Made by a program: the position numbers and the translations under genes. DNA of 64,000 nucleotides from Actinopolyspora alba. GTDB lineage: Bacteria > Actinomycetota > Actinomycetes > Mycobacteriales > Pseudonocardiaceae. The notes under the pieces were generated by a model that worked only from the letters and a program-made list of their open reading frames with translations, was not told the DNA's origin and made no database searches. The stretch covers positions 538,740-602,739 of the forward strand of contig NZ_FOMZ01000001.1 in the NCBI RefSeq assembly GCF_900112765.1, in the 5' to 3' direction. Positions 1 through 64,000 of the stretch are shown here, piece after piece (the first letter of the stretch is position 1; every line of letters begins with the position of its first letter).

Positions 1-800
1 GCACGGGAAGCGGCCGCGGCCGAAGCGGCACGGTCGCTGTAGAGAACCTGCGTGACGCCCCACAACGCGTCTCCCGGCGCGGCGTCACGAGCGGCGAGGC
101 CGACTCCGGTGAAGCCGATCATCAGCACAGCAGCGGCACTGGCCACTGGCACCAGGTGACGCAGCCTGGGAACGCGGGAACGGCGCCTGGGCCTGCCCGC
201 CGCCACAGCGGCGGCGGCGCGATCGACGTCGACGAGTTCCCCTATCGGTGTCGCGTCGACGTCCCGCCGCCAAGCGAGCAACAGATCCTCGACGTCGGTC
301 TCGGCATCGGCGGAGCCGCTGTGACCTCCCGACTGGCCGAGCATGTCCAGCAACTCGTCGTCGGCCCGCAGGCGCGCGAGGTCGACGGGCTCCGCGTCCT
401 CCTCGGCACCGGTCCCGGTGAGCTCGTCCGCCAGGGCGAGATCCTCCTCGGAGGCCAGTTCCCCCTCGGACAACAACATGTCTTCGGAGAGCAGCGTGTC
501 GTCCGGAAACGTGACGTCGTCGGACTCCGGGGCGGAGCGTTGCCCGCCCCGCGGGAACTCCACGATCTCGGCATCGGTGTCGTCGGCCTCGACGGAATGT
601 TCCGGCTCATCCGGCACGCCGACATCGTGATCATCCGAGGGGTGTTCGTCGGATCGGGACTCGACACTCGTTCCGGAATCGTCACCGGACGAATCGGGTC
701 CGGACTCGGTCTTCTCTTCGGCACTGAACCGGTCGTCCTGCCGGCCGGGCTCGACGGAGTCACGCCCGTCGTCACTTCCGGAGCCTCTTCGTTCCGCCAA
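1..800 (-). CDS. rsdA: Anti-sigma-D factor RsdA, C-terminus cut by window edge
   Basis: Membrane-anchored anti-sigma factor predicted to hold SigD inactive at the membrane. I read this frame directly from a TTG at 800, which immediately follows the sigD stop in the same frame; GAGGAGGTGG inside the sigD end is its ribosome site, so the two are translationally coupled. About 266 codons are visible. A very acidic N-terminal linker (roughly residues 1-125) is followed by the RsdA sigma-binding stretch (LRADDELLDMLG) and a second conserved block (LLLAWRRDVDATPIGELVD). A basic patch PRRRSR and one membrane segment (HLVPVASAAAVLMIGFTGVG) come next. The extracytoplasmic part is cut at base 1. The adjacent sigD makes the assignment firm; only the exact start is debatable. 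Confidence 0.88.
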   Translation of the reverse strand, partial: MAERRGSGSDDGRDSVEPGRQDDRFSAEEKTESGPDSSGDDSGTSVESRSDEHPSDDHDVGVPDEPEHSVEADDTDAEIVEFPRGGQRSAPESDDVTFPDDTLLSEDMLLSEGELASEEDLALADELTGTGAEEDAEPVDLARLRADDELLDMLGQSGGHSGSADAETDVEDLLLAWRRDVDATPIGELVDVDRAAAAVAAGRPRRRSRVPRLRHLVPVASAAAVLMIGFTGVGLAARDAAPGDALWGVTQVLYSDRAASAAAASR

Positions 801-1373
801 TCAGACCACCTCCTCCGCGGACAGCGTCTTTCGCAGCCGGGCGAGCGCGCGGTGCTGCGCCACACGCACCGCTCCCGGCGTCGAACCGACCGCTTCGGCG
901 GTTTCCTCCGCGGACAACCCGACGACCACCCGAAGCAGCAGGATCTCCCGCTGCTTGGCGGGCAGCACGCGCAGCAACTGCGCCATCCTGCCCGAAAGCT
1001 CACCCTGTATGGCCCGCTGCTCGGGTCCGGCCTGGTCTTCCGGGGCCTCCGGAGGATCCGCGACCGGTTCGGACCGATTGCGAGCCGATGCACGGTGCGC
1101 ATCGGCCACCTTGTGCGCGGCGATGCCGTACACGAACGCCAGGAAAGGCCGTCCCTGGTCCCGGTAAGTGGGTAACGCCGTCAGCACAGCGAGACACACC
1201 TCCTGGGCGACATCGTCCGCCGAAGCGAACGTACGTTCGTTTCGACCAACCCTGGCGCGGCAGTACCGCACCACCAAAGGACGGATTTCGGCCAGTAAGC
1301 GCTCGATCGACTGGCGGTCGCCGTCGATGGAGGCGCTGACAAGAGCGTCCAGCCCGTCCCCCACGTTGCTCAT
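801..1373 (-). CDS. sigD: RNA polymerase sigma factor SigD (ECF/ShbA type)
   Basis: Extracytoplasmic-function sigma factor of 190 residues. Region 2 lies around residues 25-95 (DDVAQEVCLAVLTALPTYRDQGRPFLAFVYGIAAHKVADAHR, quoted in part). A hydrophilic linker follows, then region 4 with a helix-turn-helix around residues 135-185 (LPAKQREILLLR, LSAEETAEAVG, GAVRVAQHRALARLR). Length and motifs match mycobacterial SigD and the streptomycete ShbA sigma factor, which drives the principal sigma gene in streptomycetes. The ATG at 1373 is the first plausible start. It forms an operon with rsdA directly downstream. The conserved neighbourhood (response regulator, whiB, groESL) supports orthology. Its target promoters cannot be judged from this window. 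Confidence 0.92.
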   Translation of the reverse strand: MSNVGDGLDALVSASIDGDRQSIERLLAEIRPLVVRYCRARVGRNERTFASADDVAQEVCLAVLTALPTYRDQGRPFLAFVYGIAAHKVADAHRASARNRSEPVADPPEAPEDQAGPEQRAIQGELSGRMAQLLRVLPAKQREILLLRVVVGLSAEETAEAVGSTPGAVRVAQHRALARLRKTLSAEEVV

Positions 1374-2082
1374 CGCAGACGCCAGCCTCGGTGTTACGCG
1401 TTGACTTGAATCGAAGTTGCCCGGACACGCGCCAAGCGCGCTGATCCCGTGGTCACACTACCGTTTCGGTGTAGCGCTCCGTACACCGAGTGGACCGGAT
1501 GAGCAGCGAGTCACGACGGCGAAGCGAGCCCGGCGAACCGAGCCCGACATGGGCACGACCCGGCACCACGGGAGCAACATCGAACAGTTTTTCCTGGTCA
1601 ACTGGCATATCACCACGGCGGAACCGTAGGGGTGGGCCCCGGAACGGCACTGTGGAACACCCCAGCGGGACGCTTCGTCGTGAAACGTCCCGGCCAAGTC
1701 ACACCCCGAACGGGAGACCGTGATATCGGACACGGCTACCGCGACCGACGCGACGGCGGCCTCCGGATGCCACGCACCGGCGTAGGGATGACCGGGAACG
1801 GGCGACGAGACATCGCTCGCCGACCACGGCGGCCGAGGCGGTTCGCATCACCGCCTCAGTCGACCACGACCGGTGACCCGGCCGGACTCCGACGCAGCCG
1901 AACGAACTCCTCCGACGTGACCGCACGACCGTCTCGAGGACCGGCTCGGCGAGTTCGGGCACCCCTCGAACGGGGTGACGAGAACCGCGCCGAACGGACC
2001 CGTAGCGAGCACGGTTCACCGACGGAACACCGAAGTCTTCTGGAGGCGGTCGAGCGCTCGGAAGTACCGATCGGATGCCGCT
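1374..2082. other. Intergenic region, no gene supported
   Basis: About 700 bases between the sigD start and the 3' end of the response regulator gene. Open frames here are short, arginine-rich shadows in several frames without ribosome sites or recognisable domains. The piece next to 1374 should hold the sigD promoter, but I see no convincing -35/-10 pair. In mycobacteria a small hypothetical gene sits at this point of the same gene order; I found no counterpart. Confidence 0.5.
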
Positions 2083-2679
2083 TCAAGCGACGAGGCCGCG
2101 TCGGAAACCGTGGGCGACCGCCTGCGCGCGGTCCCGGACTCCGAGCTTGCGGAACAGCCGCCGCGCGTGGGTCTTGACCGTGTCCTCGGAGAGGTAGAGC
2201 TCACGGCCGATCTGACCGTTGCTCTTGCCCTGCGCCATGCCGCGCAGCACTTGGAGTTCGCGATCGGTGAGCTGCACACCTGGATCGGACGGTTGCCGAG
2301 GGGCGGGAACCGAAGTACTCGCCAGGGTGTGCGCCAACGCGGCCACGAGTTCCGGCCTGGAGGCATCCCAACGGAGGTAACCACGTGCGCCACCCGCGAT
2401 GGCGGCCGCGATACTTCCGGCGTCGTCCGGTGCGCCGAAGACGATCACGTTGGCCTGCGGATGCGCGGAGACCAACCTGCGAGTGGCCTCAACACCGTTG
2501 GGCACCGCACGCTGGGTACCCACCAGAACAACGTCGACCGCCTGCCGGGCGAATCGGGAGAGCAGCTCGTCACCGTGTGCTACACAGTCGATTCGGCTCA
2601 CACCCGGTACAGCCGACATCACACGGGTGAGCCCCTCCCGGACGCTCCGCCGGTCATCACAAATCAAGACCGTCGTCAC
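2083..2679 (-). CDS. LuxR/NarL-type response regulator, atypical receiver (BldM-like)
   Basis: DNA-binding response regulator of 198 residues from a GTG at 2679, preceded by GGAAGGGAG; longer in-frame extensions lack a ribosome site. The receiver domain (about 1-120) keeps the acidic pair (ICDD, residues 6-9), but where the phosphorylated Asp should sit it reads VVLVGTQRAVP, so no acceptor Asp is present. The C-terminal LuxR helix-turn-helix (about 135-198) is fully conserved: LTDRELQVLRGMAQGKSN, then YLSEDTVKTHARRLFRKLGV. Its place next to sigD and whiB equals that of bldM beside shbA and whiD in streptomycetes, so an orthologous developmental role is inferred, probably phosphorylation-independent. 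No sensor kinase gene is nearby. Family assignment is certain; the bldM equivalence is only likely. Confidence 0.85.
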   Translation of the reverse strand: MTTVLICDDRRSVREGLTRVMSAVPGVSRIDCVAHGDELLSRFARQAVDVVLVGTQRAVPNGVEATRRLVSAHPQANVIVFGAPDDAGSIAAAIAGGARGYLRWDASRPELVAALAHTLASTSVPAPRQPSDPGVQLTDRELQVLRGMAQGKSNGQIGRELYLSEDTVKTHARRLFRKLGVRDRAQAVAHGFRRGLVA

Positions 2680-2970
2680 GGGAACTCCCTTCCTACAGGC
2701 GAGTGAACGTTCCACCTCCTTCATCGGAAACATTCGGACAGAGCTTGACCCGCGCGTCGCGCCGATCAACCACTTTCGAGTGATAAACACGCCGGGTACG
2801 TCTCACCGGAACGGAGCATTCAAACCGTAAGAGTTTCACCCGTTCCGGGGTATATTCCGCGACGCGCCCACTACCTGCGATATTCACTCGAACGTACTCA
2901 ACAAAAAGTCCCATTTGGACAGTCGAGACCGCGTGGCCGCAACACGAGGATCATTACGTGATCTATGTCA

Positions 2971-4239
2971 CTATTGACTCTCCCCGAAGTCCCGCACCAG
3001 TTCGTCGAGCCGTCGCAACGCCCCCTCCCAGGAACCGAGGTGCTCCACCTGTTCGGGCAACGCCTCGGGCGACCAACCGCCACCCGCCACGAAGACGCGA
3101 ACCCGCTGGCGCGGTTTGGGCAGCCCCGTGACCAGCCGGGGATCGGCGAAAGCCGAGTACTCGGACCAGACGAGCACCGCGGCGGGCGCCGTCCGCCGAA
3201 TGGCGACCTCCAGCCCCTCCCTGGGCAGTGCGGCGGCGAACAGTCGGTGTCCGATACCCGCACGGGCCAACGCGGCCGCGAGCGCCAACAGCTCCACGGA
3301 CTGCTGCTCACCGACCGCCGGCGCGAGCAGCACCGGACGCGGAGTCTGCGGCTCGGGGGCATCGGCGATCACCGAACGCAACGCGGTGACCGCCGAGTCC
3401 TCCAGCAACTTCGGCATCTCCGAACCACTGCCGGTGCGCTCACGCAGTTCGGAGAGAGCACCCAGCACCGGCCACAGCACCTCGCACAGCGTCGCTCGGA
3501 CCCCGTCCTGCTCCGCGCTGCGGCGCAGGATGCGCTGCGCGGCGAACGCGTCCAGCGCCAGCACGGCCCGACCGAGCCCGCGGGCGTTCGGGCTCGCCCC
3601 GCCGAGCCGCAGTCCCCGCCCACCGGTGTTGGCCGTGTCGATCCGCTCGGCGTTCGGCGCCCCGTCGTCGCCGAGCACACCGCTCAGCAGCACCGAGCCG
3701 TCCTCGTTCACCTCGGCCACGGCACGTGACTCGGACTCCGGCCTCGAGTCGTCACGGGAGGAATCGGCCACCGGGAACCGGGCCTCGCCGCCGGCGCCCA
3801 TCGCCGCCGTGGCACCACCGTGCCGCACGGCGGACGCGTGCGCGTAGCGGGCCGCCTCCGCGGGGGAAGCCCCCCGGAGCAGGGCGTGCTGCATCAGCTC
3901 CAGCCGGGCGATGTCCTCCGGCCCGTAACGACGGTGCCGTCCGGAGGAGTGCTCGGTGGGCCCGAGCCCGTACCGACGATCCCAGGTCCGCAACGTAGCG
4001 GGAGCGATTCCCAGCCTGCGCGCGACGGCCGCGACCGACAACTTCGGGGTGACGGGAACATCGAGCGTCTCCCCCTCGTCGGACTCGCACTCGTCACCCG
4101 CTGAGCCGTTCGCGGTGGCGGACAGAGCTCCACATCCGGCCGATTCGGCGTTCACAGCCGACCACCTCGTCACCTCGACCACATCATCATCGGACATGTT
4201 CGTGGTAGCGCACGTGTCGAGGCAACCCGGCATGGTCAT
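2971..4239 (-). CDS. MerR-family regulator with C-terminal B12-binding-like domain
   Basis: Transcription factor of about 422 residues. I place the start at ATG 4239, eight bases after GGAGTG; an in-frame TTG at 4278 has no leader. After a disordered acidic N-terminus comes a MerR winged helix (LSVAAVARRLGIAPATLRTWDRRYG, cited in part) with the typical RRYGPEDIARLELMQ wing. A linker is followed by a helical cobalamin-cap-like module and a Rossmann-like B12 domain near the C-terminus (PVLLAPAVGEQQSVELLALAAAL). CarH/LitR light sensors bind B12 through a DxHxxG His; the matching position reads GEQQSVE, so the His is missing and B12 binding is doubtful. It is divergent from whiB across about 140 bases. 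Its ligand and targets are unknown. Confidence 0.82.
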   Translation of the reverse strand: MTMPGCLDTCATTNMSDDDVVEVTRWSAVNAESAGCGALSATANGSAGDECESDEGETLDVPVTPKLSVAAVARRLGIAPATLRTWDRRYGLGPTEHSSGRHRRYGPEDIARLELMQHALLRGASPAEAARYAHASAVRHGGATAAMGAGGEARFPVADSSRDDSRPESESRAVAEVNEDGSVLLSGVLGDDGAPNAERIDTANTGGRGLRLGGASPNARGLGRAVLALDAFAAQRILRRSAEQDGVRATLCEVLWPVLGALSELRERTGSGSEMPKLLEDSAVTALRSVIADAPEPQTPRPVLLAPAVGEQQSVELLALAAALARAGIGHRLFAAALPREGLEVAIRRTAPAAVLVWSEYSAFADPRLVTGLPKPRQRVRVFVAGGGWSPEALPEQVEHLGSWEGALRRLDELVRDFGESQ

Positions 4240-4283
4240 CGCAATGTCACTCCAACGTGAACCACCTTTACCAGCCAAAAGGG

Positions 4284-4312
4284 TTGAACAAGCTTTGACT
4301 CGGTTTTACTGT
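4284..4312 (+). promoter_or_regulatory. Candidate whiB promoter
   Basis: TTGAAC (4284-4289), a 17-base spacer and TACTGT (4307-4312) lie in the divergent gap between the MerR gene and whiB, about 70 bases before the whiB start. The fit to a housekeeping actinobacterial promoter is moderate. Confidence 0.4.
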
Positions 4313-4382
4313 GATCCGTGCGAGGCTGCGGTAACACACCGTGGCAGGGAGGGGACCCACCGAATTGGAGGTGGTCGTCGCA

Positions 4383-4685
4383 ATGGCGGACACACGACGT
4401 CTTCCCGGGCCGAACGCCGATATCTGGGATTGGCAGATACAGGGCCTGTGCCGGGGGATGGACAGCGCGTACTTCTTTCACCCGGACGGAGAACGTGGCC
4501 CGGCCAGAGCCAGGCGGGAGGCCAAGGCCAAGGAAGTGTGCCACCGCTGTCCGGTTCTGGAGCAGTGCCGGAAACACGCACTGACCGTGCAGGAGCCCTA
4601 CGGCATCTGGGGCGGGCTCTCGGAGTCGGAGCGTGAGGTAATGATCAAGAACAGTCGAAAGACGGACGAACCGCTGGCGGTGTGA
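4383..4685 (+). CDS. whiB3: WhiB-family iron-sulfur regulator (WhiB3/WhiD position)
   Basis: Wbl-family transcription factor of 100 residues from ATG 4383, preceded by GGAGG (an in-frame upstream ATG has no leader). Four cysteines that bind a [4Fe-4S] cluster are at 23, 53, 56 and 62 (C...CxxCxxxxxC). The GIWGG turn and a basic C-terminal tail (SESEREVMIKNSRK) complete the family pattern. Wbl proteins act by binding the C-terminal part of the principal sigma factor and respond to O2/NO through the cluster. The location beside groEL1 and the sigD-response regulator pair matches whiB3 in mycobacteria and whiD in streptomycetes, hence the symbol, which rests on synteny. Transcription is divergent from the MerR regulator, a possible regulatory partner. 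Confidence 0.88.
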   Translation: MADTRRLPGPNADIWDWQIQGLCRGMDSAYFFHPDGERGPARARREAKAKEVCHRCPVLEQCRKHALTVQEPYGIWGGLSESEREVMIKNSRKTDEPLAV

Positions 4686-5158
4686 CGCACCGGCGGGGAA
4701 CTCCCGGAAAGCGGTACACCGGGAAACGATTCGAACGAACCGACAGGTCCCGGGAGGAGCGGGGAAGGACATCACGATACCGGCCGGGCACCCGACTCCG
4801 AGGGCCACGAGTGACCGACCTCGGAACCCACGACAGAACTCGCGCTCGTGCGGACGGAGGACCCGGGCACCACGTGGATCGGCCGCCCCGAGGTGTTGGG
4901 CGGCCCAACGCGATGTCGGGCTGCCCCGAACGGCGAGGTGGAGCGGTCGTATCGCACGGCGACCGCACACCGATGCCGTACTCGGCCGACGAACCGGGTA
5001 CGGAGCGGGGCTCCGGTTCGCACGGGACCGGAACCGGAGCACAGCGGCATCGGCTCGTCCGATGCCGTCGAGCCCGTGTCGCGGCGAGTGGGGAGACCGC
5101 CGACGTGTCGGAGTCAACGGGGGGAACACGGCGACGGCTCGCGGGGTCGCGACACGAA
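4686..5158. other. Intergenic region between convergent whiB and groEL1
   Basis: About 470 bases with no frame I can support; the open frames are low-complexity Arg/Gly/Thr shadows. It lies downstream of both flanking genes, so no promoter is expected apart from the terminator described next. Confidence 0.5.
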
Positions 5159-5190
5159 ATCGGGGCGGCACCGTCCGGTGCCGCCCCGAT
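5159..5190 (-). terminator. groEL1 terminator hairpin
   Basis: Perfect 14-bp inverted repeat (5159-5172 with 5177-5190, arms beginning ATCGGGGCGGCACC) around a four-base loop, about 48 bases beyond the groEL1 stop. The T tract is weak (ATTTCG), as is usual in actinobacteria. It may also stop whiB transcripts arriving from the other side. Confidence 0.75.
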
Positions 5191-5237
5191 TCCAACGGCG
5201 GTGGCCTCACCCACCGGCGAGGCCGTGCCGGTGAGCG

Positions 5238-6848
<1,611 letters not shown>

Positions 6849-6973
6849 TCAACAGCCCTTCAGCGTGCGTGCCGGGATGTCTTTGTTCGCCGAACGGGCG
6901 CGCAGTCGTGTACGAGCGCGCGGCCGTTCCCGCGGCCGCCTGCCTGCGTTCGGCGAGACAGCGCTCGCAGGCG

Positions 6974-7014
6974 AACCGCCCCGGAAGTCCGCGTCGGGGA
7001 CCGCCGGGGCGGTT
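6974..7014 (-). terminator. Hairpin in the groES-groEL1 gap
   Basis: Nine-bp inverted repeat AACCGCCCC (6974-6982) and GGGGCGGTT (7006-7014) with a 23-base loop, between groES and groEL1. It could be a partial terminator or an mRNA processing/stability structure that sets the groES:groEL ratio; sequence alone cannot decide. Confidence 0.4.
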
Positions 7015-7085
7015 TATCGCCCACGGGGACGTTCTTGTCCCCAGTCGGTTGACGAGATTCACTCGCCAGCGGGACGAGTCAGTCG

Positions 7086-7376
7086 TCAGTTGACGACGGC
7101 CAGCACGTCGCGGGCGGAGAGCACCAGGTACTCCTCGCCGTTGTACTTGACCTCGGTCCCGCCGTACTTGGAGTAGATGACGACGTCGCCTTCGTTGACG
7201 TCGAGCGGGATGCGGTTGCCCTTGTCGTCCACACGACCGGGACCGACAGCGAGGACCTTGCCCTCCTGCGGCTTTTCCTTTGCCGTGTCCGGGATCACGA
7301 TGCCGGACGCCGTCGTCGTCTCGGCCTCACTTGCCTGGACAACAAGCTTGTCCTCAAGCGGCTTGATGCTCGCCAC
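7086..7376 (-). CDS. groES: Co-chaperonin GroES (Cpn10)
   Basis: 10-kDa heptameric lid of the GroEL chamber, 96 residues. The start is GTG 7376 ([13 protein letters not shown]) behind GGCGGAGGT; an upstream extension of the frame has no family similarity. The mobile loop ([19 protein letters not shown], GroEL-contacting IVIP) and the roof and core strands ([27 protein letters not shown]) are all present, ending in ARDVLAVVN. First gene of the groES-groEL1 operon, controlled through the CIRCE element just upstream. Confidence 0.97.
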
Positions 7377-7480
7377 GGTGTGACCTCCGCCTTCTGGGGT
7401 CTTCGAAGCGTTGGCTGGATTCCTGACGGCTCCGTGACTCCCCGCCGTCGCGGGTGCCGGGGCGCTCCGGCGCCGTTCGT

Positions 7481-7514
7481 CTAGCACTCTACCGGGACGA
7501 GTGCCAACCTTCAA
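7481..7514 (-). promoter_or_regulatory. CIRCE operator overlapping the groES promoter
   Basis: CTAGCACTC (7481-7489), nine bases, GAGTGCCAA (7499-7507): a near-consensus CIRCE, the HrcA repressor site. On the minus strand a -35 TTGAAG (7509-7514) and a -10 TAGAGT (7486-7491) are 17 bases apart, so bound HrcA would cover the promoter. This predicts heat induction through HrcA release. Confidence 0.9.
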
Positions 7515-7693
7515 CACGACCCTGCCGAAAACCCCGCATCCTCCGCTCGACACACCCCGAACGAGCGTCTCACCCGGATACCGGTCGACATCGACTCACG
7601 CGCCGTTCAGGCTTTGCTGGCGAAATATACGAATAAAGCTCACTTTTGTGCGGCACGCTCTCCCGGCACGAAGCCGTTCGACGAGAGGACCAC

Positions 7694-9271
7694 ATGAACT
7701 CACCGGCCGGACCCCCGAACTGGAATCGTCGGAAACTGCTGCTCGCGTCGGCCACCGCGGCCACGACGCTGGGGCTGGGAAGCGGTGCGGCAACGGCCCG
7801 CACGAGCGCTGCCCGGAACCGCGGCGACCCCTTCACCCTCGGCATCGCCTCCGGGGACCCCGACCCGCAGGGCTTCGTGCTGTGGACCCGACTCGCCCAC
7901 GACCCCCTCGCCGACGACGGACGCGGCGGGATGCCCGACCGGACGATCGATGTGGACTGGGAGCTCGCCGAGGACGAACGATTTCACCGCATCGTGCGAC
8001 GCGGTACCGCGCGTGCCATGCCGGAGTGGGGACACTCGGTCCACGTGGAACTCGACGGACTGCGCCCGGGGCGGGAGTACTTCTACCGGTTCCGCACCGG
8101 CGGACACCTGACTCCCACCGGCCGCACCCGCACCGCACCGGCCGCCGGTTCGCTGAGCCGACCGCTGACCGTGTGCACCGCCTCCTGCGCCGCTTGGGAA
8201 CACGGCTACTTCACCGCCTACCGCAGGATCGCCGAGGACGAACCGGACCTGGTGCTGCACCTGGGAGACTACATCTACGAGCTGGGACACCTGCAGTATC
8301 CGCTGCTCTCCGGAATAGCCCGCTCGGTCACCGGATTCCAGGCCGACAACCTGGCCGAGTACCGCAGGCGCTACGCCGAGTACAAGACCGATCCGGACCT
8401 GCGACTGGCGCACCGGACGGCGCCGTGGGTGGTGATCTGGGACGACCACGAACTGGACAACAACTGGGCGGGCGACGACCCGGAACTGCCCCAACCGGAT
8501 TTCGACCGACGTCGGGCCGAGTCCTTCCGGGCCTACTACGAGAACATGCCGCTGCGCGCGAGCAACCGCCCCCAGGGCACGGACATGCGGCTCTACCGGC
8601 GCATCCGGTGGGGCGGCCTCGCCAACTTCCACATGCTCGACACCAGGCAGTACCGCGACGACCAGGCGTGCGGCGGACTGGTCGGACCCTGCGGCACCGA
8701 GTCCGATCCGGAACGCAGCATCACCGGTGAGCGGCAGGAGAAGTGGCTGCTCGACGGACTGCGCGACTCCCGAGCCAGGTGGGACCTGCTGGGACAGCAG
8801 GTGATGTTCGCCCACCACGACACGCTGGACGGCCCGCTGACCATGACCAATATGGACACCTGGGACGGCTACACCGCCTCACGCCGTCGGATCACCGAGG
8901 GCTGGCTGGCGGCAGGCGTGCGCAATCCGGTGGTACTGACCGGCGACATCCACGAGCACTACGCGGCCGACCTGAAGCGCGACTACTCGGATCCCGATTC
9001 GCCGGTGGTCGGTTCGGAACTGGTCACCACCTCGGTCGCCTCGGGCGGCGACGCCGAGGACGACGAGTTCACCGGTGATCCGGACAACCCGCACATCCGG
9101 TTCCACAGCGGGATGCGCGGTTACCTGCGCACCAGGATCGACGCCGAACGGCTGCGGGCGGACTTCCGGGTGCTGCCCTACGTCTCGCGACGCGGCGCCG
9201 ATGCCTCGACCAAGGCGTCCTTCGAGATAACCGACGGTGTGGCCGGACCACGCGAGATCACACCGAGTTGA
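7694..9271 (+). CDS. phoD: PhoD-type alkaline phosphatase/phosphodiesterase 1, Tat-exported
   Basis: Secreted Fe/Ca-dependent phosphatase of 525 residues. The start is ATG 7694 after GAGAGGA. A Tat signal is clear: NRRKLLLAS followed by a hydrophobic stretch to about residue 37. The N-terminal beta domain is short (GIASGDPDPQGFVLWTRL). The metallophosphatase core follows, with HLGDYIYE, WDDHELDNNW, NFHMLDTRQYR and GDIHEHY as the metal- and phosphate-binding motifs. PhoD enzymes release phosphate from mono- and diesters outside the cell, including teichoic acids. A second close paralogue lies 680 bases downstream on the same strand. I see no clear repeated PHO box upstream, so phosphate control is only inferred from the family. 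Confidence 0.93.
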   Translation: MNSPAGPPNWNRRKLLLASATAATTLGLGSGAATARTSAARNRGDPFTLGIASGDPDPQGFVLWTRLAHDPLADDGRGGMPDRTIDVDWELAEDERFHRIVRRGTARAMPEWGHSVHVELDGLRPGREYFYRFRTGGHLTPTGRTRTAPAAGSLSRPLTVCTASCAAWEHGYFTAYRRIAEDEPDLVLHLGDYIYELGHLQYPLLSGIARSVTGFQADNLAEYRRRYAEYKTDPDLRLAHRTAPWVVIWDDHELDNNWAGDDPELPQPDFDRRRAESFRAYYENMPLRASNRPQGTDMRLYRRIRWGGLANFHMLDTRQYRDDQACGGLVGPCGTESDPERSITGERQEKWLLDGLRDSRARWDLLGQQVMFAHHDTLDGPLTMTNMDTWDGYTASRRRITEGWLAAGVRNPVVLTGDIHEHYAADLKRDYSDPDSPVVGSELVTTSVASGGDAEDDEFTGDPDNPHIRFHSGMRGYLRTRIDAERLRADFRVLPYVSRRGADASTKASFEITDGVAGPREITPS

Positions 9272-9952
9272 GCGAGATCCGCTGTCGGGGTGGCGCCGCA
9301 CGGAGCGTGGCTCGATCGACTGTACACATAGTAGGCATCCGGTCACCCGCCCGGCGGTTGCGAGGTACGAAGTGGATCCCGGTCAACCAGATCGACATGA
9401 GAGAGATGCCATCGAAGGGGTGGGTGCGTACACCGTGATCGACTGTGTGCTCTAGGTTGCCGGGTATGCCAGCACCGAGCAGGCCGACGAACCAGCCCTG
9501 GAAACGTCGTCCCCGCCCGTCCCGGCCACCCGGACCACTCGCCCCACCCCGACGCCCCACGAACCGACGTAACTGAAGCGATTTCCCGGCCGCTCCGCGA
9601 CCGGGCAACACTTCGGCGATTCCCACCGAAGAGCACGGGCGACAGTTCCCCGAAAAAGCTTCCTCGAAAGATTTCACGCTCCACAGCGGAGTTCCGGAGC
9701 GAAAACCCGCGCCCGACTCCCTCGGCCCGGGCGGCGAGTTCCACGCCCGGCCGACCGGATTCCCCGTTCCACCCCGAGCGGCCACAGCGCTCCCATCCGA
9801 CGAGAACCCGGTTGAAGTGCGAAGAACCGGAGTGTAGGGATCTCGTGGCCGAGAGTTCACCCGATTCCAACCGAACGCGGGTGGCTCGGACGACGATCAC
9901 GGGCGATGGTGGTTCCCCGGATAGTCCTCGAACAACTGTCTGGAGGAGCGGG
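9272..9952. other. Gap between the two phoD genes
   Basis: About 680 bases. An open frame on the minus strand (9258-9860) is glycine/arginine-rich, has no ribosome site and overlaps the phoD end; I treat it as a shadow. A single GTTCACC (9856-9862) resembles a PHO-box half but is not repeated at 11-base spacing. No terminator of the first gene is obvious. Confidence 0.45.
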
Positions 9953-11542
9953 ATGTCCGACTCCACTACGTCCGGCCCCGACAACTCGGTCGGCCGCCGT
10001 TCGGTACTGCTGGGAGGGGCGGCCGCGGTCGGCGGTGCCGCGCTGGCGAGCACGGTCGCGGGATCCGCCTACGCCGACGGCCGGGGTCTGCCCGGTGCCG
10101 GTGTCGGCAGGCTGCGCGACCCCTTCAGCCTCGGAGTGGCTTCCGGGGATCCACTGCCGACCGGTGTCGTGCTGTGGACCCGGCTGGCTCCGGAGCCGAC
10201 CGCGGCGGACGGCAGGGGCGGGATGCCGAACCGTCCCTACCCCGTGCGGTGGGAGATCGCCGAGGACGAGCGGTTCGCTCGACCGGTGCGGCGCGGCTGG
10301 GAATGGGCCAGGCCGGAGGAGGCCCACAGCGTCCACGTGGAGGTCGACGGGCTGCGTCCCGGCGCCGAGTACTTCTACCGCTTCCGGGTGGGCAACGACG
10401 TCTCACCGGCCGGGCGTACTCGCACCGCACCCCCGCCCGGGCACATGGGCGACCTGACGCTGTGCTTCGCGTCCTGTTCGCACTTCGGTGACGGTTACTT
10501 CACCGCCTACCGCAGGATGGCCGAGGACGAGCCGGGATTGATCCTGCACCTGGGCGACTACCAGTACGAGTACCCCGCTTCGGATCACGACGTGCGGAAG
10601 GTGCTCGGTCCGGAGACCCGCACGCTGGCCAACTACCGGCAGCGGCACGCGCAGTACAAGACCGACGAGGATCTGCAACTGGCCCACTCGGTGGCGCCCT
10701 GGCTGGTGGTCTGGGACGACCACGAGACCGAGAACAACTGGGCCGACGAGGTGCCGGAACAACCGGACCCCGATTTCCTCGATCGGCGCGCGGCGGCGTT
10801 CCAGGCCTACTACGAGAACATGCCGCTGCGGCGGAGCTCCCGGCCGAGGGGGATCGACATGCGGCTCTACCGGCGCATCCGGTGGGGCGGCCTCGCCAAC
10901 TTCCACATGCTCGACACCAGGCAGTACCGCGACGACCAGGCCTGTGGTGACGGGTACGGCATCGGTTGCGAAGACCGCTTCGACCCGAACCGGAGCATCA
11001 CCGGCGAGCAGCAGGAACGCTGGATCATGAACGGTTTCCGGAACACCCGGGCGCGCTGGGACGTGCTGGGGCAACAGGTGTTCTTCTCCAAGTTGGACCT
11101 CGACAGCGGCCCCGGCGAGGGATACAACATGGACGCCTGGGACGGCTACGTCGCCAATCGGGACCGGATCGCGCACGGGATGGCAAACAGCAACGTGCGC
11201 AACGGTGTGGTGTTCACCGGCGACGTGCACCGGCACTGGGCCGCCGAGATCCGTGACTCGCACGACCACCCCGACTCACCGCCCGCGGGCACCGAGTTCA
11301 TCACCACCTCGGTCACCAGCGGCGGTGACGGCAGCGAGGACGCTCAGCAGGGCGTGCTCGACGACAACCCGCACGTGAAGTTCTACAAGGACCGGCGTGG
11401 CTACGTCCGCACCAGGTTCAGCGCGGACGAGCTGCGGGTGGACTACCGCACGCTGGACTACGTCACCGAACGGGGCGCCCCGGCGAAGACAGCGGCCACC
11501 TTCGTGGTCGACGACGGGGAGCCGAAGCTGCACCGGAAGTGA
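9953..11542 (+). CDS. phoD: PhoD-type alkaline phosphatase/phosphodiesterase 2, Tat-exported
   Basis: Second PhoD paralogue, 529 residues from ATG 9953 behind TGGAGGAGCGGG. The Tat signal is VGRRSVLLGGAAAVGGAALA, ending near a probable cleavage after SAYA. Core motifs match the first copy: GVASGDPLPTGVVLWTRL, HLGDYQYEY, WDDHETENNW, NFHMLDTRQYR, GDVHRHWAAEI. The stretch encoding MRLYRRIRWGGLANFHMLDT is almost identical at DNA level in both genes, indicating a fairly recent duplication or gene conversion. The different signal peptides and the 680-base gap suggest independent expression. Substrate differences (phosphomonoester, phospholipid or teichoate) cannot be read from the sequence. Confidence 0.93.
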   Translation: MSDSTTSGPDNSVGRRSVLLGGAAAVGGAALASTVAGSAYADGRGLPGAGVGRLRDPFSLGVASGDPLPTGVVLWTRLAPEPTAADGRGGMPNRPYPVRWEIAEDERFARPVRRGWEWARPEEAHSVHVEVDGLRPGAEYFYRFRVGNDVSPAGRTRTAPPPGHMGDLTLCFASCSHFGDGYFTAYRRMAEDEPGLILHLGDYQYEYPASDHDVRKVLGPETRTLANYRQRHAQYKTDEDLQLAHSVAPWLVVWDDHETENNWADEVPEQPDPDFLDRRAAAFQAYYENMPLRRSSRPRGIDMRLYRRIRWGGLANFHMLDTRQYRDDQACGDGYGIGCEDRFDPNRSITGEQQERWIMNGFRNTRARWDVLGQQVFFSKLDLDSGPGEGYNMDAWDGYVANRDRIAHGMANSNVRNGVVFTGDVHRHWAAEIRDSHDHPDSPPAGTEFITTSVTSGGDGSEDAQQGVLDDNPHVKFYKDRRGYVRTRFSADELRVDYRTLDYVTERGAPAKTAATFVVDDGEPKLHRK

Positions 11543-11598
11543 TCCGTCCCCTGTAGCCACCCGAGCACTCGCGGAAGCGGTGAGTCCCCACCGTGGCA

Positions 11599-11631
11599 CC
11601 CGGGACGCGTTCTTCGAGTTCGCGTCCCGGG
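11599..11631 (+). terminator. Terminator after second phoD
   Basis: Eleven-bp perfect stem CCCGGGACGCG (11599-11609) and CGCGTCCCGGG (11621-11631), 11-base loop, followed by CATTCGTTT, 57 bases after the stop. Confidence 0.7.
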
Positions 11632-12075
11632 CATTCGTTTCCGGCGATGTCGCCGCGCGCAGGAACTCGTACCGGGGTCCGTTCGAGTGTCTCCGCCCTC
11701 CTCCGCACCACGGACGATCGGGCTACTCCGAGACAGAGCTCCCGAACCGGCTTCCGCCGGGGAAACCGAGTGGATTCATCCTGCCGAAGAGACGATCGAT
11801 CACACCACCACACTGTTCGAACTGCCACGAGAAAATATGATTTAAAATCATTCTCACTTTCACAGAGAAAGCCGAAAAATATTAATATCCACAACGATGC
11901 CACACCAAGAAGAGGACTCACGCTCACCCTTCCGAGCGGCAAACGGAAATCATCATTGCCAATCATCGGGAAAAACTGATCTACTTCAACACGACACACC
12001 GAACTGAGCGTAGAGGGGAAGCCGAACGAATACCGAAACACCGGGCCGCTCCACACCGATCAAAACCGAAGAACC
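11632..12075. other. AT-richer intergenic region
   Basis: About 440 bases. From roughly 11830 to 12060 the base composition falls well below the surrounding level (AAAATATGATTTAAAATCAT, AAAATATTAATATCC). No supported gene. It leads into the small secreted-protein array and may carry its promoter; the low GC hints at acquired DNA. Confidence 0.5.
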
Positions 12076-12407
12076 ATGAAGAACATTATCGCCTGCTCCG
12101 CCATCGCAGTACTCACTTTTCTGCTCACCACGACTCCGTCGCTCCACACCCGGGAAGCTTCGGCATCTCCAGGAGAGAAAAATTCACAAGCCAAATGCAC
12201 TAAACACACGATAATACGCGAGGAACCCGAGCAGAATTCACGACCGCTCGGAACTTGCCTCAGAAACCAACCCATAGAAGCCATATGCCTGGAGTTCGGA
12301 CCCCCATGGAGGTCTGGATCTTCATGAGCACCACGGACAACCGGGACGGCTACGTGCCATCGGAGTCAGTAACGGCCGAGAACTGGGAGAACGTGCCCGA
12401 ATGCTGA
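12076..12407 (+). pseudogene. Frameshifted small secreted SH3-like protein
   Basis: First of three tandem paralogues. ATG 12076 opens a signal peptide (MKNIIACSAIAVLTFLLTTTPS) and the conserved Cys/His region (KCTKHTIIREEP, GTCLRN, AICLEFG). At a run of five Cs (12301-12305) the frame breaks and stops at about 12327. In another frame the homologous C-terminal half continues without a gap (EVWIFMSTTDNRDGYVPSES, then AENWENVPEC) to a TGA at 12405. Comparison with the intact neighbours fits either two added Cs or one lost base at this homopolymer. It may be a real pseudogene, a phase-variable tract or a sequencing error. Confidence 0.8.
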
Positions 12408-12566
12408 ACTATTTCCTGTTCGGACGACCGGCGTAACGATCCCACCCAGGGAACCGGACAACACTCCGCAACCTCGTGCTCCAAGAGCACCCGGTAAAGA
12501 CGCACCCGGTGGCTCCTGATCCCTCCGGGTGAAAAGTAAGTATCCAACACCGAAAGGATTACCAAA

Positions 12567-12896
12567 ATGCGGAAGATCGCAATGCTGTTCGCGATGCTGA
12601 CGGCCTCGGTCGCCTTCTTTCCCGCGATGGCCGCGGCACAGCCGGCGGAGAGCGCCCTGGTGGCCAAGCCAAGCACCACCGGATACTGCACCCACTACAC
12701 ACTTATCCGCGAGAATCCCGGACACAACGCCCGACCGAACGGAAGCTGTAAGACCAACGAACCGTTCACGGCTTTCTGCTTCCAGGACATGGGTACGGAT
12801 CTGTGGATAAAGATGCAGACATCGACCAGCCCGGTAGGCTACGTGAACGCCGACGACGTCAAGATCGACGACTGGCAGAAAATCGGCCAGTGCTGA
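12567..12896 (+). CDS. Small secreted SH3-like domain protein
   Basis: 109 residues from ATG 12567 after GAAAGGA. A signal peptide (MRKIAMLFAMLTASVAFFPAMAAA) is followed by a mature domain of about 80 residues with four cysteines (GYCTHYTL, NGSCKTN, AFCFQDM, final C). It contains an SH3b-like signature: DLWIKMQTST, then GYVNADDVKIDDW. Such modules often bind peptidoglycan or act as secreted binding domains. No catalytic motif is present. Second member of a tandem triplet with about 150-base gaps, so the genes probably arose by local duplication. Function is unknown; a secreted adhesion, inhibitor or effector role is possible but unproven. Confidence 0.75.
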   Translation: MRKIAMLFAMLTASVAFFPAMAAAQPAESALVAKPSTTGYCTHYTLIRENPGHNARPNGSCKTNEPFTAFCFQDMGTDLWIKMQTSTSPVGYVNADDVKIDDWQKIGQC

Positions 12897-13061
12897 CGGA
12901 GTAGCGGGAACTTCGGAGGGTGCGGTCGCCCAGTGACCACACCCTCCGACTCCGTCCGGCGTCCCGAAAACGGGAACGAGGTCGCGTCGGAAACGCACAT
13001 CATCCGACCGAAACACTCACAGAGCCAGTACCGATCCGGTTTTCGGACACGAAGGAACACG

Positions 13062-13391
13062 ATGAGAGATCGAACCGCCGTCTTGTGCACGACATTGGCG
13101 TTGCTCGTCATGTCCGGCTCGCACGCGTGGGGCGAGGAACGAACCAACGACGGTACCGGAGGCACTCAAGCGGTTTGCCGTCATCCGAGCCCGATACACC
13201 TGAGGCCCACCAGCGATTCGCGACAGCTGGACCTCTGTTCGCAAGGGGAAACTATGACAACCCACTGCTACGTGGACAACGGAGCGGACCTCTGGCTACG
13301 CGTATCTCCCGTTGCCGAAGTGCTCGGATACATCAACCTGGACAACGTAGAGGTCAAGAACTGGAATCAGCTCTCCCGTTGTGCGAGGTAA
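13062..13391 (+). CDS. Small secreted SH3-like domain protein, third paralogue
   Basis: 109 residues from ATG 13062 behind GAAGGAA; the longer in-frame start at 12933 has no leader. Signal peptide MRDRTAVLCTTLALLVMSGSHAW, then the same scaffold as its neighbours: AVCRHPSPIHLRP, LDLCSQG, THCYVDNGADLWLRV, GYINLDNVEVKNW, C near the end. The four mature cysteines are conserved across all three copies although most other residues have changed, which suggests two disulfides and fast surface divergence. Function unknown. Confidence 0.72.
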   Translation: MRDRTAVLCTTLALLVMSGSHAWGEERTNDGTGGTQAVCRHPSPIHLRPTSDSRQLDLCSQGETMTTHCYVDNGADLWLRVSPVAEVLGYINLDNVEVKNWNQLSRCAR

Positions 13392-13436
13392 CCTCATGAG
13401 GCCGATAATGTCCGCGGCCGTGACGAGCACGCCCCG

Positions 13437-13496
13437 TACCGGCGGGGTTCGGTCGGGGGCCTGCGGCCGTGACCACCCGACCGAACTCCGCCGGTA
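13437..13496. terminator. Bidirectional terminator between convergent genes
   Basis: Long hairpin: arms 13437-13457 and 13476-13496 pair over 21 bp with a single G.T mismatch, 18-base loop. It lies between the convergent ends of the SH3-like gene and tsaD and can serve both. Confidence 0.8.
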
Positions 13497-13506
13497 AACG
13501 AATCCC

Positions 13507-14574
13507 TCAGCGCAGCACCACGGTGTCCACCGACATCCCTGGGTTGGCCGACAGTCCCAGCGGGGAGGGTTCGACGCGGTTGGCCAGCACGTGGGCGCCC
13601 ACCGCGGCGATCATCGCGCCGTTGTCGGTGCACAACCTGGGACGCGGCACCCGCAGCGTGATCCCGGCCTCGGCGCAGCGTTCCCGCGCCAACCCGGAGA
13701 GTCGTGAGTTCGCCGCCACCCCGCCGGAGAGCACCACGGTGTCCAGCCCCAGCTCCACGGCGGCTCGCACCGCTTTCTCGGTGAGCACGTCGGCCACCGC
13801 TTCCTGGAACGACGCGGCGATGTCGGCGATCGGCAACTGCTTGCCCGCTTCGCGCGCCTGCTCCACCCAACGCGCGACAGCGGTTTTCAGTCCGGAGAAC
13901 GAGAAGTCGAACTTCGCGTCCCGCGGTCCGGTCAGGCCGCGCGGGAAGGCGATCGCGTTCGGGTCGCCCTCACGGGCCATCCGGTCGATCGGCGGGCCGC
14001 CAGGATACGGCAGTTCCAGGATGCGTGCCACCTTGTCGTACGCCTCTCCCGCGGCGTCGTCGATGGTCGAACCGATCTCGGTCACCTCGTCGGCGACCCC
14101 GGCCACCGACAACAGTTGGGTGTGCCCGCCGGAGACGAGCATGGCCAGGCAGCGGGACGGCAGCGGCCCGTGCTCCAGGGTGTCCACCGCGACGTGGCCG
14201 AGCAGGTGGTTGACGCCGTAGAGCGGGACCCCCAGCGCCGCCGCGTACGCCTTCGCCGCGGACACCCCGACCATCAGCGCACCGGCCAGCCCCGGCCCCG
14301 CCGTCACCGCGATGGCGTCCACATCGGACAACTTGATGCCCGCTTCGTCCAGCGCCCGCCGCGCCGTGGGTTCCATCGCCTCCAGATGGGCCCTGCTGGC
14401 GATCTCGGGCACCACACCGCCGAACCGCGCGTGCTGCTCCACGCTGGAAGCCACCGCGTCGGCGAGCAATCGCACCGAGCCGTCCGGTTCGAGTCGGACC
14501 AGCCCGACACCGGTCTCGTCACACGAGGTCTCGATACCGAGCACGATCCGGCCGGGGCCACCATCGGTACTCAT
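13507..14574 (-). CDS. tsaD: tRNA N6-adenosine threonylcarbamoyltransferase TsaD
   Basis: Catalyses the last step of t6A37 formation on ANN-decoding tRNAs, transferring threonylcarbamoyl from the AMP ester. 355 residues from ATG 14574; the ORF extends upstream but this ATG overlaps the rimI stop by four bases (ATGA). The ASKHA-fold signatures are present: [14 protein letters not shown] at the N-terminus, the metal-binding HxxxH equivalents in [17 protein letters not shown], the [14 protein letters not shown] loop and [12 protein letters not shown]. Last gene of the tsaB-rimI-tsaD operon. It needs TsaB and TsaE; tsaE is not in this window. Cytoplasmic and normally essential. Confidence 0.97.
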
Positions 14575-15134
14575 ACCGCTCCACCTTCCTGCTCGGCCGT
14601 ACGCTCCGGGCGCCACATGGTGTAGGCGTCGGCGCCGGACGGCCGGTAGTAGCGCTCGCGCTTGCCGACCACCTCGAAACCGTGCTCCCGGTAAAGCGCG
14701 ATCGCGGAATCGTTGTCGGTCCGCACTTCCAGGAACACCTGAGCCCGCTGCTCGTCCGCGCGGACCAGCAGCTTGCGCAACAGTGTCCTGCCGACTCCCT
14801 TCCGCTGGTAATCCGGGTCCACGGCGATGGTGTGCACCTCCGCCTCGGCACGCGGCGGCCGAGCCACGAGGGCCAGTCCGGCGTATCCGATCAACCGGTC
14901 CGCGGCGTCGTAGGCACCCACGTAGTAGTCCCCACCGTCCAGCGCGGCGGCGAAAGCGTGCTCCGACCACGGATCGTCGTCGGGGAACAGCAGTTCTTCC
15001 AGTTCGGCGCAGCGCGGGAGATCGCGGCTGCGGAGCTTCGCGACGAACGGTTCGGACGCCCCCGACGGCGTACCGGACTCACCGGGGCGCTGGTCACCGG
15101 GGAACTGGTTACCGGCGCACTGGTTCTCGGTCAC
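14571..15134 (-). CDS. rimI: Ribosomal protein S18 alanine N-acetyltransferase RimI
   Basis: GNAT-fold acetyltransferase, 187 residues, predicted to acetylate the N-terminal alanine of S18. The start is GTG 15134 with GGGGGAGG just upstream, overlapping the tsaB stop by four bases. The acetyl-CoA loop is [11 protein letters not shown] (about residues 109-119), preceded by VHTIAVDPD and followed by [20 protein letters not shown] with the catalytic-region Tyr. An extra 28-residue hydrophilic N-terminus precedes the domain. The gene sits between tsaB and tsaD in many bacteria, and its position supports the name. Confidence 0.93.
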
Positions 15135-15835
15135 GTCCTCCCCCGCTCGGCCGTCACGGACTTCGGTGGTCCTGGCGCGGCAGCGTCTGGCCTGCGCAGG
15201 TACATCGGCACCAGGGGCCGGGGATCCGCTCCGGCCACCACCTCCGCTCCGGCCACCGCCACGATGCCCTCGGGGCTCGGATAGGCGGGCTCGACCACCT
15301 CGAGCCCCAGGTCGGGGGCGTGCCGCGCGGCCGACTCACCCGCGGCGGCCCGGACGTGCAGCCCCTCCAGGCGCGGGGGAAGTTCCTCGGGCCGGTCCAC
15401 GGCGGGATCGGTCAGCCGCTCGCGCACGCCGTACGGTTTCCTGGAGCCGTAGGCGGCCCAGTACACTTCGCTGCGGCGGGCGTCGGTGAGCACCAACAGC
15501 GGCGAGTTCCCCTCGGTCCGCGCCGCTATGGCGTCCAGACTGCTTACGGGATACACCCGGGTCCCGGAGGCGTGACCGAGCGCGGCGGCCGTGACCATCC
15601 CGACCCGCAGTCCGGTGAACGGCCCCGGACCGGCGCCGACGACGATCGCGTCCACCTCACCCAGCTGATGGCCGCCTTCCGCGAGGACATCGAGCAACTG
15701 CGGGGTGAGTAGTTCACCGTGGGCGCGAGGATTGACCGTTACGCGCTCGGCCAGCGAGTGCGGCCGAGTGTCCGCGAGCTCGACCAGCCCCGCGGTTACC
15801 GCGGGAGTCGAGGTATCCAACGCGATGACGAGCAC
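15131..15835 (-). CDS. tsaB: t6A biosynthesis scaffold protein TsaB
   Basis: 234 residues from GTG 15835 (VLVIALDTSTPAVTAGLVE). An inactive ASKHA-fold partner that dimerises with TsaD and recruits TsaE. The family block GAGPGPFTGLRVGMVTA (about 67-83) is intact, as is DARRSEVYWA. In mycobacteria alr and tsaE precede tsaB; here the upstream neighbour on the same strand is a beta-galactosidase, so the alr-tsaE part has been separated from the operon. Confidence 0.95.
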   Translation of the reverse strand: MLVIALDTSTPAVTAGLVELADTRPHSLAERVTVNPRAHGELLTPQLLDVLAEGGHQLGEVDAIVVGAGPGPFTGLRVGMVTAAALGHASGTRVYPVSSLDAIAARTEGNSPLLVLTDARRSEVYWAAYGSRKPYGVRERLTDPAVDRPEELPPRLEGLHVRAAAGESAARHAPDLGLEVVEPAYPSPEGIVAVAGAEVVAGADPRPLVPMYLRRPDAAAPGPPKSVTAERGRT

Positions 15836-15977
15836 AGTGGTTCAGAGTACTTCAACCGCAGGTCATCGCCCTCAACGGGTCGGGGATCGCGCGCACGGCC
15901 CCCGACGTGCGGCGGGGCCGCCGGGCCGGTGGGATTCCGGCTCGACGGCCCCGTCGGGAAATCAACGCCCACGCGCC

Positions 15978-18900
15978 TCACCTTCCGGTGGGGCGCAGCA
16001 CCACCGAGTAGGTGTGCGGGCGGTCGGCACGCACCCGGTACTCGTCCCGCACCGGGTTCGGCGTGTCACCGAGGCCGGTGACGGCTTCGGAGACGTGCAG
16101 CGTGATGAACGGGTCCTCACGCAGCTGGTAGGCGAAATCCGTGCGCTCGGCGTTGGAGTACCGGTCGGCGGAGACCGCCAGTGAATCGCCGGAGACCGAC
16201 AGCCCCGCGTGCTCGCCGGAGAGCTTCACCCACTCGGTGTCGACCTTGACACCGTTGTCCTGCGGCGGCAGGAAGTCGAACCACTGTTCGTCGACCGTCG
16301 AGGACCAGCGCCCGATGTGCTGCGAATCCTTGCGATCGGGATAGGACTCGCCGGGTCCGCGGCCGTACCAGGTCATGTCGCCGAACGACTCGGGCACCCG
16401 CAGCGACATCCCGACCTTGGGCAGCCACGGCAACGAACGCATCCGTTCGCCGTAGGCCTCGAGCCGGTGCTGGAGTTCGATCCCTCCGGAGGAGTCGATC
16501 CGATACGTCCAGCGGCTGTCGAAACCGTTGCCGGAAACGTCGGGGGCCGAGGAACGGGTGCGCACGACCACCTTCGCCTTCCCGGCCTCGGAACGGCTCA
16601 CCCGAACCGAGCGAACCTCGGTCTCCAGCCGGTCCAGTCCCAGCTCCCGGAACTGCGCCTCGGGGTTGACCCCGCTCCAGTTGCTCCACTCGTTGCCGGT
16701 CGGCGGCCGGAACACGTCGAGCTCGGGACCGCCGAGCAACCGCTCGGTTCCGTCGGTGGACAGCGAGCTCAACGTCCCCTGATCGCGGTCGAAGGTGTAC
16801 CGGAAACCGGCACCCCGCACCCGGACGTCGTCGGCGGCACGTCGCACGGAGAGCGACTCCGTGCTCCGGTTCCGCTTCCGGTCGGCGCTACCGGGAGCGG
16901 CCGGGGCCCGCTCGCCCCCCGCCGCGAGCTGTTCGGAGGCGATGGTGTGCCCCGCCGGGATGCTGCGGGAGGCCTCCCGCAGCTTGGCGGTGAGCACCAG
17001 GAAGCGCTCCGTCTCACCCGCGCTCGGCAGGTCCAGGTCGACCTGTCGGCTCTCGCCCGGCCCCACGGTCACGTTCACCGGACCGGCTGCCACCTCACGA
17101 CCGTTGGACTTCAGCTTCCACCGCAGGTCATAGGCGTCGGTGCTCAGGGTGTGGTTGAGGTTGCGCACCACGAACCGCCCGTCGGCGGCATCGGTGGCCC
17201 CGTCGACCGTGTCGAACCGGATCGGCGCGTGGCTGTAGGCCAGTTGCTTGAGCTCCGGCTGTGGAGTGCGGTCGGCGTTGACCAGACCGTTCACCACGAA
17301 CTGCGAGGACCCGTACGTGTCGTACTCTCCCGCGCGTCGCTGCTCGTCGAAGTTCAGCGCGAGAACCGCCCGCCGCGCCGGGTCGGCACTGGAGGAGATG
17401 TCGCCCGGTGACAGCGCACTGTCGTAGACGCGGGCGTTGTCGACCACGGCGTGCGCGGTCCGCCCGGCGAAGCTGTCCCGGTGCTTCTCCTGGTTCCGGC
17501 CGACGGTGACGGTGTACATGGTGTTGTGCGCGATCTCGCCGTCGTAGGACTCGGCCGCCACCTGCTCACCGTCGAGGAAGAGCCGCACCTGCGAACCGTC
17601 GTAGGTGCCGGTGACGCGGTGCCAGTTTCCCCACCAGTCATCGGGGATCTCCACCCTGGCGGTGTGCCAGCCGCCCTCGCCGTAGACGAAGAACTCGACG
17701 TGGTTCCGATCCGGCATCTGCAGTGCCCACTGCTTGTCGCCCTTGGCCAGGAAGGTGTTGGAACCGTCCCAGGACAACGGCTTGACGCGGACGTCGAGCG
17801 TGACCTCCTCGCCCGTTATGCCGAGTTTCGGATCGCGGTAGGCCTGCGCCCAGTCGTCCATTCCGGACAGTTTCAGCGCCTTGCCCTCCACGCCCTTGAC
17901 CAGTGAGGGGTTGCCGTTGACGTGTACCGGGATGTCGTTGCCCGAGGAGTCGGGCAGCATCCGGCGTTGTCGCGACAGGCCCTGGTCGACCCAGTCCCAC
18001 ACGAATCCGCCTTGCAGGGCGGGCTCGCTGCGGATGGTCTTCCACATGTCCTCGTAGTGCCCGAGGCTGTTGCCCATGGCGTGCAACCACTCGCCCATCA
18101 CGACCGGTTTGGTCTCGGTGCGGGCGATCTCCTTCAGCGCACCGGGCGAGGGATAACGCGGTCCGGCCACGTCCGCGAAGGGCGCGTCACCGCCGTGGTT
18201 GTTGGCCTGGTGGTAGAGCAGCCTGGTCGGGTCGACCGCGCGGGCGTGCTCGGCCATGTCGTAGTGGGCCTTGCCGAGTCCCGCCTCGTTCCCGGTGTCC
18301 CAGATGATCACGCTCGGGTGGTTCTTGTCGCGTTCCATCATCGCGTCGAACCGATCCGCGAAGGCGGCCTGCCATGCCGGGCGGTCGGCGAGGCAGTCCC
18401 GTTCGGGCTCGGCCGAGCAGTTCTCCCGGTAGTGGGTCTCGGTGTCGACCTCGTCGGCCACCAGCAGACCGTTGCGGTCGGCCAACCGGTACCAGTACGG
18501 ATCGTTCGGGTAGTGCGAGGTCCGTACCGCGTTGATGTTGTTGCGCCGCATCAGGGCGACGTCCTCCCGCTGCCGTGCGCGACTGACCGTGCGCCCGGTC
18601 TCGGGGTCGTGCTCGTGCCGGTTGACGCCACGCAGGTTCACCGGTTGGCCGTTGAGCAGGATCTGCCTGTCCTTCGTGGTGACCTCGCGGAAACCGACCG
18701 GCTGCTGGGTGATCTGCTTGACCTCGCCGTCCGGGCCGAGCAGCCGCAGCACCACGGTGTAGAGCGCGGGGTTCTCGTCGCTCCACAACTCGGGGGACTC
18801 GATCTCACGGCTGAGATCGATGCGGGCACTGCCACCGTCGACCTTCGTGGTCCCGTCGAGACCGGCCACTCGATCGCCCCCGGGGCCGTGGAGCGCGGCC

Positions 18901-19811
18901 CGCACGCGGTGCTGTCCGGTTGTGCCGCCCCGGACCGAGCTCAGATCCACACCGATGTCGAGTGTCGCGTCGGTGTAGGAGTCGTCCAGATCGGTACGGA
19001 CGGTGACGTCGGACATGTGGGTTCGCGGCACGCTGTAGAGGCGGACGCTGCGGAAGATCCCGGAGAAGTGCCAGAAGTCCATGTTCTCCAGGTAGCTGCC
19101 CGCGCTCCAGCGGTGGACCCGCACGGCGATGGTGTTCTTACCCGGGTGCAGGTACTGGCTGATGTCGTACTCCGCCGGGGTGTAGCCACCCTGGTCGTAG
19201 CCGACGTAGTTGCCGTTGATCCACACGAAGTTGCCGCTGGTGGCGCCCTCGAACCGAAGCAGCTGGCGCCTGCCGTCCCAGTCCTTCGGGAGGTGGAACT
19301 CCCGGACGTAGGCACCGGTCGGGTTCACGTCGTCTGGAACCTTCGGCGGGTCGTACGGCGAGACCTCGGATGAGACGTTGCGGTAGATGGGGTGACCGTG
19401 GCCCTGCTGTTGCCACACTCCCGGCACCGAGATGTCGTCCCACCGCTTGGTACGGCTTCCGCGCTGCCAGCCTTCGGGGAGTTCGCGGTAGTGGTCGGCG
19501 TACCGGAACCGCCACTGACCGTCCAACGACTTGGTCCAACGGGTGGGGCGGTCCTGTTTCGCCGCGGTGTCCTGGCGTGCGGCGCGCAACGCCTGTTCCG
19601 CGTTGTCGTAGGGACGTAGGTAAGCGTGATGTGGTTGCTGGTTCTCCCCGACCCTGCTCGGGTCCTCCAAATAGGACTCGATCGTGGCGGGATCGGTGGG
19701 GCCGTCCGGTTGCCGCGCCTGTGCCGTGGTGGGCACCAGCACGGCCATCACGGCAACCGCCGTCGCCGAGGCCAACCAGCCCGCGGGACGTAATCGACGC
19801 CTCGCGCTCAT
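15978..19811 (-). CDS. Secreted glycoside hydrolase family 2 beta-galactosidase with LamG insertion
   Basis: LacZ-type enzyme of 1277 residues. The start is ATG 19811 with GAGGGAGG upstream and an immediate signal peptide (MSARRRLRPAGWLASATAVA, cleavage near AQA); the longer reading frame adds no conserved sequence. Order of domains: jelly-roll sugar-binding and Ig-like modules (about 60-350), then a TIM barrel with the acid/base Glu in WDTGNEAGLG (near 507) and the nucleophile Glu in VVMGEWLHAMGNS (near 572). A concanavalin/LamG-like module is inserted at about 610-800 (LKLSGMDDWAQAY, LFLDGEQVAAESYDG). The LacZ C-terminal domains end with MTWYGRGPGESYPDRKDS. The nucleophile motif reads GEW instead of the usual CEY. 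Exported, so it acts on extracellular galactosides or glycans. Confidence 0.93.
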   Translation of the reverse strand: MSARRRLRPAGWLASATAVAVMAVLVPTTAQARQPDGPTDPATIESYLEDPSRVGENQQPHHAYLRPYDNAEQALRAARQDTAAKQDRPTRWTKSLDGQWRFRYADHYRELPEGWQRGSRTKRWDDISVPGVWQQQGHGHPIYRNVSSEVSPYDPPKVPDDVNPTGAYVREFHLPKDWDGRRQLLRFEGATSGNFVWINGNYVGYDQGGYTPAEYDISQYLHPGKNTIAVRVHRWSAGSYLENMDFWHFSGIFRSVRLYSVPRTHMSDVTVRTDLDDSYTDATLDIGVDLSSVRGGTTGQHRVRAALHGPGGDRVAGLDGTTKVDGGSARIDLSREIESPELWSDENPALYTVVLRLLGPDGEVKQITQQPVGFREVTTKDRQILLNGQPVNLRGVNRHEHDPETGRTVSRARQREDVALMRRNNINAVRTSHYPNDPYWYRLADRNGLLVADEVDTETHYRENCSAEPERDCLADRPAWQAAFADRFDAMMERDKNHPSVIIWDTGNEAGLGKAHYDMAEHARAVDPTRLLYHQANNHGGDAPFADVAGPRYPSPGALKEIARTETKPVVMGEWLHAMGNSLGHYEDMWKTIRSEPALQGGFVWDWVDQGLSRQRRMLPDSSGNDIPVHVNGNPSLVKGVEGKALKLSGMDDWAQAYRDPKLGITGEEVTLDVRVKPLSWDGSNTFLAKGDKQWALQMPDRNHVEFFVYGEGGWHTARVEIPDDWWGNWHRVTGTYDGSQVRLFLDGEQVAAESYDGEIAHNTMYTVTVGRNQEKHRDSFAGRTAHAVVDNARVYDSALSPGDISSSADPARRAVLALNFDEQRRAGEYDTYGSSQFVVNGLVNADRTPQPELKQLAYSHAPIRFDTVDGATDAADGRFVVRNLNHTLSTDAYDLRWKLKSNGREVAAGPVNVTVGPGESRQVDLDLPSAGETERFLVLTAKLREASRSIPAGHTIASEQLAAGGERAPAAPGSADRKRNRSTESLSVRRAADDVRVRGAGFRYTFDRDQGTLSSLSTDGTERLLGGPELDVFRPPTGNEWSNWSGVNPEAQFRELGLDRLETEVRSVRVSRSEAGKAKVVVRTRSSAPDVSGNGFDSRWTYRIDSSGGIELQHRLEAYGERMRSLPWLPKVGMSLRVPESFGDMTWYGRGPGESYPDRKDSQHIGRWSSTVDEQWFDFLPPQDNGVKVDTEWVKLSGEHAGLSVSGDSLAVSADRYSNAERTDFAYQLREDPFITLHVSEAVTGLGDTPNPVRDEYRVRADRPHTYSVVLRPTGR

Positions 19812-19818
19812 GAGCACC

Positions 19819-19885
19819 TCCCTCAGCAACAACACAGTGTGTAATCTTGTTTTTTCGTGTTTGTCACTGTGTTGTTGCTGAGGGA
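19819..19885 (-). promoter_or_regulatory. 21-bp perfect inverted repeat enclosing the beta-galactosidase promoter and leader
   Basis: Arms 19819-19839 and 19865-19885 are perfect reverse complements over 21 bases (inner ends CAGTG / CACTG) around a 25-base A/T-rich centre. On the minus strand GTGACA (19862-19867) and TTACAC (19839-19844) are 17 bases apart and could be the promoter. The gene-proximal arm merges with the ribosome site GAGGGAGG just before the ATG. It could be a double operator for a repressor or an RNA hairpin that hides the ribosome site. Confidence 0.65.
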
Positions 19886-19919
19886 TCTTGTCCGATTCGC
19901 CGGCCGAGGTCAAGATTCA

Positions 19920-19958
19920 TCCCACCGGTACCGCCCGAACAGGGCAGTACCGGTGGGA
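19920..19958 (-). terminator. Terminator of the allB-alc operon
   Basis: 17-bp stem (19920-19936 with 19942-19958, one G.T pair), five-base loop, about 100 bases beyond the alc stop and upstream of the beta-galactosidase promoter region. Confidence 0.75.
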
Positions 19959-19980
19959 CACGGACACCGGCGGCACAGCG

Positions 19981-19994
19981 ATTTCGCGAGAAAT
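19981..19994. repeat. Dispersed palindrome, copy 1
   Basis: ATTTCGCGAGAAAT between the alc terminator and alc. Member of the eleven-copy ATTTCTCGCGAAAT family seen only in gaps of this window. Confidence 0.7.
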
Positions 19995-20061
19995 TGACAT
20001 CCGTACCCGGTGCCCGCGGCTTCCGTGGGGGAGCCGCTCGATCCGGCGCGGCGCGCCGAAC

Positions 20062-21231
20062 TCAGAGCAGGGCCGTGAGCTCGGGAGGGAGAACCGCGTC
20101 CTCGGGGATCGGCCTCCGCGCGAGCAGCGTCTCGGCGGCGGCCTCGCCCGGCCCGGCCGCTCCGGTCAACACCTCTCTGGCCTGCCCCGGCGGCAAGTGG
20201 TTGAACCACCGAGCCACCAGGTGCCGCACCCCGTCCTCGGCCGCCCGGCCGTGCAGCCGCAACCGGGCCATCCCACCGTCCGGGAACACGTCCAGTCGCA
20301 CGTGGGTGACCTCGGCACGTACCGGCAGCCGGAACCGGTGGCAGGTGTCCGGTCGCAGCCTGGTTCGCGGCAGCAGCTCCGTCCAGGACGCGGGATCGTC
20401 CGGATCGTGCTCGCGCGCGTCGCAGCCGGACAGCGCCGCCCAGCCGGGCGCGTTGCCCTTGAAGTGGCTGGTGTCCACCTCGGCGCGCTCCACGGTCCCG
20501 GCCGCGGCCAGCCGCACCGAGACCCAGTCGTTGCCGTCGTCCCTGCGGCGCGCTGTCTCCCAGCCCTCACCCATCACGCGTGCCAGCCCGGGAGCGAACA
20601 GGTTCGACGGCGAGGAGAAGAACATGTTGCTGCAACCGGTGACCCGACCGCCGTTCTCCAACGCGCCCAGGTCGAAGCGGTCGGAGACCCAGCGCGGATC
20701 CGCCACCGGCTCACCGTGCACCCGCAGCCGGGCGATACCACCGTCCGGGTGCATGCACAGCCGGACGTGGGTGTAGCGGTGCGGCGGATCCACGTCGAAG
20801 ACGTTGCGGGTGTGGCCCTCGACCGGGCTGGGCGGCAGGATCTCCTCCCACTCCGCGTGTTCGAGCTCGCCCGGATCGGGATAGCCCTCGACCGCGCAGG
20901 CCTGCACCGAGACCTCCGGCGGATAGTTGCCCTTGAAGAACGAGGTGTCGACGACGAGCCTGCGGATCAGGCCGGGCAGGCCGAGTCGGACGATCGCGTG
21001 GTCGAAACCGGGCTCGCGGCGCCTGCGGGTCTCCCAGCCGTCGTAGATCTGTCCCTTGTGGCCGAAGCTGTAGGGCTGGTAGGTGGGTTCCTCGGGCTTG
21101 AGTAGGTTCTCCCGCTCGGCGAACAGCTCGTCGTTGGCGTAACCGGCCGATCCGCCGTAAACCCGGGAGGCGAGATCGGGCAACGCGGAGCGGTACGAAT
21201 CCTCGCTCGTGGTGTCCTGGTTCCGGCTCAT
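20062..21231 (-). CDS. alc: Allantoicase
   Basis: Hydrolyses allantoate to ureidoglycolate and urea in purine degradation. 389 residues from ATG 21231, overlapping the allB stop by four bases (ATGA); the frame continues upstream only as an allB shadow. Two homologous jelly-roll repeats are evident: FKGNYPPEVSVQAC with YTHVRLCMHPDGGIARLRVHG, and FKGNAPGWAALSGC with VTHVRLDVFPDGGMARLRLHG. The second allantoicase repeat starts near SNMFFSSPSNLFAPGLARVMG. Second gene of the allB-alc operon. Confidence 0.95.
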   Translation of the reverse strand: MSRNQDTTSEDSYRSALPDLASRVYGGSAGYANDELFAERENLLKPEEPTYQPYSFGHKGQIYDGWETRRRREPGFDHAIVRLGLPGLIRRLVVDTSFFKGNYPPEVSVQACAVEGYPDPGELEHAEWEEILPPSPVEGHTRNVFDVDPPHRYTHVRLCMHPDGGIARLRVHGEPVADPRWVSDRFDLGALENGGRVTGCSNMFFSSPSNLFAPGLARVMGEGWETARRRDDGNDWVSVRLAAAGTVERAEVDTSHFKGNAPGWAALSGCDAREHDPDDPASWTELLPRTRLRPDTCHRFRLPVRAEVTHVRLDVFPDGGMARLRLHGRAAEDGVRHLVARWFNHLPPGQAREVLTGAAGPGEAAAETLLARRPIPEDAVLPPELTALL

Positions 21232-22601
21232 GCTTCTCCTCGATTGAGCAACTTGCCCGCGGGGGCGGTCCCGGCTTCCGGACCGGCGATCGGCGTGCCG
21301 CGCAGCCAGGTCGAACGCACCACCCCGGCCAGGGCTCGACCGTGGTAGGCGCTCACCGCGTTGCGGTGATGGAGTTTCTCCGCGTCGACCACGTAGGCGT
21401 CGTCCGGCGCGAACACGCACAGATCGGCGTCGGAACCGACCGCGAGGGCTCCCTTGTCGCGCAGCCCGGAGACCCGTGCCGGTCCGGACGACATCCAGGA
21501 AACGACGTCGCTCAGCTCGAAGCCCCGGATCCTGGCCTGGCTCCACACCGCCGACAGGCCGAGTTGCAGGCTGGAGACACCTCCCCAGGCCACACCGAAG
21601 TCGCCGATGTCCAGCCGCTTGAGCTCCGGGGTGCACGGCGAGTGATCACTGACCACGCAGTCGATGACCCCGTCGGCCAGTCCTCGCCACAGCAGCTCGC
21701 GGTTGGCGGCCTCGCGCACCGGCGGGCAGCACTTGAACTGGGTGGCACCGTCCGGGATCTCCTCCGAGGTGAAGGAGAGGTAGTGCGGGCAGGTCTCCAC
21801 GGTCGCCCGCACCCCGTCGGCACGTGCCGAGGCGATCATCGGGAGCGCGTCGGACGAGGACAGGTGCAGGATGTGCACGCGGGCGCCGGTGCGCCGGGCG
21901 AGTTCGAGCACCTGGGCGATGGCCATGTTCTCGGCCCCGCGCGGGCGGGAGTGCAGGAAGTCGCGGTAGTTCTCACCGTGCGCGCTCGGGGCGTGCTCGA
22001 TGGCGTCGGAGTCCTCCGCGTGCACGATCATCGTCGCGTCCAGCTCGGCGACGATGCGCAGCGCCCGCTCCAGCTCCGCGGAGTCCAGCGGCGGGAACTC
22101 GTCCACCCCCGAGTGCAGCAGGAAGCACTTGAACCCGTAGACACCGCTCTCGTGCAGCCCGCGCAGCTCGTCGAGGTTGCCGTGCACGGCGCCGCCCCAG
22201 AAACCGACGTCCACGTGCACGTTGTTCCGGGCGACCTCGCGTTTGACCTCCAGCGACCCCGCGTCGATGGTAGGGGGCAGGCAGTTCAGCGGCATGTCGA
22301 CGATCGTGGTGATACCGCCCTCGGCCGCCGCGCGGGTCGCGGTGGGGAACCCCTCCCACTCGGAGCGGCCGGGATCGTTGACGTGCACGTGGCTGTCGAC
22401 CATCCCGGGCAGCAGCACCTCGTCCTCGGCGAGTTCGACGGTGCGGGCACCCCGCATCGGGGCGTCGAGGGCTTCGACGGCCGCGATGCGTCCCTCCCGG
22501 ACGCCCACACTGCCGGACACCTCACCGTTAGGACCGATCAACCTCCGCGCACGGAACACGACGTCGAATTCCGGAGCCGAGGAGTTGACGGGTTCGACCA
22601 C
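21228..22601 (-). CDS. allB: Allantoinase
   Basis: Zn-dependent amidohydrolase of 457 residues opening allantoin to allantoate. GTG 22601 follows GGGAGGT. Metal ligands: HVHVNDPG (about 71-78), the carbamylated-Lys segment GVYGFKCFLLHSG, HAED, HILHLSSSDALP and the final Asp in DCVVSDHSPC. The gene starts 24 bases downstream of a perfect 17-bp palindrome that probably binds the AllR-type regulator. First gene of the operon with alc. It feeds from the uricase operon on the other strand 7 kb away. Confidence 0.96.
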   Translation of the reverse strand: MVEPVNSSAPEFDVVFRARRLIGPNGEVSGSVGVREGRIAAVEALDAPMRGARTVELAEDEVLLPGMVDSHVHVNDPGRSEWEGFPTATRAAAEGGITTIVDMPLNCLPPTIDAGSLEVKREVARNNVHVDVGFWGGAVHGNLDELRGLHESGVYGFKCFLLHSGVDEFPPLDSAELERALRIVAELDATMIVHAEDSDAIEHAPSAHGENYRDFLHSRPRGAENMAIAQVLELARRTGARVHILHLSSSDALPMIASARADGVRATVETCPHYLSFTSEEIPDGATQFKCCPPVREAANRELLWRGLADGVIDCVVSDHSPCTPELKRLDIGDFGVAWGGVSSLQLGLSAVWSQARIRGFELSDVVSWMSSGPARVSGLRDKGALAVGSDADLCVFAPDDAYVVDAEKLHHRNAVSAYHGRALAGVVRSTWLRGTPIAGPEAGTAPAGKLLNRGEA

Positions 22602-22624
22602 CGCGACTACCTCCCAACTAAATT

Positions 22625-22641
22625 TTCAACAGAATGTTGAA
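22625..22641 (-). promoter_or_regulatory. Candidate AllR-type operator before allB
   Basis: TTCAACAGAATGTTGAA, a perfect 7-3-7 palindrome 24-40 bases before the allB start. The same element with one mismatch precedes the OHCU decarboxylase operon (29493-29509). Its size fits IclR-family operators, and an AllR-like IclR gene lies at 40344. Confidence 0.65.
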
Positions 22642-22682
22642 GCCTATCCCCCGTTCGGTCAACCCCTTCGGCTCGACCATGC

Positions 22683-22760
22683 CCACTCGATCGGCGTAGC
22701 TGGTTACTCGGCGAAACCCCACGCACGGCTCTCACCGCGGGTGCCCCGACATCCGGCAGC
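22683..22760. repeat. Degenerate copy of dispersed repeat B
   Basis: Contains GCACGGCTCTCACCGCGGGT and CCCGACATCCGGCAGCGAC, matching in order the repeat-B copies at 35511 and 58735. The weakest copy of the family. Confidence 0.45.
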
Positions 22761-22779
22761 GACGTCCCACCGCCCGGCG

Positions 22780-22793
22780 ATTTCGTGAGAAAT
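22780..22793. repeat. Dispersed palindrome, copy 2
   Basis: ATTTCGTGAGAAAT, one base off the family core, just after the 3' end of the glycerate kinase gene. Confidence 0.6.
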
Positions 22794-22810
22794 TGACGGA
22801 GCCGGGGACA

Positions 22811-23935
22811 TCACAGAAAGTCGTCGGCGATGTGCTCGCCTACTCGATGGAGGAGCGCGGCGGCGCCCTCGATGGAACGTGCCGGGTCGGGCTGCAGGTG
22901 CGCCAGGGCGTAGACCGCCGCGAAACCCCCGTCCCGCAGACGCTGCCGGGACAGCGAGCACTTGCCCGCCACGGCCACCGTGGGAACGCCCGCCTTGGCG
23001 GCGCGCGCGGCCACGGCCGCGGGAACCTTGCCGTGCAGGGTCTGTTCGTCCAACGCGCCTTCCCCGGTCACCACCAGCGCGGTACCCGCCAGGTCACGGT
23101 CGAAGTCGACGAGTTCGAGCACCACGTCGCTGCCGGAGCGGAATCTCGCCGACAGCGCCGTCATGGCGCCGTAGCCCACGCCGCCCGCGGCACCGGCCCC
23201 GGGACGGTCGGCGGACGACTCCCCGGTGACGCGGCCGAGGATCTCGGCGAACCGCTCCAGCGCGCCATCGAGCCGCCGAACCTGCTCCGAACTCGCGCCT
23301 TTCTGGGGGCCGTAGACGTGGGCGGCGCCGGAGGAACCGCACAGCGGGTTGTCCACATCGGATGCCAATACCAGGTCCACCCCCCACAAACGCGGGTCCA
23401 AACCGGACAGATCGGCACCGGCGATCCGTTCGAGCCCTCCACCGCCGGGTGAGAGCGGATTCCCGGCGATGTCGGTGAACCGGGCCCCCAACGCGGTGAG
23501 CATGCCCGCCCCACCATCGGTGCAGGCACTGCCGCCGACACCGAGCACGATCTCACGCACCCCGGCGTCCAGGGCGGCGGCGACCAGCTCCCCGGTCCCG
23601 TGGCTGGAGGCCCGCAGCGGATCGAACTCGCCGGGCGCGAGCAACGCGAGCCCGGAGGCCGAGGCGAGCTCGACGACTGCGGTCGTGTCGCTGACCGCGA
23701 TCTCCGCGTCCACTCTCCTACCGGTCGGCCCGGTCACCCGCACGGGCGAGCGTTCGAACCGCCCGGTGGCCAGCGCGGCCCGCACGGTGCCGTCGCCGCC
23801 GTCAGCGACCGGGGTGGCGCGGACCGCGGCCGAGGGCATCCTGCCGCGCAGGCCGGCGACGACCGCTTCGGCGACCTCGGCCGCGGACAGCGACCCCTTG
23901 AACTTGTCCGGTGCGACGAGAACATGACCAGTCAC
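22811..23935 (-). CDS. glxK: Glycerate kinase (GarK/GlxK type)
   Basis: Phosphorylates glycerate, the end product of the Gcl-GlxR branch, so glyoxylate carbon can enter glycolysis. 374 residues from GTG 23935 behind GGAG; the longer frame adds unrelated sequence. Family motifs: VLVAPDKFKGSLSA at the N-terminus, PVADGGDGTVRA, VLGVGGSACTDGGAGMLTALG (nucleotide and substrate loop), LASDVDNPLCG and VVTGEGALDEQTLHGK. Downstream of gcl on the same strand but separated by strong hairpins, so it may have its own promoter. Class-I kinases of this family make 2-phosphoglycerate; the product here is not proven. Confidence 0.93.
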   Translation of the reverse strand: MTGHVLVAPDKFKGSLSAAEVAEAVVAGLRGRMPSAAVRATPVADGGDGTVRAALATGRFERSPVRVTGPTGRRVDAEIAVSDTTAVVELASASGLALLAPGEFDPLRASSHGTGELVAAALDAGVREIVLGVGGSACTDGGAGMLTALGARFTDIAGNPLSPGGGGLERIAGADLSGLDPRLWGVDLVLASDVDNPLCGSSGAAHVYGPQKGASSEQVRRLDGALERFAEILGRVTGESSADRPGAGAAGGVGYGAMTALSARFRSGSDVVLELVDFDRDLAGTALVVTGEGALDEQTLHGKVPAAVAARAAKAGVPTVAVAGKCSLSRQRLRDGGFAAVYALAHLQPDPARSIEGAAALLHRVGEHIADDFL

Positions 23936-23960
23936 AACACGCTCCGCATCTTCGAAAAGA

Positions 23961-24006
23961 GGGTGCCCCCTGCCAGTTAAGCCCGGCACCGAGGCAGAGG
24001 GCACCC
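23961..24006 (-). terminator. Hairpin upstream of glycerate kinase
   Basis: 14-bp imperfect stem (23961-23974 with 23993-24006, one mismatch), 18-base loop, in the gap between gcl and the kinase gene. It could be a second gcl terminator or a leader structure of the kinase mRNA. Confidence 0.45.
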
Positions 24007-24041
24007 CTGGCGTCGACCGTTCGGTCGACCCCGGTCTCGGA

Positions 24042-24100
24042 ACCCGTGCCGCCCCGCCGCCCGTTCGGGTGAGGAGTCCGGGGCGGCGGGCGGCACGGGT
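24042..24100 (-). terminator. gcl terminator
   Basis: Long GC-rich hairpin: arms 24042-24062 and 24080-24100 pair over about 20 bp with one bulged C, about 45 bases after the gcl stop. A smaller GTCGACC/GGTCGAC hairpin (24012-24029) follows. Confidence 0.7.
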
Positions 24101-24145
24101 GGACACGGCCGGACGGAGTGGCCCGGCCCGAAGCGGGGAACCCGG

Positions 24146-25840
24146 TCAGCCGACCGGTTCCGGCTCGTTCATCGCGTCGATACGGATCCCGTTGGCGGTA
24201 TTGGCCTCACGCTCGATCATCACCTCGACCAGCACCGGCCTGCTGGTGGCCACGGCCTCCTTGCGCGCCCACTCGATGGTCTCGCCGAGTTCGGCGGGAT
24301 CGAGCACGCGGCGCCCGGAACAGCCGTAGGCCTCCATCACCTTCACGTTGTCCGTGCCGTGCTCGTCGTAGTGCAGGTCGACCTCGGTGTTCATGCCGTA
24401 GCCCTGTTCGGCCATGCGGATCAGCCCGAGGTACTCGTTGTTGAGCATGATGATCACGAAACCGACGTCGTACTGCGCGGCCACGGCCAGCTCCTCGACG
24501 AGGAACTGGAAGGAGTAGTCCCCGACCACCGAGACGACCTCGGCCGAGGGCTCCGCCGACTTGACCCCGATCGCGGCCGGAATCTCCCAGCCGAGCGGAC
24601 CGGCCTGCCCACACACCTGGTAGTGCCTGGGCTTGTAGGTGCGTTGGAACTGCCCGGACCAGATCTGGTACAGCCCGATCGCGGTGGTGAAGTAGGTCTC
24701 CGGTCCGAAGATCTCGTTGATCTCCCGGAACACCCTGGGGGCCTTGATCGGCACGCTGTCGTAGTCGTCCGGCCTGGTGTGGGTCTTCTTGAGTTCGTTG
24801 ACCCGGTCCACCCAGGAGTGGAACCGGGGCGCGGCCGAGCGGCGCCGGGCGGCCTCCAGCAGCGCGTCCAGGAACGGGCCGGTGTCGGAGACGATGCCCA
24901 GATCGGGACCGAACACCTTGCCCAGCTGAGTGGGCTCGATGTCGACGTGGATGAACTGACGCTGTCCCCGGTAGACGTCCAGCGCCCCGGTGTGCCGGTC
25001 GCCGAAGCGCGCACCCAGCGCCAGCACCAGGTCGGACTCCATGAAGGACTGGTTCCCGTAGCGCTGGCTGGTCTGGATACCGGTCATACCCGCCCAGAGC
25101 TCGTGGTCCTCGGGGAAGGAACCCTTGCCCATCAGGGTGACCTGCACGGGGATGCCCAGCAGCTCGGCGAGTTCACGCAGCCGCTCGTGCGCCTCGCCCA
25201 GCACGACACCACCACCGGAGAGGATCAGCGGACGTTCGGCCCGCTGCAGCATGTCCAGCGCGCGTTCCACCCGGGGCTGGTGCGGCTCCACCCGGTGGAC
25301 CGGCAGCGGCGCGTCGATGCTCGGGTCCCACTCGATCTCCTGCCGCTGCACGTCGAGCGGCAGGTCGATCAGCACCGGCCCCTGCCTGCCGGAGCGCGCG
25401 ACCCGGAAAGCCTCCCGGAAGATCCACGGCGCCTGGGCTGCTTCCTTGACCTGCACAGCCCACTTGGTGACGGGTTTGGCGATGTCGACGATGTCGACCG
25501 CCTGGAACGCTTCCTGGTGCAGCTTGTCGGAAACGGCCTGACCGGTGATGCACAGGATCGGCACGGAATCGGCCTGGGCGGTGTAGAGACCGGTGATCAT
25601 GTTGGTGCCAGCGGGACCGGAGGTCCCGATGGCGACACCCACGTTGCCGTTGGTGCGGGACCACCCGTCGGCCATGTGGGTGGCGCCCTCCTCGTGGCGA
25701 ACGGTCAGGTGCTCGATGTCGCGGTGTTCCATAGCCGCGTACAGCGGCAGGATGGCCGCCCCGGGGCAGCCGAACGCGACGTCGACTCCCTCGGATTCGA
25801 GGACGTCGACGACAGCCTGCATGACGGGAACCTTCGGCAT
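24146..25840 (-). CDS. gcl: Glyoxylate carboligase (tartronate-semialdehyde synthase)
   Basis: ThDP- and FAD-dependent enzyme condensing two glyoxylates to tartronate semialdehyde and CO2. 564 residues from ATG 25840, behind GGAGAGG at 11 bases. Typical N-terminus MPKVPVMQAVVDVLESEGVD with FGCPGAAILPLYAA. As in Gcl, the position of the usual ThDP-activating Glu is Val (FGCPGA region lacks the PGE motif of related synthases). The ThDP/Mg motif is VVGDYSFQF with NNEYLGLIRM. Upstream glxR and downstream glycerate kinase complete the glycerate route. Confidence 0.96.
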   Translation of the reverse strand: MPKVPVMQAVVDVLESEGVDVAFGCPGAAILPLYAAMEHRDIEHLTVRHEEGATHMADGWSRTNGNVGVAIGTSGPAGTNMITGLYTAQADSVPILCITGQAVSDKLHQEAFQAVDIVDIAKPVTKWAVQVKEAAQAPWIFREAFRVARSGRQGPVLIDLPLDVQRQEIEWDPSIDAPLPVHRVEPHQPRVERALDMLQRAERPLILSGGGVVLGEAHERLRELAELLGIPVQVTLMGKGSFPEDHELWAGMTGIQTSQRYGNQSFMESDLVLALGARFGDRHTGALDVYRGQRQFIHVDIEPTQLGKVFGPDLGIVSDTGPFLDALLEAARRRSAAPRFHSWVDRVNELKKTHTRPDDYDSVPIKAPRVFREINEIFGPETYFTTAIGLYQIWSGQFQRTYKPRHYQVCGQAGPLGWEIPAAIGVKSAEPSAEVVSVVGDYSFQFLVEELAVAAQYDVGFVIIMLNNEYLGLIRMAEQGYGMNTEVDLHYDEHGTDNVKVMEAYGCSGRRVLDPAELGETIEWARKEAVATSRPVLVEVMIEREANTANGIRIDAMNEPEPVG

Positions 25841-26138
25841 GGTATGCACGACCTCTCCGATGCGGCGGGTTCGCGGCGGCACGGTTGCTCGACGGTGCCG
25901 CGGAGTGCGAGCCTGCCGTGGTGACACTCGGTGTGGGGGCCGGGACGACAGCGGCCGTCCGAGCCGTGTGGGGTGCGGAGGTCTCCGCACCGCGCGGTAC
26001 GCGACGACGGTCCGGAGTCCGTCCGCACGCACCGGGGTTGTTCCGACGGGTGGGTGGCCCGGATGCTTGGCGGCGTTGGTGCCACCCTCCCTCGGAAATC
26101 GTGCGGCAGTGGTTCGGCCGCTGGGGTTCGACCGCTGG

Positions 26139-27017
26139 TCATTCCCTGCCGCTGAGGCGGGCGATCTGCCGGAACAGCCCGGAGTGATCCAGCGATCCGT
26201 CCCCCTGGGCCACGGCCGCGGCCATGAGCTGCGCGACGAGACTTCCGACCGGGGTGGCGACGCCGGACTCGCGGGCCGCGCTCTGCAGGATGCCCAGGTC
26301 CTTGTGGTGCAGTTCGATGCGGAATCCCGGCTTGAAGCTGCGCTCCCGCATCCCCTTGTTCTTGGCGTCGAGCACCTTGCTGCCCGCCAGTCCGCCGCCG
26401 AGCACCTGGAACGCCGACTCGGTGTCGACTCCCTGCGCCTCCAGGAAGGTCAGGGCCTCACCGACGAGCGCGATGTTGCCCGCCACGATGAGCTGATTGG
26501 CGGCCTTGACCGTCTGACCGGACCCGGCCGGGCCGACGTGCACCACGGTTTTGCCGACCACGTCGAAGACGCCCGCCGCGGCGGCGAAGGCCTCCGGATC
26601 ACCACCGACCATGATGGACAGCGCACCGTCGATGGCACCCTGCTCCCCACCGCTGACGGGGGCGTCCAGCGCGCGAACGCCCTGCTTGTCCGCCTGTTCG
26701 GCGACCTTGCGCGAGACTTCGGGGCGGATGGTGCTGCAGTCGATCAGCAGAGCACCGTCCTGGGCGTGCGCCAGCACGCCGTCGTCGCCGAGCACCGCCG
26801 TCTCGACGTCCGGTGAGTCGGGCAGCATGGTCACGATCACCTCGGCGTCGGAGACGGCCTCGGCGATGGTGCTCGCTCCCTTGCCGCCCGCGGCGACCAG
26901 CTTCTCCACCTTGGCACTGCTGCGGTTGTAACCGGTTACCTCGTACCCGGCGTCGACGAGGTTGGCGGCCATCGGGCCACCCATGATGCCGAGTCCGACG
27001 AATCCTACCTTGGTCAT
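26139..27017 (-). CDS. glxR: 2-Hydroxy-3-oxopropionate (tartronate semialdehyde) reductase
   Basis: NAD(P)H-dependent reductase making D-glycerate from the Gcl product. 292 residues from ATG 27017 after GAGGAAG. Beta-hydroxyacid dehydrogenase signatures: nucleotide fold VGFVGLGIMGGPMAANLV, substrate loop LDAPVSGGEQGAIDG, catalytic Lys in GSGQTVKAANQLIVAG (K near 170), C-terminal helix KDLGILQSAARESG. Transcribed ahead of gcl with a 298-base gap that has no obvious terminator. Confidence 0.95.
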   Translation of the reverse strand: MTKVGFVGLGIMGGPMAANLVDAGYEVTGYNRSSAKVEKLVAAGGKGASTIAEAVSDAEVIVTMLPDSPDVETAVLGDDGVLAHAQDGALLIDCSTIRPEVSRKVAEQADKQGVRALDAPVSGGEQGAIDGALSIMVGGDPEAFAAAAGVFDVVGKTVVHVGPAGSGQTVKAANQLIVAGNIALVGEALTFLEAQGVDTESAFQVLGGGLAGSKVLDAKNKGMRERSFKPGFRIELHHKDLGILQSAARESGVATPVGSLVAQLMAAAVAQGDGSLDHSGLFRQIARLSGRE

Positions 27018-27207
27018 CGCGTTCTTCCTCTCGTCACTGAAGTCCTCGAGTTCACTCTGTCCGGCCGGGCGGCCGGCCGGACAACACGATTCGACGGGGT
27101 GCACAACGGGCTTCGTGTCTTTCCGGGGAGCCACGTCCGGCTCTGACCATCGCCGCTCTGACCGTCACCGGGGCCCGGTGCACCCCGCGACGCGCCCGGG
27201 GGCGTCG

Positions 27208-27221
27208 ATTTCTCGCGAAAT
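27208..27221. repeat. Dispersed palindrome, copy 3
   Basis: ATTTCTCGCGAAAT inside a larger palindrome: GGCGTCG before and CGACGCC after pair as well, so the full symmetric unit is 27201-27228. Confidence 0.75.
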
Positions 27222-27260
27222 CGACGCCCCGCTGCGGCGACACAGCCCCGTGCGGTGTCG

Positions 27261-27274
27261 ATTTCCCACGAAAT
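27261..27274. repeat. Dispersed palindrome, copy 4 (degenerate centre)
   Basis: ATTTCCCACGAAAT with TCG before and CGCC after; the centre differs from the family core but the arms are kept. Confidence 0.55.
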
Positions 27275-27355
27275 CGCCGCGCCCTCGGCGGTGCGAAGCC
27301 GAGCTCCCACCACCCTCGCGGCCCGCACCGCAGCGGGTTCTCCCGTGCGGCGTCA

Positions 27356-27369
27356 ATTTCTCGCGAAAT
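27356..27369. repeat. Dispersed palindrome, copy 5
   Basis: ATTTCTCGCGAAAT flanked by GCGTCA and TGACGC, again extending the symmetry to about 26 bases. Confidence 0.75.
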
Positions 27370-27432
27370 TGACGCCGCTGCACCGGGACCGTCCGTCGAG
27401 AAGCGACCGTGCGGGTCGCGGCTCGGGTGTCC

Positions 27433-27545
27433 CCGGTGCGTGAGTCGGATGCATTGCGAGGCCGGGCCGCTCGCCGCGTAGGTCGCTACTCAAGAGCCGG
27501 CCCAACACAGCAAGGCGCCGACTCACGTGCCGGCTACCCGACCAC
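27433..27545 (-). repeat. Repeat A, left copy (inverted relative to 37919-38033)
   Basis: 113 bases that match the reverse complement of 37919-38033 at about nine positions in ten. Shared landmarks are GTGAGTCGGATGCATTGCGA at one end, GTAGGTCGCTACTCAAGAG in the middle and GGCTACCCGACCAC at the other end. No transposase or longer frame is attached. Confidence 0.8.
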
Positions 27546-27570
27546 CGCGCCAGAGCCGACGCAGTCACGC

Positions 27571-28368
27571 TCAGTAGATCCAGCCGAAGCTGTCGGCGCT
27601 TGTGCCGCTGGGCTTGTACTCCAGCGCCACGTGCCCGCGGTAGCCGGCCCGCTGCAGCTTGGCGAAGTAGTGGTCGAAGTCCACCTCGCCGGTGCCGGGC
27701 TCGTTGCGGCCGGGGGCGTCGGCGATCTGGACGTGCCCGATCCGAGCGGCGTGGTTGTCGATGGCTGCTGCCGGGTCGTCACCGTTGGCGATCAGGTGGT
27801 ACAGGTCGAACAGCAGTCGCAGATTGTCCACACCGCCCGATTCGCGCACCCGGTCGATGACGGCGACCGCGTCGTCGGCCTTCTTGAGCGGATAGCTGGG
27901 GGTGCCGCTGACCGGCTCGATCAGCACGGTGCCGTCGACGCGCTCGGCCCCCTTGGCCGCGGCGATGAGGTTCTCCACGGCCGCGGCGTCCTGCTCGGCG
28001 GGTTGCACACCCTCGATCCGGTTGCCGTAGAGGGCGTTGAAGGCGGTGCAGCCCAGCCGTGCGCCGATTCCCACCGCCACGTCGACGTTGTCGCGGAACT
28101 CGGCGGACCTGGCTGGGTGCGAGAGCACGCCACGGTCCCCGGCGGGCATGTTCCCGGCGAAGAAGTTCAACCCGACCAGGGAGACACCGGCGTCCTCGAC
28201 GGCACGGACGAACTTGTCGATCTCTCCGTCACCCGGAACGGCTTCGGAGAACGGCCACCAGAACTCGACGGCGTCGAAACCGGCTGCCTTGGCCGCTGCC
28301 GGCCGGGACAACACGTCGAGCTCGGTGAACAGGATCGACGTGTTGACTGCGTACGGGAAGCGATGCAT
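27571..28368 (-). CDS. hyi: Hydroxypyruvate isomerase
   Basis: TIM-barrel isomerase interconverting hydroxypyruvate and tartronate semialdehyde, 265 residues from ATG 28368 after AGGGGG. The upstream in-frame extension crosses a palindromic operator and is not translated in my reading. Motifs: FDAVEFWWPF, GLNFFAGNMPAGDRG, LIEPVSGTPSYPL (metal Glu), LRLLFDLYHLIANGDD, GHVQIADAPGRNEPGTGEVDF and ALEYKPSG. These match the Hyi/OtnI branch of the xylose-isomerase-like superfamily. It works with Gcl and GlxR; the gene precedes glxR on the same strand but is separated by the 550-base repeat gap. Confidence 0.92.
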   Translation of the reverse strand: MHRFPYAVNTSILFTELDVLSRPAAAKAAGFDAVEFWWPFSEAVPGDGEIDKFVRAVEDAGVSLVGLNFFAGNMPAGDRGVLSHPARSAEFRDNVDVAVGIGARLGCTAFNALYGNRIEGVQPAEQDAAAVENLIAAAKGAERVDGTVLIEPVSGTPSYPLKKADDAVAVIDRVRESGGVDNLRLLFDLYHLIANGDDPAAAIDNHAARIGHVQIADAPGRNEPGTGEVDFDHYFAKLQRAGYRGHVALEYKPSGTSADSFGWIY

Positions 28369-28393
28369 CCGTGTGCCCCCTTGATTCACCTTT

Positions 28394-28410
28394 ATTTCAC
28401 GAAGTGAAAT
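28394..28410 (-). promoter_or_regulatory. Operator-like palindrome before hyi
   Basis: ATTTCACGAAGTGAAAT, a perfect 7-3-7 palindrome 26-42 bases before the hyi ATG, in an A/T-rich leader. It has the same architecture as the TTCAACA-type palindromes before allB and the uricase operon but different arms, so a second regulator is likely. Confidence 0.6.
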
Positions 28411-28526
28411 TATTATTTCGTACAGCGATAGAATACTGAGTGTCCACGACAGGGTCAACACCCATCGCACCGGCGGGCTACCGTGATGAGGCGTACGACG
28501 GGGCCGGACGGAAGCGGAGGTGCTCG

Positions 28527-28781
28527 ATGCGACTCAGAGCGGAGTTCACGACGGAACCGTTCGAGGGCGAGGGCGATCCCCCGGCACACGCGGCCGTGGC
28601 TCGGGACGCGCTGCGCGAGTCCGGACTGGAACCGGAGTTCGGGCCGCTCGGGACGGCCATCAGCGGGGACCGGGCGGTGTTACTTCCGGCGCTGTCGGCG
28701 GTGCTGGAGCGAACCCTGGACGCGGGGGCGGACCGAATCACGCTGCAGGTCAGCATCGACGACACATCCCAGGACGGTTGA
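28527..28781 (+). CDS. Thiamine-binding (MTH1187/YkoF-like) protein
   Basis: 84 residues from ATG 28527 directly behind GGAGG. The sequence MRLRAEFTTEPFEGEGDPP, with GLEPEFGPLGTAISGD and DRITLQVSID, matches the small ferredoxin-fold family that binds thiamine and forms tetramers. It is followed after eight bases by an HTH gene, a pairing that suggests a common regulatory or vitamin-related role. It starts about 160 bases from hyi in the opposite direction. Gcl is thiamine-diphosphate dependent, which may explain the location; this is inference. Confidence 0.75.
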   Translation: MRLRAEFTTEPFEGEGDPPAHAAVARDALRESGLEPEFGPLGTAISGDRAVLLPALSAVLERTLDAGADRITLQVSIDDTSQDG

Positions 28782-28789
28782 GGTTTCAC

Positions 28790-29146
28790 GTGCATCCGCT
28801 GACTTCCGCGATCCAGCCGCTGCTCAGCCGGATCGGCGCCAGCACGGTGCCGGTCGAGGAACGGAAATCCGACGACGTGCTGCTCTACTGGGACGGCGTG
28901 CCCGCCGTCGCGGTCCGGATGCCGAACGAGGAACTCACCAGCGCACTGGATCGATTGATCGCGCAGGTCGAGACCGAGCTGGGCGCGGGCCTGGCCGACC
29001 TCTCAAGGGCCGACAAGCAGCGCGCCGTGCGCCTGCTCGAGGAACGCGGCGCCTTCACGCTGCGCAAGTCGGTGGAGTCCGTGGCCAAGAAACTCGGGGT
29101 CAGCCGCTTCACCGTGTACAACTACCTCAACCGCGAACGCTCCTGA
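28790..29146 (+). CDS. Helix-turn-helix regulator (HTH_22/YheO-like C-terminus)
   Basis: 118 residues from GTG 28790, spaced eight bases from the thiamine-binding gene and preceded by GAGG. The N-terminal half (about 1-60) is a small alpha/beta domain with an invariant-looking VEERKSDDVLLYWDGVPAVAV stretch (cited in part), perhaps for a ligand. The C-terminal half carries a resolvase-type HTH: LSRADKQRAVRLLEERGAF, then KSVESVAKKLGVSRFTVYNY. A local autoregulator or purine/thiamine sensor is possible. Targets unknown. Confidence 0.75.
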   Translation: MHPLTSAIQPLLSRIGASTVPVEERKSDDVLLYWDGVPAVAVRMPNEELTSALDRLIAQVETELGAGLADLSRADKQRAVRLLEERGAFTLRKSVESVAKKLGVSRFTVYNYLNRERS

Positions 29147-29492
29147 ACAACCGCCGTCCGCCTCCCCGACGGCCCCTCGGCAGCGCCTCACCGACGCCGC
29201 CCCAGCGGCCCCGGCCGCGCCGCACTTCCCCACCGGGCCGCGCCCGCCGCGGCTTCCATCTCTCGACCCGGCGCGGCGATTTCGCGAGAAATCGCCGCCG
29301 CGTCGGCCGGACACCACACCGAACGGACACCACACCGAACGGGCACACGCCGCACAGTCCCGGTCGCCGCACTGCTCCGAACGCAGTAGCGCGACACCGA
29401 CACGCGCAGCTGTCCCGAACCGGGCGATTCGGCCGAACACCACGCGCCGGAACTGCGATCATTGTGCGAACGCACAGCACGGACCAGCAACT
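29147..29492. other. Intergenic region before the uricase operon
   Basis: About 345 bases, no gene. It contains palindrome copy 6 and a short direct repeat in which GGACACCACACCGAAC occurs twice in succession (about 29318-29350). The operator and promoter of the next operon follow. Confidence 0.55.
29279..29292. repeat. Dispersed palindrome, copy 6
   Basis: ATTTCGCGAGAAAT flanked by GGCG and CGCC. Confidence 0.7.
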
Positions 29493-29533
29493 TTCAACAA
29501 AGTGTTGACACCCTCGGTTGGGCGGTCTTAACT
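29493..29533 (+). promoter_or_regulatory. Operator and promoter of the OHCU-HIUH-uricase operon
   Basis: TTCAACAAAGTGTTGAC (29493-29509) is the allB palindrome with one mismatch. Its right arm overlaps a consensus -35 TTGACA (29505-29510); 17 bases on is TTAACT (29528-29533) as -10. A regulator bound here would block RNA polymerase, fitting repression by an AllR-type protein. Confidence 0.7.
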
Positions 29534-29609
29534 TTTGCCACCAACCGCTCCGAGGGAACACGCGGGTGAACCCGAGGAGAACAACCACGCGAATCCGTGG
29601 GGAACACCG

Positions 29610-30137
29610 ATGTCAGCACCATCTTCCACCGGCACCGGCCCGGGGCTGGCCAGACTCAACAGCCTTCCCCGGCCCGAGCTCGTCAAGAAACTGCTGGCCT
29701 GCCTCGATGTGCAGCGCTGGGCGAACGAGCTGGCCGACAACCGGCCTTACGAGTCCGACAACCAGCTCTACGAAACGGCCGACCGCGCGGCGAACGAGCT
29801 CACCGAGTCGGAGATCCACTCCGCGCTGGCCGCCCACCCGAGGATCGGTCAACGATCCACCGGCAACGACACCTCGGCCTCGTGGTCCCGCCGGGAGCAG
29901 TCCGGCGTCGACGCGGACGACACCAAGCTGGCCGTGGAGCTGGCGGAGGCCAACGAGGAGTACGAACGCCGCTTCGGGCACGTCTACCTGGTGTGCGCGA
30001 GCGGACGCAGCGGACCGGAGCTGCTGGAGATCCTGCGTTCCCGACTGGACAACGACCCCGAGACCGAGCTGCGCGTCGTCGCCGACGAACTGCGCAAGAT
30101 CGCGAGACTACGGCTGGCGAGAGTGATCGAAGCGTGA
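29610..30137 (+). CDS. uraD: 2-Oxo-4-hydroxy-4-carboxy-5-ureidoimidazoline (OHCU) decarboxylase
   Basis: 175 residues from ATG 29610; longer in-frame starts lack a leader. Third step of urate oxidation, giving S-allantoin. Motifs: LLACLDVQRWANELADNRPY near the N-terminus, the catalytic His in AAHPRIGQRS (about residue 75), the SRREQSG Glu/Gln segment and FGHVYLVCASGRSGPELLEIL, all typical of the family. First gene of an operon with HIU hydrolase (4-base overlap) and uricase. Confidence 0.94.
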   Translation: MSAPSSTGTGPGLARLNSLPRPELVKKLLACLDVQRWANELADNRPYESDNQLYETADRAANELTESEIHSALAAHPRIGQRSTGNDTSASWSRREQSGVDADDTKLAVELAEANEEYERRFGHVYLVCASGRSGPELLEILRSRLDNDPETELRVVADELRKIARLRLARVIEA

Positions 30138-30484
30138 GCGAGACAACCACGAGTGCCGTCACCACACACGTCCTGGACTCCTCCCGGGGGCTGCCCGCCG
30201 CGGGGATCGAGGTCGCGCTGGAACAGGCCACGCGGGACGGGTGGACCTCACTCGGCGAAGCCGTGACCAACGACGACGGCAGGGTCAAACAGCTCGGACC
30301 GAACCGGCTGGCCGAAGGCACCTACCGGCTGACCTTCGAAACAGGGACATATTTCCAACGCCTGGGCGTCGACTCCTTCTATCCGCAGGTGCAGATCACC
30401 TTCCGCCTCGCGGACGCGGAGCAGCACTACCACGTTCCGCTGTTGTTGAGCCCGTTCGCATATTCCACATACCGAGGGAGCTGA
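30134..30484 (+). CDS. uraH: 5-Hydroxyisourate hydrolase (transthyretin-like)
   Basis: 116 residues from GTG 30134 in the GTGA overlap with the decarboxylase stop. Hydrolyses 5-hydroxyisourate to OHCU. Conserved transthyretin-like elements are VTTHVLDSSRGLPAAGIEV with the active-site His, the central Arg (NDDGRV) and HYHVPLLLSPFAYSTYRGS ending in the diagnostic C-terminal YRGS. Stands between uraD and uricase, seven bases before the latter. Confidence 0.96.
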   Translation: MSETTTSAVTTHVLDSSRGLPAAGIEVALEQATRDGWTSLGEAVTNDDGRVKQLGPNRLAEGTYRLTFETGTYFQRLGVDSFYPQVQITFRLADAEQHYHVPLLLSPFAYSTYRGS

Positions 30485-30491
30485 TCAGCTC

Positions 30492-31382
30492 ATGGGCATC
30501 GTCATGGGCCCCAACCAGTACGGCAAGTCCGAGTGCCGCATCGTCACGATCAACCGGGGCAGCAGCAGGCACACCATCAAGGACCTCAACGTCAGCACCG
30601 CGCTGCGCGGTGACTTCGACGACACGCACTACACCGGTGACAACGCCAAGGTACTGCCGACCGACACCCAGAAGAACACGGTCTACGGCCTGGCGAAGGA
30701 GCAGCCGGTCGGTGAGATCGAGGACTTCGCGGTACGGCTCGGACGGCACTTCATCGACACCCAGGAGCCGGTCAAGGGCGCGCGCATCCTCGTCGAGGAG
30801 TACGCCTGGGAACGCATCCCGGTGGCGGGCACCGGCCACGACCACTCCTTCGCCAGGTCCAGCGACGAGAAGCGCACCACCGCGGTGACCATCGACGGTT
30901 CGGAGACGCACGTCGTCTCCGGGCTCAAGGACCTGGTCGTGCTGAAGTCCACGGGTTCGGAGTTCTGGGGCTATCCCAAGGACCGGTTCACCACGCTGGG
31001 CGAGACCGAGGACCGGATCCTCGCCACGGCGGTCACGGCCCGGTGGCGTTATCTGCACAACGATGTGGACTGGGCGAAGAGCTTCGGCTCGATCCGGGAA
31101 ACCATGCTCGAAACATTCGCCACCACCCACAGCTACGCGTTGCAGCAGAGCCTGCACGAAATGGGCAAGGCAGTGCTGGAAAAGCACCCCGAGGTCGCCG
31201 AAGTACGGATGTCGCTGCCCAACAAGCACCATTTCCTGGTGGACATGGAACCATTCGGCATGAAGAACGAGAACGAGGTGTTCTTCGCCGCCGACCGCCC
31301 CTACGGACTCATCGAGGGCACCGTGACCCGCGACGATGTCGAAGAGGCACCGCGAGCCTGGTACAGCCTGCCGGAATTCTGA
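30492..31382 (+). CDS. uox: Urate oxidase (uricase)
   Basis: Cofactor-free uricase of 296 residues oxidising urate to 5-hydroxyisourate. ATG 30492. T-fold signatures: MGPNQYGKSECRIVTINRGS with the catalytic Lys region, TGDNAKVLPTDTQKNTVYGLA with the catalytic Thr, ETHVVSGLKDLVVLKSTGSEFWGY, ATAVTARWRY and SLPNKHHFLVDMEPFGMKNENEVF. Last gene of the operon, followed by a strong terminator. Together with uraH, uraD, allB and alc it takes urate to ureidoglycolate. Confidence 0.97.
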   Translation: MGIVMGPNQYGKSECRIVTINRGSSRHTIKDLNVSTALRGDFDDTHYTGDNAKVLPTDTQKNTVYGLAKEQPVGEIEDFAVRLGRHFIDTQEPVKGARILVEEYAWERIPVAGTGHDHSFARSSDEKRTTAVTIDGSETHVVSGLKDLVVLKSTGSEFWGYPKDRFTTLGETEDRILATAVTARWRYLHNDVDWAKSFGSIRETMLETFATTHSYALQQSLHEMGKAVLEKHPEVAEVRMSLPNKHHFLVDMEPFGMKNENEVFFAADRPYGLIEGTVTRDDVEEAPRAWYSLPEF

Positions 31383-31391
31383 TTCCACAGC

Positions 31392-31423
31392 CGGGGTCGC
31401 CGGAAGCAGAACCGGCGACCCCG
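31392..31423 (+). terminator. Terminator of the uricase operon
   Basis: 12-bp perfect stem CGGGGTCGCCGG (31392-31403) with CCGGCGACCCCG (31412-31423), eight-base loop, then TTGTTTC; ten bases past the uricase stop. Confidence 0.85.
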
Positions 31424-31547
31424 TTGTTTCACCTTTCATCTTTTTCTTCGGAAACCACACCGTTACTCGACGGCAACGCCTGATTCGAGATTTCGCAGAG
31501 AATTGATTTAGCTAACCCATATTTCCTCCGTGGCCCAGGAGTACCCA

Positions 31548-33071
31548 ATGCCCCTGTTCATCAGTAGGCGCAATCGCGGCACGAGAAACGGAAGACAGGA
31601 CTCCCATCCGGTGGACGAGGTGCTTCCGCCGGGCAAACTGCTGGCCTACGGTGTGCAGCACATCGCCGCGATGTACGCGGGTGTGGTGGCGCCCCCACTG
31701 ATCATCGGCCAGGCGCTGGGGCTGGACCCGCTCAGGATGACGCTGCTGATCGGCGCGAGCCTGCTGACGGCGGGAATCGCGACCCTGCTGCAGGCGGTCG
31801 GCGTCTGGCGGGTCGGGGCGCGCATGCCGTTCGTCAACGGCGTCACCTTCGGCTCCGTGGCGCCCATCCTGGCCATCGTCGCGCAGCACGACCAGCAACA
31901 AGCACTGTCCATAGTCTACGGCTCGGTGTTGATCGCCGGGATCCTCGCCTTTATCGCCGCACCATACTTCTCCCGACTGGTGCGCTTCTTCCCGCCGCTG
32001 GTCAACGGCACCGTGATCACGCTGATCGGACTGTCGCTGTTCCCCGTCGCGATCGGTTGGATAGCCGGTAACGACAGCGAGGCCGCCGACTTCGCCTCCC
32101 CGCTGCGGGTCGGCCTCGGCGCGGGGACATTCGTACTGGTACTGCTGCTCAACAGGTTCCTCAAGGGCTTCTGGAACCGGATCGCACTGCTGATCGGCCT
32201 GGTCATCGGAACCCTCGTGGCGTGGCCGCTGGGCGCGGTGGACAGCTCGACCTTCGCGCAGGCCCCGATTTTCGACGTCCCCATGCCGTTCGAACTCGCC
32301 GCTCCGGCGTTCAGCCTCACGGCGACGATCTCCATCTGCATCGTGATGCTCGTCGCGATGATGGAGAGCACCGCGGACATGATCGCGCTGGGCGAGATCG
32401 TGGACCGCCCCGCCGACGAGCAGACGATCGCGGCCGGGCTGCGTGCCGACGGCGCGGGCAGCGCGCTGAGCGCGGTGTTCGGCGGATTCACCTGCAGCGC
32501 GTTCGCGCAGAACGTCGGGCTGGTCGCGCTGACCAGGGTCAAGAGCAGGTTCGTCGTGGCGGCCGCGGGTGGCGTGCTGATCATGCTCGGGTTGTTCCCG
32601 ATCGTCGGCGCCGTGGTCTCGCTGGTACCGCAGCCGGTGCTGGGCGGTGCGGCGCTGGTGCTGTTCGGCTCGGTCGCCTCCAGCGGGATGCGCACGCTGG
32701 GCAAGGCGGATCTCGGTAACCCGCTGAACTCGCTTGTGGTCGCGGGGGCGGTGGGGGTCGGCATGATCCCGATCGTGTCGCCGGACTTCTACGAGCACTT
32801 CCCCGCCGCGCTGCGTACCGTGCTGGACTCCGGCATCAGCACCGGCTGCCTGGCCGCGCTGGCGCTGAACCTGCTGTTCAACGGGACGCGAGGCTCCGGG
32901 CAGGGCGAGCAACCGGCTTCCGGAGCGGACGAGGCCCCGGAGGGCGCGGCAGCGGTGGTCCCGGCCGACACCGCGGAGCCCGAGGAGGTGGGCGCGGGCG
33001 GAACGCAGGCAGGGCCGGTTCCGACCCCCAGGCCGAACAGCGTCGCGCAGGACACCGAACGCAGCGGCTGA
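31548..33071 (+). CDS. NCS2-family nucleobase (urate/xanthine) permease
   Basis: Membrane transporter of 507 residues. I choose ATG 31548 behind CAGGAG; an upstream GTG lies before the ribosome site. About 12-14 membrane segments run through residues 25-460. The family signature is FGGFTCSAFAQNVGLVALTRVKSRFV with the QNVGL motif, plus QHIAAMYAGVVAPPLIIG in TM1. An Ala/Glu/Pro-rich cytoplasmic tail of about 50 residues follows. Location after uricase implies uptake of urate or xanthine by proton symport; the exact substrate is inferred from context. Confidence 0.93.
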   Translation: MPLFISRRNRGTRNGRQDSHPVDEVLPPGKLLAYGVQHIAAMYAGVVAPPLIIGQALGLDPLRMTLLIGASLLTAGIATLLQAVGVWRVGARMPFVNGVTFGSVAPILAIVAQHDQQQALSIVYGSVLIAGILAFIAAPYFSRLVRFFPPLVNGTVITLIGLSLFPVAIGWIAGNDSEAADFASPLRVGLGAGTFVLVLLLNRFLKGFWNRIALLIGLVIGTLVAWPLGAVDSSTFAQAPIFDVPMPFELAAPAFSLTATISICIVMLVAMMESTADMIALGEIVDRPADEQTIAAGLRADGAGSALSAVFGGFTCSAFAQNVGLVALTRVKSRFVVAAAGGVLIMLGLFPIVGAVVSLVPQPVLGGAALVLFGSVASSGMRTLGKADLGNPLNSLVVAGAVGVGMIPIVSPDFYEHFPAALRTVLDSGISTGCLAALALNLLFNGTRGSGQGEQPASGADEAPEGAAAVVPADTAEPEEVGAGGTQAGPVPTPRPNSVAQDTERSG

Positions 33072-33176
33072 CAGCGGCTCGCGACCGCTCGACGAGATGA
33101 TCCCGACGACCGGGTGCTCGGTGCCGCTTCGGAACACCGCCACCCCGAGGGACGTCCGAAGAGCGACTCTCCCGAA

Positions 33177-33213
33177 AAGCGGGGATCCGGTCCACACGAC
33201 CGGGTCCCCGCTT
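33177..33213 (+). terminator. Terminator after the permease gene
   Basis: 15-bp stem (33177-33191 with 33199-33213) with one G.T pair and a seven-base loop, about 105 bases after the stop. Confidence 0.75.
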
Positions 33214-33574
33214 CGCGTGTTCCAGTCGCGGAACTCATCGTGACTCCCCGGGCGGTCCACGGAATAACCGCTCTTCTCGTTTCTGTTCTCTCCTCACGCA
33301 CGGATCCGATTTTCCCGGCGCCGAGCCGAGTGAACGATCGGGGAAAAACGTGAATGCCGCGTGAATCCTGCCAAAAAGGAAGACACGCGGAATACGGCCG
33401 TTTCGGCGCATCATTTTCACCCGTCCGGAGCAGGAAACTCGACCGGTTGGCGGCAATCCGGCCGAAACTCCGAACAGCGTCTTGTCACCTCCCCCGACAG
33501 TGGGAAAAATTCGCTCCGCCCGTTCGCGAACCGAAAATCATCGACCACCGATTTCCCACGGCGGGAGCGAGCAG
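33214..33574. other. Leader region of the amidase gene
   Basis: About 360 bases without a gene. Composition is less GC-rich around 33340-33560. In many actinobacteria secreted wall hydrolases have structured leaders (for example c-di-AMP riboswitches), but I could not identify the conserved elements here. Confidence 0.4.
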
Positions 33575-34651
33575 ATGCCCGAGAGACGGCGGGACGCGAA
33601 ACCGAACGAGACCACCCGGCGAGCGCTGCTCGGCGGCACGCTGCTGGGAACCACCGGCCTGTTGTTGGGCGGCACCGCCGCGGCCGCGACCTCACCACCG
33701 AGCACACGCGCGCTGACCGTCGCGAGTACCGACGCGTGGGGAGCGCGCCCACCCCGGAGCGAGCCGGTGGTACTGGCACGCCCGGCCCGCAAGATCATCG
33801 TGCACCACACCGCCACCCCCAACAGCACGGACTACTCCCGTGCGCACGCCTTCGAGCTGGCACGGTCCATTCAGGACTACCACATGGACCACAACGGCTG
33901 GATCGACACCGGCCAGCACTTCACCCTCAGCCGGGGCGGCCACATCACCGAGGGCAGGCACCACAGCCTCGCCGCCTTCGACGACGGTGGCAACCACGTG
34001 GTCAGCGCGCACACCAGCGGCCAGAACAGGTTGGCCGTGGGGATCGAGAACGAGGGCACCTACAACAGCGTGGCGTTCCCGAGCACCCAGTACGACAAGC
34101 TGGTGGAACTCTGCGTGGCGCTGTGCTCCTCCTACGGCATCGAGCCCTACGAGATCTACGGGCACCGCGACTTCAACGCCACCGACTGCCCCGGCGACCG
34201 GCTCTACGCACTGCTGGGACAGCTGCGCGCGGACGTGGCCGCCTCGGTCGGCGGTGATCCCACCGGGGTGAGCTGGCCGCTGCTGCGTCCCGATGACGAG
34301 GGCGAGCGGGTGCGGATGCTGCAGCACCTGCTCAACGAGCACGGCGCGGCGTTGACCACCGACGGGATCTACGGTCCCGCCACCGAGAGCGCGGTGAGCG
34401 ACTTCCAGCGCTCCACCGGCGCCATAGTGGACGGCCTGGCGGGCAACCAGACCTGGAACCAGGCGGTCCGTGACCGCGCGAACGGCGACAGCGGATCGGC
34501 GGTGCGGGCGGTGCAGCAGCGGCTCGGCACGACGGTGGACGGCATCTTCGGCCCGGTCACCGAGTCGGCGGTGCGGGACTTCCAGCACGCGCGGGGACTG
34601 CGTGTCGACGGCGTGGTCGACGCCCGCACCTGGGACGAGCTGGTCGGCTGA
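33575..34651 (+). CDS. Tat-exported N-acetylmuramoyl-L-alanine amidase with two peptidoglycan-binding domains
   Basis: 358 residues from ATG 33575 (GGGAG leader). Tat-type signal TRRALLGGTLLGTTGLLLGG. The amidase_2/PGRP domain (about 50-215) shows zinc ligands in IVHHTATPNSTDY, the second His in YGHRDFNATDCPGD and the Cys of the same motif. It hydrolyses the bond between MurNAc and the stem peptide. Two PG_binding_1 repeats follow (VRMLQHLLNEHGA ... DGIYGPATESAVSDFQ and VRAVQQRLG ... DGIFGPVTESAVRDFQ). The next gene is another wall hydrolase with the same binding module, so the pair may act together in wall turnover. Confidence 0.92.
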   Translation: MPERRRDAKPNETTRRALLGGTLLGTTGLLLGGTAAAATSPPSTRALTVASTDAWGARPPRSEPVVLARPARKIIVHHTATPNSTDYSRAHAFELARSIQDYHMDHNGWIDTGQHFTLSRGGHITEGRHHSLAAFDDGGNHVVSAHTSGQNRLAVGIENEGTYNSVAFPSTQYDKLVELCVALCSSYGIEPYEIYGHRDFNATDCPGDRLYALLGQLRADVAASVGGDPTGVSWPLLRPDDEGERVRMLQHLLNEHGAALTTDGIYGPATESAVSDFQRSTGAIVDGLAGNQTWNQAVRDRANGDSGSAVRAVQQRLGTTVDGIFGPVTESAVRDFQHARGLRVDGVVDARTWDELVG

Positions 34652-34731
34652 TCCTTCGAGCACACCGGTTTTCCCCACGGCGGTGCGCACGACCCGAGCA
34701 CACCGCCCGAACCCCTACAAGGGAGGTAGGA

Positions 34732-35475
34732 ATGAAACGAACAGGTCGTTCGATGCTGGGACTGGTCGGCGCGTTCACGATGAGCCTCGGTCTGCTGGGC
34801 GGGGCGAGCGTGCTCGATCCGGCGCCCGCCGCCGCGGACTCCTGCTACACCTGGGGCGAAACGCTGTCCCAGGGTGACAGCGGGAGCGATGTCCGCAGAC
34901 TGCAGGTTCGCGTGGCGGGCTGGGCGGCCTACGGAGACCCGGTCAACATCGACGGTGTCTACGGCCCGGAGACCGCGAACGCGGTGGAGCGGTTCCAGAG
35001 CGGCTACGGGCTGACCGTGGACGGGATCGCCGGACCGGAGACCTACGGACAGATCTACGACCTGCAGGACGCCGACTGCACCCCGGCGCACTTCGCGTAC
35101 TCCGAGTTCACCTCCGGTGACGGCAGCGGCTTCTCCGGAGGGAACACCAGCACCTCGAACGTGCGCACCAACGTGCTGCGCAACATGTGGAAGCTGGAGG
35201 CGATGCGGCACAAGCTGGGCGACAGCCCGCTCTACGTCAGCTCCGGATTCCGCAGCGTCTCGTACAACGACGCCGTGGGCGGTGCCCCGAACAGCAAGCA
35301 CACCTACGGCCAGGCGGCGGACCTGACCGGTGCTCACTCGCTGTGCGACCTCGCCCGCGCGGCCAGGAGTTCCGGCTTCAACGGCATCATCGGACCCGGT
35401 GCTGCCGGGCACAACGACCACACCCACCTGGACACCCGCTCGGGCAGGTACTGGAACGCTCCGAACTGCTTCTGA
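34732..35475 (+). CDS. Secreted M15-family D-Ala-D-Ala carboxypeptidase with peptidoglycan-binding domain
   Basis: 247 residues from ATG 34732 behind AAGGGAGG. A Sec signal ends near PAAAADSC. One PG_binding_1 module (SGSDVRRLQVRV ... DGVYGPETANAVERFQ) is followed by a peptidase M15 domain: SSGFRSVSYNDAVGG, the zinc-binding SKHTYGQAADL (His and Asp) and HNDHTHLDT (His). It trims cross-link peptides outside the membrane. Six cysteines in the mature part suggest disulfides. It is 80 bases behind the amidase gene and could be cotranscribed with it. Confidence 0.9.
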   Translation: MKRTGRSMLGLVGAFTMSLGLLGGASVLDPAPAAADSCYTWGETLSQGDSGSDVRRLQVRVAGWAAYGDPVNIDGVYGPETANAVERFQSGYGLTVDGIAGPETYGQIYDLQDADCTPAHFAYSEFTSGDGSGFSGGNTSTSNVRTNVLRNMWKLEAMRHKLGDSPLYVSSGFRSVSYNDAVGGAPNSKHTYGQAADLTGAHSLCDLARAARSSGFNGIIGPGAAGHNDHTHLDTRSGRYWNAPNCF

Positions 35476-35823
35476 TCGAAATTTGCCGGCCGGAGTGCCG
35501 GGATGCTCGCTTGGCGGAACCTCCCGCTGGCTCTCGCTCCGGGGGCCCGACATCGGGTAGCGACTACACAACGTCGGGCCGTCCTCGCGAGAGCGCGACG
35601 CGGGAGAACCCGCGGGTGGTCGGGCTGCCTAAGTGGTTTTCCGCGGGGCCGACTACTCGGGTCGGGTTTTTCGGCTCTGCCGCGAAGAAGGTACCGCTTT
35701 CGATCGTCGGCACGGCTGCAAACCACGACGACCCGCGCGAAACGCTTCGACACGACCGTGCCGTACCGGGCGACCGGTGCGGCACGGTCGTCGCTTCGGC
35801 CGCACACCGATAGTGTCCGGGAC
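35476..35823. other. Gap containing repeat B
   Basis: About 350 bases. Its first third is a repeat-B copy; the remainder has a stretch CCGTACCGGGCGACCGGTGCG before the next gene. No gene seen. Confidence 0.5.
35511..35620 (+). repeat. Dispersed repeat B, copy at 35.5 kb
   Basis: About 110 bases matching the reverse complement of 58735-58848. Landmarks in order: GGCGGAACCTC, CCCGACATCGGGTAGCG, ACACAACGTCGGGCC, CCTCGCGAGAG, GGGAGAAC. The centre is itself palindromic (GCCCGACAT ... GTCGGGC). Confidence 0.75.
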
Positions 35824-36321
35824 GTGACGCGCACCGAACGGCACGGCCGGTACCTGCCGCACTACGCGAGCATCGTGTGGGCGCTGCTGTTCGCCGCGCT
35901 GAGCGTGTTCTGGGCGTTCGGCGGCCGCACCGGCACGCATCCGCTGGAAACCGACGATCCGACGCCGCTGTTCGCGCTGCTGAACCTCGGGGCGGCCCTG
36001 CTCAAGGCCGGTATCGGCCTCGTCGCCTGGCTGGCCACGCGGCAGTGGCGACGCCGGGCGGTGCGCGGGCTGCTCGCGCTGGTGCTCTGGATCTCCGGGG
36101 TGGTCTGCGCGGTCTACGGCCTGTTCGGAGTGGTGGGCAACAGCCTGGTGCTGGCCGGAGTCGTGCCGGTCGAGGGCGGCGCCAGCCACTGGTACTGGTA
36201 CTACGTGCTGCTCTGGGATCCCTACTGGCTGCTGGGCGGAGCACTGCTGCTGGCCACGGCGCTGCGCTCCGGAGATCCCCGCGAGCCCCGGACTTCGGGT
36301 ACCGGGGGACGGATGTTCTGA
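35824..36321 (+). CDS. DUF3995-like integral membrane protein
   Basis: 165 residues from GTG 35824 (CCGGGAC leader, weak). Four hydrophobic segments: IVWALLFAALSVFWAFGG, FALLNLGAALLKAGIGLVAWLA, GLLALVLWISGVVCAVYGLFGVV and a C-terminal DPYWLLGGALLLATALR. The pattern HYASIVWALLFAALSVFWAFGGR (cited in part) and WYYVLLWDPYWLLGG fits the DUF3995 family of unknown function. No operon partner. Confidence 0.75.
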   Translation: MTRTERHGRYLPHYASIVWALLFAALSVFWAFGGRTGTHPLETDDPTPLFALLNLGAALLKAGIGLVAWLATRQWRRRAVRGLLALVLWISGVVCAVYGLFGVVGNSLVLAGVVPVEGGASHWYWYYVLLWDPYWLLGGALLLATALRSGDPREPRTSGTGGRMF

Positions 36322-36405
36322 GGGCGGTTGCCCCGAGGGCCGCACCGAGCGATCCACGGCCGGAACGGTGCCTTCCCGCTTCGCCGTCGCACCATCCGCC
36401 CCGCG

Positions 36406-36419
36406 ATTTCGCGAGAAAT
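36406..36419. repeat. Dispersed palindrome, copy 7
   Basis: ATTTCGCGAGAAAT between two convergent genes, followed by CGACGCC. Confidence 0.7.
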
Positions 36420-36562
36420 CGACGCCGCCCCGTACCACGGCGGGAACCGGTCAACCGGATACCGCTCGCGCCGTTCCCGAAACATCCTGGTGCTCGTACG
36501 ACGAAACCGCGGATCGACGACGACCCTTCCGGAGAACCACGAAAACTCCGGAAGGGCCGTCA

Positions 36563-36576
36563 ATTTCTCGCGAAAT
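36563..36576. repeat. Dispersed palindrome, copy 8
   Basis: ATTTCTCGCGAAAT in the same convergent gap, just after the 3' end of the CitE-like gene. Confidence 0.7.
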
Positions 36577-36613
36577 CGCCGCTCCCGCCCGGATGCGGCG
36601 ATTCCGGAGAAAA

Positions 36614-37873
36614 CTACACGCGCCCGAGCTCGCGCAGCTCGGACTCGGAGATCCCGGTCATCCGGGCGACCTCCTCGGCGTCGGTGGCGCCGTTGTCCAG
36701 CGCCCGCACGAACGACGCCGCCAGCGCCCTGGCCGTGGCGGGCTCGTCCAGTACCGCTCCGCCGGTGGCGGAGACGTAGGCGGCCAGTCGTGCCGCCTCG
36801 GACTCGGCGGACTCGCGGAACTCGGCGAACACCGCCGCGTAGCGCGTGACCAGCTGCGCCGGGTGCAGGTCCCACCCCTGGTAGAAGCCGTGCTCCAGCG
36901 AACGCCGCACCAGCCCGTAGTGGGTCCGCCAACCGTGCCGCACCTGTTCGGCCGCACCCACCGGCAGGACGTTGGTCGACCCGTCGGACAGGAAGATCCC
37001 GGTCCCCGCCGCCGACACCTGCATGACGTGTCTGGCGAAGTCACAGGCCCGGTGCGCCAGGTGCTGGTGCGCGGCGGTGAGTCCGCAGCCGGCCGTGTAG
37101 TCGTAGGTGCCGAAGTGCAGCCCGCTGATCCGGTCACGTCCCGCTCCGATGAACCTCGGCAGCGCCAACCTGCCCTCGGCGTCCACGATGGACTGGGTGG
37201 TTTCCACCTGGATCTCGAACCGCAGCGAACCGGAGGCGAGCCCCAGGGTGCGCTCCACCAGCTCCAGCACCTCGACGAACGCCTCGACCTGCCGCACGTC
37301 GACCACCTTCGGGAAGGTCAGCAGGAACCCCTCGGGCAGCTCACCGTGCCTGGCGAGCAGCTCGGTGAGGAAGACGTCCAGCGTGCGCACCGAACGGGCA
37401 CGCAGCTCCGGATCGTCGAAGGACTTGACGCGCAGCCCGAAGTTGCCGGGGGCCGTGCCCTGCCGCAGCCACTCGGCCACCACACCGGCGGTGCGCTCGG
37501 CGTCGGCGTCCTCCACCTCGTCGCCGGGCGCGCCGTAACCGTCCTCGAAGTCGATGCGCAGGTCCTCCACGGGTGACCGCTGGAGCTTGGCCCGCACTCG
37601 CGGCAGGATCTCGGTGGCGCGGCGTTCGGAAACATCGACGATCCCGGCGAGCTCCGCCGCGCTCGGGGCGTGCTCGTCGAGCGCCGCCAGGGCCTCGTCT
37701 CCCCAGTTCCGAACGGTCCCGGCGTCCACCCTGCCCGCCGGGACGTAGCAGGTGTGCACCGGCTGACGCGCGGTCGCGGTCCTGCGGAACCTGGCGGCGA
37801 TCCGCGCGTCGACATCGGCCAGCGGAGCCAGCCGAACGTCCACATCGGCCCGGTTCAACGAGGTCCTGGGCAC
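36614..37873 (-). CDS. CitE-like aldolase/lyase (DUF6986 family)
   Basis: 419 residues from GTG 37873 immediately after AAAGGAGG. TIM-barrel residues resemble the HpcH/HpaI-citrate lyase beta superfamily: RIDFEDGYG (acidic metal ligands, about 107-115), FLLTFPKVVDVRQVEAF, RFEIQVETTQSIVDAEG with a Glu metal ligand and ISGLHFGTYDYTAGCGL. It lies downstream of aceB, past a terminator and a repeat. Related proteins convert malyl-, citramalyl- or other beta-hydroxyacyl substrates, so a role around glyoxylate is plausible, but the substrate is not known. Confidence 0.75.
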   Translation of the reverse strand: MPRTSLNRADVDVRLAPLADVDARIAARFRRTATARQPVHTCYVPAGRVDAGTVRNWGDEALAALDEHAPSAAELAGIVDVSERRATEILPRVRAKLQRSPVEDLRIDFEDGYGAPGDEVEDADAERTAGVVAEWLRQGTAPGNFGLRVKSFDDPELRARSVRTLDVFLTELLARHGELPEGFLLTFPKVVDVRQVEAFVEVLELVERTLGLASGSLRFEIQVETTQSIVDAEGRLALPRFIGAGRDRISGLHFGTYDYTAGCGLTAAHQHLAHRACDFARHVMQVSAAGTGIFLSDGSTNVLPVGAAEQVRHGWRTHYGLVRRSLEHGFYQGWDLHPAQLVTRYAAVFAEFRESAESEAARLAAYVSATGGAVLDEPATARALAASFVRALDNGATDAEEVARMTGISESELRELGRV

Positions 37874-37918
37874 TTGTCCTCCTTTGAGTTCTCGGCCCCA
37901 CAGCGGAGCTCTGCGTAC

Positions 37919-38033
37919 GTGGTCGGGTAGCCGTCACGTGAGTCGGCGCCTTGCCGCGTTGGGCCGACTCTTGAGTAGCGACCTACGCGGCGAGCGGCCC
38001 TGCCTCGCAATGCATCCGACTCACGCACCGGAG
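37919..38033 (+). repeat. Repeat A, right copy
   Basis: 115 bases, inverted counterpart of 27433-27545. It contains CACGTGAGTCGGCGCCTTG and AATGCATCCGACTCACGCAC. Both copies lie in gaps, and a shadow frame across them is conserved only because the DNA is. Confidence 0.8.
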
Positions 38034-38243
38034 CTTCTCGTCCTGCCCGGGCTGAAGCGCTCGTGTCGAACGGATCCCCTGATCGGGGAAGTTCCGAGCG
38101 ATCGCGTGGGTGGTTGCGCGGACTAAGGTTTCGGCTCCGCCGGTGCCGGATGAAACCCCGGGTCGATCAATAACCCGACCGGGAGAACATCAACCGGACT
38201 CGGACACCACGTTCGTTCTGTTTCGATATCGGGGCAACTCGCT

Positions 38244-38276
38244 CGGTGGCCGCCCGCTCGGGCCGGGCGGCCACCG
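38244..38276 (-). terminator. aceB terminator
   Basis: 13-bp perfect stem CGGTGGCCGCCCG (38244-38256) with its complement at 38264-38276, seven-base loop, ten bases beyond the aceB stop. Confidence 0.85.
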
Positions 38277-38286
38277 TCGCGGTCGA

Positions 38287-39888
38287 TCAGTCGATCTGCT
38301 CGTAGGCGGGCAGCGTCAGGAAGTCGACGAACTCGTCGGCCACCGCGACCCGCTCGAACAGCTCGACGGCCCGGTCCAGGTTGTCGACCGGGAAGCCCTC
38401 CTCGGCGCGGAGCTCCTTCTCGGTGTCGGCGAGCACCTGGCGGACCAGGTCCTTGGTGACCCGCTGCCCGTCGTTGAGCACGATGCCGTTGTGCAGCCAC
38501 TGCCAGATCTGCGACCGCGAGATCTCGGCTGTGGCGGCGTCCTCCATCATGTTGTGGATACCGGCCGCACCGTTGCCGCCGAGCCAGGACACGATGTAGC
38601 GCACCCCGACGTCGACGGCCGAACGCAGCCCCGCGAGGGTCTTGTCACCGGCGGTCTCCGCGGTGTTGAGCAGGTCGGACGCGGCGACGGAGACGTCCTC
38701 GCGCTTGCGGTCCAGCTGGTTGGGCCTGTCGCCCAGCACCGCGTCGAACTCCTCCTTGCACACCGACACGGTGTCCGGGTGGGCGACCCAGGAACCGTCG
38801 AAGCCGTCGTTGGCCTCGCGGCGCTTGTCGTCGTGGATCTTGGCCAGCGCCCGCTCGGTGACCTCCGGGTCGCGCCGGTTCGGGATGAACGCGGCCATGC
38901 CGCCGATCGCGAAGGCACCGCGCTTGTGGCAGGTGCGCACCAGCAGTTCGGTGTAGGCACGCATGAACGGGGCCGTCATGGTCACGCTGTTGCGGTCGGG
39001 CAGCACGAAGTCCTCACCGGCCGAGCGGAACGTCTTGATCACGCTGAACAGGTAGTCCCAGCGACCGGCGTTGAGGCCCGCGCTGTGCTCGCGCAGCTCG
39101 TAGAGGATCTCCTCCATCTCGAAGGCGGCGGGGATCGTCTCGATGAGCACGGTGGCGCGCACCGAGCCCTGCGGCACACCGAGCTCCTGCTGGGCCTGCA
39201 CGAAGACGTCGTTCCACAGCCTGGCCTCGAGGTGGCTCTCCATCTTGGGGAGGTAGAAGTACGGCCCGGTGCCGCGGCGCAGCCCCTCCTGCGCGTTGTG
39301 GAAGAAGTACAGCCCGAAGTCCACCAGCGCGCCCACGACCGGCTGACCGTCGACGAGGATGTGCCGCTCGTCGAAGTGCCAGCCACGGGGGCGGACCAGC
39401 GGGACGGCGTGCTCGACGTCGTCGCGCAGCTTGTACTGCTTGCCGTTGGAGTGCAGCTCGACCTGCTTGCGGATGGCGTCGTAGAGGTTGACCTGGCCGG
39501 AGACGACGTTGCTCCAGTGCGGCGTGTTGGCGTCCTCCAGGTCGGCCAGCCAGACCTTGGCGCCGGAGTTGAGCGCGTTGATCGCCATCTTGCGGTCGGT
39601 CGGGCCGGTGATCTCGACGCGGCGGTCGCGCAGCGCGGGCGGGGCCTCGGCCACCTGCCAGTCGGACTCGCGGATGTGGCGGGTCTCCGCCAGGAAGTCC
39701 AGCCTGCCGGTCCTGGCGGCCTCGTCGCGGCGCTGCTGCCTGCGGGCGAGCAGCTCGTCCCGTCGCGCACCGAAGGTGCGTTGCAGCCTGGCGACGAAGT
39801 CCAGTGCCTCGGGGGTGAGGATCTCGTCGCCGCGCTCCACGGGAGCACCGAGGACCTCAACGCCCTGTGCCGGGGTCGATTGGGACAT
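38287..39888 (-). CDS. aceB: Malate synthase A
   Basis: Condenses glyoxylate with acetyl-CoA to malate; 533 residues from ATG 39888 after AGAGGTGG. The longer frame upstream is not conserved. MSA signatures: WLADLEDANTPHW, RPRGWHFDERHILVDG (catalytic Arg), YFYLPKMESHLEARLWN, VLIETIPAAFEMEEILYEL (metal Glu), GRWDYLFSVIK (Asp), and the C-terminal lid Asp region FDGSWVAHPD. Divergent from the IclR regulator at 40344 across 455 bases, as expected for a regulator and its glyoxylate-pathway target. It drains the glyoxylate made from ureides. Confidence 0.97.
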   Translation of the reverse strand: MSQSTPAQGVEVLGAPVERGDEILTPEALDFVARLQRTFGARRDELLARRQQRRDEAARTGRLDFLAETRHIRESDWQVAEAPPALRDRRVEITGPTDRKMAINALNSGAKVWLADLEDANTPHWSNVVSGQVNLYDAIRKQVELHSNGKQYKLRDDVEHAVPLVRPRGWHFDERHILVDGQPVVGALVDFGLYFFHNAQEGLRRGTGPYFYLPKMESHLEARLWNDVFVQAQQELGVPQGSVRATVLIETIPAAFEMEEILYELREHSAGLNAGRWDYLFSVIKTFRSAGEDFVLPDRNSVTMTAPFMRAYTELLVRTCHKRGAFAIGGMAAFIPNRRDPEVTERALAKIHDDKRREANDGFDGSWVAHPDTVSVCKEEFDAVLGDRPNQLDRKREDVSVAASDLLNTAETAGDKTLAGLRSAVDVGVRYIVSWLGGNGAAGIHNMMEDAATAEISRSQIWQWLHNGIVLNDGQRVTKDLVRQVLADTEKELRAEEGFPVDNLDRAVELFERVAVADEFVDFLTLPAYEQID

Positions 39889-40343
39889 GAGTCCACCTCT
39901 TTCTGATGCCGGGTTACAGACGGTGGCTGGTGACACAGCTTGCCGCGCCGGTGGCGCCCTCGCACCCTTTCGGAACCCACCCGCCGTGCTCGTCCGGCCG
40001 GGCGGTCGGAACGGCAAGGACGGGTTCGAAAGTCGAAAGACTCGACCGAGCCCGTCACCGGCTCGCGGTACGCCCGTTATGTTTTTTGCATCGTGGAGGT
40101 TAGTTTCCGCATGCCGTTACAGGCAAGATGAAGTGGACCACCTACACCGACCGTCCCGAGGGCGCCCCGCTCCGGAGCAGGGGAACCGGGGCTCCGTCGG
40201 CCGAGGCCGAACCGGAGTGGCGAGATCGCCTACATCGGGAGCTCTCGGGCTGATCGGGTGGATACACTGGCCCACCGCCGTACGGTGGAGGCGGAAACCG
40301 ACCGCTGACGGGGTCGAGCGACACACGGGAAGAGGAACACTGG
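39889..40343. other. Divergent promoter region aceB / allR
   Basis: About 455 bases. The richest candidate stretch is 40080-40130, with A/T-rich TTATGTTTTTTGCATC and TTAGTTTCCGCATG. It resembles a regulated promoter, but I cannot assign -35/-10 boxes or a TTCAACA-type palindrome here. Confidence 0.45.
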
Positions 40344-41150
40344 ATGGCGGCTGGACAGGACGCGAGCGGGAACGGATCCGATCGCGCCAAACCCACGCAG
40401 GGCGGCGTTCAGTCGGTCGAACGCACCTTCGAGCTGCTGGAGCTGATGGCCGACGCGGGAGGCGAGGTCGCCCTCAGCGACCTGGCGGAGGCTTCGGCAC
40501 TGCCACTGCCGACCATTCACCGCATCATGCGCACGCTCGTCCGCACGGGCTATGCCCGGCAACAGCCGTCCCGCCGGTACGCGTTGGGGCCGAGCCTGAT
40601 CCGGCTCGGGGAGACCGCCAGCCGCACCCTGGGTTCCTGGGCCCGGCCCTACCTGGCCGAGCTGACCGAGGCCACCGGGGAGACCTCGAACATGGCGGTG
40701 CTCGACGGAGCGCAGATCGTCTACGTCTCGCAGGTTCCCTCACAGCACTCGATGCGGATGTTCACCGAGGTCGGCAGACGCGTGGACGCGCACGCCACAG
40801 CAGTGGGCAAGGCCGTGATGGCCAACATGCCCGAGGAGAACGTCATCCAGGTTCTCAACCGCACCGGAATGCACCCGCAGACCGAGCGGACCATCACCAG
40901 CGTCGACGGCATGCGCGAGGAACTCACCCGGATCCGCGAGCTCGGCTACGCGCTCGACGACGGGGAGCAGGAGGTGGGGGTGCGCTGCTACGCGGTGGCC
41001 ATCCCTGACGCGCCCGCGGCTTCGGCGATCTCGATCAGTGGCCCCGAGGCGAGGATGAAGCGGATCGCGGTCGACGACGTGGTGCCGCTGATGCGGCGGT
41101 TGGCCACCGACCTCGGCAACGAGCTCAGCGCGGCGGGGGAGCCCAGCTGA
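40344..41150 (+). CDS. allR: IclR-family regulator, AllR-type
   Basis: 268 residues from ATG 40344 behind GAAGAGG. N-terminal winged helix (about 25-85: VQSVERTFELLELMADAG, LPTIHRIMRTLVRTGYARQ) and a GAF-like IclR effector domain (about 100-260: NMAVLDGAQIVYVSQVPS, DAHATAVGKAVMA, GYALDDGEQEVGVRCYAVAI). The closest family picture is the AllR/glyoxylate-responsive group that represses allantoin genes. The location divergent from aceB, with TTCAACA-type palindromes before two ureide operons, supports this. The effector (allantoate or glyoxylate) is inferred. Confidence 0.82.
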   Translation: MAAGQDASGNGSDRAKPTQGGVQSVERTFELLELMADAGGEVALSDLAEASALPLPTIHRIMRTLVRTGYARQQPSRRYALGPSLIRLGETASRTLGSWARPYLAELTEATGETSNMAVLDGAQIVYVSQVPSQHSMRMFTEVGRRVDAHATAVGKAVMANMPEENVIQVLNRTGMHPQTERTITSVDGMREELTRIRELGYALDDGEQEVGVRCYAVAIPDAPAASAISISGPEARMKRIAVDDVVPLMRRLATDLGNELSAAGEPS

Positions 41151-41234
41151 GGCGGAGCGAGGCCAGCTGCGACGGGGCGAGCCCAGCCGAGGCGGGGCGG
41201 GCACCGGCCCGAGGACGGCAGCGGCGCGGCGTCG

Positions 41235-41248
41235 ATTTCTCGCGAAAT
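41235..41248. repeat. Dispersed palindrome, copy 9
   Basis: ATTTCTCGCGAAAT with GCGTCG before and CGCCGCG after, following the allR stop. Confidence 0.7.
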
Positions 41249-41304
41249 CGCCGCGCCGGGGCGAGCGGGGCGCACGCCCGCCCGGTTCCGGGCGGAACGA
41301 GCGG

Positions 41305-41340
41305 AGCGCCCCGAGACCCGGAAACGGGGCCTCGGGCGCT
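41305..41340. terminator. Terminator between convergent allR and DUF4232 gene
   Basis: AGCGCCCCGAG (41305-41315) pairs with CTCGGGCGCT (41331-41340) with one bulged C, 15-base loop. Confidence 0.5.
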
Positions 41341-41387
41341 GCGGCGGTGACGCGATCCGCGCGGTCCTCGGATGACCGCGGGCGGGG

Positions 41388-41927
41388 TCAGGCCTGGCTG
41401 ACCGGGGTGACCTTCAGCTCGGCACCGATGACGGGCTCGTCGGGCCAGGCGACCTCGATCTGTTTGCGCTGCACACCGGTGGGTGCCTGGAACGAGACCG
41501 AACCGAGCTCGTTGCGCTGCCCGACGGTCGGCTGGATGAAGTAGGACACTCCCGAGTGATCGGCGTCGATGGTGACCGGCTCCGCCACGGTGTGCTCCGC
41601 GTGGGCCGAGATACCCGGTGCGGTCTCACCGTTGGGCTGGAAGAACCTCAGCTGAGTGGGGAATCCCTGCATCAGGCAGTGGGTGTCGGCGTCGGCGGCG
41701 GTGTAGTGCAACGCGAAAGCCCGCTGCCCGGCTCCCCCGTGCGGATCCTTGGTGATGTTGATCGAGAGGTCGTCGGCGGTGCAGGAGGAAACCCGCGAAG
41801 CAGCCGTGTCCGCCACGGCTGACTGCTCCTGCTGGGTGCCGGAGGTGGCGCCGAGGGCCGTGCCCACCACGGTTCCGGTGGCGAGAAAAGTGGCGGCGAT
41901 GCTGGTGGCAATCGTCGAACGCTTCAT
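41388..41927 (-). CDS. Secreted DUF4232 protein
   Basis: 179 residues from ATG 41927 after GGAG. Signal peptide MKRSTIATSIAATFLATGTV, cleavage near LGA. The mature part is a DUF4232-type beta sandwich: SCTADDLSINITKDPHGGAG with the first Cys, FALHYTAADADTHCLMQGFP with the second Cys, then VSYFIQPTVGQRNELG and a closing VIGAELKVTPV. The two cysteines probably form a disulfide. The family is common and extracellular in actinobacteria, of unknown function. No operon partner. Confidence 0.82.
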   Translation of the reverse strand: MKRSTIATSIAATFLATGTVVGTALGATSGTQQEQSAVADTAASRVSSCTADDLSINITKDPHGGAGQRAFALHYTAADADTHCLMQGFPTQLRFFQPNGETAPGISAHAEHTVAEPVTIDADHSGVSYFIQPTVGQRNELGSVSFQAPTGVQRKQIEVAWPDEPVIGAELKVTPVSQA

Positions 41928-42303
41928 GACGGAATTCTCCTCGCGGAATACTGGAAAACGATCGATCCGATCGACTTTCACCCCGTAGGACGCCCATTCC
42001 CGAAAACGGTTCGCCGAAGATGAACCACATCACACAAAAACAACCCGAGCAATCCGCGCGATTCCACGGATCACCGGAAACGAACGACCGGCGCCACGAA
42101 ATCACCCCGAAAAGAGTAACCAGGAAACGACGAAAACCATCAGGACGACAACGTGGAAAATTTCGGACATCTCCGAGTTTCCCGGTCATCCCCGGTATGT
42201 CCCGGACCGTGAGAAGCGCGGCAGAAGCCTTTCGACCTCGGGAAACCTCGCGAACCGCGATTCCGGGCAGCGGCACAGCCGATTTCTCGAACACGGGTCG
42301 GAA
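41928..42303. other. Intergenic, A-richer
   Basis: About 375 bases between the DUF4232 start and the GntR 3' end. A/C-rich on the plus strand (ACACAAAAACAACCCGAGC); no gene supported. The promoter of the secreted protein is expected near 41950-42060. Confidence 0.45.
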
Positions 42304-42975
42304 TTACCGGTCGGTCCCGGTCTCGGCGGACAAGCGACGCAGCGCGGCGTCCCCGGCGTGCCGCACGTGGACACGGGCGATGGCCGCCGCCAAAGCGGCG
42401 TCGCCCGCGGCGAAAGCCGCCACCAGCTGGTGGTGCTCCTGCCTGGCCTCCTCGTTGCGAGCTCCGGTGTTGGCGAGGTTGATGTAGCGCTCGCAGGTGT
42501 GCCAGAGCATTCTCACGTGACGCCGCATCGTTCCCTCCCCCAGCGCGTCGAAGGCGGCGAAGTGGAAGGCGCGGTGCGCACGCAGCATCTCGGCCCGATC
42601 CACCTCGGGATCGAGCCCGTCCATCCGGTCCAGCTCGGCACGCATCGCGGCGGTGACTCCGAGGTGGTCGGAACTCACGGCACGTTCGGCCACCATGACC
42701 TCGAAGGTCTCCAGCAGCCGGAAGCAGTCCTCGACCTCCTGCTCGCGCAGCGGACCGACCACCGCTCCCCGGTGCGGATAAACCTCGACCAACCCCTCGG
42801 CCACCAGTTCACGGAACGCCTCGCGCAGCGGGACCCGGCTGACATCGAGCTCCTCGGCCAGTCCCGCCAGGCGCAACCTCGTCCCCGGTGGATAACTGCC
42901 GAGCACGATGCCCTGGCGGATCTGGTCGGCGACGACGTCGGTCCTGGTGTCGGCGGGCTCGTCGGTTCGGGTCAC
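42304..42975 (-). CDS. GntR-family regulator with FCD domain
   Basis: 223 residues. I place the start at GTG 42975 (VTRTDEPADTRT), eight bases after GGAGG; a longer frame begins at 43017 without a leader. Winged helix at about 15-75 (ADQIRQGIVLGSYPPGTRLR, VSRVPLREAFRELVAEGLVEV), then an all-helical FCD effector domain with metal-ligand histidines (RAHRAFHFAAFDAL, RMLWHTCERYI, EEARQEHHQLVAAF). It lies 126 bases downstream of the PobA-like hydroxylase on the same strand and probably controls it. The ligand is likely a small carboxylate. Confidence 0.88.
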   Translation of the reverse strand: MTRTDEPADTRTDVVADQIRQGIVLGSYPPGTRLRLAGLAEELDVSRVPLREAFRELVAEGLVEVYPHRGAVVGPLREQEVEDCFRLLETFEVMVAERAVSSDHLGVTAAMRAELDRMDGLDPEVDRAEMLRAHRAFHFAAFDALGEGTMRRHVRMLWHTCERYINLANTGARNEEARQEHHQLVAAFAAGDAALAAAIARVHVRHAGDAALRRLSAETGTDR

Positions 42976-43101
42976 CTGCGGTTCCTCCTGCGGCGGCGCA
43001 CCGGGCCAGTCTGCCACCGCGGAAACTCTCTCCGGGAACTCACCGAACGGCCGGCCTGCCCGGGCAACGAATCCGCCGGGGGCGACAACTTCCGGAAGTG
43101 T

Positions 43102-44310
43102 TCAAACCTCGACGGCGGCGCCGGGAAGACCGGCGAGCGGCGGTCCGATGTAGCTTTCCGCGAAGTTCCGCGCGTAGGCGGGTGAGTTCCGCAGCTGCCA
43201 CAACCGCGATCGCTGGAGCCGTTGACGGAAGGCGGCATCCGGCGAGTCGGAAGGATAGTAGGTGTGCGTCATGTGCAGCAGTGCGTGGCTGAACTCCTGC
43301 GCCTTCCAGACGTCGGGTATCCGTCGCTGGGAATAGCGGTCCAGCGCGTTCTCGTCCCCGGTCTCCAGGTGCTCGGTGACGGTCCGCGTGAACTCGGCCG
43401 CGTCGGCGATGGCGAGGTTCATTCCCTTGCCACCGGACGGTGTGATGATGTGTGCGGCGTCGCCGAGCAGGAAGACACGGCCGTGGCGCATCGGTTCGGT
43501 GACCCGGCTGTGCATCTCCAGGATGTTCTTGCTGAAGATCTCGCCCTCGTGCAGCGTCCAACCGGGCTTGGCCAGCCGGGTGCGCAGTTCCGACCAGATC
43601 CGCCAGTCCGGCCAGTCCTCGATGGACTCGCCGAAGGGAACCTGCAGGTGGAACCTGGTCACGCTGTCCGAACGCAGCAGATGGCCCGCGAATCCGTTCC
43701 GGTGCTGCGCGTAGATCGTGTGCTCCGCGGAGGGCGGCGCGTGGGCGAGCAGGGTCAGCCAGCGGAACTCGTGCCGCATGGTGTACTCGGTCACCGCGTC
43801 ATCGGGAACGCCGTCCCCGCAGGCACCGTGCTGACCGTCCGCTCCCGCCAGGTAACGCGCGCGGATCACGGTGCCGTCGGCACAGCGAACCGCGATGTGT
43901 TCGGAGTACCCGCGCACCGAGTCGACCGCCGTCGCGTACCGCACGGCCCCACCGGCCCGCTCGTAGGCGTCGAGCAGATCAGCGACGATTTTCCGCTGGG
44001 GATAGACCCACTGCGGGATTTCGTCGTAGTGCGCGGAGCAGTCGGTGAAAAAGGCGGTGCCCTCGGCGCGGAACTCACAGCCACGGTGCACCGCGCCCGC
44101 CGCGTGCAGTCCGCCCGCCAGTCCGTTCTCGGCGAGCAGTTCGACCGTGCGACGTTCCAGCAGGCCTGCGCGCGAGCGGCCCACCAACTGCGTACGGTCA
44201 CAGCGGTCGAGGACGACGGTGTCGATCCCCCGCGCCAGCAACAGGTTCGCCGCGGTCAACCCCGCCGGGCCGGCTCCGACGATCACTACCGTGGTGTCGA
44301 TTTCGGACAC
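43102..44310 (-). CDS. pobA: 4-Hydroxybenzoate 3-monooxygenase-like flavoprotein
   Basis: Group-A FAD hydroxylase, 402 residues from GTG 44310 after GGGAGG. FAD fold TTVVIVGAGPAGLTAANLLL, then DRCDRTQLVGRSRAGLLERRTVELL, the DG-type motif ARYLAGADGQHGACG and GRVFLLGDAAHIITPSGGKGMNLAIADA. Length, the RSRAGLLE substrate region and the PSGGKGMNLA turn match p-hydroxybenzoate hydroxylase, which makes protocatechuate with NADPH and O2. No protocatechuate ring-cleavage genes are nearby, so the product may be used elsewhere. A role with the neighbouring biosynthetic cluster is possible but not implied by distance. Confidence 0.8.
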   Translation of the reverse strand: MSEIDTTVVIVGAGPAGLTAANLLLARGIDTVVLDRCDRTQLVGRSRAGLLERRTVELLAENGLAGGLHAAGAVHRGCEFRAEGTAFFTDCSAHYDEIPQWVYPQRKIVADLLDAYERAGGAVRYATAVDSVRGYSEHIAVRCADGTVIRARYLAGADGQHGACGDGVPDDAVTEYTMRHEFRWLTLLAHAPPSAEHTIYAQHRNGFAGHLLRSDSVTRFHLQVPFGESIEDWPDWRIWSELRTRLAKPGWTLHEGEIFSKNILEMHSRVTEPMRHGRVFLLGDAAHIITPSGGKGMNLAIADAAEFTRTVTEHLETGDENALDRYSQRRIPDVWKAQEFSHALLHMTHTYYPSDSPDAAFRQRLQRSRLWQLRNSPAYARNFAESYIGPPLAGLPGAAVEV

Positions 44311-44733
44311 GTGCCACCTCCCGAGAGCGGGTCGCCCCGGCATCGAGGGGTTCCGCCGTACGCGACTCGCGTCACCCGGCCGGTACGTGTGGTGATCCCC
44401 CGACTGATCACCCCGCGGAACCCCGTCGATCGGTGCCGAACAACCTCGACAAGGGTAGGTTTAATTAAATATTGGCGTCAACGGCTGACACGAGCAGAAG
44501 TTATCGTGCACTGCGGCGTTAACAACGCACATCACCTCATGCTTTGAATTAAACTTTGGGGACGGCGCAGTGCACCGGCTCCCCGGAACGGCACGAGCGG
44601 CGGCTCGGGAACGTTCGACACAGCGCCGTTCGGAAGGAGAACACTCGCTGCTGAGCGGCACTTGCGCACCGGCACGGACGTGCGTGCTTCCGGTTTCCCG
44701 GGGTGAACGGCCGGTTCGTCGTTCGCACCGCCG
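44311..44733. other. Intergenic region with AT palindrome
   Basis: About 420 bases. The 10-bp palindrome TTTAATTAAA (44460-44469), and GTTTAATT (44459-44466) repeated inverted as AATTAAAC (44547-44554), could be operator sites for the flavoprotein gene. No gene supported. Confidence 0.45.
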
Positions 44734-45357
44734 TCAGATCACCCCCATCCGTAACGCGTAGGCCACCGCGTGCGGTCTGTTTCGCAGTTGAAGACGACCG
44801 GTGAGTTCGGAGACCACTCGCTTGACCGCTCGTTCGGAGAAGTTCAGCTCCTCGGCGATCTCGGAAGTGTCGAACCCGTGCGACATCAACCGCAGCACAT
44901 CGATTTCCCTGGGAGTGAGCCCGGACGCGTGCAGCCCGTTCGGCGCGAGAACCTCGCGCTGCAGTTGTTCGAAGTGCCGCAGCAGCTCGCCGAGCATCGG
45001 CGAGGGCAGCAGTCCGCCCCCCGCTGCGGCGGTGCGAACGGCCTCCTCGATTCGCTCCCGGGAGGCGGCCTCCCGCGGCAGCACCGCGGCCACGTTGCAC
45101 TCGACGGCCGGAACCAGGTCGTTGCGCGTGATCTCGCAGAGAATCATGATGACGGGCGCGTTGAGGGTGGCCTTGATCTTGCGCAACGTCGAGGCCACGT
45201 CGACGGTCAGTCGCTCCGCCACCACCACGACGACGTCCACCGGGGTGTGCTCCTCGGCGGGCACCACCTCGATGTTCGGCCGACTGTCCAGGTAATGGCT
45301 GACAGCCATGCTGGTCAACGGGTCCACGGTCCGCACGAACACTCGAATCGAGTTCAC
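44734..45357 (-). CDS. LuxR-family regulator with degenerate receiver domain
   Basis: 207 residues from GTG 45357 behind GGAGG. The N-terminal 120 residues follow a receiver fold (MNSIRVFVRTVDPLTSMAVS, then PVDVVVVVAERLT), but neither the acidic pocket nor a phosphoacceptor Asp is present. The C-terminal LuxR HTH (about 145-207) is intact: LTPREIDVLRLMSHGFDTSE, NFSERAVKRVVSELTGRLQL. No kinase gene is adjacent. It lies about 1.4 kb beyond the last gene of the terpenoid cluster and is a candidate pathway regulator; this link is positional only. Confidence 0.82.
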   Translation of the reverse strand: MNSIRVFVRTVDPLTSMAVSHYLDSRPNIEVVPAEEHTPVDVVVVVAERLTVDVASTLRKIKATLNAPVIMILCEITRNDLVPAVECNVAAVLPREAASRERIEEAVRTAAAGGGLLPSPMLGELLRHFEQLQREVLAPNGLHASGLTPREIDVLRLMSHGFDTSEIAEELNFSERAVKRVVSELTGRLQLRNRPHAVAYALRMGVI

Positions 45358-46286
45358 CGGGGCCTCCTAGCACCGCGAGCAATCGTCTGGGATGAAGTGT
45401 GTGAACGGCAAATTCGGCAGTGCTCGGCACGGACCGTCAGCACGGGCGCGGACAGCGACTCGAACCGGAACCTCCGGAGAACCGGGCGGAAGCAAGCGAA
45501 ATGTGAAGCGAACAACAATGAATCTCTACCGACGGAAACACAATCTCTACTCCTGTTCCGGGATCCTCCGAGTGAGCAGCGGGTTCGCCGGGCGCATCCG
45601 CATCAATCGCGTTTCGACCGATACGGTCAACGAGTTCTGCGACACCGACATAAAGGTATACACCGATTTCGTTACCGGTCAAGGTAAACACGAGTAACCA
45701 CACGGACGGACAGGGCGCTCCGACTTCCCCATTCCCGTCGATACGCAGGTCACGGCCAGTACGGCAGCAGGCCCACACTCGACGCGCATCGACCCGAAGC
45801 ACGCGTGGGCAATGCCCGGGAACGCACCGCACTCCCCACTCACGATGTTAAGAAACTCTCCCGCAGGACGATCTGTGATAAATTTCGGCGCGTCACGGAT
45901 AAACGTATCAGAATATAGGCATAAGAGACGCCCGCGACTTCTTGGCACACAAGTGACAAGTTCTCGCCGCGCCGCACCGGTAAAGCCGAATCGACGAACA
46001 AGGAAAATTCTGGGCACGCACGTTCGCGACCGCGAAAAACAACGGAACGCGACCAAAATATGAATAGCATTCTAAGAATGGATCCGGAAAGCCGCTGAAC
46101 TGTGCTTCCACGCGACATGCCGCGAACCGGTTCGATCACGAAACGTGACAGCCGGCGCTGGTCGCCGCCCACCGAACCGTTGAGCACCGAACGTGTCAGG
46201 GCCTCGAGATGAATCGGTGGTTGACCGGAGACGACGACATCGTGCGGGGCCGTCACGGCTCCGGGAACACCTGGGCCGTCAGCGGT
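45358..46286. other. Long low-GC intergenic region
   Basis: About 930 bases. From 45500 to 46100 base composition is clearly AT-richer than the neighbours. Short frames on both strands (for example one ending at 45697 on plus) have no leader or known domain. It contains the 3' side of the terpenoid cluster and the promoter side of the LuxR gene. It may be a remnant of acquired DNA. Confidence 0.5.
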
Positions 46287-47018
46287 TCACGCGCCCACCA
46301 GGCTCCGGTACCCGCGGAGGCTCCACGGGTTTCTGCCCTCCAGGCGCATCCTGCGGTACAGCAGGACGATGTAGACGATGTCGAGCACCACCATCGTCGG
46401 TATCAGCACCAGGAAGAGCACCCGGGAGGGATAGAGCAGGAACCCGGTCAGTCCGGCGGAGAACGTACCGAGGAACTTCGCCACGGCGATGTGGAGGGAC
46501 TGCCCCACGGAGGAGTTCCGACGACGCAGCATCAGGATGAACGCGGCGCTCAGGAACACGTTGATGATCATGCCGATGTACATGCCGTCACAGTCGTGGA
46601 ACTCGTTGGCACCGGCCATCACCACCAGCGACGACCACACCGCCAGCCCCCCGAGCAGCGCTCGGAACGTGAACCGGGACAGGTGGGGGTAGTCCCTCGG
46701 ACCGTAACGGAACGCCTGGTAGAACAGGAACACGTTGATCACCGCCCAGACCGTGTTGATCTGCCGCTGGCTCGGTGTCTGCTCCAGGATGAAACCGAGG
46801 CTGAACTCCCAGGAGAAGTTCACCGCCACCATGTAGGCGGGAACGGCGATCCGGCCGTCCAGGATCGTCTGCCGGATGGACAGCAGGTAGGTCAACAACC
46901 AGCCCACCACGGTCGGCCCCGCGACCGACCAGAAGAGCCGACGTGGGATGTCGACGGCCTCGATCGTGACCGGAGCGACGTCCGACATCGGGACCAGGAA
47001 CGGCGGCAGCCAGCTCAA
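46287..47018 (-). CDS. Integral membrane terpene cyclase (Pyr4/PaxB/DmtA-like)
   Basis: 243 residues with seven membrane segments. I use TTG 47018 (weak AAAGG leader); ATG 46988 is the alternative. The hallmark NFSWEF (Asn67, Trp70, Glu71) near the end of the second helix and a late Asp (Asp213, VVLDIVY) match the Glu and Asp that protonate the substrate in Pyr4-type cyclases. Length and topology are those of fungal meroterpenoid/indole-diterpene cyclases and bacterial drimentine-type cyclases. These enzymes open a terminal epoxide or protonate an olefin of a prenylated acceptor and close the rings. Last gene of the minus-strand cluster. Confidence 0.78.
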   Translation of the reverse strand: MSWLPPFLVPMSDVAPVTIEAVDIPRRLFWSVAGPTVVGWLLTYLLSIRQTILDGRIAVPAYMVAVNFSWEFSLGFILEQTPSQRQINTVWAVINVFLFYQAFRYGPRDYPHLSRFTFRALLGGLAVWSSLVVMAGANEFHDCDGMYIGMIINVFLSAAFILMLRRRNSSVGQSLHIAVAKFLGTFSAGLTGFLLYPSRVLFLVLIPTMVVLDIVYIVLLYRRMRLEGRNPWSLRGYRSLVGA

Positions 47019-47076
47019 GTCGATTCCGTACCTTTCTCGAACAGCGCGAACAACGAACCCGACGGCATCGCGAACC

Positions 47077-47134
47077 GACTACCCGATGTCGGGTCTCCCG
47101 CGGCGAGAGCCGTGCGAGAGGCTCCGCCGAGTGA
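47077..47134. repeat. Partial copy of dispersed repeat B
   Basis: GACTACCCGATGTCGGGTCT and GCGAGAGCCGTGCGAGAGG match one half of the 58.7-kb copy. It lies between the cyclase and flavin oxygenase genes. Confidence 0.6.
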
Positions 47135-47165
47135 CCCCCCGAGAACCGAGATCCACCACACCTCA

Positions 47166-48359
47166 CTACAGCCCGGGAACGATCGAATCCAGCCCGAAGA
47201 ACGAACCCCCGTAGAGCTCGTGGCCGACCTGCACGTTGAGCATGGCGTGCCTGGCCGCTGTGTTGGCATCGCGCCAGTACTGCTGCATCGGGCTCGCCTC
47301 GGCGAAGGCCGAGGCGCCGTAGGCCCACATCAACTCGTCCAGTGCCCCGGTTATCAGCTTCACCGAGTGCGCCGCGTCGCCGCGAATCCTGCGCAGCTCG
47401 TTCTCGGGGACCGAGACCGCCCGCTCGGCGGCCGTGTCGATCGCGTCGGCCGAGCGGCGCACGTGCATCTCGGCGGCGTCGATGTTCAGCGCCGTGCGCC
47501 CCAGTTCGGAGACGAACGTCGGGGAGTCGGGCTGGCTGGCGTAGGTGCTCGGCGGGATCTTGCGCGACGGTGCCTTCTCGATCACGCAGGAGAGCGCGGC
47601 CTGTCCGATGCCGAGCACGACGGAGGCGCAGATGACCGCCATCGCCGCCACCGCCGGGGACCGGAACAGCGGGTTCAGGTCGAGGTCGGTGCTGTGCTGC
47701 CGCCCCAGCTGCACCTCGGCGGGGATCACCCGGTGCTCCGGGACGTGGACTTCCTCGGCCACGACGGTGTGACTTCCGGTGGCCCGCATGCCGACGGTGA
47801 ACCAGGTGTCGGCGATGCCGACATCGCCGACGGGAACGAGCACGGACACCGGACGCACGGTCTCACCGCCGCTGTCGAGTTCCTTCGCGCTCAGGATCGC
47901 CCAGTCGTCGTGCAGGATGCCCGAGGCGTAGGGCCACTCGCCGGTCAGCGAGTACCCACCTTCGGACGGAACCAGCTCACCGGCGGCGACGAAGATCGAG
48001 GCGAGCTTCGCGCCGGGGTTGTCGCCGAACACCTCGTCCTGGGCCCGCACGGGGAACCTGCTCGCGAACAGGTTGGATCCGTTGATGTTGTTGACGACCC
48101 ACGACGTGGCGGGACAGTAGTGCGAGAGCGCCTTGGTCACCTCGCTCAGGGTGCGCACTCCCGTCTCCAGCCCGCCGTAGCGGCGGGCCGTCCAGAGTCT
48201 GCCCACCCGGGACTCGTCGATCGCCCGAACGGTGTCGTCCGGAAGCCTGCGCTCGCGGTCGCCGGAGGCAACGCCGTCCGCCAGTACCGGGCCGATCGAG
48301 CGGACCCGTTCCAGCAGCTCGTCGCGCGGCTCCTTGGTGTCCTCGGTCGGACTCGTCAT
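47166..48359 (-). CDS. Group-D flavin-dependent oxygenase (acyl-CoA dehydrogenase fold; XiaF/HsaA-like)
   Basis: 397 residues from ATG 48359 after GGAG. Acyl-CoA dehydrogenase fold used as a reduced-flavin monooxygenase: N-terminal helices (LPDDTVRAIDESRVGRLWTA), flavin region (YSLTGEWPYASGILHDDWAI, TGSHTVVAEEVHVPEHRV) and the C-terminal helical bundle with YWRDANTAARHAMLN. There is no acyl-CoA catalytic Glu motif. Relatives include HsaA, HpaB-type hydroxylases and XiaF, an indole oxygenase of xiamycin pathways. Such enzymes need a separate flavin reductase, which I do not see in the window. Likely hydroxylates the aromatic (perhaps indole) part of the product. Confidence 0.82.
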   Translation of the reverse strand: MTSPTEDTKEPRDELLERVRSIGPVLADGVASGDRERRLPDDTVRAIDESRVGRLWTARRYGGLETGVRTLSEVTKALSHYCPATSWVVNNINGSNLFASRFPVRAQDEVFGDNPGAKLASIFVAAGELVPSEGGYSLTGEWPYASGILHDDWAILSAKELDSGGETVRPVSVLVPVGDVGIADTWFTVGMRATGSHTVVAEEVHVPEHRVIPAEVQLGRQHSTDLDLNPLFRSPAVAAMAVICASVVLGIGQAALSCVIEKAPSRKIPPSTYASQPDSPTFVSELGRTALNIDAAEMHVRRSADAIDTAAERAVSVPENELRRIRGDAAHSVKLITGALDELMWAYGASAFAEASPMQQYWRDANTAARHAMLNVQVGHELYGGSFFGLDSIVPGL

Positions 48360-48430
48360 ATGGCTGTCTCCAGGAGTGCGTTGTTGTCGATTCGCGCCGT
48401 ACCCGCGCGTCGGAGCCACGCCGCGGGTTC

Positions 48431-48482
48431 GTGCGGTGGGGTCGTGCGGTGGGGTCGTGCGGTGGGGTCGTGCAGTGGGGTC
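48431..48482. repeat. 13-bp tandem repeat, four units
   Basis: GTGCGGTGGGGTC repeated four times head to tail (last unit GTGCAGTGGGGTC) in the gap between the epoxide-hydrolase-like gene and the flavin oxygenase gene. Prone to copy-number change. Confidence 0.85.
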
Positions 48483-48510
48483 GCGACGAGGAGGGAGTAC
48501 CCTCCAGGAC

Positions 48511-48900
48511 TCACCAGTCGGGCGGATCGGATATCAGGTTGGTGATGTCGAAGTAGTCGCGCCACGCGCTGATGCCGCCGTCCCTGATCTCGAACGCGGC
48601 CATGACCTTCAGGTTCAGCGCGATGGGACTGCCGTCGGAACGGAGCATGTCCTCGACCCGTTCGACCAGCACGGTCTCGCCGGTGACGACGATGTGCCGG
48701 AACCGCACCCTCAGCTGGGCGAAGTCGGCGGGCATCATCTCCAGGATCCGCCGTTTTCCGTGACAGACCGGGGAACCGGGGTTCTCCCAGACGCAGTCCT
48801 CGGTCAGGAAACGCTCCACGGCGGAACGGACGTCGGCCGGGGAAGGCCCCATTCGGCCCAGGAACTCACGAACCAGACTCCGGTGTGCTGCGGCGGACAC
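48511..48900 (-). CDS. SnoaL/limonene-1,2-epoxide-hydrolase-like protein
   Basis: 129 residues from GTG 48900 behind GGGAGC, two bases after the aromatic hydroxylase stop, so clearly coupled. The cone-shaped alpha+beta fold is indicated by VRSAVERFLTEDCVWENPG, VLVERVEDMLRSDG and FEIRDGGISAWRDYFDI. The last segment is typical of limonene epoxide hydrolase and polyether epoxide cyclases. In the LEH triad Arg-x-Asp the sequence is RVED, so the middle acid is Glu or shifted; the last Asp (WRDYFD) is present. In this cluster it may steer or hydrolyse an epoxide intermediate. It could also be a non-catalytic SnoaL-like helper. Confidence 0.78.
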   Translation of the reverse strand: MSAAAHRSLVREFLGRMGPSPADVRSAVERFLTEDCVWENPGSPVCHGKRRILEMMPADFAQLRVRFRHIVVTGETVLVERVEDMLRSDGSPIALNLKVMAAFEIRDGGISAWRDYFDITNLISDPPDW

Positions 48901-48902
48901 GA

Positions 48903-50714
48903 TCAGCTCCCTGCCCCGCTCGTATCGGTACGGCCGAGGATCCGCCCGAGTGCCTCGTGCAGCCGCGCCTCGCCGTCGACGCCGTCCTCGGTACTACGCC
49001 AGGCGACGTGGTTGTCGGGACGCACCAGCACCGCGCCCCCGGCGCCGATGTCCGCCGTGTCCCGCCAGGTGCCGTCGACGTCGGTGTGACCGGTGCTCCC
49101 CTCCTCCACAACGGGGTCGTGCTCCCCGATGGGGACGACGGTCAGGGACACGCCGTGGTCCTCGGCCACGCGCTCGGCCGCCGCCGTCCAGGAACCGGAC
49201 TGTTCACCGGTGAACAGTACGAAACCACCACCGGCTCCGACGAGGTCGTGCGTGGACACGTCTTCCTCCCGAGCGAGTCGGGCGTGCGGCAGCCGGTGCC
49301 CCGGCCTGGTCGTCGGCCGGTGCCCACACCCCATGGGATCCCGATCCGGCGGGGGTGTCCCGTCGGGAACCAGCGCGCCCTCGTCGTAGGCGAATCCGAT
49401 CTCGATGTCGTGCGCCTGGTACTCCACCCGCTGCGTGGCGAAGACCTCCTCGGCCCTCGCCCGCCGCGTCCGCCCCATCGGGGTGTCGGAGAACAACGCG
49501 CGAATGTTGGCGCGGGCCGATTCCAGCGGCTGCCCCGGCAGCAGGCCGAGTCCCGCGTGGGCGACCGCGTGATTGCGGAAGGCGTACATCGCCCAGCTCA
49601 CGTTGCGGCGTGCCACCGGGAGCCGCTCCGCCTCGTAGGTGTCCAGCAACCGTGGATCAGCGGTACCGTCCAGCACCGCGCCGAGTTTCCAGGCGAGATT
49701 GTGCCCGTCCTGGATCGCGGAGTTCAGCCCGAGACCGGTGGCGGGTGGCTGGCGGTGGGCGGCGTCGCCCGCGAGGAAGACGTCGTCGACACGGAAGGTG
49801 CTCGCCACGACCCCCTCGGGCCGGTAGTCGCTCACCCGGTGTATCTCCAGGTCCAGCTCGGGAAGCTTGAGCAACTGCCGGATCCTGTCGATCATGGCCT
49901 CCTCGCCGAGGTCCAACTCGCTGTCGGGAGCCGGGTGGAAGTGCAACGCCCACTCCCGGCACTTCAGTCCCCACTCCGGCCCGAGGGCGACCATTCCGTA
50001 GCGGGAGACGGGACCGCCGTCCATACCGACGAAATTGGTCATCAGCACCGAGTCACCGGGCCACCACTCCGCGAGGTCCGCGCTGAAGTGAACGGACACG
50101 ACGTCGAGCGCGCCGCCCTCACCCGTCATCTCGACACCGAGCTCGTCGCCGATGGCGCGCCCGCCGTCGGCCGCGACGAGGTAGCGGGCGCGAACGGTGC
50201 AGCGGTGTCCGGTGGAACTCTCGGTCACCACGGCGGTCACGCCGGAGTCGTCCCTGGTGAACTCCTCCATCACGTGGCCGAACAGCACGCTCCCGGGTGC
50301 CCGGTCGACGGCGTGCCGGTGCAGCAGCGGTTCGAGCCGGTGCTGCGGGAAGTTGGTCGAGGGGCAGGGGCTGTCGGCCAGGTACGGTCCCGCCGTCGAG
50401 CCACCGCCGAACGCGTCCATCCGGTGCAGATCCAACGCGTCCAGCTCTCCGTCGCCCGCCAGCGAGGTACGCCAGACGACCTCGCTCATGTTCTCCAGCG
50501 GTGCGCCGCCCCGGTAGATCTCCGCCGCGAGGCCGTGCTGGCGGAAGATCTCCATCGTTCGCTGGTTCAGGTAGTGGGCTCGTGGCAGCGCCGAGGGCGA
50601 CTCGCGGCGTTCCACGAGAAGGTGCTCGACACCGAGATCGGACAGGAAGATCGATGTGGACAGACCACAGCCACCTCCCCCCACGACGAGCACCGGGATT
50701 TCGTGGTCGGGCAT
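48903..50714 (-). CDS. FAD-dependent aromatic hydroxylase (TfdB/PheA class)
   Basis: 603 residues from ATG 50714 six bases after GGAG. FAD motif VLVVGGGGCGLSTSIFLSDL, ARYLVAADGGRAIGDELG (DG motif) and DDVFLAGDAAHRQPPATGLGLNSAIQD (GD motif). A C-terminal thioredoxin-like phenol-hydroxylase domain (about 480-600) follows. It matches 2,4-dichlorophenol/phenol 2-monooxygenases that also decorate polyketides and other aromatics. In the cluster it is a candidate for ring hydroxylation or Baeyer-Villiger-type oxidation. It is followed by the LEH-like gene with a two-base gap. Confidence 0.88.
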   Translation of the reverse strand: MPDHEIPVLVVGGGGCGLSTSIFLSDLGVEHLLVERRESPSALPRAHYLNQRTMEIFRQHGLAAEIYRGGAPLENMSEVVWRTSLAGDGELDALDLHRMDAFGGGSTAGPYLADSPCPSTNFPQHRLEPLLHRHAVDRAPGSVLFGHVMEEFTRDDSGVTAVVTESSTGHRCTVRARYLVAADGGRAIGDELGVEMTGEGGALDVVSVHFSADLAEWWPGDSVLMTNFVGMDGGPVSRYGMVALGPEWGLKCREWALHFHPAPDSELDLGEEAMIDRIRQLLKLPELDLEIHRVSDYRPEGVVASTFRVDDVFLAGDAAHRQPPATGLGLNSAIQDGHNLAWKLGAVLDGTADPRLLDTYEAERLPVARRNVSWAMYAFRNHAVAHAGLGLLPGQPLESARANIRALFSDTPMGRTRRARAEEVFATQRVEYQAHDIEIGFAYDEGALVPDGTPPPDRDPMGCGHRPTTRPGHRLPHARLAREEDVSTHDLVGAGGGFVLFTGEQSGSWTAAAERVAEDHGVSLTVVPIGEHDPVVEEGSTGHTDVDGTWRDTADIGAGGAVLVRPDNHVAWRSTEDGVDGEARLHEALGRILGRTDTSGAGS

Positions 50715-50773
50715 CGATTACTCCAGCGACGATCGGATTCGGGAAAACGACTCGCGTGCTCGCGGTGCGGGAA

Positions 50774-50815
50774 GCGGCCCGTCGGGGTGAGCGGCCCGTC
50801 GGGGTGAGCGGCCCG
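50774..50815. repeat. 17-bp tandem repeat, 2.5 units
   Basis: GCGGCCCGTCGGGGTGA occurs twice in succession, then GCGGCCCG, in the gap after the ferredoxin gene. A start ATG overlapping the ferredoxin stop (ATGA at about 50853) opens a frame MSDVLVAGGFGAAG that breaks into repeat-coded sequence; it may be the stub of a lost gene. Confidence 0.6.
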
Positions 50816-50849
50816 GCCGCCCCGAAGCCCCCGGCCACCAGCACATCGC

Positions 50850-51065
50850 TCATGACCGCCGCTCGGCCTCCCGCACCGTGATGGCGGCCGATGGGCAGAG
50901 CAGCGCGGCCTCGCGGACCCCTTCGTGCTCGTGTTCGGCGGGGTTCTCGTCCAGCAGCACCACCACTCCGTCCTCGTCACGCTGGTCGAACACCTCGGGA
51001 GCGGCCGAGACGCAGTGGCCCGCTGCCACGCAGCGGGACTGGTCGACGTCGATGTTCACTGTCAT
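50850..51065 (-). CDS. 3Fe-4S ferredoxin of P450 type
   Basis: 71 residues from ATG 51065 after GAGGAGG. Cys12, Cys18 and the third Cys in LLCPSAAI bind a [3Fe-4S] cluster (C-x5-C ... CP pattern); the residue between the first pair that would make it 4Fe-4S is not Cys. The acidic surface (DQRDEDGVVVLLDENPAEHEHEG) is typical for docking to a P450. Seventeen bases downstream of the P450 gene, so it is its dedicated electron donor. A ferredoxin reductase is not encoded nearby. Confidence 0.92.
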   Translation of the reverse strand: MTVNIDVDQSRCVAAGHCVSAAPEVFDQRDEDGVVVLLDENPAEHEHEGVREAALLCPSAAITVREAERRS

Positions 51066-51082
51066 GACCTCCTCAGAAGAAT

Positions 51083-52279
51083 TCACCAGGTGACCGGCAG
51101 GTTGCGAACCCCGAACACCAGCGCCTTGGTCCGGTACTCGATGTCCTCCTCGGGACAGGCGAGCCGCAGTTCGGGGAACCTGTTGAACAGCGCGGGCAGC
51201 GCGATGCGCAGCTCCATGCGCGCCAGCTGCTGACCCAGGCACTGGTGGGCGCCGTAACCGAAGGTGACGTGGTGCTTCGGGGGGTTGCGCACGTCCAGCT
51301 CGTCCAGGTCGCGCTCCGCCGCCTCCGGCAGATCGCGGTTGGCGGCCAGCAGCGAGATCACGACTCGTTCGCCTTCGCCGATCTTCTGGTCGCGTACCGC
51401 CATGTCCTCCCCGGCCTGCCGCGGCATCGCGGTGGCCGGGGAGCAGTAGCGCAGCAGCTCCTCGACCGCTCCGTCGACCGCCTCGGGCTCGTCGCGCAAC
51501 ACCGCGAGCTGGTCCGGATTGCGCAGCAGCAGCGTGGTGCTCGCGGAGAGCATGCTGGCCGTGGTCTCGTGCCCGGCGATCAGCAGCATGTTGCCGATCC
51601 CGACCAGCTCGTCGTCGGTCAGTTCGCCGCCGTGCTCGCGCACCACGCTTCCCAGCAGGTTGTCGCCGGGGCTCTCGCGGTGCGACGCGATGAGCGTGGC
51701 CATGTACTCGTCCATCTCGGCCAGGTTCCGGATCTGCGTCTCGCGGCTGGTGTTGACGTCCAGTCCGATTTGGGCGCGGTGCTGGAAGTCCGCGCGGTCC
51801 GCGTAGGGGACTCCGAGCAGTTCGCAGATCACCAGCGTGGGGATGGGGGTGCTGAACAGCCGCACGAGGTCGGCCCCGGGTCCGGCCCGCTCCACCTCGT
51901 CCAGCCGCTCCGCGACGATCCGCTCGATCAGCGGCCGCAGCGAGCGCACCCGCTTGACGGTGAAGGCTCCCGTGAGCATGCGCCGCAGCCGGGAGTGGTC
52001 GGCACCGTTGTAGTTGAGCAGGTTGCCCGGCTGGTTGAGCATGGTCCGCGGCGCGTCGGGATCGAAGACGAATCCCATCCGCAGCCTGGTGTCGCTGAGC
52101 GCGTTCTTGGCGTCCTCGTAGCGGGTGATCGTGGCCGCCTCGAACTCGTCCAGCAGCGGACTGGGCACCATGATCCGCGGTAACTCCTCCGAGCGCTGCA
52201 TCTCGTACAGCTCGTCGGCCGGGGTGAAGGGACACCCTTCCGAACGCGCGGCGATGGGTAGTGGTTTGGGTTCGCTCAT
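51083..52279 (-). CDS. Cytochrome P450 (CYP105-like)
   Basis: 398 residues from ATG 52279 behind GAGAGGGGAAG. Signatures: I-helix IAGHETTASM (oxygen activation), the ExxR equivalent VEELLRYCSP and heme loop FGYGAHQCLGQQLARMEL with the axial Cys. N-terminus IMVPSPLLDEFEAATITRYED and the LNYNGADHSRLRRMLTGAFT B/C-helix block resemble bacterial class-I P450s of secondary metabolism. It works with the ferredoxin downstream. Probably a late oxidative step on the terpenoid or indole. Confidence 0.93.
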   Translation of the reverse strand: MSEPKPLPIAARSEGCPFTPADELYEMQRSEELPRIMVPSPLLDEFEAATITRYEDAKNALSDTRLRMGFVFDPDAPRTMLNQPGNLLNYNGADHSRLRRMLTGAFTVKRVRSLRPLIERIVAERLDEVERAGPGADLVRLFSTPIPTLVICELLGVPYADRADFQHRAQIGLDVNTSRETQIRNLAEMDEYMATLIASHRESPGDNLLGSVVREHGGELTDDELVGIGNMLLIAGHETTASMLSASTTLLLRNPDQLAVLRDEPEAVDGAVEELLRYCSPATAMPRQAGEDMAVRDQKIGEGERVVISLLAANRDLPEAAERDLDELDVRNPPKHHVTFGYGAHQCLGQQLARMELRIALPALFNRFPELRLACPEEDIEYRTKALVFGVRNLPVTW

Positions 52280-52412
52280 GGGGTCTTCCCCTCTCGGTGA
52301 GGTGGTGAGCAACGGACTTCTCCACCGGGTGCGGGGCCCGGGAAGGTCGGCGCGGGGTCCCGGCCCGGCGAATTCCCGGGTCGAGCGGATTCCCCGCCCC
52401 GCGAGGGCTCGA

Positions 52413-53468
52413 TCAGAACCTCCGGTCGGTGAGGAAGGCGGCCATTTCCAGCAGTTCCTCGCGCACGGACGGCGAAAGGTCGTCGTGCTCCAGGCATTCG
52501 CGTGCGGCCACCACGCGGCGCGCCAGCTCCTCGTGGGCCCACTCGCGCCCACCGGCGCGTTCCACCAGCTCGGCGACGCGGCGCACCTGCCGCTCTTCCA
52601 ACGGCTCGGAACCGTGGTACAGCGCCGAGAGCTCGTCCGAACCGCTCTCGTTCAGCGCGAACACCAGCGGCAGTGACTTCTTGCGCACCCTGATGTCGGC
52701 CAGCACCTGCTTGCCGGTGCGTTCCGGATCGCCCCAGATCCCGAGCAGATCGTCGACCAGTTGGAACGCGACTCCGAGGTGCTCACCGAACCGGGCGAGG
52801 CGGTGCAGCGGTTCCGCGTCCGCGCCGAGCAGTTCGGCACCGATCGAGCAAGCGCAGGAAAGCAGCGCACCGGTCTTGTCGCCCGCCATGCGCAGGCACT
52901 CGTCCAGTGTCACGTCGTCCCGCCGCTCGAACTCGACGTCGGCGGCCTGACCGCTGATCATGCGCCGCGTCGCCGTCGTCAGGGAGTTCGCGGCGCTTCC
53001 GGCACCCGGTTTCCCGCTGTCGAGCAGCACTCCGGTAGCCGCCGCCAGCAGCGCGTCACCGGCCAGGATGGCCCGCGGTACCCCGAACAGGGTCCACGCG
53101 GTCGCCCTGCCGCGGCGGGCCGAGTCGTTGTCCATGATGTCGTCGTGCAGCAGCGAGAAGTTGTGCACCAGCTCCACGGCCACCGCCGCGGCCACGCCGT
53201 CCGCCGGATCGGCGCCCGCGCTTCGCGCCGACAGCAGGACCAGGGAGGGGCGTACGAGTTTGCCGCTCCACTCCTCGGTGGGCCTGCCCTGTTCGTCGGA
53301 CCATCCGTGGTGGTAACCGGCGACCAGCTCCGTGTCGTGGGACAGGTAGTCGCGCACCGCCGCGCGCAGCGCGGGGCGAACCAGCGCGATGCCCGCGTCG
53401 AGCGCCGCGGGAAATCGTTCCGCGGGGGCTCGTTCCGTGGGGGAGCGTTCCGCGTGCGTCGTGCTCAT
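52413..53468 (-). CDS. Polyprenyl synthetase (GGPP/FPP synthase)
   Basis: 351 residues from ATG 53468 (GGTGG leader). Standard trans-prenyltransferase: GKLVRPSL with the IPP-binding Lys/Arg, first aspartate motif LLHDDIMDND, second motif FQLVDDLLGIWGD and KKSLPLVFAL. The small residues before the first motif (HNFSLL) suggest a chain longer than C10, most likely C20; the exact product length cannot be set by eye. Supplies the prenyl diphosphate for the cluster. About 160 bases after the epoxidase gene. Confidence 0.9.
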   Translation of the reverse strand: MSTTHAERSPTERAPAERFPAALDAGIALVRPALRAAVRDYLSHDTELVAGYHHGWSDEQGRPTEEWSGKLVRPSLVLLSARSAGADPADGVAAAVAVELVHNFSLLHDDIMDNDSARRGRATAWTLFGVPRAILAGDALLAAATGVLLDSGKPGAGSAANSLTTATRRMISGQAADVEFERRDDVTLDECLRMAGDKTGALLSCACSIGAELLGADAEPLHRLARFGEHLGVAFQLVDDLLGIWGDPERTGKQVLADIRVRKKSLPLVFALNESGSDELSALYHGSEPLEERQVRRVAELVERAGGREWAHEELARRVVAARECLEHDDLSPSVREELLEMAAFLTDRRF

Positions 53469-53630
53469 GGGACCACCACCGTGTCGGCGTGTGCTGTTGT
53501 TCCGCCGCACCCCGCTCGGGGCGGAGCGGCCGGTCGGTCCCCCTGGGTTGTCCGGTACCACCCGGCGCCGGGGCGGGCCGGTGACCTGTCGCGTGACATG
53601 GCGTTGCGCCCTCACTCTCTGCGACGACCG

Positions 53631-55019
53631 TCAATCGCGGGTCGATAGCTCATCGGGAGTCGGGATCGTGGGGTGGAACAGCGAACGAAGCAGTACCCGC
53701 CGGGAGGTCAGCAGACTGCTGGGCGGTGCCAGCAGGAAGAGGACGTCGCGAAACGCGCGGCACACCACCGGATCGCCGGGCACCCGCTCGCGGACCCGTT
53801 CGAGGTACCAGTCGCGGATCCCGTCGGCGGGGCCGGCGCGCAGCGCGTTGCCCTCCGCGCCGGGCATGGGACTGTCCGCGCCGGTGGCGACCTCCCAGGC
53901 CCCGCGTGCCGAGGTCAGCACCGCCCGCTGCGCACGCCGCGTCGTGAGTCGGCTCCCGCTCGCGGCCAGCTCGCGGGACAGGGCGACGGCGTTCATGGCC
54001 GCGACCGAGATCCCCTGGCCGTAGACGGGGTTGAACGCGCAGAGGGCGTCACCGACGACGAGGAAACCGCTCGGGAGACCGGCGGCGCGGTCGTAGCGAC
54101 GACGCCTGTTCGCGGTGTGGCGGTACCCCACGGGGCGGGTGAGCGGTTCCGCCTGTCGCAGCCACCGGTGGGGAGCCGGGTGCGGAAGCCCGCCGGCGAA
54201 CTCCACGAAACCGTCCGGATCGGTGGGAGGTGGGTTCGCGCGGGGGCCGGACAGCGTCACCATCATGCGGTCGTCCTCCGCGGGCAGCAGGATGGCTCCC
54301 AGCGGCTGCGCGGCGTCGGGGACGATGTAGAAGCCGCTCACCCGGTCGATCGGCTCGCTGCTGTCGGTGTGGAAGGAGCACGTGGCGTATGCCCTCCCGG
54401 TAGCCAGCACCTCTTCCGGCGGTGCGGTGACGCCGAGAGCGTCCAGCCACTCGGGAGCTCCGCTCGCCCGCCCGGTGGCGTCGACCACCAGGTCGGCGCT
54501 GATTTCCCGCTGTTCGCCGAGTTCGGATCCTCGCTCGCGGAAAGCGGCTCCCGCGACGCGCTCGGAGTCGCCGAGCAGACCGGTCACCCGGGTCGAGGTC
54601 CTGACGTCGATGTGGGGGTGACGTTCCAGCACGCGGCGGCGGATCAGGTGCTCCAGCAGCGGTCGGGACGCGGTGACCACGGGTTCCGAGGGGTGCCGCC
54701 GTGACACCCACTGTCCGGCCTGCCACACCCCGAGGTCGGCCGGGACCGACAGCGACGGGGCCCCTTTCCGGTGCAACAGCCGCGAGAATTCGGGAAGCAG
54801 CTCGTCCAGCGCCCTGATGCCGCTGGTGAGCAGCACGTGGGTGTGCGGGGACTGCGGGACTCCACTTCGGGCTACGGGCTCGTCCGGATAGTGATCGCGT
54901 TCCAGAACGGTGACCCGTTCGGCGTGCCCCGCGAGGGCGTGGGCGGTCAGTAGCCCGGCCACGCTTCCACCGAGCACCGCGACGTGCCCGAGCGAACGGG
55001 TTGTGGCTGGTGCGCGCAA
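53631..55019 (-). CDS. FAD-dependent epoxidase/monooxygenase
   Basis: About 462 residues. I choose TTG 55019 behind GAGGAG, which leaves a 12-residue N-terminus as in the family; GTG 55040, overlapping the upstream dioxygenase gene, is also possible. FAD fold VAVLGGSVAGLLTAHALAGH, the family tag GVPQSPHTHVLLTSGIRALDELLP (cited in part), ADLVVDATGRASGAPEWL and FLVVGDALCAFNPVYGQGISVAA. This group contains single-component flavin enzymes that epoxidise terminal prenyl double bonds in terpenoid clusters, the task done by PaxM in paxilline pathways. The product would be the substrate of the membrane cyclase. Confidence 0.82.
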   Translation of the reverse strand: MRAPATTRSLGHVAVLGGSVAGLLTAHALAGHAERVTVLERDHYPDEPVARSGVPQSPHTHVLLTSGIRALDELLPEFSRLLHRKGAPSLSVPADLGVWQAGQWVSRRHPSEPVVTASRPLLEHLIRRRVLERHPHIDVRTSTRVTGLLGDSERVAGAAFRERGSELGEQREISADLVVDATGRASGAPEWLDALGVTAPPEEVLATGRAYATCSFHTDSSEPIDRVSGFYIVPDAAQPLGAILLPAEDDRMMVTLSGPRANPPPTDPDGFVEFAGGLPHPAPHRWLRQAEPLTRPVGYRHTANRRRRYDRAAGLPSGFLVVGDALCAFNPVYGQGISVAAMNAVALSRELAASGSRLTTRRAQRAVLTSARGAWEVATGADSPMPGAEGNALRAGPADGIRDWYLERVRERVPGDPVVCRAFRDVLFLLAPPSSLLTSRRVLLRSLFHPTIPTPDELSTRD

Positions 55020-55033
55020 TTGTCCGGTTCTCC

Positions 55034-55663
55034 TCAACACCCGGGTGGCTCCGTGGTTCCGCCGTCGTCGCCCACCGCGCTTTCGGCGGCCGCTTCGTCG
55101 ATCCGCCGCCGCAGGTAGTCGACCCCGGAGGTCTCCCCGGTGCCTTCCAGATCACCGAGCATGTGCTCCACGAGCTTGAGGTGGGTGTATCGCCAGCTCC
55201 GGGTCGCCGCGCGGAGCCGGACGAGTTCGCGTTCCGCGAGCTCGATTCCGCCCGATTCGACACCACCGGCGGCGCGCCGCTGGGCGAGCCGGTGGGTGAT
55301 CTCGAACAATTCGTGGAACTGCTTGGACTGCAGACCGCTGGCCGTTCCGAACCTGTCCCGGAACAGCTGGAAGTGTTCGGGTTTCAGGGAGTTCCGCAGC
55401 AGCACGAGGTGGCTTTCCAGCGTCTCGACCACACGTGCCGCGCGGTTGGCCCGGTGGTCGGAGCACGCGCTGTCGCAGAGTCCGGCCTCGATGTGGCGCA
55501 GATCGGTCAACGCCTGGCTGAGCAGCGTCTCGGACGCCTGGTGCACGACGATGAACAGCCGTTCGCCGTCGTGGATCTCGCGATCGTCGCGGGGAGTGAG
55601 CGGTTGCTGCAGCGACAACAGCTGCTTCAGTCGCAGGTACTGGGAATAGGTCATGGTGGTCAC
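55034..55663 (-). CDS. Tryptophan 2,3-dioxygenase-like heme protein (short form)
   Basis: 209 residues from GTG 55663, nine bases after GAGGAG (ATG 55654 is an alternative). Usual TDOs have about 280 residues. Conserved TDO blocks remain: YSQYLRLKQLLSLQQP, LFIVVHQASETLLSQAL (distal His), FRDRFGTASGLQSKQFHELFE (substrate-carboxylate Arg), SWRYTHLKLVEHMLGDLEGTGETSG (heme-ligand His, GTG). It could cleave the indole of tryptophan to N-formylkynurenine. Alternatively, like the MarE protein of maremycin biosynthesis, it could oxygenate a modified indole without cleavage. Position inside the cluster favours a pathway role. Confidence 0.82.
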   Translation of the reverse strand: MTTMTYSQYLRLKQLLSLQQPLTPRDDREIHDGERLFIVVHQASETLLSQALTDLRHIEAGLCDSACSDHRANRAARVVETLESHLVLLRNSLKPEHFQLFRDRFGTASGLQSKQFHELFEITHRLAQRRAAGGVESGGIELAERELVRLRAATRSWRYTHLKLVEHMLGDLEGTGETSGVDYLRRRIDEAAAESAVGDDGGTTEPPGC

Positions 55664-55692
55664 CCGAACCATCTCCTCTGCGTGTCGGAGCG

Positions 55693-56682
55693 CTACACCA
55701 AACGACCCGTGGCGGTGAGTTCCTCCAGCGCGTCGCGGTGTTCGCCGGGAGGCAGTGACTCCAGTGCCCGCGCCGCCATCCGGGCGTACCTGCGCGACAT
55801 CTCGCGGGCCGAGTCCACCGCGCCGTGGGACCGCACCAGGTCCCGCATGGCCTCGTAGCGCTGCTCGACCGGTGAGGTGGTGTCGGCGAGGATCTCCTCG
55901 ATGAGCAGCTTCTCGTCCCGAGACGCTCGGCGATGCGCGAGCAGCACCGGAAGCGTGGGTCTGCCGTTGCGGATGTCCGAAGTGCTGGGTTTTCCCGCTC
56001 TGGTGCCGTCGTAGGCCATCAGATCGTCCCGAATCTGATAACCGACCCCCAGAAAATTGCTGTAATTGTGCAACGCCTCCAGGTATTCCTCGTCCGCACC
56101 GCTCAACGTCGCGCCGAGACCGCAAGCCATCCATAACAGCGCGCCACTCTTGTCCTTGATCATGTCCCGATAAGTGGCGGTGGAACAGACGGTGCGCCCC
56201 ATTCTGATTTCCTTTACGGCGGCGTCACCGATACGAAGTCCGGTTCGCGCCAGAACGTCCAGTCCCCGCGCGACGCGTGATTCGGGAACTCCCGCGCGCC
56301 CACAATCCGACAGCGCGGCGAATCCCTGGAAGAACAGCCCGTCGCCCCCGACGATCGCGGTGGGGTGACCGAACGTCTCGTACGCGGCGGACTTGCTGCG
56401 TCGCTCGGCGTCCTCGTCCACGATGTCGTCGTGCATCATGGCCCCGACCTGCACGCATTCCACCGCTACCGCGGCGGGAAGCACCGGAGCCAGCTCGCCG
56501 CCCACGGCGAGACTGGACCGGATCAGGAGCCAGGGTCCCATCATCTTGCCGAACGGCACCAGTCCGTAGCGCACCACTTCGTCGAGATCGGACACGTCCT
56601 CGGGCCAGCGGTACTCGACCTCGGCACGGACCAGTCTGGCTATTTCGGGATCGGCAACCTGTGGGACATCGATCTCCGTCAT
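55693..56682 (-). CDS. Divergent polyprenyl synthetase, possible indole prenyltransferase
   Basis: 329 residues from ATG 56682. It has the all-helical prenyltransferase fold, with the first Asp motif MHDDIVDED (Asp85, Asp86, Asp89) and a second motif QIRDDLMAYDG. But the IPP-binding GKxxRP loop reads GKMMGPW (Lys46 kept, Arg replaced by Gly49). A homoallylic IPP phosphate is therefore probably not bound, and a non-phosphorylated acceptor such as an indole is plausible, as in the PaxC/IdtC branch of this family. Clear sequence difference from the second synthase at 52413 fits a division of labour. First gene of the cluster, with a leaderless-type promoter. Confidence 0.78.
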   Translation of the reverse strand: MTEIDVPQVADPEIARLVRAEVEYRWPEDVSDLDEVVRYGLVPFGKMMGPWLLIRSSLAVGGELAPVLPAAVAVECVQVGAMMHDDIVDEDAERRSKSAAYETFGHPTAIVGGDGLFFQGFAALSDCGRAGVPESRVARGLDVLARTGLRIGDAAVKEIRMGRTVCSTATYRDMIKDKSGALLWMACGLGATLSGADEEYLEALHNYSNFLGVGYQIRDDLMAYDGTRAGKPSTSDIRNGRPTLPVLLAHRRASRDEKLLIEEILADTTSPVEQRYEAMRDLVRSHGAVDSAREMSRRYARMAARALESLPPGEHRDALEELTATGRLV

Positions 56683-56689
56683 GTGGCCG

Positions 56690-56718
56690 ACTGTATGAGG
56701 ACCGGCCTTCCGTGTCGC
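56690..56718 (-). promoter_or_regulatory. Candidate promoter of the terpenoid operon
   Basis: Minus strand -35 GCGACA (56713-56718), 17-base spacer, -10 TACAGT (56690-56695), only eight bases before the ATG at 56682. No ribosome site is visible, so the transcript may be leaderless. Confidence 0.4.
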
Positions 56719-56904
56719 CAGGAGGAGTGAATGCTGGCACGAAGGGGAACGCCGAACGGACTTTTCGATCCGGAAGTGGCGACAACACCGTCGGCCAACA
56801 CCAAATCACTCGACCGCGTTATGTCTTCCGACGGACACGTCCCACAGTTCCGCACCGATTCGTCGAGAACGGCCACAATGGTGACCGAGTGCGGGAAAGA
56901 ATCC

Positions 56905-58365
56905 TCAGCGGGGTTCCAATCGGATCCGGTGGATTTCACCCATGATCGCGAACCCGCACAACGCCAGCAGCCCGTGGGCACCGACGAACCACAGGGCGGC
57001 GTCGAAGGAACCGGTAACCGAGAGGGTGTAGCCGATGACGACCGGCGTGACGATGCCCGCCGCGTTGCCCACGGCGTTCATCGTGCCACCGACGAAACTC
57101 GCCGCCCGCGGTGGTGCTATGTCGGTGGTGATGGCCCAGCCGAGCGCTCCGAGCCCCTTGCCGAAGAACGCGATCGCCAGGATGGTCAGGATCAGCCCGG
57201 TGCTGTCGGTGAGGGTGCAGAGCACCAACGGCAGTACCAGCGACATACCGATGACCGAGGGCGTCTTGCGTGCCGCGGTCAGCGAGAAACCCCGGCGGAT
57301 CAACCGGTCGGAGACCCAGCCCCCGAGCAGCCCGCCGAGCAGCCCGGACAACGCGGGGATCGCGGCGGTGAGCCCCGTCTCCAGCAGGGACAGCCCACGG
57401 GCGCGCACGAGGTAGACGGGCAACCAGGTGATGAAGAAGTAGGTCAGCGCGTTGATCGCGTACTGGCTGACGTAGACCCCCCACAGCGGACGAGCCGACA
57501 GGATCCGGCGGACGGTCCACCGGTCCAGCCGTGCGGGACGCGGTTCCGCTCCACCGGTGCCGGGTGAGGGCCGATCCACCGAGTCCACCGCTGCCGGAAC
57601 GCCGCCCTCGGCCGTTCGAGCCGGCTCGGCGGTGTCGTCGAGTCCGGTCAGTACGTCGTCGAGTCCGACCAGGGCGCCACCGGATTCCATGTGGTCCAGT
57701 TCGGCGTGGGACACACGGGGATGGCGCGTGGGACTCCGCATCCAACGGATCCAGATCATCGCCGGCACGACGCCGCAGGCACCGAGCAGCACGAACACCC
57801 AGCGCCAGCCGAACTCGTGGGTGACCCACCCCATGACGGGTGCGAACATCGCGGTGGCCAGGTACTGCGCCGAGGTGAACACCGCGGTGGCCCAACCGCG
57901 CTCGGCGGTGGGGAACCACATCGTCACCACCCGAGCGTTGGCGGGCAGCGCGGGGGACTCGAACGCACCGAGCAGCAACCGCAGCAGGAAGACCGCGGCC
58001 AACGCCACCAGCACCGGTGTGGTCATCAACCCGACGAGGCCGATCGCCGCGGTGGCGAGCGTCCACAGCACGATGCTCGCGGTGTAGACCCCGCGCGCCC
58101 CGAACCGGTCCAGCAGAATACCGCCGGGCAGCTGCGCGAGTACGTAGGACCAACCGAACGCGGAGAAGACGTAGCCCAGTTGAACCGTCGAGAACCCCAG
58201 GTCGTCGGCCATGTCGTCACCGGTGATCGACAGGCTGCCCCGCCCGGCGTAGAGGATCACGGTGATGACGAACAGCAGCCCGAGCACGAGGAGACGAGTG
58301 GGGACCCGTGGATTTCGTCCGCGCTGGGAAACCTGGTTCGCCGGACTCGTCGTGGTCTCGGGCAT
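56905..58365 (-). CDS. Major facilitator transporter, anion:cation symporter type
   Basis: 486 residues, 12 predicted membrane segments. First block NRDMADDLGFSTVQLGYVFS-like (ITGDDMADDLGFSTVQLGY) and FGWSYVLAQLPGGILLDRFGAR (MFS motif A region) match sugar-acid/anion symporters of the ACS family (GudP-like). A 55-residue acidic loop splits the two halves. It lies upstream of the terpenoid genes, separated by 220 bases. It may export the product, or it may be an unrelated uptake system; family membership favours uptake. Confidence 0.88.
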   Translation of the reverse strand: MPETTTSPANQVSQRGRNPRVPTRLLVLGLLFVITVILYAGRGSLSITGDDMADDLGFSTVQLGYVFSAFGWSYVLAQLPGGILLDRFGARGVYTASIVLWTLATAAIGLVGLMTTPVLVALAAVFLLRLLLGAFESPALPANARVVTMWFPTAERGWATAVFTSAQYLATAMFAPVMGWVTHEFGWRWVFVLLGACGVVPAMIWIRWMRSPTRHPRVSHAELDHMESGGALVGLDDVLTGLDDTAEPARTAEGGVPAAVDSVDRPSPGTGGAEPRPARLDRWTVRRILSARPLWGVYVSQYAINALTYFFITWLPVYLVRARGLSLLETGLTAAIPALSGLLGGLLGGWVSDRLIRRGFSLTAARKTPSVIGMSLVLPLVLCTLTDSTGLILTILAIAFFGKGLGALGWAITTDIAPPRAASFVGGTMNAVGNAAGIVTPVVIGYTLSVTGSFDAALWFVGAHGLLALCGFAIMGEIHRIRLEPR

Positions 58366-58544
58366 CGGGGTAGCCTTTCCGTCGCGATGGTGTCGGCATC
58401 ACCACCGCGCACACCGACACGTCCCCGGAACACACCATGACCGCCCGCGCCGATGCCGCTCAAACACCCGTTTCGCATCGATCGATGCCCGGACGAAATC
58501 ACCGCGGCGCAGGGCATCCCCGGCACCGCCCCACGGCGACGTAA

Positions 58545-58558
58545 ATTTCTCGCGAAAT
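58545..58558. repeat. Dispersed palindrome, copy 10
   Basis: ATTTCTCGCGAAAT followed by CGCCGCGCCGC. Confidence 0.7.
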
Positions 58559-58616
58559 CGCCGCGCCGCTGGGCGAGGTCCCGGTGCGCACTGGGGTCCG
58601 GCCCGGGTGGCCGTCG

Positions 58617-58630
58617 ATTTCTCGCGAAAT
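58617..58630. repeat. Dispersed palindrome, copy 11
   Basis: ATTTCTCGCGAAAT, same downstream CGCCGCGCCGC as copy 10, 72 bases further on. Confidence 0.7.
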
Positions 58631-58734
58631 CGCCGCGCCGCCTGACACAGTGCCGAGCCCCTTCGCCACTCCCGCAAGCCGAACTCCGACCACCCTCGCA
58701 GGTCGAACCCCACCACTCTCGCAGCAGGACCGAT

Positions 58735-58848
58735 CGCGAGTTCTCCCGTGCGGCTCTCGCGAGGAAGGCCCGACGTTGTGTAGAGCGCTACCCGATGTCG
58801 GGCCTCCCCGCAGCGAGAACCGTGCGAGAGGTTCCGCCACCCGCACCG
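58735..58848 (-). repeat. Dispersed repeat B, copy at 58.7 kb
   Basis: About 114 bases, inverted relative to 35511-35620. It contains CCCGACGTTGTGTAGAGCG, CTACCCGATGTCGGGCC and AACCGTGCGAGAGGTTCCGC. Confidence 0.75.
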
Positions 58849-58876
58849 CCGGGAAAGCCGGGACGACGCAGCACGG

Positions 58877-59641
58877 TTATCCGGCTTCGGCGAGGTTGTC
58901 GGTTATGGCTCCGACCGTTTCGAGCAGCGTACGTGTCACCGTTCTGAGGTTCGTGCGGCTCACCGTCCCGGCGACGGCGACGGCGGCCGACGGAGCCTCA
59001 CCGCCGAGGAACACCGGGGCGGCCATCTCCACCAGCTCAGGGTTGTGCTCGCTCCTGAGGCAGGACACGCCGGTACGTCCGATCAGCTCGAACTCCCGCT
59101 TGATCCTGCTCGGATTCGTCATCGCCCCCCGTACGCACACGGCGGAGGATGCCTCGTGGAACTCCACCCAGTCGCGCGAACTACCGGCGAGCAACAACCT
59201 GCCCACGGCGGAGCGGTGCACCGGGACGGGGTGTCGAAAGGTGCGGGCGATCCGGGAGTCCTCCCGGTTGTAGAGCGTTCCCGCGTATCGCACCCGTGCC
59301 CCGGAGAGCATTCCGACGCTCACGACGCAGTGGACTCGCCGGAACAGGTCGATCAGGTGGGGCGTGATCGCCTCGCTGAATTCCTCCACCCTGGATTTGC
59401 CTCGGACCGCGGACAAGCGGGAAAAATAGTCGCCGAGCTCGTACGCCTTGGTCTCCAGGCGCACCACCGCACCGATATCCGTCAGAACTCGCATCAGTCG
59501 GTGCAGGGTCGACTTGGGGAAATCAACTCGTTGGGAAATCTCGGACAGGGTCAGCGGCTTCGACGAACCCGATATTTCTTCGAGAACGACGAAAGCCTTC
59601 CGCAAGGGTTCGCCCGGGCTCTCGGTCATATCCCTGCGCAT
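58877..59641 (-). CDS. IclR-family regulator
   Basis: 254 residues from ATG 59641 (ATG 59629 is possible too; upstream codons are not conserved). Winged helix at about 12-75 (LRKAFVVLEEISGSSKPLTL, FPKSTLHRLMRVLTDIGAVV), then the GAF-like effector domain ([60 protein letters not shown]). Divergent from ispH across 300 bases that contain an inverted repeat. Likely regulates itself and either the transporter or the terpenoid/MEP genes. The ligand is unknown. Confidence 0.85.
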   Translation of the reverse strand: MRRDMTESPGEPLRKAFVVLEEISGSSKPLTLSEISQRVDFPKSTLHRLMRVLTDIGAVVRLETKAYELGDYFSRLSAVRGKSRVEEFSEAITPHLIDLFRRVHCVVSVGMLSGARVRYAGTLYNREDSRIARTFRHPVPVHRSAVGRLLLAGSSRDWVEFHEASSAVCVRGAMTNPSRIKREFELIGRTGVSCLRSEHNPELVEMAAPVFLGGEAPSAAVAVAGTVSRTNLRTVTRTLLETVGAITDNLAEAG

Positions 59642-59740
59642 AGTCTCGATCGTCCCGAGAATCCGGGCGGTGCGGACGGGCTCCGGACAGCGTGCGCGAG
59701 TTTCAACGCGATACCTCCACTGCTTTCCTCCCCTTCCCGC

Positions 59741-59758
59741 CACACTCTTTCTAGTGTG
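59741..59758. promoter_or_regulatory. Operator-like inverted repeat between IclR gene and ispH
   Basis: CACACT (59741-59746), six bases, AGTGTG (59753-59758) in the divergent gap. Size and place suit an IclR-type site; short, so chance is not excluded. Confidence 0.4.
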
Positions 59759-59907
59759 CCGACGGAACCGGAAAAAGACCGCACGAAACGGCTGTCCCCT
59801 GCATTCACCGATCCTGGCACGTAACGGCTCCGTCCCGTGACCGGCTTCACGCCGTCGAGGGACAGGGCAGCCAAGAACAGCGGAGTTCTGAAAAACGGAA
59901 CGGGCCG

Positions 59908-59936
59908 TTGAGGAGACGATCGCCGTTACCTAGCGT
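59908..59936 (+). promoter_or_regulatory. Candidate ispH promoter, leaderless type
   Basis: TTGAGG (59908-59913), 17 bases, TAGCGT (59931-59936), with the ispH ATG at 59945. The -10 is so near the start codon that the mRNA would begin at or next to the ATG. Confidence 0.5.
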
Positions 59937-59944
59937 CCGGAATC

Positions 59945-60955
59945 ATGGCACCCAAGAGTTCGGGCGAGCACACCGCGGACGACGACACGCGTCGGATCCT
60001 GCTCGCCAGTCCAAGGTCCTTTTGCGCCGGAGTCGAACGAGCCATCGAGATCGTCGAACGAGCTCTGCGGTCATACACGCCCCCGATCTACGTCCGCAAA
60101 GAGATCGTGCACAACTCCTACGTCGTCGATGACCTCGCGAGCAAGGGCGCCGTCTTCGTGGAGGAGCTCGACGAGGTTCCCGACGGGGCGACCCTGGTCT
60201 TCTCCGCGCACGGCGTCTCCCCTGCCGTGCGGGAGGAGGCGGACCGCAAGAACCTGGACGTCATCGACGGCACGTGCCCACTGGTCAGCAAGGTGCACGC
60301 GAAAGCGCGCCGCTTCGCCGCCCGCGGTGACACCGTGGTTCTCTTCGGGCACTCCGGGCACGAGGAGATCGAGGGAACCTACGGCGAGGCACCCGAGTCC
60401 ACGGTGCTCGTCGAGAGCGCGGACGAGGTGGCCGACCTGTCCGTTCCGGACCCGGATCGGGTCTCCTACCTGACCCAGACCACGCTCGCCGTGGACGAGA
60501 CCAATGATTTCGTGCGGGAACTGCGCGAGAAGTATCCGAACGTGAGCGAACCGGCCTCGGAGGACATCTGCTACGCCACGACCAACCGGCAGCACGCGCT
60601 CAACGAGGTCATCGCGGAGTCCGACCTGGTCCTGGTGGTCGGCTCGACGAACTCGTCCAACTCGGTACGGCTGGTCGAGATATCCCGACGGCAGGGAACG
60701 CCGGCGGAGCTCATCGACGGCGCGGAGGACATCACCGCCGAGTGGCTCGACGGGGTGCGAACCATCGGCGTGACAGCGGGCGCGTCGGCACCGCCGAAGC
60801 TGGTCGACGAGGTCGTAGAGGCACTGCGCGGTTTCGGACCCGCGACCGTCGCGGAACGCGAGTTCACCCACGAGACGATGCACTTCGAGCTCCCTTCGGT
60901 GCTGCGCGGCGCCGGGGAAGGCGCGGCGGAACGACCCGCGGGTAACGGCGGCTGA
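59945..60955 (+). CDS. ispH: 4-Hydroxy-3-methylbut-2-enyl diphosphate reductase (IspH)
   Basis: Last MEP-pathway enzyme, giving IPP and DMAPP; 336 residues from ATG 59945. The three cluster-binding cysteines are in [28 protein letters not shown] and [12 protein letters not shown]. The catalytic region [28 protein letters not shown] and [10 protein letters not shown] complete the family. First of a run ispH-dxs-ispG, a grouping not usual for housekeeping MEP genes in actinobacteria. These are therefore probably extra copies serving the adjacent terpenoid cluster. Confidence 0.95.
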
Positions 60956-61106
60956 TCGGGTCTTTTACGCGGCCGGGGCGGTCGGTCGGGGTGCTCGGTC
61001 GCGGCCCCTCCGCCGGAGCTGAACACCGACGGCGGAGGCGACACCGAGCGGAACCCCGCCGGCCGCGGGGATCGAACACTCTTCACGCAGGAACGGGCAG
61101 CACGGT

Positions 61107-62915
61107 ATGACGACCAGCTTACTGAGCAGTATCACCAGTCCCCAGCGACTCAAGGAACTCGGACCGGAGCAGCTGGAGGGCCTGGCCACCGAGATCAGGG
61201 AATTCCTCGTCGACAGGGTCGCTCGCCTGGGCGGGCACCTCGGCCCGAACCTGGGCGTGGTCGAGTTGACCATAGCGCTGCACCGGGTCTTCGAATCGCC
61301 CGAGGACCGGATCGTGTTCGACATCGGTCACCAGGCATACGTCCACAAACTCCTCACGGGCAGGCAGCAGGACTTCGATTCGCTGCGCAAGGCGAGCGGG
61401 CTCTCCGGCTATCCGCTCCGCGCGGAGTCCGAGCACGATCACGTGGAGAACTCGCACGCCTCCACCGCGCTGTCCTACGCGGACGGTTTGGACAAGGCAC
61501 GGCGCGTGCTGGGAGAAACCGACGAAACCGTGGTCGCCGTGATCGGCGACGGCGCGTTGACCGGCGGGTTGGCCTGGGAAGCGATGAACAACCTGGGCAG
61601 CGGTGTCGGACGAGTGGTGGTCGTGCTCAACGACAACTGCCGTTCGTACGGCCCCACTGTGGGCGGGATCGCCGAGCACCTGGCCGAGCTGCGTGCGGGC
61701 ACGCAGCACGGACCGAACCTGTTCGAGCACCTCGGCTTCGCCTACAGCGGACCGGTGGACGGGCACGACATCGCCGCCACCGAACGGGCGCTGCGGCACG
61801 CGGCGGAGCTGCACAGCCCCACGGTGGTGCACTGCGTCACCGAGAAGGGGCGGGGGTACTCCCACGCGGAGAACGACGTCGCCGACCGCATGCACGGCAT
61901 CGGACCCATCGACCCCGAGGCCGGCACACCACTCGCCGCCTCGGCGCCGAACTGGACCAAGACGTACGGCGCGGAGCTGACGAAGCTCGCCGAGGAGCGC
62001 CCCGATCTCGTGGCCGTGACGGCGGCGATGCTGCGCCCGGTGGGGCTGCTCGAGTTCGCCGAGCGGTTCCCGGACCGGGTGTTCGACGTGGGCATCGCCG
62101 AACAGCACGCCGTCACCAGCGCGGCCGGGCTCGCCATGGGTGGCCTGCACCCCGTGGTCTCGCTGTACGCCACGTTCCTCAACCGTGCGGTCGACCAGAT
62201 CATGATGGACGTGGCGCTGCATCGACTGCCGGTGACCTTCGTGCTGGACCGCGCCGGAATAACCGGGCCGGACGGCCCCAGTCACCACGGCATGTGGGAC
62301 CTGGCGCTGTTGGGCACCGTCCCGGAGGTCCGGGTGGCCGCACCGCGGGACGCCACCCGGCTGCGCGAGTTGCTGCGCGAGGCGGTCTCGGTCCAGGACG
62401 GCCCGACCGCGCTGCGCTTCCCGAAGGGGAGCACGGGTGCCGACGTTCCCGCCCTCAACCGCATGGACGGGCTGGACATCCTGTTCCGCAGCAAGTCCCG
62501 ACCGCTGGACGTGCTGCTCGTGAGCACCGGAACGCTGGCGGGACCCGTGGTCGAGGCGGCGAACGCCCTCTCGGAGCGGGGAATCGGCGTGACGGTCGTG
62601 GACCCGCGCTGGCTGTTGCCGGTGTCCCCCACACTGGTCCACCTCAGCTCCCGGCACCAACTGGTCCTCACCGTCGAGGACGGCGTGCGGAACGGGGGCG
62701 TGGGCGCGGCACTCGCGCAGTCCTGCACCGAGGAGCACGTGACCACGCCGGTGCACAACCTCGGGCTGCCGCGCTCCTTCGTGGACCAGGGCGATCGCGG
62801 CGGGATCCTGGCCGACAACGGCCTCAGCGCCGATGCCATCGCCGAACACGCCCGAACGCTGCACGACGACCTCGGAAATCGGAACCGGACTCGTTTGGAA
62901 GGAACCTCCCATTGA
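61107..62915 (+). CDS. dxs: 1-Deoxy-D-xylulose-5-phosphate synthase (DXS)
   Basis: Thiamine-diphosphate enzyme condensing pyruvate and glyceraldehyde-3-phosphate, the rate-limiting MEP step; 602 residues (shorter than the usual 620-640). Conserved: [46 protein letters not shown], ThDP motif [18 protein letters not shown] with LNDN, and [18 protein letters not shown] with [18 protein letters not shown] and [15 protein letters not shown] in the C-terminal half. It follows ispH by about 150 bases and ispG overlaps its stop. A dedicated copy for the terpenoid cluster is likely. Confidence 0.95.
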
Positions 62916-64000
62916 CACAGGTGGCGCTCGGCATGCCGACAACTCCCCCGCCAGTGCTGTCCGAACGTCGCGAAACCCGCCAGTTACAGGTCGGGCCGGT
63001 CGGTGTCGGCAGTGATCACCCGGTTTCGGTGCAGACGATGACGACGACGAACACCACCGACATCAACGGAACGCTGCAGCAGATCGCCGAGCTCACCGCG
63101 TCGGGCTGTGACATCGTGCGCGTGGCGTGCCCGACCTCCGACGACGCCGAGGCGTTGCCGATCATCGCGCGGAAGTCCCAGATACCGGTGATCGCCGACA
63201 TCCACTTCCAGCCGAAGTACGTCTTCGCGGCGATCGAGGCGGGCTGCGCGGGGGTCCGGGTCAATCCGGGCAACATCCGCAAGTTCGACGATCAGGTCAA
63301 GGAGATCTCCCGGGCGGCCAAGGACACCGGCACCCCGATCCGCATCGGCGTCAACGCGGGCTCGCTCGACCCGCGCATGATGGAGAAGTACGGCAAGGCC
63401 GTGCCCGAGGCGCTCGCCGAGTCGGCGTTGTGGGAAGCCGGCCTGTTCGCCGAGCACGACTTCCACGACGTCAAGATCTCGGTCAAGCACAACGATCCCG
63501 TGGTGATGGTGCGGGCTTATGAGATCCTCGCCGAGCGGTGTGACTACCCGTTGCATCTGGGGGTGACCGAGGCGGGTCCGGCTTTTCAGGGCACGATCAA
63601 GTCGGCCGTGGCCTTCGGATCGCTGCTGCGGCAGGGGATCGGGGACACGATCCGTGTGTCGTTGTCCGCCCCGCCGGTGGAGGAGATCAAGGTCGGCACC
63701 CAGATCCTGCAGTCGTTGAATCTGCGGCCGCGCAAGTTGGAGATCGTGTCCTGCCCGTCCTGCGGGCGGGCGCAGGTCGACGTCTACAAGCTCGCCGACG
63801 AGGTCACCGCCGGTCTGGAGGGCATGGAGGTTCCGCTGCGGGTGGCGGTGATGGGCTGCGTGGTCAACGGCCCCGGCGAGGCCCGCGAGGCCGACCTCGG
63901 GGTGGCCTCGGGCAACGGCAAGGGACAGATCTTCGTCAAGGGCGAGGTCATCAAGACCGTGCCGGAGAACCAGATCGTGGAAACCCTCATCGAGGAGGCC
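62912..64000 (+). CDS. ispG: 4-Hydroxy-3-methylbut-2-en-1-yl diphosphate synthase (IspG), cut at window end
   Basis: Flavodoxin/ferredoxin-dependent 4Fe-4S enzyme of the MEP pathway. The start is TTG 62912 overlapping the dxs stop, seven bases behind AAGGAA; GTG 62921 or ATG 62933 are alternatives. TIM-barrel motifs: [66 protein letters not shown]. The iron-sulfur domain has CPSCGR and [10 protein letters not shown] (three cluster cysteines). About 363 codons are seen, ending ETLIEEA; only the last residues are missing. Confidence 0.95.

What the first reader, a model, noticed from the sequence alone, without database searches (positions are those of the whole stretch)
46287..56682. Bacterial gene cluster with the enzyme logic of fungal indole-diterpene (paxilline-type) assembly
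Seen: one minus-strand run encodes two different polyprenyl synthetases, an FAD epoxidase-type flavoprotein, a seven-helix Pyr4/PaxB-like cyclase with the NFSWEF motif, a P450 with ferredoxin, a tryptophan dioxygenase homologue, a group-D flavin oxygenase, an aromatic hydroxylase and an epoxide-hydrolase-like protein. Known: paxilline biosynthesis uses PaxG (GGPP synthase), PaxC (polyprenyl-synthetase-like indole prenyltransferase), PaxM (FAD epoxidase) and PaxB (membrane cyclase). Inference: the cluster makes an oxidised prenyl-indole (probably diterpene) that may not be known.
Basis: partly seen in the sequence, partly recalled or inferred. Interest (0 to 1): 0.93.

Follow-up and report, generated by a model that had tools for sequence, protein, structure and literature searches.

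The report
Xiamycin-type indole-sesquiterpene gene cluster
This stretch holds, in the same order as in related actinomycete genomes, ten genes that very likely make a xiamycin-like compound (a known kind of antimicrobial built from indole and a 15-carbon terpene) rather than a new fungal-style indole-diterpene; the odd one out is a small tryptophan-dioxygenase-like protein to which no role could be assigned here.

Summary
The "probably diterpene" and "may not be known" parts are not. The group-D flavin oxygenase matches XiaF, the indole hydroxylase/cyclase of xiamycin biosynthesis, over its full length (598 bits). Of 20 loci fetched with the cyclase, 13 hold all ten genes and 12 of these have the window's order, among them Streptomyces olivaceus, a species with a reported xiamycin A producer. 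Best reading: a xiamycin-type indolosesquiterpene cluster in an Actinopolyspora-like bacterium, a new member of a known kind. It extends to IclR, IspH and DXS genes on one side and a LuxR-type regulator on the other. Two side results: a shortened tryptophan-dioxygenase-like protein lies beside the indole-prenyltransferase candidate in 15 of 15 loci holding that gene, moves with it in three rearranged clusters, and has no role in the papers I could read; and a clean deletion of about 12 kb removed the operon in A. righensis.

The parts
44734..45357 (-). LuxR-type regulator, 207 aa
   Evidence: PF00196 47.8 bits; found in 19 of 20 loci L012-L031, absent from L014
46287..47018 (-). Pyr4-type transmembrane terpene cyclase (XiaE/XiaH-type), 243 aa, TTG start
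   Evidence: PF25129 75.9 bits; 59-70% identical to 18 non-Actinopolyspora loci; 7 helices, pLDDT 89.5
47166..48359 (-). XiaF orthologue: group-D flavin oxygenase / indole hydroxylase
   Evidence: XiaF PDB 5lvu, 598 bits over 398 residues; active-site residues
48511..48900 (-). limonene-epoxide-hydrolase-like protein (XiaG-type), role unknown
   Evidence: PF07858 59.4 bits
48903..50714 (-). group-A FAD oxygenase (XiaH/XiaK-type, predicted N-hydroxylase)
   Evidence: PF01494 304.5 bits; position as xiaH
50850..51065 (-). ferredoxin
   Evidence: PF13370 51.7 bits
51083..52285 (-). cytochrome P450, Cys-ligand motif present
   Evidence: PF00067 98.8 bits; motif
52413..53471 (-). polyprenyl diphosphate synthase, predicted FPP synthase
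   Evidence: PF00348 192 bits; HNFSL(L/V)HDDIMD in 13 of 13 loci with the gene
53631..55040 (-). FAD epoxidase
   Evidence: PDB Lsd18 240.8 bits, MonCI 230 bits
55034..55654 (-). shortened tryptophan-dioxygenase-like protein, role unassigned
   Evidence: PF03301 78.3 bits; fold matches TDO and MarE; beside the prenyltransferase in 15 of 15 loci
55693..56682 (-). indole prenyltransferase candidate of polyprenyl-synthetase fold
   Evidence: PDB 9v4g 'prenyltransferase' 510.6 bits full length
56905..58365 (-). MFS transporter, membership uncertain
   Evidence: PF07690 166.9 bits; seen only in L012 of 20 loci
58877..59743 (-). IclR-type regulator
   Evidence: PF01614/PF09339; in 12 of 20 loci and 4 of 10 genus genomes
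59945..60955 (+). IspH, second copy in the genome
   Evidence: TIGR00216 314.6 bits; other copy at C32:237360; in 12 of 20 loci
61107..62915 (+). DXS, second copy in the genome
   Evidence: TIGR00204 572.5 bits; 95% or more identical copy in only 4 of 10 genus genomes; in 14 of 20 loci

Best explanation
The ten genes at 46287-56682 match, in content and order, loci of other actinomycetes that carry a XiaF orthologue, and they very likely make a xiamycin-type indolosesquiterpene by the published xia pathway. Shown here: gene families, order, conservation, the full-length XiaF match. Inferred from the published pathway: extra DXS and IspH raise isoprenoid supply; one polyprenyl synthase makes farnesyl diphosphate; the other (a prenyltransferase) joins it to indole-3-glycerol phosphate to give 3-farnesylindole; the FAD enzyme epoxidises the chain; the Pyr4-type cyclase opens the epoxide and closes the decalin (preindosespene); the P450 with ferredoxin oxidises a methyl to a carboxyl (indosespene); the XiaF-like enzyme hydroxylates indole C3, which triggers closure to the carbazole (xiamycin); the second FAD enzyme N-hydroxylates, which leads to dimers. 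The roles of the dioxygenase-like and the LEH-like proteins are not known.
For: XiaF match 598 bits over 398 residues, next PDB relative 161 bits. Of five active-site residues named in the XiaF paper four are kept and Ile237 is Val. Of 20 loci fetched with the cyclase, 13 hold all ten genes and 12 of those have exactly this order. The published xiaE-J functions that I could read (cyclase, flavin oxygenase, LEH homologue, FAD oxygenase, P450) fall in this order. S. olivaceus NRRL B-3009 (L022) has all ten in order at 53-70% identity; strain SCSIO T05 of that species makes xiamycin A. S. xinghaiensis, reported to make xiamycin analogues, has a cyclase 67% identical (P0015). DXS recurs in 14, IspH in 12 and IclR in 12 of the 20 loci.
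Against: No product of this strain is known. The two 2012 cluster papers are not held, and apart from XiaF I had no sequence of the characterised clusters; the rest is synteny with loci whose products are mostly unknown. Chain length is by orthology only. The own genome has no PF01613 flavin reductase (control genomes 13 of 14), whereas XiaF works with a separate reductase in Streptomyces, so another kind of reductase would be needed. Seven of the 20 loci do not show all ten genes, several because the locus or contig ends; not each was followed beyond its end.
Confidence: 0.9

Rival explanations
1. A bacterial indole-diterpene (paxilline-like) cluster: the synthase makes GGPP and the cyclase works on an epoxygeranylgeranyl-indole.
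For: The chain-length region HNFSLLHDDIMD does not by itself exclude a GGPP product (rule recalled); bacterial Pyr4-type cyclases acting on diterpene chains exist, such as ZigF.
Against: XiaF orthologue and whole-run synteny with xia-type loci; the same synthase motif in the S. olivaceus locus.
Confidence: 0.05
2. A xia-type cluster whose end product differs from known xiamycins, because the dioxygenase-like protein, the LEH-like protein or strain-specific changes divert an intermediate.
For: Two proteins of the run have no assigned role in the papers read; xia-type strains are reported to make sespenine, oxiamycin and several dimers.
Against: Both genes are also in the S. olivaceus locus, so their presence alone does not predict a different product.
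Confidence: 0.2
3. The genes are a catabolic (aromatic-degradation) set rather than biosynthesis, as PobA, a PcaR/PobR-like IclR regulator and an MFS transporter nearby might suggest.
For: PobA-type enzyme at 43102-44304 and the nearest curated IclR model PcaR/PcaU/PobR at 64.6 bits, below its cut-off of 284.75.
Against: PobA is in 7 of 10 genus genomes while the cluster or its remnant is in 4; two prenyl synthetases, a Pyr4 cyclase and extra DXS and IspH fit biosynthesis.
Confidence: 0.01

Closest known systems
Xiamycin (xia) clusters of Streptomyces sp. HKI0576 and SCSIO 02999 (PMC5481743, passages; PMC10884874 and PMC10301674, passages; PMC9113183, passages)
   Same: XiaF orthologue; the functions and order of xiaE-J as far as the passages give them; FPP / indole / epoxide / membrane-cyclase logic
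   Different: Other lineage (Actinopolyspora-like); a flavin reductase gene xiaP flanks the HKI0576 cluster, while this genome has no PF01613 protein
Putative xia locus of Amycolatopsis nigrescens named in PMC5481743
   Same: Cyclase P0003 73% and dioxygenase-like protein P0068 51% identical to the window's
   Different: A putative flavin reductase gene lies beside its xiaF orthologue; none lies in the window's run
Fungal paxilline cluster (paxG/C/M/B)
   Same: Enzyme logic, from the finding and recall
   Different: Fungal, C20 chain; no XiaF-type oxygenase recalled there; no sequence comparison made here
Zigralone (zig) cluster (PMC13307353, main text read)
   Same: Bacterial Pyr4-type cyclase acting on a prenylated, tryptophan-derived core
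   Different: UbiA prenyltransferase, acetolactate-synthase-like TPP enzyme, P450 epoxidase; product is a quinolone diterpenoid

Membership tests
Xiamycin-type indolosesquiterpene cluster | XiaF-type group-D flavin oxygenase with the named active-site residues | tested here: met
   598 bits full length; Ser121, Phe123, His371, Met373 kept, Ile237 is Val
Xiamycin-type indolosesquiterpene cluster | gene set and order of the xia core | tested here: met
   same order in 12 of 20 fetched loci, all ten genes in 13 of 20; agrees with the published xiaE-J as far as read. The characterised clusters themselves were not fetched
Xiamycin-type indolosesquiterpene cluster | C15 prenyl chain | tested here: inconclusive
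   synthase motif shared by 13 of 13 loci that hold the gene, including S. olivaceus L022; chain length not measurable here
Xiamycin-type indolosesquiterpene cluster | flavin reductase partner (XiaP) | tested here: inconclusive
   no PF01613 match in the own genome; that XiaP belongs to PF01613 was not checked; the XiaF paper reports that E. coli Fre can substitute
Xiamycin-type indolosesquiterpene cluster | product is a xiamycin | not testable with these tools
   needs metabolite analysis
Pyr4-type transmembrane terpene cyclase | Pyr4-TMTC domain, seven helices, conserved acidic Glu and Asp | tested here: met
   75.9 bits, cut-off 27; 7 helices; E71 and D213 invariant in 23 of 23 rows
Fungal-type indole-diterpene cluster | GGPP-derived C20 chain | tested here: inconclusive
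   orthology points to C15; no assay
Fungal-type indole-diterpene cluster | homology of the four core enzymes to PaxG/C/M/B | not tested
   no Pax sequence was compared
Canonical tryptophan 2,3-dioxygenase | proximal and distal histidines | tested here: met
   H39 and H159 present in 40 of 40 rows; which binds haem is recalled
Canonical tryptophan 2,3-dioxygenase | Arg that binds the substrate carboxylate (role recalled) and full length | tested here: not met
   His in the window; H 18, Q 5, R 4, S 2, N 1 among 30 xia-type rows; about 206 residues against 263-285 in the three longest rows, which have Arg
Zigralone-type cluster | UbiA prenyltransferase, acetolactate-synthase-like TPP enzyme, DUF6875 | tested here: not met
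   none among the 18 window proteins scanned against Pfam; the rest of the window was not scanned

The most novel reading that the evidence does not exclude
The short dioxygenase-like haem protein is an obligate partner of the indole farnesyltransferase: a minimal TDO that has lost the amino-acid-binding arginine and oxidises or hands over a non-amino-acid indole at the first committed step, an unrecognised enzyme in a pathway thought to be complete.
Probability: 0.25. Interest if true: 0.5.

Novelty: new member of a known kind. Interest (0 to 1): 0.22.

Why it matters
It turns a striking claim (a bacterial paxilline-type diterpene cluster) into membership of a known antimicrobial family, places that family in an Actinopolyspora-like bacterium, and defines the cluster's edges by comparison with sister genomes. 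It also points to a conserved, unassigned dioxygenase-like protein tied to the indole prenyltransferase, which one gene deletion in a laboratory Streptomyces host could test.

Tried and rejected
Indole-diterpene reading: set aside on the XiaF match and synteny. Solved-fold check of the cyclase: uninformative; best matches are SWEET, cystinosin and KDEL-receptor folds at E 0.02 and above. PobA (43102-44304) as part of the cluster: rejected, in 7 of 10 genus genomes, while the cluster or its remnant is in 4. The ORF at 44770-45687 (+), which I first used as a query, is an antisense frame; the gene is the LuxR-type regulator on the other strand. In some searches the two polyprenyl-synthetase queries cross-hit each other where one gene is missing or cut (L015, L018, L021); those rows are not counted. 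A role for the dioxygenase-like gene in print: searches (a narrow query, 0 papers) gave none that I saw; the two 2012 cluster papers are not held, so this is no claim that nothing is in print. A paper for PDB 9v4g: two unrelated hits. Actinopolyspora with xiamycin: 4 papers hold both words, seen as a listing only.

Full report
Observation. The minus strand from 46287 to 56682 encodes ten genes; gaps between neighbours are -7 to 159 bases with the starts I used, and most have the high third-position GC of real genes in this 68% GC window. Pfam and NCBIfam identify a Pyr4-type membrane cyclase, a group-D flavin oxygenase, a limonene-epoxide-hydrolase-like protein, a group-A FAD oxygenase, a ferredoxin, a P450, two polyprenyl synthetases, an FAD oxygenase and a tryptophan-dioxygenase homologue.

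Identity. The group-D enzyme matches XiaF (PDB 5lvu) over 398 residues with 598 bits; the next PDB relative has 161 bits. In the XiaF paper (PMC5481743, passages) indole is placed by Ser121 and Phe123, and His371, Met373 and Ile237 are also named; the window keeps four and has Val for Ile237. XiaF hydroxylates indole C3 and so closes the carbazole ring of xiamycin. In the same passages XiaE and XiaF are the non-canonical cyclases, XiaG is a limonene-epoxide-hydrolase homologue, XiaH an FAD enzyme, XiaJ a P450, and xiaEKLM are core genes. The window has the same order; that XiaI is the ferredoxin and which gene is K, L or M is my inference from position.

Comparison with genomes. A scan of genome contigs with the cyclase alignment gave 20 loci. 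Thirteen hold all ten genes, 12 in exactly the window's order and one (L014) rearranged; the other seven lack some genes, several because the contig or the 10-kb flank ends. One of the full loci is S. olivaceus NRRL B-3009; strain SCSIO T05 of that species makes xiamycin A (PMC6835275, passages). Identity to that locus is 53-70% over the ten genes. The closest named full locus is Actinopolyspora mzabensis (L012, 88-97%), so the window's organism is probably an Actinopolyspora (inference). Of 397 genomes of the order, five hold a full-length cyclase at 66% identity or more; the same five hold the dioxygenase-like protein at 55% or more. Five further genomes have a partial (G005) or distant (29-42%) cyclase, and one (G289) a more distant dioxygenase (43%) without the cyclase.

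Boundaries. The IclR gene occurs in 4 of 10 genus genomes and the cluster-type DXS (95% or more identical) in the same four, while all ten have another DXS at 51-54%. Three of the four have the full cyclase; the fourth (G005, like A. righensis L031) has only its C-terminal part. L031 aligns to window 60959-58690 and then directly to 46703-41164, so about 12 kb are gone: the MFS gene, nine of the ten genes and the first 105 or so codons of the cyclase. PobA is in 7 of 10 genomes and is taken as outside. The LuxR-type gene at 44734-45357 is in 19 of the 20 loci. The MFS gene is seen only in L012, so its membership is open.

Mechanism. The published route (PMC10884874, passages) is FPP plus indole-3-glycerol phosphate to 3-farnesylindole, epoxidation, cyclisation to preindosespene, oxidation to indosespene, ring closure to prexiamycin and xiamycin A, then N-hydroxylation. 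Each step has a candidate here; none was assayed. The prenyltransferase candidate matches a solved protein labelled only 'prenyltransferase' (9v4g, 510.6 bits, full length), whose source and paper I did not see. The epoxidase candidate matches Lsd18 and MonCI. The cyclase keeps Glu71 and Asp213 in 23 of 23 rows; by position these may correspond to the E60 and D214 of DmtA1 described as conserved in membrane cyclases such as Pyr4 (PMC6173783, passages). The C15 chain is inferred: the synthase motif HNFSL(L/V)HDDIMD is in 13 of 13 loci that hold the gene, but the motif alone does not settle FPP or GGPP.

The dioxygenase-like protein. With the LEH-like protein it is one of two members without a role in the passages I read. 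In all 15 loci that hold the prenyltransferase it lies beside it on the same strand, 49-98 bases apart as measured between BLAST matches, and in L014, L018 and L021, where the pair is inverted relative to the cyclase, the two stay together. Its model (pLDDT 88.1) matches tryptophan dioxygenases and MarE. The two histidines are in 40 of 40 rows, but the column that is Arg in the three longest dioxygenases is His in the window and varied in the 30 xia-type rows, four of which have Arg. A substrate without an amino-acid head is one inference from this. A double mutant that includes deletion of xmcP was made in S. olivaceus to remove xiamycins; I could not learn which gene xmcP is.

Against. No metabolite is known for this strain; the characterised clusters could not be fetched; the genome has no PF01613 flavin reductase, so the XiaF-like enzyme would need another reductase.

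Verdict. A xiamycin-type cluster, new member of a known kind; not shown to be a bacterial paxilline pathway.

Noticed in passing
L031 (Actinopolyspora righensis) 4807-4814, equivalent to window 58690 / 46703: Clean deletion of about 12 kb that removed the MFS gene, nine core genes and the start of the cyclase; IclR, IspH, DXS and LuxR genes remain.
   Followed up: yes
own genome, whole: No PF01613 flavin reductase found, although control genomes ring in 13 of 14 and the XiaF-type enzyme needs reduced flavin.
   Followed up: partly
window 55034-55654: Short TDO-like protein beside the prenyltransferase in 15 of 15 loci; no role found in the papers read.
   Followed up: partly
window 52413-53471: This polyprenyl synthase scores 405 bits against the NCBIfam family-2 encapsulin cargo prenyltransferase model (cut-off 450), its best curated model.
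   Followed up: no
L038-L041: Four distant Pyr4-type cyclase relatives (29-42% identical) in other genera of the order; their neighbourhoods were not read.
   Followed up: no
G000 C27:164304-164936 and C21:27025-27810: Two further tryptophan-dioxygenase-family genes in the same genome.
   Followed up: no
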